From Ignavibacteriales bacterium (GTDB lineage Bacteria; Bacteroidota; Ignavibacteria; UBA10030): DNA of 64,000 bases. Position 1 is the stretch's first letter, and each line of letters opens with the position of its first letter. The notes under the pieces are model-generated. The model was not told where the DNA came from, did not search any database, and saw nothing but the letters and a program-made list of their open reading frames with translations. The stretch spans positions 248,001-312,000 of the forward strand of contig JAPLFR010000008.1 in the NCBI GenBank assembly GCA_026390575.1, in the 5' to 3' direction. Shown here in pieces: positions 1-64,000 of the stretch. A program made the translations under genes and the position numbers.

Positions 1-1
1 C

Positions 2-1045
2 GGTGGCTACTTAAACGCATTCACCAGTAAAGAGCACACATGTTATTATGCGCGCGTACTCGATGAACATCTCGAATTAGCAACAGATGTGTTAAGCGAT
101 ATGGTATTTCAGCCGACTTTTCCACAAAAAGAATTCGAGAAGGAAAAGAATGTTATTCTCGAAGAGTTGAAACAAGCAGAAGACGATCCGGATGACATTA
201 TCCAGGATTATTTTGAAAAAGCCCTTTTCAAAACGCACCCCCTTGGAATGCCAGTCATCGGCAATGCGAAATCGATTACTTCCTTTACGCGCAAGGATCT
301 TCTTCACTATAAAACCGAACAGTATACATCCGCCAATCTTGTTGTTGCTGCAGCCGGCAACCTTCAACATGCGGAGGTGGTGGAATTAACAAAACGCTAC
401 CTCCAAAATGCTGTGAACAGTACAAATAAACGATCAGAACGGAACCAATCCGTATTTGAGGAACCGAGTTCTGTTTTAAGCGAATACTACAAGCCGATTC
501 AGCAAGCGCACATTTGTCTCGGGACAATCGGTTTTCATGTTCACGATGAAAGACGTTTCCCTATGCAAGTGTTGAACACACTGCTGGGAGACGGAATGAG
601 CTCCCGATTATTCCAGAACATACGGGAAAAATACGGATTTGCGTATGCAGTGTACAGCTTCAATAATATGATGCAGGATACGGGTGCAGCCGGCGTGTAC
701 ATCGGAACCGATAATTCTCATGTTCAACGATGCATCGACCTCGTGTGGAAAGAATTAAAATCATTGCGTACGAAAGGCATCACAAAAGAGGAACTTACGC
801 GCACAAAAGCGCAATTGAAGGGAAGTATGATGCTGGGTATGGAAAATATTCCCAATAGAATGATACGGTTAGGAAGCTCGGAGTTGTATTTCGGAGAACT
901 TATTTCATTAGACACAATTATTCATAAGATTGATGCAGTCACCCGGGAAGAGGTGCAGGAGATAGCGGAAGGACTATTTAAGGAAGATCGTTTCGCCACA
1001 GTCATCTTCCATCCGAATGGCAATCACGAGACCACAACAAAATAA
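2..1045 (+). CDS. M16 family zinc peptidase (insulinase-like), 3' part only
   Basis: The reading frame is open from base 2, so the gene begins before the window; the first in-frame ATG (base 89) is internal. The opening residues GGYLNAFTSKEHT and YYARVLDEH are characteristic of processing-peptidase-like M16 proteins. The Glu-rich stretch with NVILEELKQAEDDPDD lies where the family's third zinc ligand (a Glu about 75 residues after HxxEH) is expected; HxxEH itself would lie upstream, outside the window. The C-terminal half has the second M16 domain, with the SSRLFQNIREKYGFAY block. The family cleaves peptides in the periplasm or at the cell surface; the substrate is unknown. Identification is firm; completeness cannot be judged. 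Confidence 0.93.
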   Translation, partial: GGYLNAFTSKEHTCYYARVLDEHLELATDVLSDMVFQPTFPQKEFEKEKNVILEELKQAEDDPDDIIQDYFEKALFKTHPLGMPVIGNAKSITSFTRKDLLHYKTEQYTSANLVVAAAGNLQHAEVVELTKRYLQNAVNSTNKRSERNQSVFEEPSSVLSEYYKPIQQAHICLGTIGFHVHDERRFPMQVLNTLLGDGMSSRLFQNIREKYGFAYAVYSFNNMMQDTGAAGVYIGTDNSHVQRCIDLVWKELKSLRTKGITKEELTRTKAQLKGSMMLGMENIPNRMIRLGSSELYFGELISLDTIIHKIDAVTREEVQEIAEGLFKEDRFATVIFHPNGNHETTTK

Positions 1046-1094
1046 TAGTATCACAATTAGTAACTACTCAGCAAAGAAAATAAAAAATATTCGA

Positions 1095-1219
1095 CCACCC
1101 CATCCCGCCACCGTAAAACGGTAGCGGGACACCCCTCCTTGTCAAGGAGGGGAAAATTTCTCCCCTTTTAAAGGGGAGATGTCCCGATGAATGACATTCA
1201 TCGGGACAGAGGGGTTGTA
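1095..1219. repeat. cluster of four consecutive palindromes
   Basis: Four hairpins follow each other with almost no spacer: 1103-1129 (12-bp arms with one mismatch around AAA), 1132-1152 (10-bp perfect arms CCCCTCCTTG/CAAGGAGGGG), 1160-1178 (9-bp arms CTCCCCTTT/AAAGGGGAG) and 1180-1208 (14-bp perfect arms TGTCCCGATGAATG/CATTCATCGGGACA). The block lies between the peptidase stop and the aminotransferase gene. It looks like a non-coding mobile or REP-like element rather than a simple terminator, although any of the hairpins could also end the upstream transcript. Confidence 0.8.
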
Positions 1220-1267
1220 TAAAAACACAATAGCTGAATAATTACCACAATTATATGATTTTGTTTT

Positions 1268-2500
1268 ATGAAAACATCTGACACACAATTTGCGAAAACT
1301 CCACTTTCAATTTCACGGAGAGGACGAGAGATACAAGGGTCACCTATTCGAAAACTTGCCGCTCTTGCAGAAGCGCGCAAGAAGCAGGGAATCCATGTCT
1401 ACCATTTGAATATCGGTCAGCCGGATTTACCTACACCTTTGCCCGTCCTGGAAGCGGTGCATAATTTTTCGCGCCGGACAATTGAATATGCGCCATCCAA
1501 CGGTTTGCCGGAATCGCTCACGGCATGGAAAAAATATTTTAATCATTCTGGAATTATCTTTGATGAAAGTGAGCTTATAGTCACAACCGGTGGATCCGAA
1601 GCAATAACCTTAGCGATGTGCGCCATCTGCGATATGGATGACGAGATCATCGTGTTCGAACCGACGTATGCAAATTATAATGGTTTTGCATGTATCGCGA
1701 ATGTGAAACTCCGAGCTATTCCTACAATGATAGAAAATGGCTTTCATCTTCCGTCAGAAGAGGTGATTGAGGCCTTTGTTACGAACAGAACACGAGCGAT
1801 CCTGTATTGCAGTCCATCCAATCCTACTGGAACAATTTACAGTCGAGAAGAAATTCAACGACTTGTCAATGTGGCGATAAAACATGGATTATTCATTCTT
1901 TCCGATGAAACATATCGCGAGTTTGCGTATGAGAAAAAAGCAATAAGCATTGCAGATTTTCCTCAGGTACACGATAGAGCAATTGTACTTGAAAGCTGTT
2001 CAAAAAAATTCAACGTATGCGGTGTTCGAATCGGAGTGCTTGCAAGCCACAATAAAGAGATTATTTCTACAACATTGAAGTTTTGTCAGGCGCGGCTTTC
2101 TGTCGCAACGATTGAACAATTAGCTATGGTCCCGCTTCTTGAAAATCCGGAGCCGTATACGCAGCCTCTCGTTGAAGAATTTAGAAAAAGACGCGATGTC
2201 GTATGCGAAGGATTAAAATTTATTCCTGGTATTACGTTTTACAAACCTGAGGGAGCATTCTACATCACTATCGGTTTGCCTGTCCAAGATTCCGAGTATT
2301 TTGCAAAATGGCTTATTGAAGAATATGAAGATGAGAAGGAAACCGTTCTCTTAGCTCCTGCGCAGGGATTTTATACAACACAGGGCAAGGGAATGAATGA
2401 AGTTCGTTTGGCGTTCATGTTGAATATCGATGATCTTAAGCGATCGCTTATAATACTGAAGAATGCGCTCGAAGTATATCGGCGTAAATTTCTGAAATAA
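1268..2500 (+). CDS. PLP-dependent aminotransferase, class I/II
   Basis: This 410-residue protein has the complete fold-type I aminotransferase signature: YAPSNGLPE near residue 74, TTGGSEAI near 106, CSPSNPTG with Asn185, SDETYREF with Asp213 binding the pyridine nitrogen, and SKKFNVCGVRIG with Lys246 as the PLP Schiff-base lysine and Arg254 for the phosphate. A late Arg in NEVRLAF would hold the substrate carboxylate. It resembles aspartate/aromatic aminotransferases; the amino donor cannot be read from sequence. It is encoded 16 bp upstream of nuoG in the same direction, so the genes may be co-transcribed. Confidence 0.93.
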   Translation: MKTSDTQFAKTPLSISRRGREIQGSPIRKLAALAEARKKQGIHVYHLNIGQPDLPTPLPVLEAVHNFSRRTIEYAPSNGLPESLTAWKKYFNHSGIIFDESELIVTTGGSEAITLAMCAICDMDDEIIVFEPTYANYNGFACIANVKLRAIPTMIENGFHLPSEEVIEAFVTNRTRAILYCSPSNPTGTIYSREEIQRLVNVAIKHGLFILSDETYREFAYEKKAISIADFPQVHDRAIVLESCSKKFNVCGVRIGVLASHNKEIISTTLKFCQARLSVATIEQLAMVPLLENPEPYTQPLVEEFRKRRDVVCEGLKFIPGITFYKPEGAFYITIGLPVQDSEYFAKWLIEEYEDEKETVLLAPAQGFYTTQGKGMNEVRLAFMLNIDDLKRSLIILKNALEVYRRKFLK

Positions 2501-2516
2501 AAAGATATAGAGTGTA

Positions 2517-4193
2517 ATGATAAAGATTACGATTAATGGAAAAGAACTAGAAGTTGATCCGAAACTGACGATCATTCAGGCTGCATCTCAGAACGGAATT
2601 GAAATTCCGCATTTCTGTTGGCATCCAAAACTCTCGGTTTCCGGCAACTGTAGAATGTGTCTTGTCGAAATTGAGAAAATGCCGAAACTTGTTATTTCCT
2701 GTTCAACACAAGTTGCAGATGGCATGGTAGTCAAGACAAAGAGTGAGAAAGTTGTGAAAGCCCGCAACGCTGTCATGGAATTTTTACTCATCAATCATCC
2801 CTTAGATTGCCCGATTTGTGATGAAGCAGGCGAGTGTAAGTTGCAGGATTATACATATAAATACAGTGTTGGTTCAAGTAGATTTCAAGAAGATAAAACC
2901 CATAAACCTAAACGAGTAGAACTTGGCCCGAATGTAATGCTGGATGTTGAGCGCTGTATTATGTGTTCTCGATGCATTAGATTTTCTGAGGAAATTGCTC
3001 ATCAAAAAGTACTAACATTCACTGAGCGCGGCACACACGTCATTCTTACCACATTCCCAGGTACTAAATTAGACAATCCCTATTCAATGAACGTGGTGGA
3101 TATTTGCCCGGTCGGTGCACTCACAAACCGTGATTTCAGATTTAAAGCGCGTGTATGGGAAATGTCTTCAACAGAAAGTATTTGCATCGGTTGTGCTCGA
3201 GGTTGTAACACGCACGTGTGGATACGTAACAATGAAATTTTGCGCCTTACTCCACGGGATAATGAAGAAGTGAATTCTTCCTGGATGTGTGATGAAGGCA
3301 GGGTGAATTCATTCAAATTTGTATCGAGTGAGAATCGTATTAATGGACCAATGATCCGAAAAGACGGTAGAAAAGTGGAAGTCGGCTGGGATGAAGCAAT
3401 TTCTAAAGTTGTTTCAGAACTGCGTACATATCGCAAACATGAAATCGCAGGCATCGGATCGGCATATTGTACAAATGAAGACAATTACATCTTTGTCCGC
3501 TTTTTTAAAGAGGTTATTGGAAGCAAAAATATTGGTTTTCTACGGCACGCAAAGCCCGGAAATGAGGACGACTTGCTGATTCGTGCCGATAAGTCGCCAA
3601 ATAGTCTTGGCGCGTCTATTGTTGGAGTTACGGGAGAGACTGGTACGGATGGTATAGATCACATTATTAAAGGAATTACAAGTGGCGCTATCAAAGTGCT
3701 TTATGTACTTGAAGATAATATTGCAGCGGATCCTCGGATAGCTGAAGTTCTATCAAACCTTGAAGTGCTAATTGTTCATTCGTCCATAAAAAACGAAACG
3801 ACGAAACAGGCCGATGTTATTCTGTCTGCTTCGACATTTGCAGAAAAACATGGAACATATACGAATTTCAATGGACGCGTGCAACGCGTGCAGCCCGCGG
3901 TGGCAATGATAGAACAAGAACGTGCTCCGGATGGAATGGCAATGAGCCGCTGGGATAAATTTGCAGCACGGAATGATAGCTGGGGAAAAGGAACCAAACG
4001 CGATGCACGTTCGTCTTGGAGAATAATTGCAGCAGTTGCCTCTGCCATGGGCGTGAAAATGAAGTATGCTGCGGCAGAAGAAGTATTCAAGGAAATAGCA
4101 GAACGCGTTCCGGCTTTCAAAGGATTGTCGTACTCAAAGATAGGAAGTCAAGGCGCATTCTTAAAAGAACATCTTAAAGTTAGTAAGTTATAG
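2517..4193 (+). CDS. nuoG: NADH-quinone oxidoreductase subunit G
   Basis: Iron-sulfur subunit of respiratory complex I, acting in the peripheral arm in the cytoplasm. The N-terminal 2Fe-2S ferredoxin domain has Cys34, Cys45, Cys48 and Cys62. The His/Cys3 4Fe-4S site follows with His94, Cys98, Cys101 and Cys107. A further 4Fe-4S site is given by CIMCSRC with the later DICPVGA, and the molybdopterin-family domain begins with CIGCARGC and ends with CDEGR. At 558 residues it is shorter than the roughly 900-residue enterobacterial NuoG, with a reduced molybdopterin-oxidoreductase part; short forms occur in other phyla. nuoH follows after 16 bp. Confidence 0.95.
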   Translation: MIKITINGKELEVDPKLTIIQAASQNGIEIPHFCWHPKLSVSGNCRMCLVEIEKMPKLVISCSTQVADGMVVKTKSEKVVKARNAVMEFLLINHPLDCPICDEAGECKLQDYTYKYSVGSSRFQEDKTHKPKRVELGPNVMLDVERCIMCSRCIRFSEEIAHQKVLTFTERGTHVILTTFPGTKLDNPYSMNVVDICPVGALTNRDFRFKARVWEMSSTESICIGCARGCNTHVWIRNNEILRLTPRDNEEVNSSWMCDEGRVNSFKFVSSENRINGPMIRKDGRKVEVGWDEAISKVVSELRTYRKHEIAGIGSAYCTNEDNYIFVRFFKEVIGSKNIGFLRHAKPGNEDDLLIRADKSPNSLGASIVGVTGETGTDGIDHIIKGITSGAIKVLYVLEDNIAADPRIAEVLSNLEVLIVHSSIKNETTKQADVILSASTFAEKHGTYTNFNGRVQRVQPAVAMIEQERAPDGMAMSRWDKFAARNDSWGKGTKRDARSSWRIIAAVASAMGVKMKYAAAEEVFKEIAERVPAFKGLSYSKIGSQGAFLKEHLKVSKL

Positions 4194-4209
4194 AAAGCAT
4201 ATTTGATCA

Positions 4210-5256
4210 ATGGATCTCATCTCAATACTCATACTTCTCGCAAAGATTCTCATTATCATGTTTGGAATTTTGGTTCTAGGCGCCGCTATGGCTGTTTTAG
4301 CAGAGCGCCGCGTCAGTGCGTTTATTCAAGAGCGGTATGGTCCTAACCGTGTTGGTCCGGGCGGAATCATTCAACCGTTCGCTGATGTGGTAAAACTTGT
4401 AATGAAAGAAGATATTGTCCCTTTGCAGGCAAATCGCTTCATTCACGACCTTGCACCAATCATTTCGATCAGTGTCGCTCTCAGTACGTTTGCAATTATT
4501 CCTTTCGGCAATACCATCGAATTATTCGGACGGCAAATAAAACTCATCATTGCGGATGTTGATATCGGCATCCTGTATCTGCTTGCTCTTACATCCATCG
4601 GTGTGTATGGTGTCAGTCTTGCGGGTTGGTCATCGAACAATAAGTATTCTCTGTTGGGCGGATTACGTTCTTCAGCGCAGCTGATCAGCTACGAATTATC
4701 GATGGGATTGTCGCTCATCGGTGTACTCATGATTTCCGGCACGCTTCGCCTGGATCAAATTGTTCTCCACCAGACGGAGTACTTCTGGGGTGTTATTCCG
4801 AAATGGAATATTTTTCTTCAACCGCTTGGTTTCATAACGTTCCTCATTGCGTCATTCGCAGAGACGAATCGTCTTCCATTTGATTTACCTGAAGCAGAGC
4901 CGGAATTAGTCGGCGGCTATCACACGGAATATACCGGCATGAAGTTCGGCCTTTTTTTCCTTGCTGAATACGCAAACGTTATTACATCGAGCGCAGTAAC
5001 AGTGACATTGTTTTTAGGCGGATGGCATCTGCCATTTATTGAACAGTTAGGATTATCACCGCTGGCGGTAAGTCTGCTGCAAATACTAACGTTTCTTACA
5101 AAAGTCATTCTGCTTATTTTGTTTTTTATTATTGTGCGGTGGACTATTCCGCGCTTTCGCTACGATCAACTGATGCATATCGGATGGAAAGTGATGCTGC
5201 CGATTGCGATAGCGAATTTCTTAATCACCGGTCTAGTAATGTTATTCCTTCTGTAA
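4210..5256 (+). CDS. nuoH: NADH-quinone oxidoreductase subunit H
   Basis: Integral membrane subunit of complex I at the junction of the peripheral and membrane arms, next to the quinone site. The 348-residue length is usual. Diagnostic blocks are LAERRVSAFIQERYGPNRVGPGG (first cytoplasmic loop), QPFADVVKLVMKEDIVP, and the acidic loop ETNRLPFDLPEAEPELVGGYHTEY, which lies near the quinone tunnel. About eight hydrophobic segments are visible. Between nuoG and nuoI with 15-16 bp spacers, so a single transcript is likely. Confidence 0.97.
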   Translation: MDLISILILLAKILIIMFGILVLGAAMAVLAERRVSAFIQERYGPNRVGPGGIIQPFADVVKLVMKEDIVPLQANRFIHDLAPIISISVALSTFAIIPFGNTIELFGRQIKLIIADVDIGILYLLALTSIGVYGVSLAGWSSNNKYSLLGGLRSSAQLISYELSMGLSLIGVLMISGTLRLDQIVLHQTEYFWGVIPKWNIFLQPLGFITFLIASFAETNRLPFDLPEAEPELVGGYHTEYTGMKFGLFFLAEYANVITSSAVTVTLFLGGWHLPFIEQLGLSPLAVSLLQILTFLTKVILLILFFIIVRWTIPRFRYDQLMHIGWKVMLPIAIANFLITGLVMLFLL

Positions 5257-5271
5257 GAGCGAAATAGAAAA

Positions 5272-5772
5272 ATGAGTTCATACGGTCAAATCATCCGAAA
5301 GAAAGACCTTAGTATATTGCAGAAAACGTACATTCCAGAAATCCTAAAGGGACTTCGGATGACGATCAGGCAAATGTTCAAACCGGCATTCACGTCTCAA
5401 TTTCCGGAAGAACGATTTAAACCAGAATCATCGTTTCGCGGCAGACCGGTACTTGTTACGGAAAATGGAGTTGAGCGCTGCGTTGCTTGCGGGCTTTGCG
5501 CACGCGTATGCCCTTCACTGGCAATTGAAGTACAGGCGGCAGAAACAGAACTTGAGAAAGAGCGGTATCCGATCAAATTTGAAATCAACATGGTACGATG
5601 TATCTTTTGCGGCTTTTGCGAAGAAGTGTGTCCGGAAGAAGCCATTGTGATGAGTAAAGAATATCTGTTGGTATTTTCGAGTCAGGAAGAAGCTTTGTTT
5701 GGCAAAGAGAAACTACTTAAATCAACTGAGGAGTTGAAGGAACGTTTGGAGTTTCTGCGGAATAACAGATAA
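5272..5772 (+). CDS. nuoI: NADH-quinone oxidoreductase subunit I
   Basis: Ferredoxin-type subunit carrying the two 4Fe-4S clusters (N6a, N6b) that pass electrons towards quinone. Both motifs are intact: CVACGLCARVCP and CIFCGFCEEVCP, each followed by a distal Cys-Pro typical of 8Fe ferredoxins. 166 residues is a normal length. It is the last gene of this block: nuoJKLMN do not follow, and nuoA-F do not precede nuoG, so the remaining complex I genes must lie elsewhere. Confidence 0.96.
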   Translation: MSSYGQIIRKKDLSILQKTYIPEILKGLRMTIRQMFKPAFTSQFPEERFKPESSFRGRPVLVTENGVERCVACGLCARVCPSLAIEVQAAETELEKERYPIKFEINMVRCIFCGFCEEVCPEEAIVMSKEYLLVFSSQEEALFGKEKLLKSTEELKERLEFLRNNR

Positions 5773-5985
5773 AAAGGGAACTTCTAAAATCCCAAATTTT
5801 AAAATCGAAATCCATAGCACAAAATATTCTTTGGAAATTGATCATTTGATTTTTGACATTTGTTTAAGATTTTCCCAAAGGGATGGCCTTTGGCAGATCC
5901 TTGAAGATTGAGTTTTGAGAGATGCTCACTTTATTCTTGAAACGTCTATACTATTAACTTTCTAGCACGGGAACTACCTATTATC

Positions 5986-7527
5986 ATGTTTTCCCAAATC
6001 TTGAGCGCCGCGACATTTGGAGTTGATGCCTATCTTGTCAATGTAGAAACACATCTTGATCTTGGCTCTCCAAAATTCTTTATGGTCGGGTTGCCTGATA
6101 ATGCGGTAAAAGAAAGTATCCATCGCGTCACCGCTGCGATCAAAAATTCCGATTTTAAATTTCCCAATCGGAAAATGACAGTGAACCTTGCTCCTGCCGA
6201 TGTGAAAAAGGAAGGCTCGTCGTATGATTTACCAGTAGCGCTTGGCATTCTTACTGCATCGGGTCAACTCAAATCTGAAGTACTGGATAAGTTTGTTGTG
6301 GTAGGTGAATTAGCGCTCGATGGTACATTGCGCCCGGTGCATGGGGCCTTGGTCATAGCATTGGAAGCAAGGGCGAAAGGGAAGCGCGGTATATTGCTTC
6401 CTGAAGAAAACGCGAGAGAAGCTGCAATGGTAGAAGGCATAGAAGTCTATCCTATGAGGAGTCTGCGTGAGTCGATTGAATTCTTTGCGGGAGAACATCG
6501 TTTGCTCCAGCCTTTTCACATGGATATGCACGAAGTTTTTTCTGGAGAGCAGCATTATACCGTAGATTTTGCAGATGTAAAAGGACAAGAGAGTGTGAAA
6601 CGCGCAATGGAAGTGGCAGCTGCCGGTGCGCATAACATTTTGCTCATCGGTCCGCCTGGTTCCGGAAAAACGATGCTTGCAAAACGTCTGCCGACCATTC
6701 TTCCGCCTATGACATTTGATGAAGCGTTAGAAACCACAAAGATTCATTCTGTGGCAGGAATGCTGCCGTTACATTCCGCTCTCGTTTCGGTTCGTCCTTT
6801 TAGGTCGCCACATCATACAATTTCAGATGCAGCCTTAGTAGGCGGCGGTACAATTCCGCGTCCGGGAGAAATCTCGCTCGCACACCATGGTGTCTTATTC
6901 TTAGATGAATTACCGGAATTTGCACGGAGTGTTCTTGAAGTGATGCGGCAGCCATTGGAAGACAGTCATGTGACAATCAGCCGTTCGAAAATGTCAGTAG
7001 ACTTTCCGGCGAATTTTATGTTGGTATGCGCAATGAATCCATGCCCTTGCGGCAACTATGGAAATTCCACCGCTGAATGTACATGCAATCCTGTGCAAAT
7101 ACAGAAATATGTCGGCAAGATCTCCGGACCGCTTTTAGATCGTATTGATATTCATGTGGAAGTACCGGCTGTGAAGTACAACGAATTGGCATCAAAACGG
7201 ACTGGAGAGAATTCAAGTATAATACGCAACCGCGTCATAGCGTCGCGTGCCATGCAAGCAGATAGATTCAACGGACGAAAAGGATTATTTAGTAATGCGG
7301 ATATGGATTCAAAAGAAATCAAAGAATTTTGTCAGATAGATCAAGCGGGAGCGGATCTGTTGAAGATGGCAATGAGCCGTCTGGGATTTTCTGCTCGCGC
7401 ATACGACCGCATTCTCAAAGTATCTCGTACAATTGCTGATCTTGATGGAAGCGTTGACATTCATCCTCACCATTTAAGCGAAGCAATTCAGTACCGAAGT
7501 CTCGATAGAAGTTTCTATGCAATCTAA
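5986..7527 (+). CDS. comM: ComM/YifB family AAA+ ATPase (Mg-chelatase-like)
   Basis: This 513-residue protein has the three-part ComM layout: an N-terminal Lon-protease-like domain (residues 1-170), a Mg-chelatase-type AAA+ domain with Walker A GPPGSGKT at 222-229 and Walker B LFLDELPEF, and a C-terminal Mg-chelatase domain with the cysteine-rich insert NPCPCGNYG and the RSLDR ending. ComM is known in naturally competent bacteria as a helicase promoting branch migration during transformation, but homologues are widespread. The last 21 coding bases and the 5 bases beyond are duplicated exactly at 10740-10765, beyond the next gene. Confidence 0.94.
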   Translation: MFSQILSAATFGVDAYLVNVETHLDLGSPKFFMVGLPDNAVKESIHRVTAAIKNSDFKFPNRKMTVNLAPADVKKEGSSYDLPVALGILTASGQLKSEVLDKFVVVGELALDGTLRPVHGALVIALEARAKGKRGILLPEENAREAAMVEGIEVYPMRSLRESIEFFAGEHRLLQPFHMDMHEVFSGEQHYTVDFADVKGQESVKRAMEVAAAGAHNILLIGPPGSGKTMLAKRLPTILPPMTFDEALETTKIHSVAGMLPLHSALVSVRPFRSPHHTISDAALVGGGTIPRPGEISLAHHGVLFLDELPEFARSVLEVMRQPLEDSHVTISRSKMSVDFPANFMLVCAMNPCPCGNYGNSTAECTCNPVQIQKYVGKISGPLLDRIDIHVEVPAVKYNELASKRTGENSSIIRNRVIASRAMQADRFNGRKGLFSNADMDSKEIKEFCQIDQAGADLLKMAMSRLGFSARAYDRILKVSRTIADLDGSVDIHPHHLSEAIQYRSLDRSFYAI

Positions 7528-7532
7528 CTAAT
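7507..7532 (+). repeat. 26-bp direct repeat, copy 1 (3' end of comM)
   Basis: The 26 bases beginning agaagtttct and ending tctaactaat span the last seven codons of comM (stop included) and five following bases. They recur without mismatch at 10740-10765. The two copies bracket the segment that carries the secreted hydrolase gene, as expected for an insertion that left a duplicated target or attachment-like site. Confidence 0.85.
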
Positions 7533-7640
7533 TTTGCAATTATTTTTTAATGGTGGAATGTTATATGCAGATTAAAGATAAATGCTTTTCATTGTACCAA
7601 TAAACAAGAAAACAGAAGATAAAAAAACGGAGATGTTATT

Positions 7641-10600
7641 ATGAGGAAATTCTTAGACTCGAAATTATTCCTATTTATCGCCTTGCTTTTTATCATGAAC
7701 TTTTTTGTCAATGCGCAACAATCACTTAAAAATGAAACGCGCATTCCATGGGCAGATGCTACCGGCGGGTTCATCCGGGATTGGTTAATGATCGGTGGGT
7801 TTCCAGCTCAAGGCGGAATCGATACTGATTTTCTTCAAGAACACGGTGGGGAGCTTAATATTCAACCGGTAAATGGAATGACTCATAAGCTTCAGAATGG
7901 ATCGACGATAGAATGGAAAAATTATCATTCGCCTTATAACTATATTAATTTTTTTGATGCATTGAAGGATATTAATTACAACAACATTACCGCGTATGTC
8001 TATGCAAAAGTGAATCGTCCCAAAGACGGCAAAGCAGTCCTTTCCTTTGGATGTACAGAATCTAATAAAATATGGATTAACGGAAAACTTGCATACTCTG
8101 GCAACTCCAGTGGATCAACTGCAGAAAATTACCAAATTGAAGTTGATATGCTGAAGGGGGAAAACTCAATTCTTATGAAAACGGTTCACGGAGATTGGAC
8201 ATGGGGTTTCACTTTTAGAATTATCGAACCGGAAAGTTTCTCAATCGTTCAAGATTTTAAATTAACTCCATCAATTGTAAAATCAGATGCACAGAATAAA
8301 CTGATTATTAAAACCGATAGAACTCTCAATCCCGAAATCAAAAAAAAGGATTTGCAGATTAAAATTGTTTCCGGAGGTGGGAAAATAATAACTCAGAAAA
8401 CAGTGAAGCGCGGAGAAGAATTAACTTTTAATACAAGTGATTGGCCCAACGGTGTTTTTGATGTTTGTTTTAAAAGCAACGACAGCCGCGATCAAATAAT
8501 TACCGCCTATTTGTACTGGTACAAAGGAGATGCATTAAAAGAAGCGAAAGAACTTATTTCCACTATTCCTAAAAACCCAAAATCGCAGGATGAATTGGTT
8601 CATACAATGCTTGCAGATATGATTTGGGATCGGATTGGTACTGATTTAAATAAAGTTGATTCCTCTAAAATTCTATCAATTTATTCTCCATTGTTGGAAT
8701 ATGAAGATTTAAAACTGAACAAACCCGGTAAAATAAGTAGTATTCGTCCAAATGGATTTGTTCGTCTTGCATACCGGGATGAAATTGATAATGCACCTCA
8801 GTTTTGCCGAGCATACCTGCCGATGAATTATGATCCTCAAAAGAAGTGGCCTTTAGTAATTTATCTTCATGGATATAATCCGGCAAATCCTGTCTATGTA
8901 AAATGGTGGTCGGTTGACAGCCGGCATTCAAATGTTTCGGATAAATATCCGGTAATTTATATGGAACCACTTGGAAGAGGTAATACAAGTTATTTGGGTA
9001 TCGGGGAATTGGATATATTGCGCTGTGTCGAAATGGCGAAACAGTCATTTAACGTTGATGAAGAGCGGATCTACCTCAAAGGAGAATCAATGGGCGGCGG
9101 AGGAACCTGGAATGTGGGAACGCGGCATCCGGATATTTTTGCTGCAATTGCACCGGTTTATGGTGGATGGGATTATCATGTTAATATGGATGAACAACAA
9201 CTAGCTAAACTGACGGAGCGCGAACGTTTTTATCGTGAAAGAAACAGTTCCTTTGCCCAGGCAGATGCAATGCTCACTACCCCGATTTTTGTTTTTCACG
9301 GAGATGCCGATAAATCAGTAGATGTAAAAAATTCAAGATATGTTTTAAGTATGATGCAAAGATGGGGCTATGATATCCGATATCGCGAATTTCCGGGATA
9401 CGGACACGAAGGAATCGATTTAATAAATGATCAACTTATACCATGGTTTTTGGAACACAAAATAAATGCAAATCCAAGTAAAGTACGCGTAAGATCTGCA
9501 TATTTAAAATCTGCATCTGCTCACTGGGTAAAAGTTACACAGCGTAACAATCCATTTTCTTTTATCGAAGCGGAAGCTGAAGTACTAAACAATCACACAA
9601 TCCGTCTATCAACCGAGAACGTTTTGGCGGTGGAACTTTCTCCAAAAAGTCCATTGGTTGATATTGAAAGACCTGTGAAAGTAATTTGGAATATCAGCGA
9701 TATTCGCGAAGTAAAATTGGAGAATGGAAAGATTAATTTGTGGTTTCAAAATTATAGACCAGGACAACTGAATAAAAACCCTAAAAGGGAAGGGCCTATT
9801 TCAGATGTAACCGTAACTCCTTTTGCAGTTGTGATCGGTACAATTTCGAATGATTCTCTTATGGTAAAATTGTGTAATCAGAAGGCGCAAGAATTTATTA
9901 ACGGATGGAAAGATTGGCAGAAATTTGAACCGCGTGTTTTTAAGGATACGGAGTTAACCGATGAGGATATGAAAAAGTATTCGTTAATTCTTTATGGCGG
10001 TGCTGATGCAAATCTTGTTACAAAAATATTGAGTAGTAAAATTCCACTGAAAATATCCTCCAATGAAATTGAAATTGCGGGCAAGATATTTCTAACGAAA
10101 GATGCGTGCGTGCAAATGGTTTATCCGCATCCACTAAACGCCGAAAGGTATGTGACCATCATAGGCGCTACTTCAATGGCGGGTATGTATTTATTTCAGC
10201 AACGTAATGAAGATTATGATTTCTTTATTCAAGATGGCTGTATTCCCAACGGTCGTTTGGGAAGGCCAATGAATAAGCTTTACATTGCAAGAGGAATTTT
10301 TGATTATAACTGGCTGATAAACGATAAGATAATAGATGTTGGGGATCCTGAATTAAGGAAGAATAGTCCAGTTCGAAAAGTATTGCCCGATCTTACAACG
10401 GTGATTGAAAATTTGCCACAGATTGATTTACACATCTACAAAATGCTTACCGGGAAATATGAAATCCAGCCCGGTGTGAATGTAATTATCTTTGTCGATC
10501 ATGATAAATTAATGGCAAAAGGGCCAGATGGACAACAGGTTCAACTTATCCCAGCATCTGAAACTGAATATTTTATCGATGTTTTTGATATGCAACTCGA

Positions 10601-10685
10601 TTTTAAAAGAAATAAAAATGGTATAGTTGATTCTATTACAATTCATGAAAATGATAGAGATACTGAAGCAAAGAAAATTGAGTGA
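7641..10685 (+). CDS. large secreted alpha/beta hydrolase (prolyl-oligopeptidase/esterase type)
   Basis: The protein has 1014 residues with an N-terminal signal peptide (MRKFLDSK, hydrophobic core, ending near VNAQ), so it is exported. Residues about 25-210 look like a beta-sandwich or carbohydrate-binding-like module; the middle is an alpha/beta hydrolase domain with the nucleophile motif GESMGG (Ser483), a likely acid in HGDADKSVD (Asp555 or Asp557) and the base in GYGHEG (His589). About 400 more residues follow without a recognised fold. Domains of this type act as peptidases, feruloyl/acetyl esterases or PHB-depolymerase-like enzymes; the substrate is unclear. The gene sits alone inside a segment bounded by a 26-bp direct repeat that duplicates the end of comM, suggesting later acquisition. 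Confidence 0.85.
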   Translation: MRKFLDSKLFLFIALLFIMNFFVNAQQSLKNETRIPWADATGGFIRDWLMIGGFPAQGGIDTDFLQEHGGELNIQPVNGMTHKLQNGSTIEWKNYHSPYNYINFFDALKDINYNNITAYVYAKVNRPKDGKAVLSFGCTESNKIWINGKLAYSGNSSGSTAENYQIEVDMLKGENSILMKTVHGDWTWGFTFRIIEPESFSIVQDFKLTPSIVKSDAQNKLIIKTDRTLNPEIKKKDLQIKIVSGGGKIITQKTVKRGEELTFNTSDWPNGVFDVCFKSNDSRDQIITAYLYWYKGDALKEAKELISTIPKNPKSQDELVHTMLADMIWDRIGTDLNKVDSSKILSIYSPLLEYEDLKLNKPGKISSIRPNGFVRLAYRDEIDNAPQFCRAYLPMNYDPQKKWPLVIYLHGYNPANPVYVKWWSVDSRHSNVSDKYPVIYMEPLGRGNTSYLGIGELDILRCVEMAKQSFNVDEERIYLKGESMGGGGTWNVGTRHPDIFAAIAPVYGGWDYHVNMDEQQLAKLTERERFYRERNSSFAQADAMLTTPIFVFHGDADKSVDVKNSRYVLSMMQRWGYDIRYREFPGYGHEGIDLINDQLIPWFLEHKINANPSKVRVRSAYLKSASAHWVKVTQRNNPFSFIEAEAEVLNNHTIRLSTENVLAVELSPKSPLVDIERPVKVIWNISDIREVKLENGKINLWFQNYRPGQLNKNPKREGPISDVTVTPFAVVIGTISNDSLMVKLCNQKAQEFINGWKDWQKFEPRVFKDTELTDEDMKKYSLILYGGADANLVTKILSSKIPLKISSNEIEIAGKIFLTKDACVQMVYPHPLNAERYVTIIGATSMAGMYLFQQRNEDYDFFIQDGCIPNGRLGRPMNKLYIARGIFDYNWLINDKIIDVGDPELRKNSPVRKVLPDLTTVIENLPQIDLHIYKMLTGKYEIQPGVNVIIFVDHDKLMAKGPDGQQVQLIPASETEYFIDVFDMQLDFKRNKNGIVDSITIHENDRDTEAKKIE

Positions 10686-10739
10686 TAAATAATTATTAAC
10701 TGCGCGGCTTTTTATGGATTACAGAATACTTTTGGCTAA

Positions 10740-10765
10740 AGAAGTTTCTATGCAATCTAACTAAT
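10740..10765 (+). repeat. 26-bp direct repeat, copy 2
   Basis: Exact second copy of the sequence at 7507-7532. Here it is non-coding, 27 bp before the start of the small secreted protein gene. It resembles the empty-site sequence left on the far side of an inserted segment. Confidence 0.85.
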
Positions 10766-10791
10766 CATCAACTTATCATAAGGAATAAATT

Positions 10792-11199
10792 ATGAAGAAA
10801 TCACTTATTACAATGCTTGCTGTTTTCATTGTCAGCGGATTCGCGCTGGCACAACAAAATGGAAAACAAATCACAGTTGTTGGCGAAGTTGTTGAATCTC
10901 AATGTTACATCACTGGTTTGAATGGACCGGGCAAAGGACTTTCGCACAAAGAATGTGCCCTCAAGTGCGCCAAAGGAGGAATTCCGTTAAGCATTCTCGA
11001 AGATAAAACAGGAACACTCTATTTAACGGGGCAATCGAAAAAGGCGATGGCTGGGACGAGCGAATTATTGATCCCATTTGTTGCTGAGAAAGTCAAAGTT
11101 ACCGGTCGGCTGTTTGAAAAAGGCGGAATGAAAATGCTGCTCATCAGTAAAGTGGATAAGATAGGTGAAGAGAATAAGAAGCAGGAAGAAAAGAAATAA
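10792..11199 (+). CDS. small secreted Cys/His protein of unknown function
   Basis: This 135-residue protein has a clear signal peptide (MKKSLITMLAVFIVSGFALA, cleavage near AQQ) and an AGGA ribosome-binding site 8 bp before ATG. The mature part is one compact OB-like beta domain with Cys38, His52, Cys55 and Cys59 (ESQCYIT and SHKECALKCAKGG), suited to binding a metal or forming a disulfide. The C-terminus is Lys/Glu-rich. Similar short periplasmic proteins are common in this bacterial group but have no assigned role. A strong terminator follows at 11235. Confidence 0.8.
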   Translation: MKKSLITMLAVFIVSGFALAQQNGKQITVVGEVVESQCYITGLNGPGKGLSHKECALKCAKGGIPLSILEDKTGTLYLTGQSKKAMAGTSELLIPFVAEKVKVTGRLFEKGGMKMLLISKVDKIGEENKKQEEKK

Positions 11200-11234
11200 A
11201 TTATTTTATTCTCACCTTAATATAATAGTTCTCA

Positions 11235-11262
11235 AAAAGGCGGCTTGTGCCGCCTTTTCTAT
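11235..11262 (+). terminator. rho-independent terminator
   Basis: Perfect 10-bp stem AAAAGGCGGC / GCCGCCTTTT around a TTGT loop (11235-11258), followed by a T-rich tail. It lies 36 bp after the stop codon of the small secreted protein gene. With its A and T tracts on both sides the hairpin could work in either direction, but the only adjacent upstream gene is on the plus strand. Confidence 0.9.
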
Positions 11263-11271
11263 TTTGTAAGC

Positions 11272-11320
11272 AAGTGACCGTCACTTTCTACGTTTGAGCT
11301 CAGTGAAGTGACGGTCACTT
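11272..11320. repeat. GTGACCGTCAC-type inverted repeat (copy a)
   Basis: A perfect 15-bp inverted repeat, AAGTGACCGTCACTT (11272-11286) and AAGTGACGGTCACTT (11306-11320), separated by 19 bases. Each arm is itself nearly palindromic. The same design with the same loop length recurs at 15697-15745, and related versions occur between 31.7 and 34.7 kb. It ends 54 bp before the dusB start. Confidence 0.85.
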
Positions 11321-11374
11321 TTCATTTCATTGTAACTGCTTCATGGTTTTTGTATATTTGACCAAGTGATATTT

Positions 11375-12385
11375 ATGCGTATCGGCACAATTGACATAGA
11401 AAAACCATTGCTTCTGGCACCCATGGAAGACGTGACAGATCAGGCGTTTCGCATCGTCTGCAAACGTCTTGGCGCGGATATCGTATTTACGGAATTCGTC
11501 AACTCTGAAGGACTTGTCCGCAATTCATTAAAGACAAAAAAGAAAATGGATTTTCGTGAAGAAGAACGTCCGTTTGGAATTCAAATTTATGGCGGTGAAG
11601 AGCCTTCTATGGAAGGCGCAGCGAGCATTGCTGAAAGCCTTCATCCTAATATCATAGACATCAACTGTGGATGCTGGGTGCGTAATGTTGTTGGATGCGG
11701 CGCTGGTTCCGGACTCTTGCGCGATATTCCCAAAATGGAACGTATCATCTCAGCTGTTATAAAGACCGTCAAATTGCCGGTGACTGTAAAAACTCGTCTC
11801 GGTTGGGATGCCGAATCAATTAAGATCGTTGAGATTGCTCGGATGGTTGAACAGACCGGTGCAGCAGCACTCACGATTCATTGCCGAACACGATCTCAAG
11901 CACACAAGGGTGATGCGGATTTTTCCTGGATTCCGAAAGTGAAGTCGGCCGTTTCAATCCCAATTATTGCGAATGGTTCGCTCGATACACCACAGAAGAT
12001 CGTTCAGGCATTTCAGGAGACAGGTTGCGATGGAGTGATGATTGGGCGCGGCGCTATTGAGAATCCATGGATATATCAGCAGACAAAACATTTCCTCACT
12101 ACAAATACACTTCTTCCGGCTCCAACAGTTGAAGAGCGATTCCGTGTTCTGATCGAACATCTCAAACTTTCAACTGAATGTAAAGGTGAGCGGAAGGGTG
12201 TCATTGAATTCCGAAAACACTACAGTGGTTACCTTAAAGGATTATACGGTGCATCAAAGGTGCGGCAGGAGATGATGCAGTATTTCGATCTGGAACCAGC
12301 AGTGCAGCGATTATTCCAATATAAGGAATATCTTCTCGCATACGCCGCTGTACAAACGAATTCGGGTACTATGGAAGCAGCTTGA
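11375..12385 (+). CDS. dusB: tRNA-dihydrouridine synthase, DusB type
   Basis: FMN-dependent enzyme reducing uridines in tRNA D-loops. The TIM-barrel start LLLAPMEDVTDQAFR is typical of DusB, followed by TEFVNSEGL, the catalytic Cys region DINCGCW, PVTVKTRLGW, HCRTRSQ and DGVMIGRGAIENPW. The usual Pro after the catalytic Cys (GCP) is Trp here. I chose the ATG at 11375, where family similarity begins; an in-frame GTG at 11366 would add three residues. The stop codon is directly adjacent to the polX start codon, so translation is probably coupled. Confidence 0.94.
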   Translation: MRIGTIDIEKPLLLAPMEDVTDQAFRIVCKRLGADIVFTEFVNSEGLVRNSLKTKKKMDFREEERPFGIQIYGGEEPSMEGAASIAESLHPNIIDINCGCWVRNVVGCGAGSGLLRDIPKMERIISAVIKTVKLPVTVKTRLGWDAESIKIVEIARMVEQTGAAALTIHCRTRSQAHKGDADFSWIPKVKSAVSIPIIANGSLDTPQKIVQAFQETGCDGVMIGRGAIENPWIYQQTKHFLTTNTLLPAPTVEERFRVLIEHLKLSTECKGERKGVIEFRKHYSGYLKGLYGASKVRQEMMQYFDLEPAVQRLFQYKEYLLAYAAVQTNSGTMEAA

Positions 12386-14128
12386 ATGGATAAAAAGCGT
12401 GTTATTGAAATATTAGACGAGATTGGAACTCTTCTTGAATTAACAGGAGAAAATCCTTTCCGGTCACGCGCATATCATAACGGCGCACAAGTTGTCAGCG
12501 GATTAACAAATGATCTTAATGAACTTATCCAGCATGGATCACTCACTTCAATCAAAGGCATTGGTCAAGGACTTGCAGATACTATTACGGAACTCATGCA
12601 AACGGGGAAGACTAAAATGCATGAAGAACTCCGTGCGAAGATTCCGTCCGGAGTGCTGGAGATGCTTCGCATACAAGGTTTAGGCCCAAAGAAGATAAAA
12701 ATTCTATACGAAAAATTAAATATCAAATCCATTGCTGAATTACGAGAGGCCTGCAATCAACAGCGGCTTCGTTCTGTAGAAGGATTCGGCGCAAAGACAG
12801 AAGAGAATATTCTTAAAAATATCGATCATTTTGAACGAAGCAGCGACAAACATTTATATCCTCAAGCGTTTGAATCCGCAGAACGGATAATCTCGCTGCT
12901 GAAAAAAATAAAGGGAGTGAAGCAATGCAACTATGCTGGCAGTCTCCGACGGCGGAAAGAAATAATTGGAGATATTGATATTCTCGTAAGTGCTCCGGAT
13001 AAAGCACGCGGAGCAATTATGTCGGCATTTACGAAGCAGGAAGATGTTGACGCAATCGTTGCAACTGGTGACACAAAAGCCACCGTTATCCTGAAGAATG
13101 GAATACAATGCGATCTTCGGATTGTATCAGATAAAGAATATCCATTTGCGTTGAACTATTTCACTGGAAGCAAGGAACATAATGTGGAAATGCGGTCACT
13201 GGCACGCAAGCAAGGTTTGAGTCTTAATGAATACAGTTTTACACGAATTGAAGAGTCCAAAACAGGAAAAGCGGGCAAACAGATTCCTTCATGTATTACG
13301 GAAGCAGAAATCTACAAAACTTTGGGACTTCATTACATCCCGCCGGAACTTCGAGAAAATACTGGCGAGATAGAATTCGCAAAAAAACATGTCATTCCGA
13401 AACTCATTGATCTTAACGATCTTCGAGGAACATTTCATTGTCATACGACCGATAGTGATGGGTTGAATACGCTTGAGCAAATGGTTGAAGCGGCAAAGAA
13501 GTTTGGTTGGGAATATCTTGGAATCGCAGATCATAGTCAGGCAGCAGCGTATGCGGGTGGTCTTTCTCCAGAGAAAGTCCATAAGCAGATGAAACAAATT
13601 GATCGGATGAACGAGAAGTATCCAAACTTTCGGATATTCAAAGGGACGGAATGCGACATTCTTTCTGACGGTTCCATGGATTACAATGATAAATTGCTTT
13701 CAGAATTCGACTATGTCGTTGCATCCATCCATAACAAGTTCAAAATGACTGAAGAAGAAGCGACAAAACGAGTTATTAAAGCTCTCAAGAATAAATATGT
13801 GACAATGCTCGGGCATCCAACAGGCAGACTTTTACTCCAGCGTGAAGGATATCCTATAAACATGCCGGAAATTATTGCCGCCGCTGCTGATTATGGTAAG
13901 GCAATTGAAATCAATGCGCACCCAATGCGTCTTGATCTGGATTGGCGTTTTCTGAAGTACGCAAAAGAAAAAGGAGTTCCCATTTTCATCAATCCAGATG
14001 CCCACAATGTTGAGGGGCTTCAAGACGTCCGGTACGGCGTGGGAATTGCTCGTAAGGGTTGGCTTGAGCCAAAAGATGTGGTAAATTCATGGAGTCTTCA
14101 TCAAGTATCCAATTATCTTAAAAGATAG
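12386..14128 (+). CDS. polX: family X DNA polymerase with PHP domain (PolX)
   Basis: A 580-residue protein with the bacterial PolX architecture. The N-terminal helix-hairpin-helix region (residues 1-150; [29 protein letters not shown]) contacts DNA. The pol-beta palm carries the acidic pair in GDIDILVS. The C-terminal PHP domain (about 340-575) has the metal-binding motifs [33 protein letters not shown] and NPDAHN. Known PolX enzymes fill short gaps in base-excision repair, and the PHP domain gives 3'-5' exonuclease and AP-site activity. The nearby nth gene (endonuclease III) fits a base-excision-repair role. Confidence 0.94.
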
Positions 14129-14139
14129 GGAGAAGAACA

Positions 14140-15072
14140 ATGAGCATATACGAAGTGCTTTCTCTTGATATTCCGATTCTTTCTTATTCGGTACTTCATC
14201 AACCCCGTAAGACTGTAACCGTAAAAGAATACGCGAAATCATTGCTGGGATTTCGCACAGAATTAAAGGAAGAATCGGAAAAAATTCAAACGACCTGGCA
14301 GAATTATTTATTCGAATTGACAGCAAAGACTGTCCAGACTACAAGAGGAAATTTATCACAATTTTTATCTACACCGATCCAATCGGATACTGGTGACATT
14401 CAACACATTATTGGCGATCAATTTGTTCAAACAACGGAACAACTTTTACCGAAAATAAATTATGGTTTGATGGAAGGATATGACGGCAGGTTTCTCATCG
14501 AAGCGCCGCAAGTAGAGATTCCAAAAGCGAGAGCACTTGGAGGAAGATCATTCTTCCAAAACATTGGATTTAAAATTGGCAGAAACAACTCTGCGGTCTT
14601 TGAATCCCTGTATTTCATACACGGAGGCTCTAATCTCGACATCCTTGAGCATCTGGTCCGCAAGAGTATAGGTGTTTATAATTCTTCACATGGGACAAAG
14701 GTCAACCAATCAGCCGTATTGGCCTGTTCTGTGTACAATCTTTTATTTCTGGATGGCAGCTTTGAGCGAAACATAGATCGTTTTGAGCTTCAAGTGAGAT
14801 GTGCTAAAGGGAAGGAATCTTATGAATCATTCAATAAGGAATTAATTGAAGCAATGAAGATTTTTCGTCTGGAGGTACACGATTTAAACGTCTCTGTCTG
14901 GCAGAAAAAGCTTGGACTAGGAATAGGAGAGGAGTATATTCTTCGCATCAGAACGAAAGATCGTTCAACTCTGCGTACGGCTATTACTGTCCTTCAAAAA
15001 CTTGTTAAAGGAAAAGGCCTTATAGCCAATTCACTCGGAGCAGGAATCTGGTTAGCGAAAGAAATTTTCTGA
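14140..15072 (+). CDS. conserved-looking protein of unknown function
   Basis: I do not recognise this 310-residue protein. It has no signal peptide or membrane segment and no obvious nucleotide or metal motif. Visible features are a basic N-terminal part with LLGFRTELKEESEKIQTTW, a central GGRSFFQNIGFKIGRN block and a C-terminal mixed alpha/beta part ending GAGIWLAKEIF. A ribosome-binding site (AGGGAGAAG) precedes the ATG. It lies 11 bp after polX and 6 bp before the nth ATG, so it is in the same repair-gene transcript. A DNA-repair or nucleic-acid role is only suggested by position. Confidence 0.7.
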   Translation: MSIYEVLSLDIPILSYSVLHQPRKTVTVKEYAKSLLGFRTELKEESEKIQTTWQNYLFELTAKTVQTTRGNLSQFLSTPIQSDTGDIQHIIGDQFVQTTEQLLPKINYGLMEGYDGRFLIEAPQVEIPKARALGGRSFFQNIGFKIGRNNSAVFESLYFIHGGSNLDILEHLVRKSIGVYNSSHGTKVNQSAVLACSVYNLLFLDGSFERNIDRFELQVRCAKGKESYESFNKELIEAMKIFRLEVHDLNVSVWQKKLGLGIGEEYILRIRTKDRSTLRTAITVLQKLVKGKGLIANSLGAGIWLAKEIF

Positions 15073-15078
15073 GGATTG

Positions 15079-15702
15079 ATGAAAGCAAGAACAAATATAC
15101 TAATTGCACGCCTTAAAAAAGAATTTCCACAAGCTCGAACAGCTCTGGAATATTCTAATCCGCTGCAGCTGCTCATTTCTACTATTTTGTCGGCACAATG
15201 CACAGATGTTCGTGTTAATATAATTACTCCGGCTCTCTTTGCTAAATATCGCTCAGTAAATGATTTTGCAAAAGCTGATAGAAGTGAATTAGAGACGGAA
15301 ATTAAATCGACAGGCTTTTATCGGATGAAAGCAAAACATATTATTGATGCGAGTAATGCAATTATTGAACAATTTGGAGGTCAAGTTCCTAAGACGATGG
15401 ATGAGATACTATCTCTTCCCGGAGTAGGAAGGAAGACAGCAAATTGTGTTCTTGGCGGCGCATATGGCATTCAAAGCGGAATTGTAGTCGATACACATGT
15501 TATTCGATTAGCAAATCGACTTGGTTTAACAAAAAATGATGCTCCAGAAAAAATTGAACAAGACTTGATGAAACTTATACCAAAGAGAGAATGGTACCGG
15601 TTCAGCAATTTACTCATTCTCCATGGTCGTAAGACATGTAAAGCAAGAAAACCACTGTGCGAAAGATGCGTTCTCTCTAACATTTGTCCATCGAGTAAGT
15701 GA
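15079..15702 (+). CDS. nth: endonuclease III (DNA glycosylase/AP lyase)
   Basis: Base-excision-repair enzyme removing oxidised pyrimidines and cutting at AP sites. The 207-residue protein has the helix-hairpin-helix LPGVGRKTAN with the catalytic Lys, the catalytic Asp in VVDTHVIRLANRLG, and the C-terminal 4Fe-4S site spaced C-x6-C-x2-C-x5-C (CKARKPLCERCVLSNIC). I chose the ATG at 15079; a TTG lies one codon earlier. The stop codon TGA lies inside the first arm of a palindromic repeat (15697-15711), so the repeat sets the C-terminus of the protein. Confidence 0.95.
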   Translation: MKARTNILIARLKKEFPQARTALEYSNPLQLLISTILSAQCTDVRVNIITPALFAKYRSVNDFAKADRSELETEIKSTGFYRMKAKHIIDASNAIIEQFGGQVPKTMDEILSLPGVGRKTANCVLGGAYGIQSGIVVDTHVIRLANRLGLTKNDAPEKIEQDLMKLIPKREWYRFSNLLILHGRKTCKARKPLCERCVLSNICPSSK

Positions 15703-15745
15703 CCGTCACTTACAATTGATCAGCTATGTAAAGTGATGGTCATTT
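15697..15745. repeat. GTGACCGTCAC-type inverted repeat (copy b), overlaps nth stop
   Basis: Arms AAGTGACCGTCACTT (15697-15711) and AAGTGATGGTCATTT (15731-15745), two mismatches between them, with a 19-base loop. The size and loop length match the copy at 11272. The TGA inside the first arm (15700-15702) is the nth stop codon. Confidence 0.8.
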
Positions 15746-15767
15746 TGCACTAATTAAAGGAAACCAA

Positions 15768-16322
15768 ATGAATTACAATGATGCATTCAATCTAATGCAC
15801 GAATACACAAAGAGCGATGCACTCCGAAAACATATGTATGCCGTTGAAGCGGCAATGCGAACCTATGCACGAAAATTTGGAGAAGACGAAGAAACGTGGG
15901 CGATAGTCGGTGTTCTCCATGATTTTGACTATGAGAAATATCCTATTATTCCGGAGCATCCATTTAAAGGATCTGAAATTCTAAAGGAAAAGGGATATTC
16001 TGAAGATGTTCGAAATGCGATACTCGGCCATGCGAGTTTTACAAATGTACACCGTGACTCACAGATGGCAAAGGTTCTCTACGCGTGCGACGAGCTCTGC
16101 GGTTTCATCGCTGCTGTAGCTGTTATACGACCAAACAAGATTGCAGATTTGGAAGTATCTTCCGTAAAGAAAAAACTCAAAGATAAATCCTTTGCAAAAA
16201 ATGTAAGCAGGGAGGATATCGATTTAGGTATCAAGGAGTTAGGTATTCCACTTGAAGAACATATAAAGTTTGTTATTGAAGCAATGAAGGCAGATGCAGA
16301 AAAACTTGGACTAAAACCATAA
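15768..16322 (+). CDS. HD-domain phosphohydrolase
   Basis: A 184-residue protein with HD-superfamily metal-binding features: His22 in LRKHMYAVEAAM, the HD doublet in VGVLHDFDYEKYP, a His in ILGHASFTNV and a later Asp in ACDELCGF. This order resembles small HD hydrolases acting on nucleotides or related phosphoesters; the substrate is unknown. It has a good AAAGGA ribosome-binding site 8 bp before the ATG. The gene stands alone between the palindromic repeat after nth and convergent hairpins at 16352-16409. Confidence 0.85.
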   Translation: MNYNDAFNLMHEYTKSDALRKHMYAVEAAMRTYARKFGEDEETWAIVGVLHDFDYEKYPIIPEHPFKGSEILKEKGYSEDVRNAILGHASFTNVHRDSQMAKVLYACDELCGFIAAVAVIRPNKIADLEVSSVKKKLKDKSFAKNVSREDIDLGIKELGIPLEEHIKFVIEAMKADAEKLGLKP

Positions 16323-16351
16323 CTAAATTGTTTTCAATAATCTTCAGTAGT

Positions 16352-16409
16352 CGAATGCTTTAGCATTCGGAATTTAGATTTATCCTCGTCACGCGATCTG
16401 AAGATCGCG
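16352..16409. repeat. two palindromes between convergent genes
   Basis: Hairpin 16352-16369 has arms CGAATGC/GCATTCG and loop TTTA. Hairpin 16392-16409 has arms CGCGATCT/AGATCGCG and loop GA. They lie between the HD-domain gene and the convergent tyrosine phenol-lyase gene, and could act as terminators for both, but neither has a clear T tract. In style (paired short palindromes) they resemble the other dispersed repeats of the window. Confidence 0.65.
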
Positions 16410-16419
16410 ACTTTCATAA

Positions 16420-17856
<1,437 letters not shown>

Positions 17857-17921
17857 TCAAATTATATCCAAGCAGATGTAATCTTGCATTTCTATGCTTG
17901 TTCACCTATCTTCAGACAAGC

Positions 17922-19379
17922 ATGATCACAGCAAAGACATTAGACAAAATCAGGTCGCTTGCCGGCAAAGAGAATTTCTTTGATTCTCCTGAACACAAGA
18001 GAGTCTATTCCTATGATGGAACGCCGCTGGTGAGTCAATTACCGACTGCAATCGTACGGCCGCAAACAAAAGAGCAGCTCTCCGCCCTCGTCCAGCTGGC
18101 AAATAACGAACAATTCGCTTTGGTACCGCGTGGATCGGGCACAGGCCTGAGCGGTGGTTCAATTCCCACGGAAGATTCCATTGTAGTTCTGACAAATCAT
18201 TGGAATAGCATTATCGAAATTGATGAGAAAAATCTTGCAACTTGGGTCGAACCAGGTGTTTTGACCGCACAACTACAAACAGCGGTTGAATCAATTGGTT
18301 TGTTCTATCCGCCAGATCCGGGAAGTGCTGCGATCTCAACGATCGGCGGTAATGTTGCAGAGAATGCCGGCGGATTGCGCGGTTTGAAATATGGTGTAAC
18401 AAAGAATTACGTGCTTGGGATGGAAGTTGTTTTACCAAATGGGCAAATACTGCAGCTCGGAGGAAAATCTGTCAAAGATGTTGCCGGATACAATTTGAAA
18501 GATTTCTTGATTGGTTCAGAAGGCACTCTCGGGATTTTTACGAGAATTCTTTTGAAACTTATTCCCAAACCCGAGACCTCGAGTACGATGCTTGTTTTTT
18601 TTGATAAACTTGCTGATGCCGGAGAAACTGTCGCTGATATCATCGCTTCTCGTATCAGTCCGGCTACGCTGGAATTCTTGGATAACACAACAATCAATTG
18701 TGTTGAGAAGTATGCTCATTTGAATCTTCCGACAAACATCGAAGCCTTGTTGTTGATCGAACTCGATGGACATCCCGTCGTCGTTCAAGAGGATACAGAA
18801 AAGATTTCTATCTTGTGCAGGAAACATAAGGCCAGTGAGTTTAAGATTGCACAGAATGCTGAAGAAGCCATGAAACTCCGAAGTGCGCGCAAAGTTGCAT
18901 TTTCCGCCCTTGCTCGGGTCAAGCCAACGACCATTTTGGAAGATGCCACTGTTCCAAGAAGTGAAATGGTAGTGATGCTGGATCGAATACAATCAATTGT
19001 CCGGAAATATGGATTGCTGTTTGGTAATTTTGGTCATGCTGGTGATGGGAATTTACACCCGACCTGTTTAACAGACGAGCGAGATTCTTCAGAAATACGC
19101 CGTGCCGAAAATGCATTCAATGAGATCTTTACTGAAGCAGTAAAGCTTGGAGGGACGATCAGCGGAGAGCATGGAATCGGTCTGGCGAAACGGCAATTTC
19201 TGGAGAAATTGACTCCGCCTCCAGCCATTGAAATGATGCGGCGTATCAAAAAATCTATCGACCCGAATTCTGTACTAAATCCCGGAAAGATATTTTCGCT
19301 CAAACCTCATTGTGAAGGTCCTATGCCGAAGAACGCGGCACAAATCAAACAATATCTTGACGCGGGAGCATTCACGTAA
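17922..19379 (+). CDS. glcD: FAD-linked oxidase, glycolate oxidase GlcD type
   Basis: Flavoprotein of the VAO/PCMH superfamily oxidising 2-hydroxy acids such as glycolate or D-lactate. The FAD-binding region has PRGSGTGLSGGSIP, the long PPDPGSAAISTIGGNVAENAGG block and GSEGTLGIFT. The C-terminal domain has the active-site GNFGHAGDGNLHP and GEHGIGLAKR. I chose the ATG at 17922 (485 residues); the frame extends back eight codons to a TTG. The next gene encodes the Fe-S partner, so together they probably form a membrane-associated dehydrogenase. The exact hydroxy acid cannot be told. Confidence 0.9.
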   Translation: MITAKTLDKIRSLAGKENFFDSPEHKRVYSYDGTPLVSQLPTAIVRPQTKEQLSALVQLANNEQFALVPRGSGTGLSGGSIPTEDSIVVLTNHWNSIIEIDEKNLATWVEPGVLTAQLQTAVESIGLFYPPDPGSAAISTIGGNVAENAGGLRGLKYGVTKNYVLGMEVVLPNGQILQLGGKSVKDVAGYNLKDFLIGSEGTLGIFTRILLKLIPKPETSSTMLVFFDKLADAGETVADIIASRISPATLEFLDNTTINCVEKYAHLNLPTNIEALLLIELDGHPVVVQEDTEKISILCRKHKASEFKIAQNAEEAMKLRSARKVAFSALARVKPTTILEDATVPRSEMVVMLDRIQSIVRKYGLLFGNFGHAGDGNLHPTCLTDERDSSEIRRAENAFNEIFTEAVKLGGTISGEHGIGLAKRQFLEKLTPPPAIEMMRRIKKSIDPNSVLNPGKIFSLKPHCEGPMPKNAAQIKQYLDAGAFT

Positions 19380-19392
19380 ATAGCATAGATGT

Positions 19393-20712
19393 ATGATGGA
19401 AACAGGGGAGAGCAATATATTTCGCGGTATCAATGTTCCCAGTAACGAGATCTTGAATAACTGCATTCATTGCGGATTGTGCCTTCCAACTTGTCCTACG
19501 TACGCACTCACCAACCTTGAACGATCATCACCACGAGGCCGCATTAGGCTCATTAAGTCTGTTGTAGAGGGGAAACTATCCATCTCCAAGGAATTTATTT
19601 ATGAGATGGACTTCTGTCTGGATTGTCAAGCATGTGAGACAGCTTGTCCGGCAGGAATCAAATACGGATCACTGGTTGAAGCCGCTCGTGCGCAGATCTA
19701 CCAAGGGCAATATGGAGGTAAAATCGAATGGCTCTTAAAAAAAATTATGTTGAGCTGGATATTTGCCCGACATGAAAGATTAAAATTCATAGCCCGCATT
19801 CTGCGATTGTACCAAAGGAGCGGGTTACAAACAATTATCGAAAATTATGGATTATTGAAAGCAATTTCAAAAAAACTATATGCCTTGCAATCACTTGCGC
19901 CAAAGATATCTAATACATTCTCATCAGAAGTCTTAGCAGAAATCATCTTACCTAAAACTAAGGTACAACATTCGGTTATTTTTCTTTCCGGATGTATCAT
20001 GGATGTTGCGTATTCAGATATCAACGACGATACAATCCAGCTGCTTTTGCAGCATGGCTGTAAAGTAATAATCCCAAAAGGGCAGAGGTGCTGCGGTTCT
20101 CTGCAAGCCCATAATGGAGATATTGATGGAGCAAGAGAATCGGCCAGGTATAACATTGAACTATTCTCTCAGTTTGACTCAGACTACCTTGTGATGAACT
20201 CTGCAGGTTGCGGAGCCTTTATGAAGGAATATAGTGAACTATTCGCCGACGATTCTATCATGAAAGAAAAAGCGAAGTTTATCTCAAAACGCACACGCGA
20301 CATAACAGAATTTCTTACATCGATTGGTTTTACACAGGCAGGAATAAAATTTTCAACGCGATATGCAGGTAAACGAATTACATATCACGATGCATGCCAT
20401 CTTGTTCATTCACAAAAGATTAGCGAGCAGCCAAGAGAGCTTATTCGAAGTGTACCAGGAATAGAATTTGTTGAACTGCCTGAAGCGGCATGGTGTTGCG
20501 GCAGTGCCGGAATTTATAACATCATGCATTTTGATCCCTCAATGCAATTCTTAAAAAGAAAGATCGAGAACATCCGGAAAGTAGATCCTGATATCATCGT
20601 CATGGGAAATCCTGGATGCATGCTCCAACTGCAGTATGGTCTTCATAATGAAGGATTAGAAGTCGAATTATTACATACAGCTACATTTTTAAGGAGGGCT
20701 TGTGAAGCATAA
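19393..20712 (+). CDS. glcF: Fe-S oxidoreductase, GlcF type
   Basis: Electron-transfer partner of the FAD oxidase. Two 4Fe-4S motifs lie at the N-terminus (CIHCGLCLPTCP and CLDCQACETACP). Two CCG cysteine-rich domains follow, each with a CCGS core (QRCCGSLQ and AWCCGSAG) and preceding or following single cysteines (SGCIMD, HDACHL, GNPGC), which in this family bind non-cubane Fe-S or haem. 439 residues, normal for GlcF. It starts 13 bp after glcD and overlaps the next gene by 11 bp. Confidence 0.9.
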   Translation: MMETGESNIFRGINVPSNEILNNCIHCGLCLPTCPTYALTNLERSSPRGRIRLIKSVVEGKLSISKEFIYEMDFCLDCQACETACPAGIKYGSLVEAARAQIYQGQYGGKIEWLLKKIMLSWIFARHERLKFIARILRLYQRSGLQTIIENYGLLKAISKKLYALQSLAPKISNTFSSEVLAEIILPKTKVQHSVIFLSGCIMDVAYSDINDDTIQLLLQHGCKVIIPKGQRCCGSLQAHNGDIDGARESARYNIELFSQFDSDYLVMNSAGCGAFMKEYSELFADDSIMKEKAKFISKRTRDITEFLTSIGFTQAGIKFSTRYAGKRITYHDACHLVHSQKISEQPRELIRSVPGIEFVELPEAAWCCGSAGIYNIMHFDPSMQFLKRKIENIRKVDPDIIVMGNPGCMLQLQYGLHNEGLEVELLHTATFLRRACEA

Positions 20713-21187
20713 GCGATTAAAAGTATATTTATCTGGGGGTATGGAATACGCAAAAAATGAAGGTGTGGATTGGCGATCTGATTTGGACGAATGGATAAAA
20801 CAAAACCTCAAGCATTCCGTTTTTAATCCGAATGTTGAAAGTGATAAATACCTTCGCAAAATCATGTCAAACAATGAGTTCAGATGTTCCAAGGAAAGTG
20901 ATATAAAGGCTTATACTAAAATTGTAAAACATTTTGTTGACCAGGATTCAAATGAAATTGCATTGCGCTCAGACTATGTGATCTGTTTGTGGGATGCAAG
21001 TGCACAACGAGGCGCCGGAACAAAAGGCGAACTAACGATTGCCCGATATTTTAAGAAACCGGTGTATATGGTTACTCGAATTCCCAAAACGAAGATACCG
21101 GGCTGGGTATTAGGCTGTGTAAATGAATTTTTCCCGTCATTTGACGAGTTAAAAGCGTATCTATACCAAAAATATGCATCTCAATGA
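20702..21187 (+). CDS. nucleoside 2-deoxyribosyltransferase-like protein
   Basis: A 161-residue protein starting at GTG (20702) with a strong AAGGAGG site at 20692-20698, inside the end of glcF. The N-terminal VYLSGGM and the later SDYVICLWDASAQRGAGTKGELTIARYFKKPVY are the pattern of the nucleoside deoxyribosyltransferase/TIR-like Rossmann family, where the Gly-rich turn and the Glu contact the sugar. Distant members include nucleotide hydrolases, so the reaction is uncertain. The 11-bp overlap implies translational coupling to glcF. Confidence 0.75.
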   Translation: MKHKRLKVYLSGGMEYAKNEGVDWRSDLDEWIKQNLKHSVFNPNVESDKYLRKIMSNNEFRCSKESDIKAYTKIVKHFVDQDSNEIALRSDYVICLWDASAQRGAGTKGELTIARYFKKPVYMVTRIPKTKIPGWVLGCVNEFFPSFDELKAYLYQKYASQ

Positions 21188-21243
21188 TCCTAGAATGGCA
21201 CTATTTGGATTTTCCTTCGGCAATGCATATATTATATGTATCG

Positions 21244-21249
21244 TATAAT
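21244..21249 (+). promoter_or_regulatory. probable -10 box of ssrA
   Basis: A perfect TATAAT at 21244-21249 ends 9 bp before the first base of the mature tmRNA sequence. No good TTGACA-like -35 box is visible 16-18 bp upstream. Only the -10 is proposed. Confidence 0.6.
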
Positions 21250-21258
21250 CAACCTGTT

Positions 21259-21626
21259 GGGGGTGAAATGGCTTCGACGGGGACGAGGAAGCTTAAGACG
21301 GCGTGCCGTGGTCACCGTGTCCACGATAAAAAGCGGTAAACTATAAGTGCAAATTACGATTACGCACTGGCTGCCTAATATAATTAGGTGACCCGTTCAC
21401 TCTGGTATTTCCCACGATGCTTGGGCTGAACGTCGACTAAAGTGGGATAGTTCTTTTTCGTACTCAAGGAGAGAGAGCGAATCCGTTGAAAAACGGATCA
21501 CTTGAGCTGGTGCGAGGTAAATCCTGCCTGCTGGAGTTCCCTTGCACGAGATTCAAAAACAGGATACGCGCGTAGAAGTTTTAGGAGTCTTCTCTTCGGA
21601 CCGGGGTTCGACTCCCCGCACCTCCA
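21259..21626 (+). ncRNA. ssrA: transfer-messenger RNA (tmRNA)
   Basis: One-piece tmRNA that rescues stalled ribosomes and tags the unfinished peptide. The 5' end GGGGGTGAAATGGCTTCGACG pairs with the 3' end CACCTCC, and the 3' T-arm sequence GGTTCGACTCC is present. The tag reading frame is GCA AAT TAC GAT TAC GCA CTG GCT GCC TAA at 21349-21378, giving encoded tag ANYDYALAA with the usual hydrophobic ALAA degradation signal. CCA is apparently not fully encoded. SmpB is not in the window. Confidence 0.96.
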
Positions 21627-21754
21627 CAATATTTACACCTAATATTAACGAACCCTCCATAATATATTTCCAATTCACTGATTAGAGTGATGTATGAATA
21701 AAACAATTGAATATAATGAAACCACAATGATAAACCGTTTTATAAACAGTTTGG

Positions 21755-22681
21755 ATGAATGTAATGTCTGATCTGCCCAAATTAGGAATTGTTCTTAATC
21801 CGAAAGCCGGAAGAGGACGCGGCCTCAACATTGAAAAATCGTTAGTTGAATATTTACGCCGGCGAAATATTGTTTTTCAACTTGAAAAAACCAAGGGACC
21901 GATGCACGCTATTGATATTTCAAGGCAACTGAGCAAGGAGTTCGATGTTATTGTTGCTATGGGAGGCGATGGAACAGTGAATGAAACTGCAGCAGGAGTT
22001 TTAGGGAGCACAGCATCGCTTGCGATTTTTCCAATTGGCTCTGGTAATGACTTTAACAAACTCATTAGAATTCCAAATAAAGTAAATCTTGCAATTGATA
22101 CAATAGTTTCAGGAACTAAAAAATTATTCGATCTTGGGAGAGTATCAATACGAAATTCTACGGGCATGTCTCAAATAAAAATTTTTGTGAATACTTTAGG
22201 AATTGGAATTGATGCTCAGATTGCGAAAGAGGCGAAACGAATTAATTATTTACGTGGATTGCCTTTATATGTCCTTGCAGCTATTAAAGCATTAAGCATT
22301 TATTCACCCAACGAATATACTATTTCTGATAATAGTACGACAAGAAAAGAAAAAGCTTATCTCTTGTGTATTGGAAATGGAATCTACGAGGGAGGTGGAT
22401 TTAAGATGCTGCCAGAGGCTAATCCAAGTGATTCAAAATTGAATATATGTCTCATTCGAAAAATGTCAGTATGGAATGCGATTCCATTAGTGCCAAAGAT
22501 CATTCATGGAACCCATGGAGAGCATAATATGGTGACTTTGTGGGACACAAAGATACTCAGAGTTTCGTCTGACCAGCCATTTATACTTCATGGAGATGGT
22601 GAAATATTTGAAGAGAATGCAATTGATGTAACAATAGATTTAATGCCAAAAGCGATTAGTATGATTATCCCCAAGAATTGA
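21755..22681 (+). CDS. diacylglycerol/lipid kinase family protein
   Basis: A 308-residue protein of the DAGK catalytic family (YegS/DgkB type), phosphorylating a lipid with ATP at the membrane surface. Diagnostic motifs are NPKAGRGRG at the N-terminus, the nucleotide-binding GGDGTVNETAAGV, and GSGNDFNK. The C-terminal beta-sandwich includes GNGIYEGGGFKMLPEAN and the conserved HGDGE near the end. Start could also be the second ATG at 21764. It is convergent with purL, with 71 bp between the stops and no clear terminator. Confidence 0.9.
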   Translation: MNVMSDLPKLGIVLNPKAGRGRGLNIEKSLVEYLRRRNIVFQLEKTKGPMHAIDISRQLSKEFDVIVAMGGDGTVNETAAGVLGSTASLAIFPIGSGNDFNKLIRIPNKVNLAIDTIVSGTKKLFDLGRVSIRNSTGMSQIKIFVNTLGIGIDAQIAKEAKRINYLRGLPLYVLAAIKALSIYSPNEYTISDNSTTRKEKAYLLCIGNGIYEGGGFKMLPEANPSDSKLNICLIRKMSVWNAIPLVPKIIHGTHGEHNMVTLWDTKILRVSSDQPFILHGDGEIFEENAIDVTIDLMPKAISMIIPKN

Positions 22682-22752
22682 AGTATTGTGCTATAATGTA
22701 TATTATGCAGAATAGCAAATTCCCTTCTCGATTTATTGATATCATTTATTAT

Positions 22753-25026
22753 TTAATTCTGTTCGATCGGCATTCTTTTTTCAATGGATTTATTGTAGCA
22801 GTTAATCGCTTCCATTGCATTAAGATCAATGAAGGAATCTATCTTCAATCTTCCATCTCCTGTAACTTTGCCTATCTGAGTCGCATCTATTTTATTTTGA
22901 CTAGAGATTGCTAAGACCTGTGGTAATTTGTTTTTATTGCACGATACTATTACCCTTGATTGTGATTCTCCAAAGTATATAAAATCTTTCCTGAATTGTT
23001 TTACTCCATTCTCAATCAATTCTATGTGGCAACCCAACTCGTTTTTATCATTTAGACATTCAACAAGTGTTACTGCTAAGCCACCATCTGAAATATCGTG
23101 CATTGAGTTAACAATATTTTTTGCTGCGAACTCTTGACAGACGTTGTGAAGTCGCGCTTCATAATCTAAATCAATGCTGGGAGCATCACCAAGAATATCA
23201 TTCAGACTCATAGATTGATATTCCGATCCACCAATTTCTCCATAATTCACGCCTAACTCTACGATAATATCATCAACTTGAGTAAAATGTGACCCTACAA
23301 TATGATCTACGTCGTTTAACAGACCTAGCATACCAATGACCGGAGTTGGAATGATTGCTCCACTCGGTCCTTCGTTATAAAAACTAACGTTTCCACCAGT
23401 AACTGGAGTTGCGAATGCGATGCATGCCTCTCTCATACCAGCAATCGCTTCTGTGAATTGCCAATAGATTTCAGGATCGTATGGATTTCCGAAATTTAAG
23501 CAATTAGTTATGGCAATTGGCTTTGCCCCTACACACGCGACGTTTCTTGCAGCTTCAGCTACAGCTATCTGTGTGCCTCTTCTTGGGTTCAAGTATACAA
23601 ATTTAGCATTACAATCTGTTTTAAGAGCAAGTCCCTTACGTGATTCTTTTAAACGAATTACAGCCGCATCTCCATCTGCTAGTAGAACACTGTTTGTTCG
23701 CACCATAGAATCATACTGTTCATATACCCATCTTTTACTTGCTATCGATGGTCGTTCGAGTAAATTAAGTAAGCATTTGTTCATATCTTTCGGTGCTGGT
23801 AAAGATTGTGGCTCAAATTTTCTACATTGATCTACATATTTTGGTCTTTGTATTTCACGCTTGTAGACTGGTGCGCCACTTCCACCTAATACGAGAGGTT
23901 CTGCGGGAAGATTTGCTATGATCTCTTTATTCAAACGAATAATTATGTTCGGAGTATCTTCAACAACTCCAATAGTCTTTGCTTCTATATCCCACTTTTT
24001 AAAGAGATTAGCTACTTCCTCTTCGTGTCCTTTTTGTATGATGAACAACATTCTTTCTTGCGATTCAGATAATAGGATTTCATAAGGAGTCATCTCTTTT
24101 TCACGTAACGGAATTTCTTCAAGATCAATCATCATTCCTGAATTGCCTCTTGCACTCATCTCTGATGTTGAGCATGTGATTCCAGCCGCTCCCATATCTT
24201 GAACACCAATGACAAATCCGCTTGCAATAACTTCTAAGGTAGCTTCTAATAATATTTTGCCAGCAAATGGATCACCAACCTGAACAGAAGACTTCTTTGC
24301 TTCAGATTTTTCCGAAATTTCTTCTGAAGCGAATGTTGCACCATGAATTCCATCTCGGCCGGTCTTTGATCCGACTATCATTACAATATTTCCCTTACCT
24401 TTTGCAATTGCTTTCGCAATTTTGCCATGCTCCACAACTCCAACTGCCATGGCATTCAACAAAGGATTATCTTGATATGAATCGTCGAAATAGACTTCTC
24501 CTGCTACTGTTGGTACACCAAAACTGTTTCCATAATCCGCTATACCTTTTACGACTCTTCTGAACAGATGACTTATTTTTGGATCAGCTAAACGGCCAAA
24601 CCTTAAAGAATTTAAAACAGCAATCGGCCGGGCACCCATTGAAAAAATATCTCGTAAAATACCGCCAACTCCTGTTGCTGCACCCTGATAAGGCTCTACA
24701 GCTGAAGGATGATTGTGGCTTTCAATTTTAAATGCTACTGCAAGCCCATCGCCGATATCCACAAGTCCCGCATTTTCTTCTCCGGCTTCTACCAATAAGT
24801 GCGGACCTTTACGCGGTAATGTTTTCAACTGTGCAATAGAATTCTTATAGCTGCAATGTTCACTCCACATAACACTAAAAATACCTAATTCTGTAAAAGT
24901 TGGTACCCGGCCTAATATTTTTAATATACGATCATATTCTTCTTTCGAAAGACCGTGATCTTTTACGAGCTCAATTGTTATTTCTGGATCGATTCCTTTA
25001 ACAGGTAGATTTTTCAATTTCTTCAT
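22753..25026 (-). CDS. purL: phosphoribosylformylglycinamidine synthase, large subunit
   Basis: ATP-dependent amidation of FGAR to FGAM, fourth step of purine synthesis. The 757-residue length marks the small PurL form that needs separate PurQ (glutaminase) and PurS; neither is in this window. Conserved blocks are [49 protein letters not shown] and the second AIRS-like half with GGNVSFYNE and [11 protein letters not shown]. The gene follows mutS2 in the transcription-unit order but with 91 bp between them. Confidence 0.96.
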
Positions 25027-25117
25027 TTTAATACAAACCTTAAGTAATATTTATTAGTTCATCGATACAAAAGTAAAACATTTTACATCAGTATCTTATC
25101 AGTTGTTTCATGATAAA

Positions 25118-27487
25118 TCAATTCAACTCAACGACTGTTACACCTGTACCACCCTCATTCCATTCACCCAAGCGAAAGGCTTTTACATGCGGGTACATTT
25201 TCACGAAATCACTAATCCTTTTTCGTAGTGCCCCTGTACCCTTTCCATGGATAATATCAACGCGATGTAATCCTGCAGCATAAGCATTATCTAGGAACGT
25301 CTGGACTTGTGCAATAGCTTCATCACCAAAAAGCCCTCTTAGATCGATTTCATTTGCTGCTTCGGGAGCAGGAGTGGTTGATGAAGAGCTAGAATATTGT
25401 TTCGGTTGCTTTTGTTCTTTGTGCAAATCGGTCAATGTAATTCGAAGCCTTGCATCACCGCAAAGGACGATGGCATGTTTTCCGTGAATTTCTATTACTT
25501 CTCCCTTTTCATGTCCATCACGAATTCGAACGATATCGCCTTTTTCAATTAATTCAGTGTTCGGAGGAGTTGTTTGTTCTTCAAGCGTGAATTTTTCTAG
25601 ATCTTCGCCAAGTTTTTTGAGCACTTGGTGCGATGAGCGGACAATTTCTCGCTGAGCGCCGCTCTCGCGAATTTCCTTTACTGAACGCTCAACTTTTAAC
25701 TGAGCTTGCTGAACAATTTCTTTTGCTTCCTCAATTGCTTTTTTCCTAATTGTTCCTAATTCACGTTTTAATTGCGTTGTCTTTTGTTCGTAAGATAAAA
25801 TCATCGATTCTAAATGCTCTTTTTCTTTTGCTGTTTGACGCAATTGATGTTGATATTCTTGACCTTGACGTTCAAGTTCCAGAATAAGCGATTCAAGCTT
25901 CGTTTTTTCATCTCCCATTTGAGTGCGTGCCCGATTCAAGAGAGTATGCGATATTCCTAACCGTTCAGCAAGCTCGAATGCGTAACTGCTTCCTGGAATT
26001 CCGCTTCTGAAACGATAGGTTGGCGATAAGGACTCTTGGTCAAACTCCATAGAAGCGTTGTCCATGCCTAGCGTTTCATGAGCAAATACTTTCAATATAC
26101 CGTGATGCGTTGTCGCTATAGTGATCGCTTGCCGGGCAGTAAGGTCTTGCAGCACCACAGCCGCCAAGGCACCTCCTTCAGATGGATCTGTTCCTGTGCC
26201 AATTTCATCAATCAATACCAACGATAATGCATCTGCTTCTTCAAGAATATTATGGAGTGAATGAAGATGTGAACTAAAAGAGCTCAGATCATTTTCAATA
26301 GACTGGTCGTCGCCTATATCGACAAATATTTTTTGAAATGGAAATAGTTCTGATTCAGAATCCGCGGGAATATGAATGCCTGCCTGTGCACATAATGCCA
26401 GGAGGCCGACTGTTTTCATCGTCACAGTTTTACCGCCGGCATTTGGACCGGTGATGATAAGCGTTTGAGTCTCCCCGCCAAGTTCTATCGAAAGCGGGAC
26501 AGTTTTTTCTCTTTTAAGATGCTGAAGAAGAATTGGGTGCCGAGCATTGAATAATTTAATGCATGGGACAGCAGAAATCACAGGCGGATTTCCGCATAAT
26601 TCAATCGAATACTTTCCACGTGCGAAGATAACGTCAAGTTCTGTAAGAGCAGAATAACTTACGGCGAGTGGTTCGCGTATTTCGCTGACCTGTTTTGTGA
26701 GATCGGCGAGAATACGATGAATTTCTCGCTGCTCACGGAGTTGAAGCTCTCGTAAGGCATTATTGAGCTCAAGTGATTCTGCCGGTTCAATAAACACAGT
26801 AGCACCGCTTGAAGAAGAAGAATGAATGAATCCTGGTACACTGTGCTTGTATTCTGATTTAATAGGAATCACAAATCGACCATCACGGGTCGTGATAATA
26901 TCATCTTGGAGAAATTCCTGCTGAGCGACGTTCCGGAGTATAGATTCAAGCCGCTTCCGCAATGCATCACTCGCCCCTATCATCGAGCGCCGAATATCAC
27001 GCAATTCTCGGCTCGCTGAATCTTTGACAAATCCCCGCTCATCCAGCGCTTCATCAATGTGATGTTCAATTATTTTATCAGCAAACAATTGCTGGTGATA
27101 GATGCCTATCGCTGGATATTGTGAAGCACGTTTTACCAGAAATACTTTAAGTGAACGAGAAACGCGAATGGTCGCTGCAATTTCTAATAATTCAACAAGA
27201 GAAAGAACCTGGTTTTCGACCGTTGTCTTCTTCAATGCAGCGACGATATTTTTAAATCCATCTAATGGAATTGCTGTTTCGGCAATAAGAAGCTCTTTGG
27301 CTTCTGAAACTTTACGAAGTTCTTGCTCAATGATAGTGCGGTCGATTTGTGGTGTAAGGCGGAGAGTTTGCTGTCTTCCAGATTCTGAAAATGCAAGTTT
27401 GCTAATCCGTTCAACTACTTTATCATATTCCAGCTTGCGCTGTGCATCAACGAAATAAGGTGGAAGATGTATGGACGGCTGAGTCAC
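25118..27487 (-). CDS. mutS2: endonuclease MutS2
   Basis: A 789-residue MutS2: N-terminal core and clamp domains, an ABC-type ATPase with Walker A GPNAGGKT at 347-354 and Walker B LVLIDEIGTGTDP, a long coiled coil (about 510-640), and a C-terminal Smr nuclease domain with VDIIHGKGTGALR and an LRG motif. It lacks the mismatch-recognition domain of MutS. Known roles are suppression of recombination and rescue of collided ribosomes. It starts with GTG whose G is the last base of the cvpA TAG stop, so coupling is likely. Confidence 0.95.
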   Translation of the reverse strand: MTQPSIHLPPYFVDAQRKLEYDKVVERISKLAFSESGRQQTLRLTPQIDRTIIEQELRKVSEAKELLIAETAIPLDGFKNIVAALKKTTVENQVLSLVELLEIAATIRVSRSLKVFLVKRASQYPAIGIYHQQLFADKIIEHHIDEALDERGFVKDSASRELRDIRRSMIGASDALRKRLESILRNVAQQEFLQDDIITTRDGRFVIPIKSEYKHSVPGFIHSSSSSGATVFIEPAESLELNNALRELQLREQREIHRILADLTKQVSEIREPLAVSYSALTELDVIFARGKYSIELCGNPPVISAVPCIKLFNARHPILLQHLKREKTVPLSIELGGETQTLIITGPNAGGKTVTMKTVGLLALCAQAGIHIPADSESELFPFQKIFVDIGDDQSIENDLSSFSSHLHSLHNILEEADALSLVLIDEIGTGTDPSEGGALAAVVLQDLTARQAITIATTHHGILKVFAHETLGMDNASMEFDQESLSPTYRFRSGIPGSSYAFELAERLGISHTLLNRARTQMGDEKTKLESLILELERQGQEYQHQLRQTAKEKEHLESMILSYEQKTTQLKRELGTIRKKAIEEAKEIVQQAQLKVERSVKEIRESGAQREIVRSSHQVLKKLGEDLEKFTLEEQTTPPNTELIEKGDIVRIRDGHEKGEVIEIHGKHAIVLCGDARLRITLTDLHKEQKQPKQYSSSSSTTPAPEAANEIDLRGLFGDEAIAQVQTFLDNAYAAGLHRVDIIHGKGTGALRKRISDFVKMYPHVKAFRLGEWNEGGTGVTVVELN

Positions 27488-28119
27488 TATGGATTTTGCT
27501 TCCGAGCTGTTTCACGAGCCTCGTTTATTTTTTCCAACTGTTTTCTTTTGTCCAATACGGCAGAGCTATCGACGGATCCGTGAATGCCTTTTACTTTTGT
27601 TTTTCCATCAATTGCACCAGGATTACTCATTTCTTTAAGCTTTTCAAAAGAATCAGTGCCAAGCGATGATGTTAAATCCAATATTTGAGGTGCGATATTT
27701 ACTATGGGTTTATAGAACCGTGCATCACGTTTTGTTTCATGAGAAGGAAATCCCGTGAGTGCAAAAATAAAGAGCAGAGAACTAATAAACAAAGCACCTT
27801 CAATGCAACCAAGAGCCATTCCGCCAATTCGGTCTGCCAAACCTCCAATTTTATAACCGCCAGTAAGAATTTTGTACAGCAGCCCTTGTAGTATCGCCAT
27901 TCCTAAGAAAATAAATAAGAATCCGTACATCGAAGCATCGGTGGACTGAATCCATCCGTTTTCTGATAAAAATTGACCGAGATCATGCATATAAATCTGC
28001 CCAAGAAAGAGGCCGGCAATGAGAGCGACAATTGCAACGAGTTTGCGGACAGCACCATCGCGCAATCCGAGCAGAATAAAAACGAGCATTGGTATGCCGA
28101 TAAGAATGTCGAGCATCAT
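27487..28119 (-). CDS. CvpA family membrane protein
   Basis: A 210-residue protein with four hydrophobic segments in its first 130 residues and the family pattern DILIGIPMLVFILLGLRDGAVRK, then GGLADRIGGMALGCIEGALF, followed by a polar C-terminal tail. CvpA was named from colicin V production but is a widespread inner-membrane protein of unclear function. It commonly lies next to mutS2, as here. Start may be the first or second of two consecutive ATG codons. Confidence 0.87.
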   Translation of the reverse strand: MMLDILIGIPMLVFILLGLRDGAVRKLVAIVALIAGLFLGQIYMHDLGQFLSENGWIQSTDASMYGFLFIFLGMAILQGLLYKILTGGYKIGGLADRIGGMALGCIEGALFISSLLFIFALTGFPSHETKRDARFYKPIVNIAPQILDLTSSLGTDSFEKLKEMSNPGAIDGKTKVKGIHGSVDSSAVLDKRKQLEKINEARETARKQNP

Positions 28120-28123
28120 GGCA

Positions 28124-28573
28124 TTATTCTCCTAATTGCTGTTTCACTACTTCTTGTACAACTTTTCCGTCAATCTTGCCTTTTAATTCTTTCATTGCAG
28201 CAGGCATGACCTTTCCGAAATCTTTTGCAGAGACTGCCCCAACTTCCTGGATTATTTTTTTTACAATATCCACGGCTTCTTCCCTGCTCATTTGCTTTGG
28301 CAAATATTCATGAATGATTTCGAGCTCACGTTGTTCTTGATCTGCAAGGTCTGTCCTCCCTGCTTTCTGGTACATCTCTAGTGCTTCCTTCCGCTTCTTC
28401 GTCTCAGACAAGAGAATTGTCAATTCATCCTCGGTTGTAATGCCTGAACCAGCACCACGTTTAGAAAGTTCTATAATTCGTGACCGAATAGATCGAATCG
28501 TGTTCAACTTAATGCTGTCGCCGGATTTCATTGCGGCTTTAAGATCATCGTTAATCTTTTCGGAGAGTGCCAT
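28124..28573 (-). CDS. yqeY: GatB/YqeY domain protein
   Basis: A 149-residue protein matching YqeY: LSEKINDDLKAAMKSGDSIKLNTIRSIRS at the start, then AGRTDLADQEQRELEIIHEYLPKQMS, and GKVMPAAMKELKGKIDGKVV. It is related to the tail domain of the GatB amidotransferase subunit, which binds tRNA, but works alone and its role is not settled. It is first in the yqeY-cvpA-mutS2 run; 4 bp separate it from cvpA. Confidence 0.93.
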   Translation of the reverse strand: MALSEKINDDLKAAMKSGDSIKLNTIRSIRSRIIELSKRGAGSGITTEDELTILLSETKKRKEALEMYQKAGRTDLADQEQRELEIIHEYLPKQMSREEAVDIVKKIIQEVGAVSAKDFGKVMPAAMKELKGKIDGKVVQEVVKQQLGE

Positions 28574-28852
28574 TATTCTTGCCCTTCATTGAGTTAGCAC
28601 ATGAAGAATGATCGGTCATTCTTGCTGCATAGTACGTGTCATTCACTTATCATGCCATTTTTACTTACATAAATAAAAATACAAAATAAATGCTTTACCT
28701 GCCAATGACGTATGTCTCAATTTAATATTAAAGGGTAGGCGAGGATTACTTGCGCATTGTCTTTTTGGCAAGGGGCAGGAACGTCAATCTATCTTTCCTT
28801 CCACAAACGCACTATGCGAATACACAATCGTTTCATCCTGAATGGATGAGTC
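28574..28852. other. intergenic region upstream of yqeY
   Basis: 279 bp without a supported gene. It holds a perfect hairpin at 28604-28623 (arms AAGAATGA/TCATTCTT, loop TCGG), 31 bp before the yqeY start on the minus strand, which would lie in the yqeY mRNA leader. The remainder is AT-rich, with no promoter clear enough to mark. Confidence 0.5.
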
Positions 28853-29086
28853 TTATTTGATAACCCGCTCAGCTTTTTTCACAGCTTTTTCGACCGGCTC
28901 GATAGTCGAAGTGACTGACTTACCTGTATAATAAATATATGCAAGAAATGCGATCAGTATGATAACGGCATATATGAATAATTTTATCGTCTTTTTTATG
29001 ACAAAAAACACTATGACACTTACTAGACATAGCGCGAGAATCATGTAAAACTTATTTGATAAAATAATATCGACAAAATCACTCAT
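28853..29086 (-). CDS. small membrane protein, unknown function
   Basis: A 77-residue protein, two hydrophobic helices (about residues 13-30 and 35-52) and a basic amphipathic C-terminal tail (EPVEKAVKKAERVIK). I recognise no family. Codon use and the clean two-helix layout support a real gene, but the size leaves doubt. It is 50 bp downstream of the VF530-like gene on the same strand. Confidence 0.55.
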   Translation of the reverse strand: MSDFVDIILSNKFYMILALCLVSVIVFFVIKKTIKLFIYAVIILIAFLAYIYYTGKSVTSTIEPVEKAVKKAERVIK

Positions 29087-29136
29087 TTCTCTAGTCCGTT
29101 ACAAAAAAAACCTCTAACCGAGGTTGCTGACATTGT

Positions 29137-29391
29137 CTAGATATAATTTCTTATACTTTCAAGATACATCTTTTCCACTTTTATTCGTGCCCAAGGAGTT
29201 TTACGCAGGAATTTTAAACTCGATTGAATACTTGGATTGTCATTGAAGCATTTGATCTTAATCCGTGCTCCCATCTGTTCCCACCCATAGTGAGCTACCA
29301 AATGCTGCAAGATAGTTTCCAAAGTCTTTCCGTGCAATGGATTATTCGGCTGTTCCGATTTCATACAAATCCGGCAATCTCCATTCTTCAT
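29137..29391 (-). CDS. VF530 family DNA-binding protein (DUF2132)
   Basis: An 84-residue protein whose core NPLHGKTLETILQHLVAHYGWEQMG and CFNDNPSIQSSLKFLRKTPWAR is the VF530/DUF2132 signature. The family forms small helical proteins, described from a Vibrio structure as DNA-binding-like; the cellular role is unknown. An alternative start at Met10 (base 29364) would remove a non-conserved N-terminus with two cysteines. Confidence 0.85.
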   Translation of the reverse strand: MKNGDCRICMKSEQPNNPLHGKTLETILQHLVAHYGWEQMGARIKIKCFNDNPSIQSSLKFLRKTPWARIKVEKMYLESIRNYI

Positions 29392-29706
29392 TGGCTAAGA
29401 TCGTTGTAGCTGATTTGTTGTAGTGTTCAGCCCATATTTTTTGACCACCCCTAAAAAATCTTTATCTTTTTATTTTCATTTGTCATTCCACCGTATTTCT
29501 GTAGAATCCGGTCACTGACCGGATCACTCATCCACAATTGTCCGATGTGATCATCGCCTGCCTGCCGCAGGCAGGGACTCTACTACTGACCTCGGCTGAT
29601 TTCAAAACCGCGAACATCCGCCAAACACCGCTTAGGGTAAACCGGTCGCATCTCTTCCTACCGCATCTCCCTCGGATGTTCAGAAAAAACGAGATAAAAA
29701 AAATGG
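29392..29706. other. intergenic region with palindromic repeat
   Basis: 315 bp with no supported gene. It contains a two-hairpin repeat of the TGTAGAATCC family (29500-29583) and a second palindrome CCTGCCTGCCGCAGGCAGG at 29558-29576. The rest is unremarkable. Confidence 0.6.
29500..29583. repeat. TGTAGAATCC two-hairpin repeat, copy A
   Basis: First hairpin has arms CCGGTCA/TGACCGG (29508-29522). The second half begins GTCCGATGTGATCATCG but is interrupted by the palindrome CCTGCCTGCCGCAGGCAGG before the closing GGACTCTAC-like end. Matches copies at 30801 and 30969. Confidence 0.75.
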
Positions 29707-30015
29707 CTAGTACCTAGAACGGTTTCCACCGCCGCCAGAACTGCCGCGTCCACGGCCGCCAGGCTTTCGGTCGGTCATCGGGCGAGCTTCGTTTACCACA
29801 ATTTTACGTCCTTTGAGCTCTTTATCATTCAATCCGGCAATAGCTGCCTCTGCTTCCGCTTGTACCGGCATCTCCACAAATCCGAATCCCTTCGCTGTTC
29901 CAGTAAATTTGTCTTTTATGAGAGCAACAGAATCGACAGCCCCAAATGCTGCAAATTCCTTTTTTAATTCGTCTTCCGAAATATCGCGTGACAGATTACC
30001 GACATACATTTTCAT
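29707..30015 (-). CDS. RNA-binding protein with RRM domain and Gly-rich tail
   Basis: A 102-residue protein. One RNA-recognition motif covers residues 1-80, with RNP2 MYVGNLS and RNP1 KGFGFVEM, followed by a Gly/Arg/Ser-rich tail (GGRGRGSSGGGGNRSRY). Such single-RRM proteins in bacteria are often cold-induced RNA chaperones. A strong AAAGGAG site precedes the ATG. The repeat-rich spacers on each side suggest its own promoter. Confidence 0.93.
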   Translation of the reverse strand: MKMYVGNLSRDISEDELKKEFAAFGAVDSVALIKDKFTGTAKGFGFVEMPVQAEAEAAIAGLNDKELKGRKIVVNEARPMTDRKPGGRGRGSSGGGGNRSRY

Positions 30016-30228
30016 GATGTTTCTCCTTTGAGCAATTTGTTATTATGCACTGTTGTTTATTTCGCGACGTATACAAGTGATTTTCTCTAGGGTGTTATTT
30101 TGAGTTTTTATCTGGCAGGGTCCATTGAATATTTTTATAGCCTTTGGAGTATCTCTCTACACACAGGGTACGACAAATTTTCATCACTTCCAACACCACA
30201 ATAGTGTCTTAGAAGAATAAACGCGCTA

Positions 30229-30774
30229 TTACTGCACCCACAACTCATCCGGAAAATCAAAGGAAGAAGAAGCGCCGTTACGTGTAACTTTGACTTCCAC
30301 CTTCATAATTTTTACCGGATCATAAAATAGTTCGTAGATATTTTGATTCTCTATGATCCTGACCTTATCATTATTTATTTCCACTTTCGTATCAGGGGAG
30401 GCTTCAAGTATTAAATTGCCGACTTTGCCTTCCAAAAAAGATTTTGAATTTACAGCAACTGCAAACGGTTCGTCATTCTTCAATGCTATGCTGTACGCAA
30501 CCATTGCATCAACATCGATACTATCAGGATTTAAGTCGGCTTTATGGTACATCATTCCTTCGATCTCATGTCTAAGTGCTTCGTCTTCCATGTTTTTAAG
30601 TCGTACACCATAGATTTCCCTCGCATACCCATGACATTTAGCACAACTACTCTTAAAAGTCCAAACGGGAGGAAACGAAATATCTGAAATTACCTTCACT
30701 CGTGATTTTTTATAAAAACAAGAATTAACCGACATGACCAATATCAAAGAGGCAAGAAATAAAATCTTTTTCAT
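30229..30774 (-). CDS. c-type haem lipoprotein, unknown role
   Basis: A 181-residue protein with a lipoprotein signal (hydrophobic stretch then VNSC, Cys19) and one haem c motif CAKCH near residue 45. The haem region is followed by LRHEIEGMMYH, where a Met or His could be the second haem ligand. The C-terminal half is beta-rich, without cysteines. Likely a periplasmic, membrane-anchored mono-haem cytochrome; the redox partner is unknown and no haem-lyase or oxidase gene is adjacent. Confidence 0.75.
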   Translation of the reverse strand: MKKILFLASLILVMSVNSCFYKKSRVKVISDISFPPVWTFKSSCAKCHGYAREIYGVRLKNMEDEALRHEIEGMMYHKADLNPDSIDVDAMVAYSIALKNDEPFAVAVNSKSFLEGKVGNLILEASPDTKVEINNDKVRIIENQNIYELFYDPVKIMKVEVKVTRNGASSSFDFPDELWVQ

Positions 30775-30800
30775 TAATTATTCTTATTTATCTTTTTATT

Positions 30801-30865
30801 TGTAGAATCCGGTCAATGACCGGATCATTCACTTCTTTCCGTCCGATGTGATCATCGGACTCTAC
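30801..30865. repeat. TGTAGAATCC two-hairpin repeat, copy B
   Basis: Most complete copy. Hairpin one has arms ATCCGGTCA/TGACCGGAT (30808-30826). Hairpin two has arms GTCCGATG/CATCGGAC around TGAT (30841-30860). The whole is bounded by TGTAGA and TCTAC, which also pair, making a nested, nearly symmetric element of 65 bp. Confidence 0.8.
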
Positions 30866-30968
30866 GCTCTCCTCTACACAATCTTTCTCTCTTCCTTTTA
30901 TCTGTTATTCCAGAATATTTCTGTAACCGACGTCGATCAGCGATCGCGGCTACAATGCTTATTTTATT

Positions 30969-31035
30969 TGTAGAATCCGATCACAGGTCGGATCGTTCTC
31001 CCTTTAACGCCCGGTGTGATTATCGCCCGCCCGCT
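30969..31035. repeat. TGTAGAATCC two-hairpin repeat, copy C
   Basis: Diverged copy: TGTAGAATCCGATCACAGG then TCGGATCG, followed by GCCCGGTGTGATTATCGCC. The order and spacing match copy B, but the second hairpin is degraded. Confidence 0.65.
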
Positions 31036-31180
31036 ATGTGCATTAATTTAGTGGAAATACTTTTAAGAATGTAGCCAAACCTCGCTTTGTTTGCAACGGC
31101 TTTTACAGCCCCACAACAAAACAGGCGATGTGTTGCCACACCACTCGTGCAATTAAAGTACGAAACCGACAATCTCTCAA

Positions 31181-31213
31181 ACCTCTCCGATCGCTTTAAG
31201 CGGTCGGAGAGGT
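31181..31213. repeat. 33-nt hairpin repeat, copy 1
   Basis: ACCTCTCCGATCGCTT pairs with AAGCGGTCGGAGAGGT with one wobble pair. A second copy differing at two bases lies at 34608-34640. Confidence 0.8.
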
Positions 31214-31251
31214 AAAACATCATTGGTCGGAGACAGTCACAGTCATTTAAC

Positions 31252-31593
31252 TCAAACCTCGTTATATTTTTTCGCTGATCCTTTTGATTTCTTGATTGGA
31301 TAACGTTTTTTGTTTTTCTCGATTTTGGAATTGATTATCTTCGCCACATCCAGATTTGCCTCATGTGCCAAAAGAAGCGAATAGGTAAGCACATCTGCCA
31401 ATTCTTCGGCGAGTCGCTTTTTATCATATTCATCGTGGTGTTTCCAAAGAAAAAGCTCATTCAGTTCTGAGGCTTCTATTGATATTGCAAGCGCAAGATC
31501 TTTGGGATTGTGAAACTGTTTCCAGTTCCTTTGATCGCGGAACTTGATAATAGTCTTTGTCAATTTTGATATAATATCATTTTTAGATTTCAT
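31252..31593 (-). CDS. MazG-like nucleotide pyrophosphohydrolase
   Basis: A 113-residue all-alpha NTP-PPase. The metal-binding pattern is ISIEASELNELFLW (E-x-x-E) followed by EELADVLTYSLLLA (E-x-x-D), as in small MazG-like or RS21-C6-type enzymes that hydrolyse non-canonical or excess (d)NTPs to NMP and pyrophosphate. A single catalytic domain, basic C-terminal tail (KKSKGSAKKY). An AAGGAAG site precedes the ATG. Confidence 0.88.
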   Translation of the reverse strand: MKSKNDIISKLTKTIIKFRDQRNWKQFHNPKDLALAISIEASELNELFLWKHHDEYDKKRLAEELADVLTYSLLLAHEANLDVAKIINSKIEKNKKRYPIKKSKGSAKKYNEV

Positions 31594-31897
31594 GAATGGC
31601 TTCCTTTTGTTTGAATACCAATATTAGTAACTACGTAACGATTTAAGGTGAGAACATAAATACTTCTTCTCCTATCAACAATGTAGCCATACCTCTTCTT
31701 GTTTACAATGGAGTTAAAATCCTCGTTAGTATGTGACCGTCACCCGACCGATCTTTTATGATAGGTCACGGTCACATCTATCCAAATAAAAAAGGGCGCA
31801 TAGCGATGCACCCCTATGATATTACTTGGCGTAATTATACGGTACTACCGGCAATGTTTGAATTTCCTATGAGTCTGCCAACGTTGGATATAATTGA
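31594..31897. other. intergenic region with composite repeat
   Basis: 304 bp without a supported gene. It contains a composite palindromic repeat (31731-31822) and, at about 31679-31720, a sequence (atgtagccatacctc, then tgtttacaatgg) resembling 31069-31105, suggesting older diverged repeats. The small frame at 31758-31958 is only a translation of repeat sequence. Confidence 0.6.
31731..31822. repeat. composite palindromic repeat (copy c)
   Basis: Arms ATGTGACCGTCAC (31731-31743) and GTCACGGTCACAT (31765-31777), one mismatch, 21-base loop. They are followed by an A-rich linker and GGGCGCATAGCGATGCACCCC (31794-31814), itself a hairpin, then TATGATAT. The module order matches 32681 and 34395. 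Confidence 0.8.
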
Positions 31898-32620
31898 TCA
31901 GATTTTCTTTTCGCGGTTCATACAATCAGGTCCCTCGTGCTGTGAATTGCTCACATAAGTCGAGACCGGATAAGCATCCATTTTAGCTGCCGAATAGGGC
32001 TTCAATAGTGTTTTAAGCTTCGCGATATCGTTGTAATCACGATCCAACCATTGATCGAATTGTTTTTCAGAAAGTATGACAGGCATGCGGGTGTGAATGT
32101 CTTCTATGAGCTTATTAGGTTCTGTCGTAAGAATGGTGAAACTTGGAAATTTCTCTCCCTTCTCGTTCTTCCAGACAGAGAACAACCCGGCAAACATAAA
32201 TGTTTTTTCATCCTTCATACGGATACACATCGGCTGCTTTGACAAGATTTTTTTTGTCTTCCCATTTACCTCTATAACGGTAGTCATTTTCTGCCATTCA
32301 TAAAAAGCATCTGCGGGGACGAGGCACCGGCTCGATTTAAAATATGGAGCAAAGAGCTTGCTCTGATCTAAAGTCTCTGATTTGGCATTGAATGTCGATG
32401 CCTGTATTTTCCCGTCTTTTGACCAATGAGGGATAAGCCACCACTGCATTTTTCTTATGACGATATTTCCATTTTGAATTGCTAATACCGGCATCTGCTG
32501 CATGGGTGATGCATTGTATCGAGGAAGATCGTCTAATGCATCTTTTCTGTTGCCAAGGATGTCTCGCCCGACAAGCTCAAAGACCATTTTGCCATTTATG
32601 AAAGCATATCTGCCGCACAT
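31898..32620 (-). CDS. SRAP domain protein (HMCES/YedK family)
   Basis: Enzyme that shields abasic sites in single-stranded DNA by forming a covalent link through its N-terminal Cys2. The start is fixed by this chemistry: Met-Cys-Gly-Arg-Tyr begins at 32620 with an AAGGAAA site upstream; the longer frame adds 17 non-family residues. Further motifs are PRYNASPMQQMPV, WWLIPHWS, FNAKSETL, RCLVPADAFYEW and HTRMPVIL, containing the catalytic Asn, Glu and His of the family. 240 residues. Confidence 0.93.
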   Translation of the reverse strand: MCGRYAFINGKMVFELVGRDILGNRKDALDDLPRYNASPMQQMPVLAIQNGNIVIRKMQWWLIPHWSKDGKIQASTFNAKSETLDQSKLFAPYFKSSRCLVPADAFYEWQKMTTVIEVNGKTKKILSKQPMCIRMKDEKTFMFAGLFSVWKNEKGEKFPSFTILTTEPNKLIEDIHTRMPVILSEKQFDQWLDRDYNDIAKLKTLLKPYSAAKMDAYPVSTYVSNSQHEGPDCMNREKKI

Positions 32621-32680
32621 AAAGATTTCCTTAGGATGTTTTCGATATAATAATAATAATTTTGAAAACAAAAATCCTGC

Positions 32681-32772
32681 ATGTGACCGTCACCTGCCCC
32701 GCTTTTTCATGATAGGTGACGGTCACACCCTTCCGAATAAAAAAAAAGGCAAACGTGTTGTGCCCCTACGAT
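32681..32772. repeat. composite palindromic repeat (copy d)
   Basis: Arms ATGTGACCGTCACCT (32681-32695) and AGGTGACGGTCACAC (32714-32728), then CCTTCCGAATAAAAAA, then a hairpin-like GGCAAACGTGTTGTGCCCC (32748-32766) and TACGATATTA. Closest in layout to 34395-34484. Confidence 0.82.
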
Positions 32773-32785
32773 ATTACCTTCATGG

Positions 32786-32842
32786 TTGGTGACGGTTACA
32801 CTCAATTAAATAAAAAGGGCGCATAGCGATACGCCCCTGCAT
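32786..32842. repeat. half composite repeat (copy e)
   Basis: One arm only, GGTGACGGTTACAC, followed by the linker and the second module GGGCGCATAGCGATACGCCCC (32817-32837). It directly follows copy d, so two repeats lie almost in tandem in the 224-bp spacer. Confidence 0.7.
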
Positions 32843-32844
32843 AT

Positions 32845-33483
32845 TCAATCTTTTCCTTTGCTCAGGCTTTGAATGGCCGTAATTGCAAGCAGAATTATAT
32901 CTTTGGATAGTACTATCATCAGCACAACAATCATTAATAAAACAAAACTAAAATTTAAATCGAATTGAAATTGCAGTTGCTGAAATTTCCAAACGTGGTT
33001 TTCTTTAACCATAACTCCTGATAGTCGCAATGGTAGGATTAAGAACCTGCATAAATCAAACTTTACAAAACCTATTGTGGAGAACCAGGCCACATCTTTG
33101 AAGGTCGAGATGTTTGCGTTATCTACAAGGAAACGGCAATCTCCCCAGGAAGCCCAATCACTGCGAATGACCCTGGCAGCTTCATTGTAACCACTAAATA
33201 TCTCATTGGGCATTGTCGCAAGAATAACAATGTTTTGCTGAGAAAATAATCGTTTCATAAAATATTCTACCTGAGATGTGTCACGCTTAACATACCCCGC
33301 TTGTAACATTTGTAATTGTTGGATGATTTCTGACCTTATTTCCTGAGGGGCATTTCCTTTGGAGAAAACAAAAGAATCTTTGGAATTATAAGTTTCTTTA
33401 TGCGGAATTTTGAACACACTGACAAGTAAATAAAGTAATAGGAAATTCAATAAGATCATGAGAATACGTTTTACAAATTTCAT
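32845..33483 (-). CDS. membrane protein with NTF2/SnoaL-like domain
   Basis: A 212-residue protein. The N-terminus is a hydrophobic helix (MKFVKRILMILLNFLLLYLL), the middle (residues about 45-165) reads like an NTF2-like alpha+beta barrel (SEIIQQLQMLQAGYVKRDTSQVEYFMKRL; ASWGDCRFLVDNANISTF; ENHVWKFQQLQFQFD), and a second hydrophobic helix closes the chain. The start at 33483 has AAAGGA upstream; 31 further in-frame codons reach into repeat sequence and are unlikely. Function unknown; the SnoaL assignment is tentative. Confidence 0.62.
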   Translation of the reverse strand: MKFVKRILMILLNFLLLYLLVSVFKIPHKETYNSKDSFVFSKGNAPQEIRSEIIQQLQMLQAGYVKRDTSQVEYFMKRLFSQQNIVILATMPNEIFSGYNEAARVIRSDWASWGDCRFLVDNANISTFKDVAWFSTIGFVKFDLCRFLILPLRLSGVMVKENHVWKFQQLQFQFDLNFSFVLLMIVVLMIVLSKDIILLAITAIQSLSKGKD

Positions 33484-33688
33484 CTCAAATCCTTTCATTT
33501 TATCCTGATTAATTTGCTGGTGCAAATTTAAACTACTTCTCCAAACCACAACCTCACCCGCGCCTACCGCAAGCATATCTCGCGTGCGGCGGGCAGGCTA
33601 CCCCTTCCCTGTGGAGGAGGAAAAAGGGAGGGATTTGTTTTACTTCGCCAGTACTGAATTGGAACACTTGGGAATCATGGACTTGCAG

Positions 33689-34237
33689 TTAATTCACGTA
33701 CATCCACAGCCGTGAGTCTTTTTTGAAATCACGGATATAGAGCACACCTCCTTGTTCAAGTGCAGATTCGATTTTTTCCATGTCGTCGTCTAAATCTATT
33801 GATCCGATCATCGCGAATAACATGGCTAATGATTGTATTGATTTTACACGCAATTTGGAAACTGTCGGCTCCTCTCCGTTATCCGAGTTTTCAATGATGA
33901 GACGATTGTTCCTTTCTGAACTTTCTTTCATTTTCTGATCAAACTTTCCACTATATACCTTCGTCTCGCCGTTTTCGGTGCTGTCCTTTATTCGTACAAC
34001 TGAACCACTTTTATATGCCTGAATGAGTGTTCTATATTTTAATTTCACGCCGTTAATGTTGAAATCTCCATCCATATCAGCGAGGAGCTTTGCTAGGGGA
34101 AGCGAAATGCCGATCTTCTGTAGTTCTGTACCATTGTTTGATTTGACGATCCAAATACATTTTGTTTGAGCCGCAGCCTGATTGGTTATTGCAACCATAA
34201 GCAGGATACTCATAAGTATGAGAATTATTTGTTTCAC
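33689..34237 (-). CDS. secreted protein of unknown function
   Basis: A 182-residue protein with a signal peptide (MKQIILILMSILLMVAITNQAAAQ). It starts at GTG with an excellent AAGGAGG site. The mature part is acidic and has no cysteine pair, repeat or recognised motif. Phrases such as GISLPLAKLLADMDGDFNINGVKL and a later SLAMLFAMIGSIDLDDDMEKIE look like two copies of a similar helix-turn pattern, perhaps an internal duplication. I do not recognise the family. Confidence 0.7.
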   Translation of the reverse strand: MKQIILILMSILLMVAITNQAAAQTKCIWIVKSNNGTELQKIGISLPLAKLLADMDGDFNINGVKLKYRTLIQAYKSGSVVRIKDSTENGETKVYSGKFDQKMKESSERNNRLIIENSDNGEEPTVSKLRVKSIQSLAMLFAMIGSIDLDDDMEKIESALEQGGVLYIRDFKKDSRLWMYVN

Positions 34238-34394
34238 GAAGACGCCTCCTTAATTAAATTTCTTCATTTTTATTGGATTCACCGAAGAATTCACATCAAG
34301 CTTACGAAGCGGATAAGAGGAAAGTTTCAACGCCGATTTTGAACGTATTGAAGGGACGTTCAATTGAAAGTCCCTACGTATGAATCTATTAAGC

Positions 34395-34484
34395 ATGTAA
34401 CCGTCACTTGCCGGCTTTTTTATGAAAGGTGACGATCACACCCTTCCGAATAAAAAAGGGCACAACGTGTCGTGCCCCTACGAT
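34395..34484. repeat. composite palindromic repeat (copy f)
   Basis: Arms ATGTAACCGTCACTT (34395-34409) and AGGTGACGATCACAC (34428-34442), the linker CCTTCCGAATAAAAAA, and the hairpin GGGCACAACGTGTCGTGCCCC (34458-34478) followed by TACGAT. Confidence 0.82.
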
Positions 34485-34607
34485 AGTATCTCGTTTACTT
34501 TGTTGGTGTTTTCTGTTGCGTCAGTGTCTGCGATAGAATCGTCCCTATGTTTGAATCCGGCTTACTTTGCTGGTACAAATTTAAACCACCACCTCTGCGC
34601 TAATCAA

Positions 34608-34640
34608 ACCTCTCCGATCGCTTTGAGCGTTCGGAGAGGT
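34608..34640. repeat. 33-nt hairpin repeat, copy 2
   Basis: Same sequence as 31181-31213 apart from two substitutions in the distal arm, flanked in both places by AA and TAA. Not near a T tract, so unlikely to be a terminator. Confidence 0.8.
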
Positions 34641-34650
34641 AATGTGTCAT

Positions 34651-34714
34651 AGATCGGTCACGGTCATACTTACCTAATTAATTAAAAAGAGCGCATAGCG
34701 ATGCGTCTCTACGT
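34651..34714. repeat. half composite repeat (copy g)
   Basis: One arm ATCGGTCACGGTCATAC, an A-rich linker and the second module GAGCGCATAGCGATGCGTCTC (34689-34709), then TACG. Ends 12 bp before the metal permease stop codon. Confidence 0.7.
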
Positions 34715-34725
34715 TATTAACTTGC

Positions 34726-35496
34726 TTATTTTGCCGGCACTTCCTCTTGTTCCTTCTTTTTTCTCACCGGAAATAAAATCGATACGCTCAACGCCAGCAA
34801 TGCGTGAAAAAACACAAGCGTATATCCTGTTGGCAGATCCAGATTGTAGGAAACGAGAATCGATATTAAATTAACTCCCGTTCCGATGATCCATGCAGTG
34901 AGAAGCAATTTCCCTTTATTGATCCTCAGTGCTATATATGCAGGCGCAACAAGGAGCGAAAAGACAATAAGCACTCCAGCCAAGCGCACAGAACTGGTCA
35001 CCGTCGCTGCAAACGATACAAAGAAGAGCGCATCTTTCCAGAATCCTTTCATGCGTGGATAGACAAAGACGAGCAGCAGACCGAGCAAGGTATAAATGAC
35101 CGCCGTTTCGATAATATCCGACCATGGCGTAAAGAGAATATCAGATGCCATCAGCTTATCGAACATCTCCATTCCGTGCGCCGACTTGGAAAGGATAATA
35201 AACACGCCCGAAATTCCAAATGCGTACAGGAGTCCAATGAATGCTTCGTGCGAGAGGGTTCGCTTGGATGCGATTGCAATGGCAAGTCCAGCAAGTAAAG
35301 CAAAAGCAAGTGAAAGCGGATAGATATAGAGACCATCGAAGAAAAGAATGGAAAGCGCCGCTCCAAATGCCGACATCTGCCCTATTGCAAGGTCCGTAAA
35401 AATAATTCCTCGCCTGATGATTTCCAGTCCGAAGAAGGAATGAATGCCGAGCAGTACGACAGAAAGAATGAATGCGGAAAGAAGAATATCAGCCAT
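34726..35496 (-). CDS. metal ABC transporter permease (ZnuB type)
   Basis: A 256-residue inner-membrane protein of the ABC-3 family that moves Zn2+ or Mn2+ across the membrane. About eight hydrophobic helices; the family segment GIIFTDLAIGQMSAFGAALS near the N-terminus and SVRLAGVLIVFSLLVAPAYIAL in the C-terminal half are typical. It overlaps the end of the substrate-binding-protein gene by 8 bp. No cognate ATPase gene follows, which is unusual for this type of operon. Confidence 0.9.
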   Translation of the reverse strand: MADILLSAFILSVVLLGIHSFFGLEIIRRGIIFTDLAIGQMSAFGAALSILFFDGLYIYPLSLAFALLAGLAIAIASKRTLSHEAFIGLLYAFGISGVFIILSKSAHGMEMFDKLMASDILFTPWSDIIETAVIYTLLGLLLVFVYPRMKGFWKDALFFVSFAATVTSSVRLAGVLIVFSLLVAPAYIALRINKGKLLLTAWIIGTGVNLISILVSYNLDLPTGYTLVFFHALLALSVSILFPVRKKKEQEEVPAK

Positions 35497-36391
35497 TGGT
35501 CAGTCTCCTTACGATCTCGTTGAATACATTGAACACATTATCGGCTTCTTTTACTGCGCCGACATCATGCGGCATAACAATAAGTTTTACGTTAAGCCGT
35601 TTCGATAAATACGTAGAGGCATCCTGCGGATTGTACACATCCTGCAGTATAAACTTCACCTGTTCCCTCTGAATCAATTTCTCGACATCGGCAATGTGTT
35701 TTGTTGTAGGCGGAATTCCAGGAAGCGGCTCAATGGTGCCGACAATCGTAAACCCGAACCGGTGCAGGAAGTAATCGAAGATTCTGTGATATTCAAGAAT
35801 TTTTTCTCCTTTGAACGGTTTCAATTTCTCTTCCCACGTTTTCATGTTTTGCTGCCAGAGTGCGTACAATTCTTTATTATTCGCTTCGTAAAACGCTTGA
35901 TTATCCGGATCGAGTTCGCTGAGTCTTTCAGTGATGGACTTTGCTATGACTGGGATATTATCGGGATCGAGGAAATAATGCGGATTGCCTTCAGGATGTA
36001 CATCGCCGAGCTCACGGGAAACGCTCGTCGGCACATCGATCAGATGCACATGCATCGAAAGATCGAGAAATCCCCTCTCACCCGGTTGCACGGCCCCGTT
36101 GCTCGCCTGCTTAATAATTTGCGGCAGCCAGCCAATTTCTAACTGTCCCCCATTAATGATAAGAAGATCGGCCCTTCGCAATTTGGCAATGAAGGACGGT
36201 TTGGGAATAATCACATGTGGGTTATAATCTCCCCTTGCAAGAGAGATGACCTCAACACGATCCTTGCCGATGCGCTGAACGATGTCGCTGATGTACCCGT
36301 AGGTTGTGACAACCTGCAGCTGACCCGTGAATGCTGTTTGCACACACAGCAGTAAGAGCAGCAACAGCGGAATTATTTTCGATACTTTCAT
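35489..36391 (-). CDS. metal ABC transporter substrate-binding protein (ZnuA type)
   Basis: Cluster-9 binding protein with a signal peptide (MKVSKIIPLLLLLLLCVQTAFTG). Likely metal ligands are in the family positions: DYNPHVIIP, GNPHYFLDP, EYHRIFDYFLHRFG and the late NPQDAS/MPHDVGA. The His-rich loop of classical ZnuA is absent, so Zn2+ and Mn2+ are both possible. I chose the ATG at 36391, preceded by GGAG; the frame also has an ATG four codons earlier. It sits between the outer-membrane porin and the permease genes. Confidence 0.9.
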   Translation of the reverse strand: MKVSKIIPLLLLLLLCVQTAFTGQLQVVTTYGYISDIVQRIGKDRVEVISLARGDYNPHVIIPKPSFIAKLRRADLLIINGGQLEIGWLPQIIKQASNGAVQPGERGFLDLSMHVHLIDVPTSVSRELGDVHPEGNPHYFLDPDNIPVIAKSITERLSELDPDNQAFYEANNKELYALWQQNMKTWEEKLKPFKGEKILEYHRIFDYFLHRFGFTIVGTIEPLPGIPPTTKHIADVEKLIQREQVKFILQDVYNPQDASTYLSKRLNVKLIVMPHDVGAVKEADNVFNVFNEIVRRLTNG

Positions 36392-36426
36392 ACGATTCTC
36401 CATGATGAGACGTGAATTTATTTTCT

Positions 36427-37707
36427 TTAGAATGCATGGGCGCCATGAGCGCCTATTGTCAAATTAGCTTGTAAAATAACTTGTGTATACGGCTGCTGCG
36501 ACCATCCTCCAGAGTACTGCACATAACGACTCAAATCTCTATCGATTTGAAGACGAAGCCGAGAGAATTCCGTAGGGCTGTATTCGATCATTGCAGAATA
36601 ACGCGGAAGATTTGATGGCATGTGTTGGTCCGCTCCAGCGAGTGAGACATCGTTCTGCATCAGCAGATCATACCGCACACCAACTCTCCATAACTGATCC
36701 AGCTTTGCTACAACCTGTGCATAAAAACCGGAATGATACTTATCAAGGCTTGATGACGAGACGGCATTCAAAGAATCGCGCACATATTCCGTTCCATTCA
36801 TCACGCGATACATATATTCACTCTGAAAAGAAAGATAACGGATAGCGTCGAGAGAATATTTCACGGTGAGGTCACCGCCGACAATATCGGTGTTCGCATT
36901 GACAGCTTCTCCTGCACCTCCTGAAGAAGAAAAGTCCTGATCGGTCCTTGTCGTCCCTATCGCATTGGAGATGCCGAATAAGATTGAGGCATCATCAATA
37001 TCGAATGACGAACGGATATATCCAATAAAAAGATTCGGCCCCTGCGCAGCATCGATAGCAACGCTGCTTTTCGGATCGCTGAAACCTGCGGTACCGAAGC
37101 TCTGTTCGTTTGCTCCGTTCAACACCTCTACACCAAGCACGAGATAAAATGATGTCGGTGCAACCCAGGTTGCCTGGGCACCGATTTCTTTCAATCCATC
37201 CTCGCCGAATAATGCCGTGGCTACAAGCGGCCGGTTGGCAAAATCCCAGTAATGCTCATGCTGCTCGTTGATCCTCCCGAAGCTTGCAAGAAATTTTCCC
37301 GCCTTTAACTGAAAGCCGTACGGAAGCTTACGCGTCGTGAAATATGCTTCTTCAAGGCCAGCGCCGTCCGGCGAAAGGCCAATGACTGCAAAGAGATCGA
37401 AATACGGATCTACAACAGAATACAGCGACATCTCGCCATAATTGAAATTCATACCGCGATGCGCATTTAAACCGGAAGAAACCGTTTGGTTCAGAAACGG
37501 ATAGCTCAAGCCGGGAATTGTTAAAGAGAAATATTTTTGATCAGCAATATTACGCGCAACGCCGGAGACATCGAGAATAAATGCGATATCGGGAACAAAT
37601 TTGGACTGATCGAAGGCAGATCCTTCTCTCGACTGAGCCCGGAGCGATCCGAACAGCGCCAGAATTAAAAGAATTACTGTCGAAGTATTTAATTTATTCA
37701 ACTTCAT
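36427..37707 (-). CDS. outer-membrane beta-barrel protein, probable metal-uptake porin
   Basis: A 426-residue protein with a signal peptide, alternating hydrophobic strands (GYEMSLYSVVDPYF-like; AYFTTRKLPYGFQLKAGKF) and a final Phe, the signal for outer-membrane barrel insertion. The HEHYWDF and GAHGAHAF (C-terminal) segments add histidines. It reads as a porin of the phosphate-selective or OprO-like kind. Directly upstream of the substrate-binding-protein gene (35 bp), it probably lets the same metal through the outer membrane; that link is inferred from position. Confidence 0.82.
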   Translation of the reverse strand: MKLNKLNTSTVILLILALFGSLRAQSREGSAFDQSKFVPDIAFILDVSGVARNIADQKYFSLTIPGLSYPFLNQTVSSGLNAHRGMNFNYGEMSLYSVVDPYFDLFAVIGLSPDGAGLEEAYFTTRKLPYGFQLKAGKFLASFGRINEQHEHYWDFANRPLVATALFGEDGLKEIGAQATWVAPTSFYLVLGVEVLNGANEQSFGTAGFSDPKSSVAIDAAQGPNLFIGYIRSSFDIDDASILFGISNAIGTTRTDQDFSSSGGAGEAVNANTDIVGGDLTVKYSLDAIRYLSFQSEYMYRVMNGTEYVRDSLNAVSSSSLDKYHSGFYAQVVAKLDQLWRVGVRYDLLMQNDVSLAGADQHMPSNLPRYSAMIEYSPTEFSRLRLQIDRDLSRYVQYSGGWSQQPYTQVILQANLTIGAHGAHAF

Positions 37708-37837
37708 ATAAACTCCTCACTTTTATGACACTACAAACAACAACAAAAGTACTGCTGGATATGGTACGACAACAAAGGAAACAACATCCACCGCATTTTA
37801 ATGCAGCAATGGATGCAGCTATTTTTTTAATATTGGA

Positions 37838-38167
37838 TTAACTAAATTGCGGAGGAGCGTGAGAAGGAAAAACTGTTGTATGGAACGGTGTTGCGATTCT
37901 TTCGGGAAGAGCGACTAAGGAAAGAATTACTGGTTCATCATAAGGATCGGCACTTGGAGCTGTATCGAAAGATACTACAGAACTGGAAACCTGGAAAGTG
38001 CAAATTGCGCAGTTATCTGGATTTCCACAATCACGGTGATTGTGGAATGCACTGACACTTATACTTGTCAGAAGCAGCATCAGCATCAATGCAGGTACAA
38101 CAATACGTAAAATACTGCGATAGTGCAGAGAGAGAGACTTCGTTCTATTTATTAGCAAATATCGCAT
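37838..38167 (-). CDS. small Cys/His-rich membrane-anchored protein (DUF2946-like)
   Basis: A 109-residue protein. After a basic N-terminus comes one hydrophobic helix (ILRIVVPALMLMLLLTSISVSA), then a short HNHRDCGNPDNCAICTF segment with two His and three Cys that could bind a metal, and a Pro-rich end (PSHAPPQFS). Small proteins with this plan are often found beside metal or TonB-linked uptake genes. It is first in the apparent operon with the porin and ABC genes. Its own start codon is uncertain. Confidence 0.65.
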   Translation of the reverse strand: MRYLLINRTKSLSLHYRSILRIVVPALMLMLLLTSISVSAFHNHRDCGNPDNCAICTFQVSSSVVSFDTAPSADPYDEPVILSLVALPERIATPFHTTVFPSHAPPQFS

Positions 38168-38525
38168 TAATTATCATATTTTCAGACGGCGAAGTAATAA
38201 ATAATTCTGTCCAATGTAATTTGAAAAATCATTAACCAGCTTCTTATTCATGAACGATAATAACGGGTGGATTGTTCCCTTCGTAGCGATGAAAAAAGAA
38301 ACAACATGGTAAGGACGTTCAGATTCTTTTCAATCTGAACAGAGGTGGTTACTTTATTATATAATAAAAAAGGGCACAACGTATTGTGCCCCTACGATAT
38401 AACCTTGTTTATTACGTGCGGTTACCCGCTATCAGTGTGCATGCAATTTATGTTGTGGGTTTTGGATATGCTCCTACGATATCACATCTTGAGAATGCGC
38501 TGCACGAATGGAACGGCATTATTCA
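38168..38525. other. intergenic region with half repeat
   Basis: 358 bp between the metal-uptake operon (promoter side) and the next minus-strand gene. It holds the second module of the composite repeat (38364-38396). No Fur/Zur-like palindrome was clear enough to mark. A plus-strand frame at 38345-38707 is a shadow over the repeat. Confidence 0.55.
38364..38400. repeat. second module of composite repeat (copy h)
   Basis: AAAAAAGGGCACAACGTATTG followed by TGCCCCTACGATAT. The hairpin GGGCACAACG/TATTGTGCCC matches the second module of copies d and f; the GTGACCGTCAC arms are missing, apart from a GGTGGTTAC remnant at 38344. Confidence 0.75.
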
Positions 38526-38825
38526 TCACGCAACTTCCACAAGCGTTGCGTACCGAGCTTTCCCTTCTTTCAAGTAAGTTTCAAGGCGATTCACCAACTC
38601 TTCGCCGCTCTCCGTCATTCCATCTTCGAGTGCTTCATATTCTTCTACCGAATTGCAGACAAATTCTTCTACAAAAAAGTTCTTCTTCCCCTTTTGTTCG
38701 AAGATAGCATAATTCTTCTTCTGTTCGCCGGCAAAGTGATTTTTCAGTTCTTTTGCAAGAGCAAGATAGTCCTCGCGTTTTTCCGGCTTTATTTCATATG
38801 AAATTTGTAAAATGACTTTCGACAT
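38526..38825 (-). CDS. small conserved protein, possible dimeric alpha/beta barrel
   Basis: A 99-residue protein, no signal peptide. The start VILQISYEIKPEKREDYLALAKELKNHF and a later YEALEDGM resemble small ferredoxin-like (antibiotic-biosynthesis-monooxygenase-like) barrels, which bind diverse small molecules. No catalytic residues can be assigned. Well-formed gene with a GAAAGAAACC leader; 29 bp downstream of the peptidase gene. Confidence 0.65.
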   Translation of the reverse strand: MSKVILQISYEIKPEKREDYLALAKELKNHFAGEQKKNYAIFEQKGKKNFFVEEFVCNSVEEYEALEDGMTESGEELVNRLETYLKEGKARYATLVEVA

Positions 38826-38854
38826 AGGTTTCTTTCTTGAAATAATGAATTGAA

Positions 38855-39232
38855 TTATTTAAAATTTTTCATTGCGTTTCGAATTTCCAACTCACTCATC
38901 CCGAAATAATGCCCTAGTTCATGAAGCAATACTTCTTGAATACGGTCGGACACTTCCTCATCGTTTCTGCAAACAGATTCAATGTTTACCTGATACAAAG
39001 AAATCTTATCGGGAGTTGTCGGATTTGTTCCGTACCATGTTCCCCGATGTGTTAACGGTATTCCTTGATACAAGCCCAAGAGAGATGTTTTGCCGACATG
39101 CATGTTGTGCATGACATCTTCCGAAGGATAATCCTCCACAATGATGTGAACATTATCAATCTTGTCGCCGAATATTCTTGGCAAACCTTCAAATACTTCT
39201 TCAGCTATGTCCTCAAATTTTTCTCGTGTCAT
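38855..39232 (-). CDS. zincin-like metallopeptidase family protein
   Basis: A 125-residue protein with the zinc-binding HELGHYFGMSE motif (HExxH, then a Ser-Glu region) at about residues 105-115 and the conserved EVFEGLPRIFGDKIDNVHIIVEDYP at the start. This matches the short zincin-like family (PF06262 type), whose members are often next to unrelated genes and whose substrates are unknown. Cytoplasmic; no signal peptide. Confidence 0.87.
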   Translation of the reverse strand: MTREKFEDIAEEVFEGLPRIFGDKIDNVHIIVEDYPSEDVMHNMHVGKTSLLGLYQGIPLTHRGTWYGTNPTTPDKISLYQVNIESVCRNDEEVSDRIQEVLLHELGHYFGMSELEIRNAMKNFK

Positions 39233-39254
39233 TGCTTCCTGCGGATTCGTTACT

Positions 39255-39962
39255 CTAAAATATTTTCAGCACATATCCGCCGCCAGCCACTAATCCAATC
39301 ACAAGAAGTCCATACACAACCGAACTCATCACTATTGATTTCCATAAAGAGATTTGATTGCCTACATTCGTTCCAATGATTAAAAGCACCCATGCCCACA
39401 CCGCCAAAGAAAAATCAAGTCCGATCAGCAGTATATAGAGTATCGGTTTGATTGTTATCGGAGGCGGATTAAATGTGAAGAAGTACATACCAAAAGTCAA
39501 TAATTCAAGCGGTAATACTAAGAATAACGATAGTACGATCGGAGTTAATGAATAACTTGTAATGCCCAATGAGGTACGGAATGATACTTTATTACCCAAT
39601 ATTTTCGATATGCCCCAATGAAGCGAAGAAGCAATGGGACAAAGCACGATGCCTAAAGGGATGCCAATCAGAATTGCTAAAAAAATGAGTACGAGAATAT
39701 TCTCGAATCGATCTCCAATCTTGAAATGCCAAAATCCTGCGAATGTGACGGCAATCCCAGACAACGTATAGAGGAACACTGCATAATTTTTATGTTCTGC
39801 ACGCATAATCAATCGAAAAGCATCTCGAGGGTTTTCGATGATTTTCCATAGCACATCAAACAAGTCCAAATTAGGAACCCGATTTTGCAAAAAACTACCG
39901 CACTTTTTGCAGATTGTCGCGTATTGGTCGTTTTCTGTCTGACAAACCGAACATTTGATCAT
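39255..39962 (-). CDS. Yip1-domain membrane protein with N-terminal zinc ribbon
   Basis: A 235-residue protein. A zinc ribbon opens it (CSVCQTENDQYATICKKCG, CxxC...CxxC), followed by five hydrophobic helices with the Yip1-like DVLWKIIENPRDAFR start. I chose the ATG at 39962; nine earlier codons from a TTG have no family support. Function unknown; Yip1 proteins are integral membrane proteins without an assigned bacterial role. Confidence 0.75.
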   Translation of the reverse strand: MIKCSVCQTENDQYATICKKCGSFLQNRVPNLDLFDVLWKIIENPRDAFRLIMRAEHKNYAVFLYTLSGIAVTFAGFWHFKIGDRFENILVLIFLAILIGIPLGIVLCPIASSLHWGISKILGNKVSFRTSLGITSYSLTPIVLSLFLVLPLELLTFGMYFFTFNPPPITIKPILYILLIGLDFSLAVWAWVLLIIGTNVGNQISLWKSIVMSSVVYGLLVIGLVAGGGYVLKIF

Positions 39963-40058
39963 AGAATTTTGTATTTCTTGAGTTATCAAGCTAAACGAAG
40001 TTAGGAAGATTGTGCTACGGAAGCAACGCTTTTTTGAAAAGGATTAGAAGAAATCCCA

Positions 40059-41435
40059 TCACGTCAAACGTTTAAATTTTGCGGTAAAGTGCCGAAGTGT
40101 TGGTGCTTCTTCGATAATTTTGAAACCTTTTAATTTAGTGCGATTCTTAAATACTTCTTCTGCTACTTCGACCACGTAATCCATATGGCTTTGCGTATAG
40201 ACTCGTCGCGGAATAGCAAGGCGCACCAGTTCCATCGGTGGAGAAATAAGTGCGCCGCTCTTTGAATCATACTTACCAAACATTACGCTTCCTATTTCTA
40301 CACTTCGTACTCCGCCGACACGAAAGAACTCGCTTACCACTGCTTGTCCTGGATATTGATGAGGTGGGATGTGCGGTAAGAATTGCTTTGCATCGATATA
40401 GATTGCATGTCCGCCCGGCGGTTGAACAATGGGAATTCCAATTGCGGTGAATTTATCGCCAAGGTATTCCACAGAACGGATTCGATAACGAAGGTAATCT
40501 TCATCAAGAATTTCATCCAGGCCTTGAGCAATAGCTTCTAGATCCCGTCCGGCCAAGCCGCCGTACGTGGGAAATCCTTCAGTAACAATCAGAAGGTTTC
40601 TCGATTTCACAGCGAGCTCATTGTCATTCATTGCCAGAAAACCGCCGATGTTTGCGAGTGCGTCTTTTTTTGCACTCATCGTGCAGCCGTCGGCATAGGA
40701 AAACATTTCGCGCGCAATCTCACGAACAGATTTTTTTGAATATCCTTTCTCGCGTAATTTAATGAAGTAGGCATTTTCTGCAAATCGGCAGGCGTCAAGA
40801 AACAATGGAATTCCATGTTTCCGAAGTATTTTTTTTGTTTGCCGGATATTTTCCATGGAGACCGGCTGCCCGCCGCCGGAATTATTTGTTACTGTTATCA
40901 TACAGAGCGGTATGTTCGCCGCTCCCTTTTCCTCAATAAAGTTCTTCAACGCTGCAATGTCCATGTTCCCTTTGAAGTCGGCAATGAGATTTGGATGTTT
41001 TCCTGTCTCATTCAGCATATCCACAGCTTCAGCGCCTGAGTATTCCACATTTGCACGAGTCGTATCAAAATGCGTATTGTTCGGGATCCATTTGCCTTGA
41101 GCGCCGACAATGGAAAAAAGAATCTTTTCTGCAGCGCGTCCTTGATGTGTTGGAATAATATATGTAAATCCTGTCAGCGCGCGGACAGTTTTCTCAAAGC
41201 GGTAAAAACTTTTTGAACCCGCATACGACTCATCGCCATCCATCATACCGGACCATTGCTTTGCACTCATAGCAGAAGTCCCGCTGTCCGTGAGTAAATC
41301 GATAAGAACATCTTCCGCCGGAATCAGGAATGGATTATAGTACGCGGTACGTAAAATGTTTTCTCGCTGATGTTCGCTCGTGAACTTGATGGGTTCGATG
41401 GATTTGATCTTAAATGGTTCAATAATTGTTTTCAT
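40059..41435 (-). CDS. tnaA: tryptophanase
   Basis: PLP enzyme that splits tryptophan into indole, pyruvate and ammonia. The 458-residue chain shares the fold and motifs of the tyrosine phenol-lyase at 16420 (LLTDSGTSAMS, THQGRAAEK, VTNNSGGGQPVSM, MSAKKDALANIGGF with PLP Lys257), but has Ile381 in VEIGSVMFG where the phenol-lyase has Arg, and NNTHFDTTR in place of GNMYFTTTR. These are tryptophanase features. No TnaC-like leader peptide was found upstream. Confidence 0.87.
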   Translation of the reverse strand: MKTIIEPFKIKSIEPIKFTSEHQRENILRTAYYNPFLIPAEDVLIDLLTDSGTSAMSAKQWSGMMDGDESYAGSKSFYRFEKTVRALTGFTYIIPTHQGRAAEKILFSIVGAQGKWIPNNTHFDTTRANVEYSGAEAVDMLNETGKHPNLIADFKGNMDIAALKNFIEEKGAANIPLCMITVTNNSGGGQPVSMENIRQTKKILRKHGIPLFLDACRFAENAYFIKLREKGYSKKSVREIAREMFSYADGCTMSAKKDALANIGGFLAMNDNELAVKSRNLLIVTEGFPTYGGLAGRDLEAIAQGLDEILDEDYLRYRIRSVEYLGDKFTAIGIPIVQPPGGHAIYIDAKQFLPHIPPHQYPGQAVVSEFFRVGGVRSVEIGSVMFGKYDSKSGALISPPMELVRLAIPRRVYTQSHMDYVVEVAEEVFKNRTKLKGFKIIEEAPTLRHFTAKFKRLT

Positions 41436-41520
41436 TGTAAGATCCTCTGAAACGTTGTATCAGAAGTGATCAGAAATATAACGCTGGGAATTCCATAGTA
41501 GAGAAATGAAAGAGTAAGAA

Positions 41521-42045
41521 TTATTCTTTGTCATATTGGACAAGTGAATAAATATCGTACTCCTTCAGGTTTTTTCGTCCTTGAAGAAAAGAGAGCTCAA
41601 TCAGAAAAGATATGCCGACAATATTTGCGTGAAGTTTTTCAACAAGTTTAACGGCTGCACACATCGTTCCACCCGTTGCCAGCAAATCATCATGCAATAA
41701 AATACGCTCTCCGGGCTGGATTGCATCCACGTGCATTTCGATAACATCGGTACCGTATTCCAATGCATACTGCTCTCTCATTACTTCAGCAGGAAGCTTT
41801 CCCTTTTTCCGGATAGGAACAAAGCCCGCACCTAAACTCACTGCTAACGCTGATCCGAGGATAAATCCGCGAGATTCGATGCAGACAACCTTATCGATCT
41901 TTGAATGTTCATAGTGTTTCATTAAAAGAGCAACAGCACTCTGCAAGGCATCTGCATCCTTGAGCAGCGTCGTGATATCGCGAAAGACTATACCTTTCTT
42001 TGGAAAATCAGGAATGCTGCGGATGGCATCAGAAAGCTGTTTCAT
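41521..42045 (-). CDS. apt: adenine phosphoribosyltransferase
   Basis: Salvages adenine to AMP using PRPP. The 174-residue protein begins SIPDFPKKGIVFRDITTLL and has the PRPP loop ERILLHDDLLATGGT, both typical of bacterial Apt, plus ESRGFILGSALA and PIRKKGKLP. It starts 17 bp downstream of the enoyl-CoA hydratase stop codon on the same strand. Confidence 0.96.
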   Translation of the reverse strand: MKQLSDAIRSIPDFPKKGIVFRDITTLLKDADALQSAVALLMKHYEHSKIDKVVCIESRGFILGSALAVSLGAGFVPIRKKGKLPAEVMREQYALEYGTDVIEMHVDAIQPGERILLHDDLLATGGTMCAAVKLVEKLHANIVGISFLIELSFLQGRKNLKEYDIYSLVQYDKE

Positions 42046-42062
42046 GGTTCACCCATAATTAA

Positions 42063-42845
42063 TTACCACTTAATTGGTTTGGAATTGAGAAATGCGTCAA
42101 TCCCCCGTTTGCAATCGTCTGTCATGCGCGTCAACGCATTGAGATGAGAAGCATAATCCAGCGCATCGCTTGTTTCCATTCCATACACGCGCGCAAGAAG
42201 TTCCTTGATCAATCCCATCGAGGAGCCGCTGTTGTTTGTGATCAATTCATTTGCGAGCTGCACACCCGTCTTTTCTAAGTCGATTGCGGGTACAACTTTG
42301 CTAATAAGTCCAAGCGTAAGAGATTCTTCTGCATCGATGATGTTCCCTTGTAATACAAGCTCGCGCGCTCGTCCTTCGCCAATCCGCCTTACTAAAAATA
42401 TCAAGACAATTGCTGGAATAAGACCTATTTTCGTTTCCGTGTATCCAAATTTTGCGGTCTCACGAGCAGCGATAACGAAATCACAGATAGTCGCCAATCC
42501 GCATCCTCCGGCAAGTGCCTCTCCTTGAACGAGCGCAATGACTGGTTTTCGCAACGTATAAATCTGCTGAAAGAGCTTCATGAGATCTGTCGAGTCTTGC
42601 AGATTCTGATTGAAGTCGTATTTAGAAATACGCTGGAGATAAGAAAATTCCATACCAGAACAGAATGTATCGCCTTCTGCGCGCAATATCACTGCTTTGA
42701 TAGCGGCGTCCCTTTGCGCTTGCACAAATGCCTGCGTCAGTTCAGAGACCATCTGATCGTCAAGGGCGTTTTGTTTTTCCGGCCAGTTGAGAGAGATCAT
42801 CCCCACTCGCTTTTCGGTTTTATATGTAATACGATAGAACTCCAA
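42063..42845 (-). CDS. enoyl-CoA hydratase/isomerase family protein
   Basis: A 260-residue crotonase-fold enzyme. The CoA/oxyanion-hole segments are present (AEGDTFCSGMEFSYL and ALVQGEALAGGCGLATICDFVIAA), with the Glu in GYTETKIGLIPA in the first catalytic position. Hydratases use two Glu; only one is clearly placed, so another crotonase reaction is possible. Starts at TTG with GAGGTGA upstream; family similarity begins just after it. Confidence 0.9.
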   Translation of the reverse strand: MEFYRITYKTEKRVGMISLNWPEKQNALDDQMVSELTQAFVQAQRDAAIKAVILRAEGDTFCSGMEFSYLQRISKYDFNQNLQDSTDLMKLFQQIYTLRKPVIALVQGEALAGGCGLATICDFVIAARETAKFGYTETKIGLIPAIVLIFLVRRIGEGRARELVLQGNIIDAEESLTLGLISKVVPAIDLEKTGVQLANELITNNSGSSMGLIKELLARVYGMETSDALDYASHLNALTRMTDDCKRGIDAFLNSKPIKW

Positions 42846-42958
42846 CTGTCACCTCGTCTGTGTTGTGAAAGTAGCAAGAAGGGAAATGAAAAGCAATGCT
42901 TCAGGTTGAGATGGATAATACATCTCGTGGTCTAGGGGAAATGACGATTTGCAGATAA

Positions 42959-43420
42959 TTATCTTTGAGCAGTGATTTTTATCTTGGTGGTTTCTTTTGG
43001 GCTCGAGAGGACAAGACTTGTTGTCGTTTTGGAAACTCCTTGCCACGATTGAATCTTCGATAATAATTTTTCTAAACCTTCAGTATTTTCTGTCCGCACT
43101 TTCAATAAATGTGTGCCATTCCCTGTTATTGCATGACACTCCTGGATGTCGTCAGTTTTCATAACATGTTCAAGCACCGTTTGATAGTGTCTCGATGAAT
43201 CTACTGTCACAACAACAAATGCAGTAATGTCTTTTCCCAGACGCTTGTGGTCCAGTCTTGTGTAATATCCTTGGATGATCCCCTCTTGTTCAAGCTTATG
43301 CATTCGCTCACTGACGGCAGGAAGCGAGAGCCCTACCTTCTCTGCTAATTCGTTCCGTTTCGTTCTTCCTTCCACTTGAAGAATATCAAGCAATTCACAA
43401 TCTATTTTATCGAGCATCAT
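42959..43420 (-). CDS. Lrp/AsnC family transcriptional regulator
   Basis: A 153-residue regulator. The N-terminal winged helix-turn-helix is DCELLDILQVEGRTKRNELAEKVGLSLPAVSERMHKLEQEGIIQGY. The C-terminal RAM domain binds amino acids (ITAFVVVTVDSSRHYQ; HAITGNGTHLLKV). It probably senses an amino acid; target genes are unknown, but the amino-acid lyase genes of the window are candidates. A 410-bp gene-free region lies upstream. Confidence 0.93.
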   Translation of the reverse strand: MMLDKIDCELLDILQVEGRTKRNELAEKVGLSLPAVSERMHKLEQEGIIQGYYTRLDHKRLGKDITAFVVVTVDSSRHYQTVLEHVMKTDDIQECHAITGNGTHLLKVRTENTEGLEKLLSKIQSWQGVSKTTTSLVLSSPKETTKIKITAQR

Positions 43421-43830
43421 AATCGTTATCCTTCTTTGTTAACGTAATATTCATTGAATACGATACTATATTAACAATTTCAACTTATTCACTAACAAAT
43501 GTTAAGATTTCTACGACTAAGATGCAAGCACTATATAGGAAATATACTTACTCGGCCGCCGTTATTGTGGAGAATAAAATGAAGGACTAATTTGAATTGA
43601 CAATATACTATACAGCGTTCGATAAATTCAGTAATGACTATTCCCACTTTTCCAAATTCTTGAATGGATACAAATCAAGTATATGTTCCTACAGTATTCG
43701 AGGAAACCGTTTAATGATGCCAATTACAATTCAATAACCCGTAACATACCATCCAGAAAATTTATCAAGAACGGAGTCATCCATTCCATCCAATAGGATG
43801 ACCCCGTTTAATAAAGTTTTTCCAATATGA
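43421..43830. other. intergenic region between regulator and Gly-rich lipoprotein gene
   Basis: 410 bp without a supported gene. The end nearest the lipoprotein gene holds a hairpin that may terminate it (43770-43808). Nothing else recognisable; presumably also carries the lrp-family promoter. Confidence 0.5.
43770..43808 (-). terminator. possible terminator of the Gly-rich lipoprotein gene
   Basis: Arms AACGGAGTCATCC and GGATGACCCCGTT, with one mismatch and a 13-base loop, 22 bp beyond the stop codon on the minus strand. The T tract after it is weak (TTCTTGATAAATTTTC). Confidence 0.45.
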
Positions 43831-44982
43831 CTAATATGGTTGTATGATTGGACTACGGCTTAGACCAGGAGCACCACCATTACCAATTTGACCAGCAATA
43901 CCATTTTGACCATCTGGAACAGCGGATCCTGGAATAGAATTTTGATTATGATTTCCCCATGCTACAATATCTACGACTATATTCATCGGTTGCCCAATTC
44001 CTTTGGCACCAGGAGTGCCTGGATTTCCACCTAAGCCGGGATTCCCTCCATTTGAGTTACAATTGATATTCGCACCTGGAGCTAAATAATGATAATAGAC
44101 AGTAATAGATCCTGCGTTTCCACCATTACTTCCATTTCCGCCACTGCCAGCACTACCACCATTAAACGCAGGTACCGGAATCACAGTTTGATAATTATTA
44201 GTTAAATAAAAGCCGTACTCCCAACGGTCAATATATACATTATTGCTAATTACCTGACGTTCGTATCGATAATAATCAGAATTACCACCACTACCGCCAT
44301 TACCACCATTACCACCGTTGCCACCTCTTCCTCCATAAGTATCTATCTGAATAGAACTCATAATGTAAGTAATAGTTAAAAGTGCATCCGAGCCATTAGT
44401 ACCATTACTTGTAGCATCATTACCTCTTCCACCATTTGTACCGTTTCTATTATTATTGAATCCAGGAAACTCGCCAGAGTCACCATTCGTTCCGCTTCCA
44501 CCATCTCCGCCAGGACCCCCATGTGAGCCAGAATCATATGTCTTTTGCAAACTTCCACTCTTAACTAATTTTATGTCTTGCGCTGCAGATGCAGAGGTGT
44601 TAATGATGCCATTACCATAAAGAGTATCTGCTTTGATATAAAGTGATTTACTTGATTTTATTTCACCTTTTAACTCGATTGTTGTCGCATTAATTTTTAC
44701 TATTTCCTCAATAATAAGATTACCTCTTATATAAAGCTTATCAAAATCGTACGTCTTTATTCCTGATGAACTTTTATTAAGAGACGATGGAAGCTTTGTT
44801 AAGAAACATGTATTCCCTTCTGGAACTGTAAGAATCTTTCCATCAAATATGATTCCATCAGCTGCCGATATTCCGTTAGTTGCAATGGGATTCTCGGGAC
44901 CAGTTGGTGTCTGCTCTTTACAAGAGTAAAGCAGACATAGACAAACAATACAACTCCAAAAGAACACCTTTTGGTGTTTCAT
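43831..44982 (-). CDS. glycine-rich, collagen-like lipoprotein
   Basis: A 383-residue protein with a lipoprotein signal ending LLYSC (Cys21), so probably anchored in a membrane facing the periplasm or exterior. The middle and end are built from Gly-rich low-complexity blocks (GGPGGDGGSGTNGDSG, GGRGGNGGNGGNGGSGG, GNPGLGGNPGTPGAKG), often in Gly-X-Y rhythm, interrupted by beta-rich segments such as TYGGRGG and DIVAWGNHNQNS. An AGGAGG site precedes the ATG. Function unknown; may be a surface or adhesion protein. Confidence 0.75.
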   Translation of the reverse strand: MKHQKVFFWSCIVCLCLLYSCKEQTPTGPENPIATNGISAADGIIFDGKILTVPEGNTCFLTKLPSSLNKSSSGIKTYDFDKLYIRGNLIIEEIVKINATTIELKGEIKSSKSLYIKADTLYGNGIINTSASAAQDIKLVKSGSLQKTYDSGSHGGPGGDGGSGTNGDSGEFPGFNNNRNGTNGGRGNDATSNGTNGSDALLTITYIMSSIQIDTYGGRGGNGGNGGNGGSGGNSDYYRYERQVISNNVYIDRWEYGFYLTNNYQTVIPVPAFNGGSAGSGGNGSNGGNAGSITVYYHYLAPGANINCNSNGGNPGLGGNPGTPGAKGIGQPMNIVVDIVAWGNHNQNSIPGSAVPDGQNGIAGQIGNGGAPGLSRSPIIQPY

Positions 44983-45105
44983 ATAACCTCCTATGTATGG
45001 TTAGTGAGAGATGGATTGGTATCTCGATTGCACCTTTCGCCCCTTATTGAGAAGGATAGTCAATTGCAATCACAATAATAAAGTCAATTTATAATCAATA
45101 GTCAA

Positions 45106-45750
45106 TCAAATTCGCAGTAGCTGAATCCCTTTTTGAATAGATTCTGCTTTAAACACCGCGGTCCCGGCGACAAGAACATTTGCACCTGCTTCCACAACGG
45201 AACGTGCTGTGGTTATATCTATTCCGCCATCGACTTCCAATAAAATATCTTTTTTTGAACGGTTAATCATTTCTCTCGTTTCTTGAATTTTTCTGAGAGA
45301 CTGTTTGATGAAGTGTTGACCGCCAAATCCCGGCTCAACCGTCATAATGAGGATAAGATCGATTTCATCGATCACTTCCTGAAGCATAGCGATTGGAGTT
45401 GATGGATTCAGCGCGACTCCGGCTTTACTGCCGCTTTCTTTTATTGTTTGAATCGTCTGATACAGATGGGGACATGTTTCCTGATGCACGGTGATAATAT
45501 CTGCTCCCGCAGAACGAAACGCGGCAAGTATTTTTTCCGGTTCTTCGATCATCAAATGTACGTCTAAGGGAAGTTTTGTACATTGCCGCACTGCATCCAC
45601 AAGTGAGGGACCAAATGTAATATTAGGAACAAAATGTCCGTCCATGACATCAAGATGTATCCAATCAGCTCCACCCTGTTCAGCTTCGGCAATCTGTTTT
45701 CCAAGATTACTAAAATTTGCAGCGAGCAATGAAGGCGCAATTTTTATCAT
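45106..45750 (-). CDS. rpe: ribulose-phosphate 3-epimerase
   Basis: Interconverts ribulose 5-phosphate and xylulose 5-phosphate in the pentose phosphate pathway. The TIM-barrel motifs are intact: IAPSLLAANFSNL, WIHLDVMDGHFVPN (metal-binding His/Asp), LDVHLMIEEPE, MTVEPGFGGQ and VDGGI. The ATG at 45750 has AGGA upstream and fits the family start; the open frame reaches 15 codons further into the end of the PASTA gene. Confidence 0.95.
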   Translation of the reverse strand: MIKIAPSLLAANFSNLGKQIAEAEQGGADWIHLDVMDGHFVPNITFGPSLVDAVRQCTKLPLDVHLMIEEPEKILAAFRSAGADIITVHQETCPHLYQTIQTIKESGSKAGVALNPSTPIAMLQEVIDEIDLILIMTVEPGFGGQHFIKQSLRKIQETREMINRSKKDILLEVDGGIDITTARSVVEAGANVLVAGTAVFKAESIQKGIQLLRI

Positions 45751-45754
45751 CTTA

Positions 45755-46513
45755 TTAATTCCTAATTTTATTGTCGGTGCCAGCCTTTTGAGCAATAATG
45801 AGATCTATGGATTGTCCCAATTGCACAAGTTCGCCGGCACGCGGGTTTTGTTCAAGTATCGTGTTAGGAAGGATATCACTATTCATTTGATAGCTCGTGT
45901 TCCCAATTCGAAATCCGTTATCGATAAGTATTTTTTCAGCTTCATTGAGAGTCTTTAATGAAACATCTGGCACCGGAAGTTTGTCGGTAGAGCGTCCTTG
46001 ACTTACAGTGACATTGATGATATTGCCACTTCTAATTTTCGCGCCTGGCAGAATCTCTTGCCGAATAATCGTGTTTGCAAAGATCTCTTCTGATGGTTCA
46101 AACGAAATTGTTCCAAGTTTGAGATTGCATTTTTCAAGATTGAAAACTGCCTCACGCACAGATTTGCCTTTCAAATTTGGAACATCAACAAGTTCTTCTC
46201 CTCCGCTAATAGTTAAATAAACACCTCTATCTCGTTTTACTTCTGATTCGGCAATTGGATTTTGTAACGTGACTGTCCCGATTTTATACCGTTTATCATT
46301 TTTGTATTCCGCTTCTTTAGGATCCAGTCCAGCTTCTTTAATTCGTTGTTTTGCTTCTTCAAGTGGCAATCCAATGACATCAGGAACCTTCGTTGTCTTC
46401 CCCTTCTGCACGTAGAAAGGCATCAACACACTGTCAAAAAGGAAGAAAAGAATGAGTCCAATGAGCAGAACAATGCTGAATGGTTTTGCAATTTTCTTTA
46501 GTTTCGTTTTCAT
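45755..46513 (-). CDS. PASTA-domain protein
   Basis: A 252-residue protein with one N-terminal membrane helix (FSIVLLIGLILFFLFDSVLMPF) and three PASTA repeats, each with the V-P-D/N-V-(I/V)-G-x-x-x-x-E-A pattern: TKVPDVIGLPLEEAKQ, VDVPNLKGKSVREAV and LPVPDVSLKTLNEAE. PASTA domains bind peptidoglycan fragments; here no kinase or penicillin-binding domain is attached. Only 4 bp from rpe, so the genes probably share a transcript. Confidence 0.9.
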   Translation of the reverse strand: MKTKLKKIAKPFSIVLLIGLILFFLFDSVLMPFYVQKGKTTKVPDVIGLPLEEAKQRIKEAGLDPKEAEYKNDKRYKIGTVTLQNPIAESEVKRDRGVYLTISGGEELVDVPNLKGKSVREAVFNLEKCNLKLGTISFEPSEEIFANTIIRQEILPGAKIRSGNIINVTVSQGRSTDKLPVPDVSLKTLNEAEKILIDNGFRIGNTSYQMNSDILPNTILEQNPRAGELVQLGQSIDLIIAQKAGTDNKIRN

Positions 46514-47181
46514 AGATAAATACTATTAACATTTGAATATAATTATTAATGGATTGAATCACAATGTGATTCCATTGTAGTGTTGGGAACTCACATGCCT
46601 GATATTTATTTTTTGAACCAATCCGAAATAAATAAAAGAACTGTGCTTAGGTAGTGGATTATTTTGGATTCCCCTCCGACTTTGCCCGACTGCCATATGA
46701 CAGTCGCGGTCGCGACTAAAGTCGGATCGATATCTCGCTTTGATTTCCTCATCGAACCGAACTAATCCCGATTGTCGCGGACAATCGGGACGGGAATGAC
46801 TTGAATATTGTTGCAAGCTAACGCTTGTTTCGTTCTCAGGTCTCCGGCTATCATTCCCAGCCGATGGCATAAAATTGAATCACGCGAAGCGTAATACATT
46901 AGTAGGCTTTCAGCCTTTCGGGAATCTAACTTTTGAAGAAGTAACTATGTGAAAATATCCAGCTACTCGCGCTTACCTTGTTTATGAATAACAGGTTAAC
47001 ATGATTTAAGCAAAGCCTATTCTCAATGCAGGAAATGTCCGCGAGCGAGTAGTGGTGCCGTAGTTGGCGCCGCACTTCACTATGAGTTCTATCACCATAC
47101 GATCCCCATAAATTGCTTCTCAGTCTAATCTTCTATATATTTTTCACACGCAACAGTAAACAATCAGTCATAGCATAATTT
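46514..47181. other. large intergenic region with palindromes
   Basis: 668 bp between divergent genes, no supported CDS; a minus-strand frame at 46559-46870 translates repeat sequence. A perfect hairpin lies at 46766-46790 (TCCCGATTGTC / GACAATCGGGA, loop GCG), with other short palindromes at 46684-46733 (GACTTT...AAAGTC enclosing GACTG...CAGTC) and 46815-46830 (CAAGC/GCTTG). The 46.9-47.15 kb part should also hold the cdd promoter. Confidence 0.6.
46684..46870. repeat. palindrome cluster
   Basis: Three successive inverted repeats as in the block at 1095-1219: nested GACTTT/AAAGTC with GACTG/CAGTC, then TCCCGATTGTC/GACAATCGGGA, then CAAGC/GCTTG. The CCCGAT..ATCGGG core recalls the TGTCCCGATGA hairpin at 1180, but the surrounding sequence differs. 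Confidence 0.6.
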
Positions 47182-47601
47182 ATGAAAAGAGAATATAAGG
47201 ATCTTGTAAAAGCCGCTCAAAAAGCAAAACTGAATGCATATGCTCCTTTTTCCAAATTCAGAGTTGGTGCAGCAGTTCTTGCCATCGATGGTACGGTTTT
47301 TTCAGGGTGTAATATCGAAAACAGTTCTTTTGGACTTACGATCTGTGCAGAACGGGTTGCTATTTTTAATGCCATTTCATCACAAGTATCAAAGTTTACT
47401 GCACTTGCTCTTGTTTCAGATGATCATGGCTTTACAGCTCCCTGCGGTGCATGTCGGCAGGTTTTATCAGATTTGGCTGGTGATATTGATATTGTCATGA
47501 TGGACTCCAAAGAACGATTTAAAATATTAAAACTTAGCGCTCTTCTCCCATTTGCATTTACTGGAAAAAACTTGAAACGATCACTTAAACTGAAGAAATA
47601 A
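47182..47601 (+). CDS. cdd: cytidine deaminase
   Basis: Deaminates cytidine/deoxycytidine to uridine/deoxyuridine. 139 residues; [32 protein letters not shown] (zinc-ligand Cys and catalytic Glu) and PCGACRQVL (two zinc-ligand Cys) are all present, the tetrameric Cys3 type. First gene of a nucleoside-salvage run: tdk starts 2 bp after its stop codon. Confidence 0.95.
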
Positions 47602-47603
47602 AA

Positions 47604-48179
47604 ATGGATACGTCTGCATTACATAACGTTCCGCGTAATACCGGTTGGATTGAAGTTGTGTGCGGTTGTATGTTTAGCGGTAAGACTGAAGAACTTATTC
47701 GCCGTCTTCGTCGTGCACAAATCGCAAAACAAAAGGTTGTTGTTTTTAAACCAAAAATTGACACTCGATATAGTCAGGAGCACATTGTTTCGCACAGCGA
47801 ACAATCTTTAAACGCTCAAGTAATTGAAGATGCTATCGAAGTTTTAGCCTTGGCTGGTGATGCACAAGTAGTTGGAATTGATGAAGGACAATTTTTTAAA
47901 GCCAATATCGTCGATGTATGTAATCAATTGGCAGATCAGGGAAAGCGAGTCATCGTTGCCGGACTCGATCAAGACTACAAAGGAAATCCTTTTGAACCAA
48001 TGCCGCAACTCCTTGCTATTGCTGAGTATATCACCAAAACCTTAGCAATTTGCGTAGTATGTGGAAACCCTGCTGATAGGACACAGCGTAAAAGTGAACA
48101 GCACGAACGTGTTGTCGTTGGCGCTAAGGATCTTTATGAGGCAAGATGCCGATATTGTCACAAACCACCTAAGGAATGA
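47604..48179 (+). CDS. tdk: thymidine kinase
   Basis: Phosphorylates thymidine with ATP. A 191-residue type II enzyme: P-loop [14 protein letters not shown], lasso region with [21 protein letters not shown], and a zinc-binding CVVCGNP...CRYCH pair. Two bases separate it from cdd, and its last 44 bases overlap the proposed start of the phosphorylase gene. Confidence 0.96.
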
Positions 48180-49053
48180 CATCGGAGCACGATCCGTTTA
48201 CAGTCCATTGAGCGATAAGAACTTGATAAAGAAAAAGAATATTCAGGAAGCCTTTAGGTTCATTCGGAGTGTGACAGATTTTAAACCTCGGCTTGCACTG
48301 ATTCTTGGATCTGGATTAGGTGGATTTTCTAAAAACATTAGAGTAGTATCCTCAATTTTGGCGTCTGAAATACCAAATTATCCGGTTTCATCTGTACAAG
48401 GTCATGCCGGAAAACTTCTTTTCGGTTACCTGCAAAAGGATTCTACTCAATCGATGCCTCTTCTTGTTTTTCAAGGGCGCGTTCATTTCTATGAATCTGG
48501 GTCACTTGACCAAGTTGTATTCCCGGTCATCCTTGCACATCAGATAGGCATCAGGAAACTTATTATTACTAATGCGGCTGGCGGTTTGAATAGTTGTTTT
48601 TCTGCCGGTGATCTTATGCTTATCCAAGATATCATCAATCTTACCTTTTTACAGCATCATTCAAAGAGCAATGGGCGCAGTTTTTCGACTTACACTCCAA
48701 ATGTATATTTTGATCAAAAGATGCAGCAAACAGTTCTTCAGTGTGCCGCACAAATTAAAATACCGATGCAACAAGGTACGTACTGTTGGCTGAAAGGTCC
48801 GTCCTATGAAACGCCAGCGGAAATTCAGATGCTTAAACTCCTTGGTGTTGATGCTGTTGGTATGTCAACAGTTCCTGAACTATACACTTCCTGCAGTTTA
48901 GGAATGAAAACTATCGGCATTTCACTCATCTCGAATTTAGCCGCCGGTATTTCGCAGAACAAACTGTCACATGCAGAAGTCACAGAAACAGCAAACAATG
49001 TGAAGGAGCGATTCTCTGAACTCCTGGAAAAGATTATTCTTTCCATTAATTAA
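48136..49053 (+). CDS. purine nucleoside phosphorylase
   Basis: Splits purine nucleosides with phosphate to base and ribose 1-phosphate. Trimeric-type (PNP/MTAP family) motifs: [51 protein letters not shown] and GMSTVPE. I chose the ATG at 48136 (AAGGAT upstream; 305 residues), inside the tdk tail, since it gives a normal length. A further 25 in-frame codons upstream lack family similarity; a TTG at 48223 is an alternative. Completes a cdd-tdk-phosphorylase salvage set. Confidence 0.9.
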
Positions 49054-49082
49054 AAACTTTTAATGCACTTATTTTTCTTAAA

Positions 49083-50732
49083 ATGCCTATGAATTGCATC
49101 CCATTCAATGAACTCCAATCCGGGGAATCAGGGTTTTCCCGTCTTTTTGTCGACTATATCGACAATTATTCGCGTGTGAAAGATTTTTTCATCGGTGATT
49201 TCCGTGATAAGAATCTCTGGCAATCACGGCTCAATGCGGTGACACATCGAGAGATAGACCGTTCTTCGGTTGCTCAAGTTCTTCTCAATCAGAATCGAGA
49301 TTATCATTGCGGCATCAAGACATTAGCAAACATTGATCTTCTTCTGAATGAAAATACAGTTGCCGTTGTTACAGGTCAACAAGTTGGTCTTTTCACAGGA
49401 CCACTCTATACACTGTATAAAATATTGACCACGTTAAAACTTACCGAGCAACTTTCGCAGCAATATCCTGAATACAACTTTGTCCCGATATTTTGGATTG
49501 AGGGCGAAGACCACGATATAGAAGAAGTGAGTTCTTTTTCAATCCTCAATGCATCGAATGAACTTCAGCAGCATCGCTATCCCTCTGAAGAAAAAACAAG
49601 TGGGACTAATGTAGGTGCAGTTGGCAGCGTTCATTTGGATGAATCAATAGGAATGCTCTTCAGCAGTCTGCATCAATCATTATTACCGACAGAATATTCG
49701 CCAAAAGTCTTTGAGTTATTTGAAACAGCGTACCAAAAAGGAATGACATTCAGTCGCGCATTTATCCATCTCGTCAATGTTTTACTTGAAGATTCCGGGC
49801 TGATTTTCTTCGATCCTCACAATCCTGATACAAAGAAAATACTTAAGCCAATCTTTGAACAGGAATTAAATAATATCTCACACACATGTCAGCTTGTTAT
49901 TACGCAAAGTGAGCTTCTGGAGAAGCAATATCATGCACAGGTAAAACCACGTGCAGTAAATCTTTTTCTATTTCACAATGGAGGAAGGTATGCCATAGAA
50001 CCTCGCGAGCAGGGCTTCTCCCTGAAGGGAACACGTCGAACTTTTAGTAAAGAAGAAATGCTTGAATTTTTAAACACTGACCCGAATCTTTTTAGTCCAA
50101 ATGTTATTCTCCGGCCTATCTGTCAGGATTATCTCTTCCCAACTCTTGCATATGTTGCAGGGCCATCTGAAGTTGCCTACTTTGCACAATTTAAGCTGCT
50201 CTATGAGAATTTTGACATTCCTGAACCTATCATATATCCTCGGTGCAGTGCAACTGTTGTGGAAGATCGGATCCAAAAAATTATCAATAAATATGGCCTT
50301 CAATCGAAGGATTTCTTTACTGATATTGATATTCTCAAGGGACGAATAACCGCAACCATCTCGGATTTCAAGGTCGAAGAATTATTCTCAAATACATTTG
50401 GCACAGTGTCCGAAAGTTTAACCAGTTTGAAGGGTGGCTTAGAATCAATAGATCCAACACTTGTTCCGGCAATGGAAAGCACTCTTTCACGGATGCAAGG
50501 GGCACTGAACGGTTTAAAAGAAAAGACTCTTGCTGCACAGGTACGTCAGCATGAAATATCACTTCGTCAATTGGACAAAGTGTCACTAAGTCTCTTTCCG
50601 AATTCTAACTTGCAAGAACGAGAAATGAATATTGTTTATTTTTTGAATAAATACGGATTGGAATTCTTACGCTGGCTGCGCAGTGAACTTGTTCTCGATA
50701 AGTTCATGCATCAGATTATCAACCTTGAATAA
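49083..50732 (+). CDS. bshC: bacillithiol biosynthesis cysteine-adding enzyme
   Basis: Joins cysteine to GlcN-malate, the last step of bacillithiol synthesis. The 549-residue protein matches BshC: early SGFSRLFVDYIDNY, VAVVTGQQVGLFTGPLYTLYKI, FWIEGEDHDIEEVSSF, RPICQDYLFPTLAYVAGPSEVAYFAQ, a long coiled-coil region (about 420-510), and the closing NIVYFLNKYG. bshA and bshB are not in the window. A shared terminator hairpin lies 1-30 bp after the stop. Confidence 0.95.
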   Translation: MPMNCIPFNELQSGESGFSRLFVDYIDNYSRVKDFFIGDFRDKNLWQSRLNAVTHREIDRSSVAQVLLNQNRDYHCGIKTLANIDLLLNENTVAVVTGQQVGLFTGPLYTLYKILTTLKLTEQLSQQYPEYNFVPIFWIEGEDHDIEEVSSFSILNASNELQQHRYPSEEKTSGTNVGAVGSVHLDESIGMLFSSLHQSLLPTEYSPKVFELFETAYQKGMTFSRAFIHLVNVLLEDSGLIFFDPHNPDTKKILKPIFEQELNNISHTCQLVITQSELLEKQYHAQVKPRAVNLFLFHNGGRYAIEPREQGFSLKGTRRTFSKEEMLEFLNTDPNLFSPNVILRPICQDYLFPTLAYVAGPSEVAYFAQFKLLYENFDIPEPIIYPRCSATVVEDRIQKIINKYGLQSKDFFTDIDILKGRITATISDFKVEELFSNTFGTVSESLTSLKGGLESIDPTLVPAMESTLSRMQGALNGLKEKTLAAQVRQHEISLRQLDKVSLSLFPNSNLQEREMNIVYFLNKYGLEFLRWLRSELVLDKFMHQIINLE

Positions 50733-50762
50733 AAATGGCGAATCGAATGATTCGCCATTTCG
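50733..50762. terminator. bidirectional terminator between bshC and aroA
   Basis: Perfect 12-bp stem AAATGGCGAATC / GATTCGCCATTT with GAAT loop (50733-50760), A/T-rich on both sides. It begins directly at the end of bshC and 27 bp beyond the aroA stop, so it can end both convergent transcripts. Confidence 0.88.
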
Positions 50763-50786
50763 TACTGCCAATGGTTCATTGTATTT

Positions 50787-52070
50787 TTAAATACGTGGAG
50801 AAGAAAGCAGCTTTTGCCAAAATTCCGGAAATGAGATTTCGGCGCATTCGGTATTTTCTATAGTAATGTTTGGAATTATTAGCCCCGCTATTCCGAAAGA
50901 CATTGCAATTCGATGGTCACCATAACTAGGAATAACGGTTCCTGAATACTGTTTCTTCCCTTCAAAAGCGAATCCATCTTCATATTCTTCCACTTCACAG
51001 CCCAACAAACGCAGATTATTCACAATGGCAGAAATTCGATCTGTTTCTTTTGCTCTGAGTTCTCGTGCATCGTGAATGCTAAATGTACCCTCTGCAAATA
51101 ACGCTGTTACTGCGAGAATTGGAATCTCATCTATAAGGTCAACAACTTCTGCACCCCGCAGATCAAGATTACTTTTCAACTCTGAGTACTGAACAACAAG
51201 ATCACCAAGAGGTTCACCTTCGATGATTTGTTCGTTTTCAACTTTGATATGACCACCCATTGTTTTGAATACATCTAAAATATGTTTGCGCGTTGGATTG
51301 AGTCCAACATTTTGTATGATGAAATTTGATCCTGGTACAATCAATCCTGCGGAAAGAAAAAATGCTGCTGCGGATATGTCTCCAGGAACAAAAAACTTTT
51401 TCCCTTCAATTTTCACGTTCGGGTGAACTACAACGACATTGGACCCATTTTTTATTTCTGAATGCAAGCCGAGCATTCGTTCAGTATGATCGCGGGATTT
51501 AGAATTTTCAATGATCGTTGTCTGACTATCAGCAAAAAGGCCGGCAAAGAGCACAGCAGACTTCACCTGTGCACTTGGCACAGGCAAGGTATATTGAATT
51601 GCATGAAGTTGTTCGACAGGTTCAAGAAACAGCGGAGCAGTATTCTTTTCAGTGCCATGGATATTTGCACCCATTTGTCGAAGTGGATCCATGATACGCT
51701 TCATTGGTCGTTGGCAAAGTGAGGAATCCCCAAGAAGTACCGAGTGGAAATTCTGACCTACGAGAATGCCTGAAAGCAAACGCATCGTTGTACCAGAATT
51801 ACCTGCATCTAAAGGAGTGGATGACTCCTTCAAGCTACGACGTCCTTTTCCATGTATCAAAATACAAGTATCACGTTCCTGAACCTGAACTCCAAGTTGT
51901 TTAATACATGAAAGTGTGCTGAGGGGGTCTGCCGCATGCGAACAGGAACTTACTTCCGATACACCGTCTGCAAGAGCGCCTATCATAAGAGCTCTGTGTG
52001 AAATGGATTTATCACCAGGAATTTGAAGATTCCCTTTCAATCCATGTATTTGTGGAATAGTAAGATTCAT
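50787..52070 (-). CDS. aroA: 3-phosphoshikimate 1-carboxyvinyltransferase (EPSP synthase)
   Basis: Sixth step of the shikimate pathway. The 427-residue protein has GDKSISHRALMIGALADG, LDAGNSGTTMRLLSGIL, LCQRPMKRIMDPLRQMG, the SAQVKSAVLFAGL loop, RAKETDRI and YGDHRIAMSFGI. I chose the ATG at 52070, with GAGGA upstream; a frame of five extra codons starts at 52085. The ribosome-binding site lies in the 3' arm of a 12-bp perfect hairpin (52078-52116), so translation may be controlled. Confidence 0.95.
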   Translation of the reverse strand: MNLTIPQIHGLKGNLQIPGDKSISHRALMIGALADGVSEVSSCSHAADPLSTLSCIKQLGVQVQERDTCILIHGKGRRSLKESSTPLDAGNSGTTMRLLSGILVGQNFHSVLLGDSSLCQRPMKRIMDPLRQMGANIHGTEKNTAPLFLEPVEQLHAIQYTLPVPSAQVKSAVLFAGLFADSQTTIIENSKSRDHTERMLGLHSEIKNGSNVVVVHPNVKIEGKKFFVPGDISAAAFFLSAGLIVPGSNFIIQNVGLNPTRKHILDVFKTMGGHIKVENEQIIEGEPLGDLVVQYSELKSNLDLRGAEVVDLIDEIPILAVTALFAEGTFSIHDARELRAKETDRISAIVNNLRLLGCEVEEYEDGFAFEGKKQYSGTVIPSYGDHRIAMSFGIAGLIIPNITIENTECAEISFPEFWQKLLSSPRI

Positions 52071-52077
52071 AAAAGAA

Positions 52078-52116
52078 ATCCTCACATCATGTATTCATTG
52101 TATGTGATGTGAGGAT
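52078..52116 (-). promoter_or_regulatory. hairpin overlapping the aroA ribosome-binding site
   Basis: Perfect 12-bp inverted repeat: on the plus strand ATCCTCACATCA (52078-52089) and TGATGTGAGGAT (52105-52116), loop 15 nt. On the minus-strand mRNA the 3' arm contains TGAGGAT, the likely aroA Shine-Dalgarno sequence. In the same 72-bp gap after the pnp stop, it may also be a weak terminator, but no T tract longer than four follows. Confidence 0.7.
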
Positions 52117-52141
52117 ATGTACTCCTTGCAGAATGAAATGA

Positions 52142-54316
52142 TTAACGACGTGAATGCCGGTCGTCTCTACCTCCACTTCGATGATCTGTCTTTTTCCGCT
52201 CACGGGAACGCTTCATTTCCTCACTCGCATTCTCTCCGCCAGGCAGTAATGCTTTATGACTGAGGCTCATTTTTCCATCTGCGTCGATATGCATTAATTT
52301 AACTTCAAGCGTATCGCCTACTTTCACAAAGTCATCTACTTTTTCTACACGCTGCACATTGAGCTGAGAGACGTGTACCAATCCTTCTTTCCCTGGTAGA
52401 ATTTCAACGAATGCACCGAAGTCTGTAATTTTTTTAACCGTTGCCTTATATACTTTATCTATTTCCGGTACATCGGCAAGACCACGAATATAGAGCATCG
52501 CCTTATCCGCGGATTCTTTTTCTACTGCTGCAACCGTTACCGTACCGTCATCGTCGACATTGATCTCTGCACCGCTATCTTTGACGAGCTGACGAATATT
52601 CTTTCCGCCAGGTCCAATGAGTGCGCCAATCATATCAACTGGAATCTTTATAGTCTGCAAACGCGGTGCATACTGAGATATTTCCGTCCGTGCGGCAGGA
52701 AGGCTCTGAGCCATAATATCAAGAATGTGCATTCGTCCTTCTTTCGCTTGAGCAAGCGCTTTCTCAAGAATCTCAAATGAGATACCTTTAATCTTGATAT
52801 CCATCTGGAATGCAGTAATTCCAACAGTTGTTCCAGCGACTTTGAAATCCATATCGCCAAGATGATCTTCATTTCCCAGAATGTCGCTCAGAATGGCAAC
52901 TTGATCAGATTCCTTTACGAGTCCCATTGCAATACCGGCGACCGCGCGGCTCATAGGAACACCGGCATCAAAAAGTGCCAGTGTACCCGCACACACCGTT
53001 GCCATTGATGATGAACCGTTTGATTCAAGAATATCAGAAACGACACGAACGGTGTATGGAAAATCTGCTTCAACCGGAATCAATCGCTTCAGCGAACGCT
53101 CTGCAAGATTTCCATGTCCAATTTCACGCCGTCCTGTAGAACCAAGTCTGCCGACTTCACCAACGGAAAACGGTGGAAAATTATAGTGGAGCATGAAGCG
53201 TTTCGTTGTTTCAGGCAGCAACCCTTCCAGAACTTGTTCGTCCATTTTTGTCCCAAGTGTTGCAGATGTAAGACTTTGGGTTTCACCGCGTGTAAAGAGC
53301 GCAGAACCATGTGTACGAGGCAGAATCCCAACTTCGCAGGTAATGTTTCGAATGTCCGTCAACCCGCGTCCATCAAGACGTTTGCCATCGTTGAGAATAG
53401 TAGACCTCATTGCATCACGTTCGATATCGTGGAGTACTTCGTCTATGACAAGCTCTTTTTCAGGATATTTTTCTGCCAAAGAAGTTTTGACTTCAACATA
53501 CACTTTATTTGTCGCTTCAGATCGTTCCTCTTTTGCCATCACTGTACGGCTCAATTGTTTCATCTTGGCTTCTGCAAGAATCTTGACGTCTTCTTGCAAA
53601 CCAGACGGGATTTCCGGAACAATAATTTCTCGTTTCGGCTTATTAATTTCTTTAGCAAGTTCCATTTGAATAGCACAAAGGCTCTTTATTGCCTCATGGC
53701 CGACTCGCAGCGCTTCAAGTAAATCATTTTCGGAAGCTTCGATAGATTCACCTTCAACCATGACAATAGAATCATTCGTTCCAGCAACGGTAATATCTAA
53801 CTCGCTCGACTCTAGTTCCTTGAATGTTGGATTCACAATATACTTTCCACCAATACGGCCTACACGTACTTCTGCGATGGGGCCATCAAATGGGATATCA
53901 GATACCATGAGAGCCGCAGATGCCGCACATGCACCAAGAACATCGCCGTCATGTTCCATATCAGAAGAATACACAGTGACAAGAACCTGCGTTTCGTTTG
54001 TGTATGTCTTAGGAAACATCGGTCGAATAGGACGATCAATCAAGCGTGACGATAATATTTCTTTTTCTGTAGGACGTCCTTCACGCTTGAAAAAGCCCCC
54101 AGGAATTTTTCCTGCTGCCGCTGTTTTTTCACGATATTCGACTTGTAACGGAAAATAATCCTGTCCTTCTTTGGCTTCATAAGAACTCACGACGGTTGCC
54201 AGTACCATGGTATCTCCATACCTGACCATGACCGCGCCATGTGCTTGTTTGGCAAACCTGCCGGTTTCCAGCGTGAATGTTTTTCCGTTGACTTGTATTT
54301 CCTTTGTGACCTTCAT
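52142..54316 (-). CDS. pnp: polyribonucleotide nucleotidyltransferase
   Basis: Phosphorolytic 3'-5' exoribonuclease of mRNA decay. 724 residues: two RNase PH domains (TMVLATVVSSYEAKEG; TRGETQSLTSATLGT; DSNGSSSMATVCAG-type block and DILGNEDHLGDMDFKVAGT with the catalytic Asp residues), KH domain (DMIGALIGPGGKNIRQLVKDSGAEI) and S1 domain (ITDFGAFVEILPGKEGLVHVSQL), then a short charged tail rich in Arg and His. It follows rpsO, the usual arrangement. Confidence 0.97.
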   Translation of the reverse strand: MKVTKEIQVNGKTFTLETGRFAKQAHGAVMVRYGDTMVLATVVSSYEAKEGQDYFPLQVEYREKTAAAGKIPGGFFKREGRPTEKEILSSRLIDRPIRPMFPKTYTNETQVLVTVYSSDMEHDGDVLGACAASAALMVSDIPFDGPIAEVRVGRIGGKYIVNPTFKELESSELDITVAGTNDSIVMVEGESIEASENDLLEALRVGHEAIKSLCAIQMELAKEINKPKREIIVPEIPSGLQEDVKILAEAKMKQLSRTVMAKEERSEATNKVYVEVKTSLAEKYPEKELVIDEVLHDIERDAMRSTILNDGKRLDGRGLTDIRNITCEVGILPRTHGSALFTRGETQSLTSATLGTKMDEQVLEGLLPETTKRFMLHYNFPPFSVGEVGRLGSTGRREIGHGNLAERSLKRLIPVEADFPYTVRVVSDILESNGSSSMATVCAGTLALFDAGVPMSRAVAGIAMGLVKESDQVAILSDILGNEDHLGDMDFKVAGTTVGITAFQMDIKIKGISFEILEKALAQAKEGRMHILDIMAQSLPAARTEISQYAPRLQTIKIPVDMIGALIGPGGKNIRQLVKDSGAEINVDDDGTVTVAAVEKESADKAMLYIRGLADVPEIDKVYKATVKKITDFGAFVEILPGKEGLVHVSQLNVQRVEKVDDFVKVGDTLEVKLMHIDADGKMSLSHKALLPGGENASEEMKRSRERKKTDHRSGGRDDRHSRR

Positions 54317-54383
54317 AGGTGCCTGCTTCTTTCTTCTAAAGAACCACGTACTAAAAAAATGCTATCAATTAAACCGTCGTTGT

Positions 54384-54653
54384 TTACTTACGAATCTCAA
54401 GCTCTTGAATAATTTTCCGATATCGTGCAATATCCTTTTTCATTAAATAGTCTAGAAGCCGGCGCCGCTTGCCGACTAATTTCAGCAAACCCAGCCGAGC
54501 ATGGTGATCTTTTTTAAATGTATCAAGATGCGGGGACAGACTGTTAAGATTCGCCGTGATAAGGGCAATTTGTACTTCAGGAGTACCTGTATCTGAAGAA
54601 TTTTTGCCGTATTTATTAATTAGTTCTTTCTTTTGCTCGGTTGTAATTGGCAT
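54384..54653 (-). CDS. rpsO: ribosomal protein S15
   Basis: Small-subunit protein binding 16S rRNA helices 20-22. 89 residues, typical: [67 protein letters not shown] site precedes the ATG. Lies between ribF and pnp as in many bacteria; in E. coli S15 represses its own synthesis, which was not testable here. Confidence 0.97.
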
Positions 54654-54690
54654 TTTAGCTCCTTGTAAATTTAATTGTACTACAATAGTT

Positions 54691-55638
54691 CTATACTATA
54701 CTTTTATATTCAAGCTGTAAAACGCTGCTTAATTCCTTGTCTTTGTGCATCTGTTGAATAAGTTCTTCCGCCGAATTAAATTTGAGTTCATTGCGCAGTC
54801 TACGCAAGAAACCGATTTGAATATCAGATCCATAAATATCTTCATCAAAATCGAGAATATGTACTTCAATTGTGCGTCTACCAGTTGATGGAAAGGTTGG
54901 ACGCACTCCAATACTTGCCATACCAAAATACGTATCCTCCCCGACATCAACCTTCACAAAATAGATTCCGTTGTCAGGGATAAGTTTTTTCTGTGAATCA
55001 AGTTCTATATTTGCTGTTGGATAACCGAGAAGACGTCCTCTCCGGTCTCCAGCAACAACAGTCCCGCGCAATGTATAAGGTCTGCCTAACAATTCTGCGG
55101 CCTGATCTACCATTCCCCGGTTGAGTTCGTTTCGTATGATAGAACTATTCACCGGTGTACCGTTATGAACGAATGGTTCAATGTTCACAACATCAAATTC
55201 AAATTCTTTACCTAATTGTATCAACGACCCAATTGTTCCTTCGCGGTTCCTTCCCCAGTGATGATCATACCCTTCAACAACTACGTTCATTCCTATTCCG
55301 CCGATTAAGTATGTGACATAAAAATCACGAAAACTCTGGTTCGAAAATTCTTTATCAAAGGTAATCACAAGAAACCAATCTACGCCTAATTTCTCGCATA
55401 CCTCTTGACGTTCTCGCAGAGTCGTGAGAAGTTGTATCTTCGTATCTGCCTGTGCAACAACTTCTCGCGGATGCGGCTCAAACGTTACCACGACACTTCT
55501 GCCGTTTCTCTTTCTTGCAAGAGCAACGACTTCTTGTATAATCTTTTGATGGGCAAGATGAACACCATCAAAAGTCCCAACCGTTATCACTGAATTTTTA
55601 TTAAACGGAATCTCTTTAATTTGTCGAGCCAATTTCAT
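54691..55638 (-). CDS. ribF: bifunctional riboflavin kinase / FAD synthetase
   Basis: Makes FMN then FAD. 315 residues: N-terminal adenylyltransferase with [16 protein letters not shown] (nucleotide-binding HxxH-like) and [16 protein letters not shown]-terminal kinase with GYPTANIEL (the metal and ATP-binding PTAN), GIYFVKVDV and the closing Glu-rich region with [11 protein letters not shown]. It overlaps truB by 23 bp, so the two are translationally coupled. Confidence 0.95.
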
Positions 55639-56350
55639 GATAGCTCTGATTTGTTATGGAGATTGAATTCCGCCAATCGATCAATTGATCTATTGTCATA
55701 GCTTGTACAACACGATGATCACCAATGCGTGTTCGTCTCAGCGCAGTCAACGTTGCACCGCATCCAAGTCGCAGTCCAAATTCATCTATCAAAGAACGAA
55801 TATAGGTACCTTTTGAGCAAACAATACAAAAATCGACATACTGATCACGAATAGTACTAATTTCAAAACATGAAACATCTATTTCCCGTTCAACGCGTTC
55901 TACAGTTTTTCCGGCACGCGCGTATTTATAGAGTGGTTTTCCTCCATATTTCACTGCCGAATACATAGGCGGCAGTTGGAACTGCTTGCCGATAAAACTC
56001 TGTGCTGTCTCTTTTATCTGCTTTTCAGTGACAGCAGAAGAATCTTTCCGTTCATGAGCTACTGTTTCTGTATCGAAACTTGGAGTCCGCTCTCCAATTT
56101 TACACGTACCCGTATATTCTTTTTCTAATCCAACAAACTGTTCAATACTTTTTGTTTTCTTACCCGTGCAGACAATCATCAAACCTGTTGCATGTGGATC
56201 TAATGTTCCTGCGTGCCCCACTTTCCGTACATCGAAGAGCACACGTACTTTTTTAACAACATCGAACGACGTCCAATTTAAGGGCTTATCAAGAAAGAGA
56301 ACTTCACCTTCAATTGAAAAGTCATGGAATACAACATTCTCTTCATTCAT
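55616..56350 (-). CDS. truB: tRNA pseudouridine(55) synthase
   Basis: Forms pseudouridine 55 in the T-loop of tRNAs. 244 residues: LDKPLNWTSFDVVKKVR, the catalytic Asp in HAGTLDPHATGLMIVCTGK, YTGTCKIGERTPSFDTE, PPMYSAVKYGGKPLYKYAR and CSKGTYIRSLIDEFG. Overlaps rbfA by 4 bp (ATGA) and ribF by 23 bp within the ribosome/translation operon. Confidence 0.96.
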   Translation of the reverse strand: MNEENVVFHDFSIEGEVLFLDKPLNWTSFDVVKKVRVLFDVRKVGHAGTLDPHATGLMIVCTGKKTKSIEQFVGLEKEYTGTCKIGERTPSFDTETVAHERKDSSAVTEKQIKETAQSFIGKQFQLPPMYSAVKYGGKPLYKYARAGKTVERVEREIDVSCFEISTIRDQYVDFCIVCSKGTYIRSLIDEFGLRLGCGATLTALRRTRIGDHRVVQAMTIDQLIDWRNSISITNQSYHEIGSTN

Positions 56351-56727
56351 GCATCAGTCGAACTTTTCTCTTCTTCTTTCTTTGAATCATTCTCGTGAAT
56401 TTTATGAAAAATATTCTCGAGTTTCATTGCCCGGTCCAACGTTTCATCCAAATAAAAGATAATTTCAGGTGTAAAACGTAAGCGCACCGCATGTCCAAGC
56501 ATTGAACGAATCGACGATTTTTGAGCTTCTAATTTGGCGAAACTTTTTTTCTTCCGCTCTTCGTCCCCAAAAATGCTCACATACACTTTTGCGACCTTAA
56601 GGTCTGGACTCATGAGCACTTCTGTCACAGTTAAAAATCCGAAATCGGCCATGCTGAAGTTGCGTTGAAACAATACGCTCAATTCTTCTTTAATGAGCGA
56701 TCCAACTTTTTCTGATCGAACAGACAC
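56347..56727 (-). CDS. rbfA: ribosome-binding factor A
   Basis: Assists maturation of the 16S rRNA 5' end in the 30S subunit. 126 residues; KH-like fold with SEKVGSLIKEELSVLFQR, DLKVAKVYVSIFGDEERK and the closing RFTPEIIFYLDETLDRAMKLENIF. It starts at GTG (56727) 11 bp after infB. The Lys/Glu-rich tail is variable in the family. Confidence 0.94.
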   Translation of the reverse strand: MSVRSEKVGSLIKEELSVLFQRNFSMADFGFLTVTEVLMSPDLKVAKVYVSIFGDEERKKKSFAKLEAQKSSIRSMLGHAVRLRFTPEIIFYLDETLDRAMKLENIFHKIHENDSKKEEEKSSTDA

Positions 56728-56737
56728 ATTCTATCCT

Positions 56738-59428
56738 TTATTCCAATTTACGTTTGGTCTCTACAGTCTTATACGCTTCAATAATATCGCCATTCTTGAT
56801 GTCGTTGAAATTTTCAAGACTAATACCGCATTCAAATCCTTGTTCGACCTCTTTAACATCGTCTTTAAAACGCTTCAGCGAGGCGATAGTTCCATCAAAC
56901 ACTTCAATGCCATCACGTACGAGACGTACATGATTGTTCCGCATGATTTTACCATCTCTCACATGGCAACCGGCAATCGTTCCGATTTTAGATATTTTGA
57001 AGACATCACGGACATCTACTGTTGCAGTCACTTCTTCTGTTACCGTTGGCGCTAACAAACCTTCCAGCGCTTTTCGTACATCGTTAATGGCATCATAAAT
57101 AATATTATAGATTCTGATATCAACATCTTCGTGCTGTGCAAGCTGGCGTGCTTTGAGATTGGGACGGACATGGAATCCGATAATCACCGCGCTTGAGGCC
57201 ATAGCAAGCAATACATCTGATTCAGAAATACCACCGACGCCTTTATAAATTACCTGTACTTTGACTTCATCGGTCGAGAGTTTCATCAAAGAATCCGAAA
57301 GAGCTTCTGCCGAACCATCCACATCTGCTTTGACAATAACCGGCAGATCGCGTACTTGTCCTTCTTTGATTTGCTGCGATATATCGTCTAATGTGACGCG
57401 TCTGTTTTGTCTGAAATCCTGTTCACGCTTCAACTGCTGACGCGTGAGACTAATTTCACGTGCTTGATGTTCGTCTTCAATGCCAATGAGATCATCGCCT
57501 GCCTGTGGAATGCCATCGAAACCAACTACCTGGACAGGTTGCGATGGTTTAGCGGCTTCTACTCGTTGACCCCGCTCATTAAACATAGCTCGTACGCGTC
57601 CGCTCCAAACACCACAGACGAATGAATCACCAATACGCAAGGTACCTTTTTGCACTAAAATTGTAGCAATGATTCCTTTGCCTTTATCCAACTCAGCTTC
57701 CACAACAGTTCCGCGTGCTTCTCTATTTGGATTAGCTCGAAGATTCAACATCTCGGCTTCCAGCAAGATTTTTTCGAGAAGCAAATTGACATTTGTCCCC
57801 TTTTTCGCCGAAAGTTCAACTACCTGATGCTTCCCACCATATTCTTCCACCAGAAGTCCTCGTTCCGCTAATTGTTGTTTGATTCGTTCAGGATTAGATT
57901 CTGGTTTATCGATTTTGTTAATTGCGACGATGATCGGGACGTTTGCTGCCTGTGCATGACTTATAGCTTCCACGGTTTGCGGCATCACACTATCGTCTGC
58001 AGCAACCACGAGCACCACAATATCCGTCACTTGGGCGCCTCTGGCGCGCATTGCAGTGAATGCTTCGTGGCCTGGCGTATCAAGAAATGTGATCTGTTTA
58101 TCCTCACCAACTGTGACCTCATATGCCCCGATATGCTGTGTGATTCCACCTGCTTCACCGGCAACAACATTTGCACTTCGAATATGATCGAGCAACGATG
58201 TTTTACCGTGATCGACATGTCCCATAATCGTGACGACTGGCGCGCGCGGAAGAAGTGTCTCTTCGTCATCTTCGATGTCCGAAAGCGCTTCTGACGAAAA
58301 CTCTTCCTCAAAGTCCACCTGAAATCCAAACTCGTCAGATACCAGCGTAATGGTGTCTTTATCTAAGCGCTGATTGATAGACACCATAATGCCAAGACCC
58401 ATAACTTTTTGTATGACTTCAGCCACCGTTACCTGCATGAGATTAGCAAGTTCACCAACAGTAACAAATTCTGTCACTTTAATGCGCATCTTATCATGTT
58501 CAATCTGATCAAGCTTTTTCTGTTCTTCTTCTTCGCGCTTTTCTTTTTTCTTCCTGCGTATGGCGGCACGCGCGATGGCTAACTCGTCACCTGGATCAGC
58601 CAGAGTCTCACGAATTGCCTTCGCTACTTCATCTTCATTCACTTCAGCGCGACGAACTCGTTTACGTTTTCGCGATTTTGATTCTTCTTCATCCTCCGAC
58701 TTCCCCGGTGCCGACTTCGTCTTTTTAATTTCATCGCGAACCTTTTTCTTTTTCTTTTTTCTTTTTTCTTCTATCTCCGGTTTCTGAGCACTTCGAGCAG
58801 GAGTGAGATCTATTTTCCCCTTGATTGTTAATCCGCGCTGCGAACGCGCAACAGCAGCTTCCAATGGAGTTTGTACTTGCCTTTTTGCCCGCCCTGCAGG
58901 TTTTTCTTTGCTTGGAGCTTCTCCCTTCGGTTTCTCAGCTATTGATTTTACTTCAACAACCGGCAATGGAGGTTCAATTGGCTTTTCAGTCATTACAGCT
59001 TTTTCTACTTCATGCTGCGGGATTTCCCTAACAGGGATTTTTTCTGCTTCTGTCGTATGCGGTAGAGGAATTTCTTCCACAGCTTTCACTAACGGTTCTT
59101 CTAGTATTGGCTGTGGTTCTCCCTTTTTTAAAGGAACTTCTTCTGCAGCTTTCTTTTCTACCTTCTCGGTGATCTCTGCTTTTTCGGGCGATTCTTTCTT
59201 CCGTGTAGAACGGAATTCTTGAATCTTGCGCTGATGCCTCTCTGCAACTTCTTTGTCTTTCTTAAAATGGCCCATAATAACTGGCATCATATCCTCAGTC
59301 ACAGAGGACATGTGGGACTTCACATCAAATCCCTTCTTTTTGAGAAAGTCGATAATCGTCTCGCTTGAAAGGTTTAACTCTTTTGCGAGGTTGAAGATCT
59401 TCATTTTTTTAAAACCTTGTTCAGACAT
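56738..59428 (-). CDS. infB: translation initiation factor IF-2
   Basis: GTPase bringing initiator tRNA to the ribosome. 896 residues. N-terminal IF2N ([22 protein letters not shown]), then a long low-complexity Lys/Glu/Pro stretch (about 70-300). The G-domain has [11 protein letters not shown] (G1), [16 protein letters not shown] (G3) and INKIDKP (G4). The C-terminal domains include [14 protein letters not shown] and [13 protein letters not shown] normal bacterial IF-2 between nusA and rbfA. Confidence 0.97.
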
Positions 59429-59465
59429 TCTGATCTTCTTTCGTTACACACGAAATGAGTGTTAT

Positions 59466-60863
59466 TTACTCGCCTTCCGGCTTAGGTTCTTCTGTCTTTT
59501 TAACTGTTGATTCTTCGTGCGTTTTTATATCTGCAGAGATTTCCTCTTTTTCAGATTTTTCTTCTTTTCCTGATCCATCGATCTCTGCAAGCAAGGCATC
59601 TGTTTCTTCGTCAACTTCAATTTCTGCTTCTTCAAAACCCTTCTTCAACATTGTAAGAATCTCGTCCACCTTTTCCGGTTCGATACCGAGTGTATTCACC
59701 AAATCTTCTTTTGACGTTTGGATAATATCACGCACCGATTTGTAGTTTTCATCAAAGAATTTATGGAAAAGGACATCGCCCAGTTCTTCACGGAATTCCG
59801 AAAGATCCATGTCGTATTCTTCTTCCTCTCCGCCTTCTTTTTGCACATTCAACTCATACCCTGTCAATTTAGAGGCCAAGCGAACATTCTGTCCGCCTTT
59901 GCCAATCGCGAGAGAAACCTGATCGTTGGCAACATTGATGATTGCCTTCTTATTGTCCTTATCCATTTGAATTTCTTTAAGTTTCGCCGGTGCAAGTGCA
60001 CGCTGGATAAATACCATGGGATCTTCAGAATAATTAATGACGTCGATATTCTCGTTATTCAATTCTCGAACTATTGCATGGATACGCACACCCTTCATTC
60101 CAACGCATGCCCCGACAGCATCAATACGTTCGTCGTGTGAAAGAACTGCCACTTTGGCTCTGTCACCCGGTTCGCGTGCAATCCGTTTAATTTCAATGAT
60201 TCCGTCGTAGACTTCGGGAATTTCAATTTCAAACAAACGCATAAGGAACGCAGGATCTGTTCTGGATATGACGACAGTCGGATTCCCTGCTCCTTTGCGG
60301 ACTTCTTTTACAATAGCGCGGATCGTGTCGCCTTTTTTATACCGCTCCTTGTAAATTTGTTCGTTCCTTGGCAGAAGCAATTCATTCTTGTTGTGCATGA
60401 CAAGAATTTCGCCCTTGCCTTTTCGAATCTGATAAATCTCACCTACAACAATTTCCCCGATAGAGTTCGTATATTCATTAAAGATCGCCTCACGTTCGAT
60501 TTCTTTGATGCGTTGATTTAAGTTTTGCTTTGCACTAATCACAAGGCGGCGGCCAAAGTCTGCCAATGGAACGATTTCAACAAACTCTTCTCCGGCGACT
60601 AAATTATCTCCAGATTTCTTTTGTGCATCCGCAACGGATATCTGTGTGGATGGATCTTCCACCACTTCGACAACTTCTTTTTCAAGGTAGATTTCGATGT
60701 CACCTTTGTCCATATTGACGACAACGTCATATTTTACATTTGGTCCGTACTTCTTCTTCACCATCATCCCAAAGATATCTTCCACTATTCCGATAAGGAT
60801 ATCCTTGTCGATGCCTTTTTCGCGAGCCATCTGTGCGAATGATTCAACAATCTCGTGATTCAT
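59466..60863 (-). CDS. nusA: transcription termination/antitermination factor NusA
   Basis: Binds RNA polymerase and RNA to control pausing and termination. 465 residues: N-terminal polymerase-binding domain, S1 domain (about 140-200), two KH domains with CVGMKGVRIHAIVRELNNENIDVINY and VSLAIGKGGQNVRLASKLTGY, then a C-terminal helix-hairpin-helix segment (VRDIIQTSKEDLVNTLGIEPEKVDEIL) and an acidic tail (EEKSEKEEISADIKTH). Starts 35 bp after rimP. Confidence 0.96.
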   Translation of the reverse strand: MNHEIVESFAQMAREKGIDKDILIGIVEDIFGMMVKKKYGPNVKYDVVVNMDKGDIEIYLEKEVVEVVEDPSTQISVADAQKKSGDNLVAGEEFVEIVPLADFGRRLVISAKQNLNQRIKEIEREAIFNEYTNSIGEIVVGEIYQIRKGKGEILVMHNKNELLLPRNEQIYKERYKKGDTIRAIVKEVRKGAGNPTVVISRTDPAFLMRLFEIEIPEVYDGIIEIKRIAREPGDRAKVAVLSHDERIDAVGACVGMKGVRIHAIVRELNNENIDVINYSEDPMVFIQRALAPAKLKEIQMDKDNKKAIINVANDQVSLAIGKGGQNVRLASKLTGYELNVQKEGGEEEEYDMDLSEFREELGDVLFHKFFDENYKSVRDIIQTSKEDLVNTLGIEPEKVDEILTMLKKGFEEAEIEVDEETDALLAEIDGSGKEEKSEKEEISADIKTHEESTVKKTEEPKPEGE

Positions 60864-60897
60864 TTTACCTCCATGCGACAGAGCATCGATCTGTTAC

Positions 60898-61350
60898 TTA
60901 CCAGGGAAGCTCTTCAATTGATTCAATAATCTCATTAAAAGAAACTTTACAGGTTTCTTCATTTTTGGTGATAAAAGTTAAAAGATCACCTTCTATTCCG
61001 CCAAGTTTGGCGATGATTTCTGCAACTCCATCATCAATTCGATACCGTACGTGAAATTGTCTACCTATATTTTTACGATACTGCCTTAACAGTTTAAGCG
61101 GCTTCGTTAAATCAGGAGATGACACTTCCAATACATACGAACTCTGGATGGTGTTTTGAAGTTCCAGCGCTTCTCCAATTTTTCGGTTGAGCTCAGTGCA
61201 TTGACCAATTGTTATACCTGAATCGGTATCCACAAAGAGCTGCAACACCTTTCGCTGCTCACTGTGCACAATATGAAAATCGACAATGAATGCATCAATT
61301 GCACTGAGGAAAGGAGTCGCTATTTCTTCAATTTTTTGTTGTAAATCCAT
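60898..61350 (-). CDS. rimP: ribosome maturation factor RimP
   Basis: Binds pre-30S particles and helps S12 assembly. 150 residues with the family patterns FLSAIDAFIVDFHIVHSEQRKVLQLFVDTDSGITIGQCTELNRKI and YVLEVSSPDLTKPLKLLRQYRKNIGR, and a C-terminal SH3-like barrel. First gene of the rimP-nusA-infB run. A strong hairpin with an eight-T tail ends 13 bp upstream of its start codon, inside the likely mRNA leader. Confidence 0.94.
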   Translation of the reverse strand: MDLQQKIEEIATPFLSAIDAFIVDFHIVHSEQRKVLQLFVDTDSGITIGQCTELNRKIGEALELQNTIQSSYVLEVSSPDLTKPLKLLRQYRKNIGRQFHVRYRIDDGVAEIIAKLGGIEGDLLTFITKNEETCKVSFNEIIESIEELPW

Positions 61351-61363
61351 TAACTCAGGATTC

Positions 61364-61394
61364 CAAAAAAAATAGCCCGTCTACCTCGGGCTAT
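61364..61394 (-). terminator. intrinsic terminator, possible attenuator of rimP-nusA
   Basis: On the minus strand: ATAGCCCG, loop AGGTAGA, CGGGCTAT then eight T (61364-61394). A canonical rho-independent terminator. It follows the LOG-family gene stop (61472) by 78 bp and precedes rimP by 13 bp. It lies so close to rimP that a rimP promoter must be upstream of or inside it. Confidence 0.9.
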
Positions 61395-61401
61395 CTACAT
61401 C

Positions 61402-61435
61402 AACTGTGTATAATATACACAATGACTTTTGAAGA
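61402..61435 (-). promoter_or_regulatory. possible rimP-operon promoter
   Basis: On the minus strand, TTGCTT (61435-61430) and TATTAT (61412-61407) are spaced 17 bases apart between the LOG-gene stop and the terminator hairpin. If used, transcription would start just before the hairpin and carry it as a leader attenuator. Weak -35 match, so only a candidate. Confidence 0.35.
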
Positions 61436-61471
61436 AGCAAGAAAATTTGCTATGTATAGATTCCGGGTAAT

Positions 61472-62200
61472 TTAGAAATTCGTAATCATGACGTTTTTTT
61501 TGTAGAAATTCTCGATAATTGTAGCGGCTTCGACCGGATCGTCAGTTACGTGAATCAAATCTATATCTTCAGGAGCGATCATTTTCTCCTGAACAACCGT
61601 CGTTTTGATCCAATCAACAAGACCTTTCCAGTAATCTGAACCCATAAGGATAATCGGAAATGCTTTTGTTTTTTTTGTCTGTACAAGTGTAAGCGCTTCA
61701 AAGAATTCATCAAACGTACCAAATCCTCCAGGCATGACGATAAATCCATGGGCATACTTAACAAACATTACTTTTCGGACAAAGAAATGCCTAAAAGTTT
61801 GCATTCTTCCTCGATCAATATACCTATTCGCGTCTTCTTCATGCGGCAGTTCTATGCAGACACCGACAGAATTTCCTCTTTGCTCTTGTGCCCCTTTATT
61901 TGCCGCCTCCATAATGCCGGGACCGCCACCGGTAAGCACGTTGAACCCATGCTTGACAAGTTCTTTCGCCACCAGCACTGCAAGATGGTAGTAACGCGAA
62001 TCCGGCTCTAATCGAGCAGAACCAAATACAGAAACGAGATTCTTTTGTCGAGCCATCATAGTAAACCCATCGACAAATTCTGCCATAACGCGGAAGATAC
62101 GCCATACATCATCCTGCGCTGAGAGAAGCCCCTTGAGTTGTTGATCTTGTTGAATGTCGTAATCTGTCCGAGATTGATGATCGAGATTGTTGTTCTCCAT
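61472..62200 (-). CDS. LOG family protein (TIGR00730 type)
   Basis: A 242-residue Rossmann-fold protein. VSVFGSARLEPDS at the N-terminus, LTGGGPGIMEAANKGA and the diagnostic PGGFGTFDEFFEALTLVQ are those of the lysine-decarboxylase-like (LOG) family, whose characterised members release cytokinin bases from nucleotides or hydrolyse nucleoside monophosphates. The length and N-terminal extension match the bacterial TIGR00730 group. Starts 11 bp after the threonine aldolase stop codon. Confidence 0.93.
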   Translation of the reverse strand: MENNNLDHQSRTDYDIQQDQQLKGLLSAQDDVWRIFRVMAEFVDGFTMMARQKNLVSVFGSARLEPDSRYYHLAVLVAKELVKHGFNVLTGGGPGIMEAANKGAQEQRGNSVGVCIELPHEEDANRYIDRGRMQTFRHFFVRKVMFVKYAHGFIVMPGGFGTFDEFFEALTLVQTKKTKAFPIILMGSDYWKGLVDWIKTTVVQEKMIAPEDIDLIHVTDDPVEAATIIENFYKKNVMITNF

Positions 62201-62211
62201 ACGTTCTCCTT

Positions 62212-63246
62212 TTAATTACAGAGAAGTGATTGTATCGCTGCCGATGCTTTTTTAATTTGTTCCATACTCACATCAAGATGTGTTACCGCACGCAAAGTAG
62301 AGTTACCCATTTCTGAAATAAGAACACCTTGAGCTTTTAACTGAGAGATAAGCTCTTCCGCGTTCTCTGATCTGCCGCTCACAGTGAAGATAAGAATATT
62401 TGTTTGCACAGAATTTAAATCAAGCGAAATACCGGGAAGAGTACATAATTCTTTTGCTAACCATTTTGCTTTGTCGTGATCTTCCTTCAAACGCTTAATG
62501 TTATGGTCAAGGGCGAATAATGCGCCTGCCGCAAGAATTCCCACCTGGCGCATTCCGCCGCCAAATATTTTTCGATATTTACGTGCGGATTCGATTTTCT
62601 CTCGCGTTCCAGTTAAAGCAGAACCAACCGGAGCCCCCAAGCCTTTTGAGAAACACACTGAGACTGTATCAAAAAAGCGGGCATATTCAATGGGAGCAAT
62701 ACCAGTTGCCACAGAGGCATTCCAGAGACGAGCGCCATCAAGATGAAGGGAAAGTTTTCTGTTTCGCGCCACGTCATGGATTTTCTGAATTTCTTCAAGT
62801 GGATAAATTGTTCCGCCTGCCTTGTTGTGTGTATTTTCAAGACAGAGCAGTGAAGTCTTCGGATTGTAATACACCGATGAGCGAATTGCTTGAGGCACCT
62901 GATCTGCTTTTAAGATACCATGGGTTCCCTTGACGGTACACAACTGTACATTCGAAAGAAATGCAGCTCCAGCCGTTTCGAAGTTAAAGATATGCGATTC
63001 GCTTTCGACAATAACTTCATCACCCGGCTGAGTTTGCACTTTGATTGCCAGTTGATTTGCCATCACACCTGATGGCACAAAAAGCGCCGCCTCTTTGCCA
63101 AGAAGTTCAGCTACTCTTTCCTGCAATCGATTTACTGTTGGATCTTCACCATACACATCATCGCCAACTTCAGCAGTGAGCATCGCCTCTCTCATTTCAT
63201 GAGAAGGTTTTGTTACTGTATCGCTTCGCAGATCGATCATGTCCAC
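62212..63246 (-). CDS. low-specificity L-threonine aldolase
   Basis: PLP enzyme splitting L-threonine (or allo-threonine) to glycine and acetaldehyde. 344 residues: [81 protein letters not shown] and [14 protein letters not shown] with the PLP-binding Lys. Only 1 bp from the lnt stop codon, indicating coupling in an lnt-threonine aldolase-LOG run. Confidence 0.94.
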
Positions 63247-63247
63247 T

Positions 63248-64000
63248 TCAGTTCCCTTTTGATTTATTTATTTTTACGATTGCTGAAAATAGCATTAATA
63301 TTGACATCACAAGACATATTTGAGCTACGACATCTCCGTAGGCAACATAAAATGTTTTTTTTGATAACAAATCAATATCCGCAATAAATTGAGCTTTTGT
63401 GTACAAATCTGTTGTTACTTGTCTTTTACCTGTCGGATCAACAACCATGGAAATACCGCCGTTTGCGCACTGAACTACCCAGCGCCGAGTTTCAACTGCT
63501 CTTAAAGATGCAAACGAAGCATGCTGATATGCACCAGGCGTATTACCCCACCAGCTATCGTTTGTGATAATGACGAGAAATTCGGCTCCTCGTTTCACAA
63601 ATTCTCTTACATAATTTGGATAGACCGATTCATAGCAAATCATTCCAGAAAATTTTGTTTGACGGCCATCTTTCAAACGTAATGCGTACACAACAGTATC
63701 CTCACCTTTTCCCCAGCTTGAAATTCCTACGTTCCATTTAAGGGGCTCGATGAGAAACCGAAATGATTCTGCGTAGGGAATGCGCTCTGCAAATGGAACC
63801 AAGATTGACTTCTTATGAATTTGTCCAATGACGCGGTGAGGCTGAATGAGAACACCAGCGTTGTATGATTCCACATAGAGATTTGACATTCCAATTCTTT
63901 CCGCAGTTGCCGGCGCATGTAATGAATCGAAATATTCTGCAGTAGGAAGCCCCGTATAAATAGGAAGGTTCAGTGTATCGGCAAGTGAAAGAAGCTCTGA
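63248..64000 (-). CDS. lnt: apolipoprotein N-acyltransferase, C-terminal part
   Basis: Adds the third acyl chain to lipoproteins in the inner membrane. The frame is open to the window edge (the ATG at 63889 is internal), so the N-terminal membrane part lies outside. The nitrilase-like domain holds [16 protein letters not shown] with the catalytic Lys, [10 protein letters not shown] with the nucleophilic Cys, [10 protein letters not shown] and [14 protein letters not shown], then a C-terminal hydrophobic helix preceded by TFYVAYGD. It fits the lipoproteins seen in this window. Confidence 0.93.

Follow-up and report, generated by a model that had tools for sequence, protein, structure and literature searches.

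The window, by which we mean the whole 64,000-nucleotide stretch of DNA analysed, contains an insertion of about 3.2 kb directly behind an intact comM gene. That this is a one-gene insertion is well supported. We put the probability at roughly one half that it arose by comM-anchored displacement, the reading that explains it best, in which comM would have been rebuilt by homologous recombination while its old tail was pushed downstream behind the new cargo. On this reading the insertion is young relative to the genus and lies at a hot spot for gene capture that the 3' end of comM forms.

The anchor gene comM (5986..7527, plus strand) has an intact ORF for a YifB-type Mg-chelatase-like AAA ATPase of 513 aa, which scored 650.6 bits against TIGR00368 (cut-off 362.4). 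An exact repeat search found 26 bp of its end twice on the plus strand, at 7507..7532 and 10740..10765. The two copies are identical at 26/26 bp and lie 3,233 bp apart, which is also the length of the insertion including one repeat copy. The left copy is the present comM end plus 5 bp past the stop codon, where the identity ends; the scar begins at comM nt 1522. An earlier, sequence-only reading of this DNA had reported these copies, and we found them exactly where it placed them. Its description of them as the last seven codons of comM plus 5 bp was correct, with the small correction that the seven include the stop codon. That reading had also held that a repeat present many times elsewhere would count against it; we found no third site in the window or in the 3.82-Mb genome with up to three mismatches. 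When the comM end (its last 60 nt plus 20) was compared with its 16-kb downstream region, the longest exact match was 26 bp, against a maximum of 15 bp in 500 first-order Markov resamples of that region.

Between the copies lies the inserted segment (7533..10739, plus strand), whose single large coding-strand ORF (7641..10685, plus strand) encodes a secreted alpha/beta-hydrolase-like protein of 1014 aa. Pfam placed it as Peptidase_S9/esterase-like with DUF3471 near the C-terminus, and NCBIfam matches fell below cut-off. This agrees with the earlier claim that the segment carries the hydrolase alone, and its ORFs include no integrase. The right joint shows microhomology of 1 bp at most. A direct repeat of the comM 3' end at both borders, together with an intact host gene, is the layout of a 3'-end island.

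The right copy is the older one. It is followed by a gene for a small secreted protein of 135 aa (10792..11199, plus strand), whose homologue stands directly behind comM in three relatives from other genera of the family (G011, G012 and G024). The inserted segment is absent between the two genes in all three. The distance from the comM stop codon to the small secreted gene is 158 nt in G012, 33 nt in G024 and 34 nt in G011, and that from the stop codon of the right copy in the window is 31 nt. Because this spacing matches those in G024 and G011, the right copy is what remains of the end that comM originally had. The order of comM followed by the small secreted gene, proposed earlier as ancestral, is thus present in relatives, and in the window the old anchor 3' end has been displaced downstream together with its original neighbour, a feature of the displacement model.

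The far border of the variable interval, placed by synteny, is a tRNA-dihydrouridine synthase-like gene (11366..12385, plus strand), which we take to be dus by recognition rather than by family search. No match to the hydrolase was found between comM and dus in 12 out of 12 relatives with both genes on the compared stretch (G002, G003, G005, G006, G008, G010, G011, G012, G015, G016, G017 and G024); none of these intervals therefore holds the hydrolase in the same place without the repeat, an arrangement that would have told against the sequence-only reading. The comM-dus interval of G001 contains a 2.8-kb run of N. The small secreted protein had no match in the five congeners G001 to G005, so the empty site is not readable within the genus; its putative form is taken from the sequences of the other genera.

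Scars of this kind recur behind comM across the order. For every comM we searched up to 16 kb of the DNA behind it for copies of the gene and counted same-strand matches that reached the comM end at E<=1e-5. Such scars, with cargo in between, were present at 9 out of 59 comM loci, compared with 3 out of 335 control ORFs, drawn from the remaining ORFs of the loci that were 250 aa or longer; one of the three is an ORF antisense to the G062 scar. The difference gave a Fisher p of 3.3e-6, and 5.1e-6 (8/58 vs 2/335) after removal of that ORF and of G000, the genome of the window, with the loci in neither case phylogenetically independent. These counts support the earlier suggestion that the comM end is a capture hot spot, within the order. 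The remaining 50 out of 59 loci showed no scar at this threshold, and many of their contigs end early. We left out of the nine G041 (an internal comM fragment), G052 (E 0.003), G069 (E 0.001), three loci with less than 1 kb downstream and one just above 1 kb. G001 was counted from the scar comparison and was not run as comM in the control test, where the stretch cut the gene. Six opposite-strand comM matches were found, all weak (E 0.002-0.006), and no 5'-end duplications came up. Beyond the order, same-strand scars occurred at 2 out of 77 comM loci (L228 and L285), these being the loci with at least 1 kb downstream among the 80 kept; the matches at L294 are opposite-strand copies of flank. 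Of the named comM genes among those 80 loci, the one nearest to ours comes from an Ignavibacteriae MAG, at 71% identity, which makes it probable that the order falls in that group.

The nine scarred loci differ widely in the tract repeated. Besides the 26 bp at 100% identity in the window, there are single scars in G005 (103 bp, 69%, weak at E 2e-6), G008 (485 bp, 99%), G010 (511 bp, 78%), G038 (66 bp, 83%), G062 (188 bp, 88%) and G066 (110 bp, 75%), and three scars each in G001, of the same genus as the window, and G050 (74%, 93% and 91%). The tract in relatives spans 55-110, 188 or 485-511 bp, and both scar lengths and 5' limits change from genome to genome, so no common core is visible. In G001, about 420 bp of 3' flank is common to two scars (90% identity), and the second scar is followed by a homologue (60%) of the gene that adjoins comM in G005, as comM-anchored displacement predicts. 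Composite scars were seen in L213 (G001), L214 (G050) and L228, with comM nt ~1120-1260 fused to ~1445-1545 and the middle missing; in the G001 composites the frame is kept in one and lost in the other.

Under comM-anchored displacement, the incoming DNA would consist of an intact comM end plus cargo. Its left side would recombine homologously with the resident comM, and its right side would be joined illegitimately, with no homology, just inside the old comM end. The outcome would be a whole comM, a gained cargo gene and an old tail pushed downstream, and repeated rounds with scar decay could build arrays. The apparent first step in some relatives is the splitting of comM, near codon 350, by a large-serine-recombinase island, which would leave a comM 3' fragment beside an HTH gene. 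Against G004, the G000 comM keeps a similar identity throughout (83-93% in blocks of 103 bp), and we accordingly rejected a mosaic comM; none was apparent against five congeners and G012, and a conspecific donor would leave no trace. Identity past the stop codon, taken with the lack of a mosaic against congeners, fits a donor of the same species. We favour displacement because of the variable scar limits, the shared G001 flank and the G005-like gene behind the G001 scar. At its roughly even probability we prefer it to a 3'-end integrase (doubtful), a decayed island (unlikely) and a one-off capture (more unlikely again).

The best-surviving rival, possible but doubtful, is site-specific integration of an island or cassette into the 3' end of comM. 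Such a cis-mobilizable element would have used a tyrosine recombinase that acted in trans or has been lost, and its circle would have carried a 26-bp core that restored the comM end. The perfect repeat and the intact comM are what this account expects, since an exact 26 bp is what an integrase core gives and is a typical length for 3'-end integration cores, and the genome has four Phage_integrase matches elsewhere. Against it, the segment lacks an integrase, repeat lengths and 5' limits differ between genomes, and the same 26-bp core was not seen with other cargo in the relatives examined, all of them non-conspecific. The sequence-only reading had likened the event to integration at a fixed gene 3' end; this part found no support, given the varying tract, the lack of a common core and the fact that the one clearly site-specific system at comM makes its cut near codon 350 rather than at the stop. 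The ssrA islands of Dehalococcoides are laid out likewise: cargo stands in tandem behind a single gene, with a short direct repeat of its 3' end as bounds; the repeat is 20 bp and 15 out of 31 islands have no integration genes (PMC3146451). As described there, however, the 20-bp repeat of those islands is fixed and a serine recombinase lies at attL, whereas here the repeat is variable and no recombinase stands beside the intact comM.

That site-specific system is evident in five relatives (G014, G033, G040, G048 and G055), where comM is broken after about residue 355 and adjoins a serine recombinase of ~499 aa. Three of the five recombinases were scanned with Pfam, and all three contained Resolvase and Recombinase domains. 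The island junctions align at comM codons ~350-352, the element arms, read by eye, resemble an inverted repeat, and a single contig of G033 carries both comM halves, separated by 69 kb. The displaced comM 3' piece often has as its neighbour an HTH/XRE ORF that is oriented away from it. A protein search across the order (98 genomes) also returned many extra comM C-terminal pieces starting at residue ~349. In G008, G010 and G050, comM is whole, the scars start at the same ~350 site and the HTH/XRE ORF is retained; at the first G001 scar, all that is left of the HTH gene is an adjoining C-terminal remnant (tblastn 1.9e-8; HMM 4.9e-4). The shared start and the kept or remnant HTH ORF indicate that part of the scars derive from such islands, with comM later whole again.

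Mg-chelatase/comM genes are frequent targets of large serine recombinases (PMC10083194, PMC9203015) and of 12.4% of predicted site-specific integrases (PMC10083194), and in phage WO the sr1 recombinase splits this gene, with HTH_XRE genes at its 3' end (PMC10083194, PMC9203015). The islands of the five relatives look like those in these reports. Unlike the published islands as described there, which interrupt comM, the window has an intact comM, and no serine recombinase was found in its genome.

The window insertion could be a decayed island of this type, one that lost its recombinase, had comM repaired from an intact allele and kept a 3' fragment eroded to 26 bp. The recombinase ORFs abutting truncated comM, the crossover near codon 350 with its inverted-repeat-like arms, and the eroded scars with an HTH remnant in the congener G001 lend this some weight. 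We nevertheless consider it unlikely, because erosion to the exact stop-codon end with zero substitutions in 26 bp needs fast deletion and because G000 has no such remnant. Downstream of its comM, an HTH remnant was sought and rejected (no HMM match; the only tblastn match had E 0.84). The G000 genome gave no Resolvase match, and we found neither a serine recombinase beside comM, unlike in the five relatives, nor a comM 3' fragment from ~codon 350 beside an HTH gene. With no HTH gene, Resolvase or comM sequence beyond 26 bp, the link of the window to serine-recombinase islands is indirect.

Two sets of loci add observations on comM fragments. In L112 (G008) and L155 (G016), the sequence at the left junction of the comM fragment resembles comM itself (GCCATGAACCCCTG / GCAATGAACCCCTG) and not the element arm that other genomes have; the fragment in G008, although 99% identical to comM, differs in its last 10 nt. 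The comM-like junction and these differences suggest gene conversion. In L151 and L166 (G055), comM 3' pieces are stacked with cargo between them, in a genome that also has the serine recombinase in comM; G055 has six comM 3' matches in all, four of them on contig C2.

A one-off capture at a staggered break or by template switching, which duplicated 26 bp and had nothing to do with a hot spot, would account for a single exact repeat and for a joint whose microhomology does not exceed 1 bp; it is quite improbable at a locus where 8 out of 58 other comM loci bear 3'-end scars. An Xer/pdif-type module, with XerCD sites flanking a gene, is scarcely credible: pdif modules have 28-bp sites and no recombinase of their own, which suits the repeat length and the recombinase-free segment, but the repeat is comM coding sequence, and a general dif consensus, which may not be that of the host, had no genome match at three mismatches.

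The spread of the hydrolase is patchy. Close, near-full-length homologues occurred in 4 out of 60 relatives, with identities of 56% (G002), 44% (G004), 44% (G012) and 37% over 1000 positions (G050, a match in two pieces); G052 had a match of 24% over residues 14-898, and domain-level matches were common (52 out of 61 genomes). The patchy spread suits a mobile cargo, as does the contrast within G004, where the hydrolase is 44% but ComM 94% identical. The earlier proposal to look for deviant composition gave a mostly negative result: GC content was the third lowest of 39 genes, in its favour, but codon use was ordinary (rank 32 out of 39, with 1 the most deviant). We therefore rejected a foreign composition, and a distant donor is not indicated. 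Shared flanks were likewise rejected, since the DNA flanking the homologues from G002, G004 and G012 resembled the insert ends only in 11-bp chance matches. In G050, from another family of the order, the homologue (G050:C91 148731-151559, L111) is on the same strand as comM, 17 kb further downstream and past three comM scars.

Arrays in the type VI secretion system of Vibrio cholerae offer a parallel for comM-anchored displacement. For these effector/immunity arrays, homology-facilitated illegitimate recombination has been proposed, and they share with our loci a conserved upstream anchor, new cargo placed after it, and old 3' ends or genes that remain (PMC5361080). Unlike the arrays as described there, our loci are anchored at comM, carry cargo that has no relation to the anchor, and include scars that go down to 26 bp. 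The components of the process are thus already known, and we found no description of comM 3'-end scar arrays in the open-licence PMC literature searched. Short 3'-end scars without an integrase are easily overlooked.

Acinetobacter AbaR-type islands transpose into comM with a short target duplication; they likewise bring foreign cargo to comM but, unlike the window, are not known to have a 3'-end repeat. The product of comM is a branch-migration helicase that acts in natural transformation. Should comM tails indeed mark displaced junctions, they would provide an order-wide, dated record of gene capture at one locus and would tie that capture to comM. The gene would then have a second role besides that of serine-recombinase target, as a site that islands enter and quit, depositing cargo, while comM itself is repaired. 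More speculatively, and in our view doubtfully, the comM 3' end in this order might be an integron-like loading dock without a dedicated integrase, at which cargo could be gained, stacked and swapped behind a comM that is repaired every time and whose own tail is the recombination anchor. If true, the transformation-helicase gene would double as an entry point for incoming DNA.

The window has other repeats and genes of note. Imperfect, often palindromic intergenic repeat families occupy 29493-38432, 11269-11324 and 15694-15749, for example around GTGACCGTCAC and AAAAAGGGCGCATAGCGATGC. A tmRNA gene with the tag ANYDYALAA lies at 21259-21627. A 155-nt repeat with 72% identity occurs at 16979-17133 and 40624-40778, each copy inside a long minus-strand ORF, and the pair probably represents paralogous genes.
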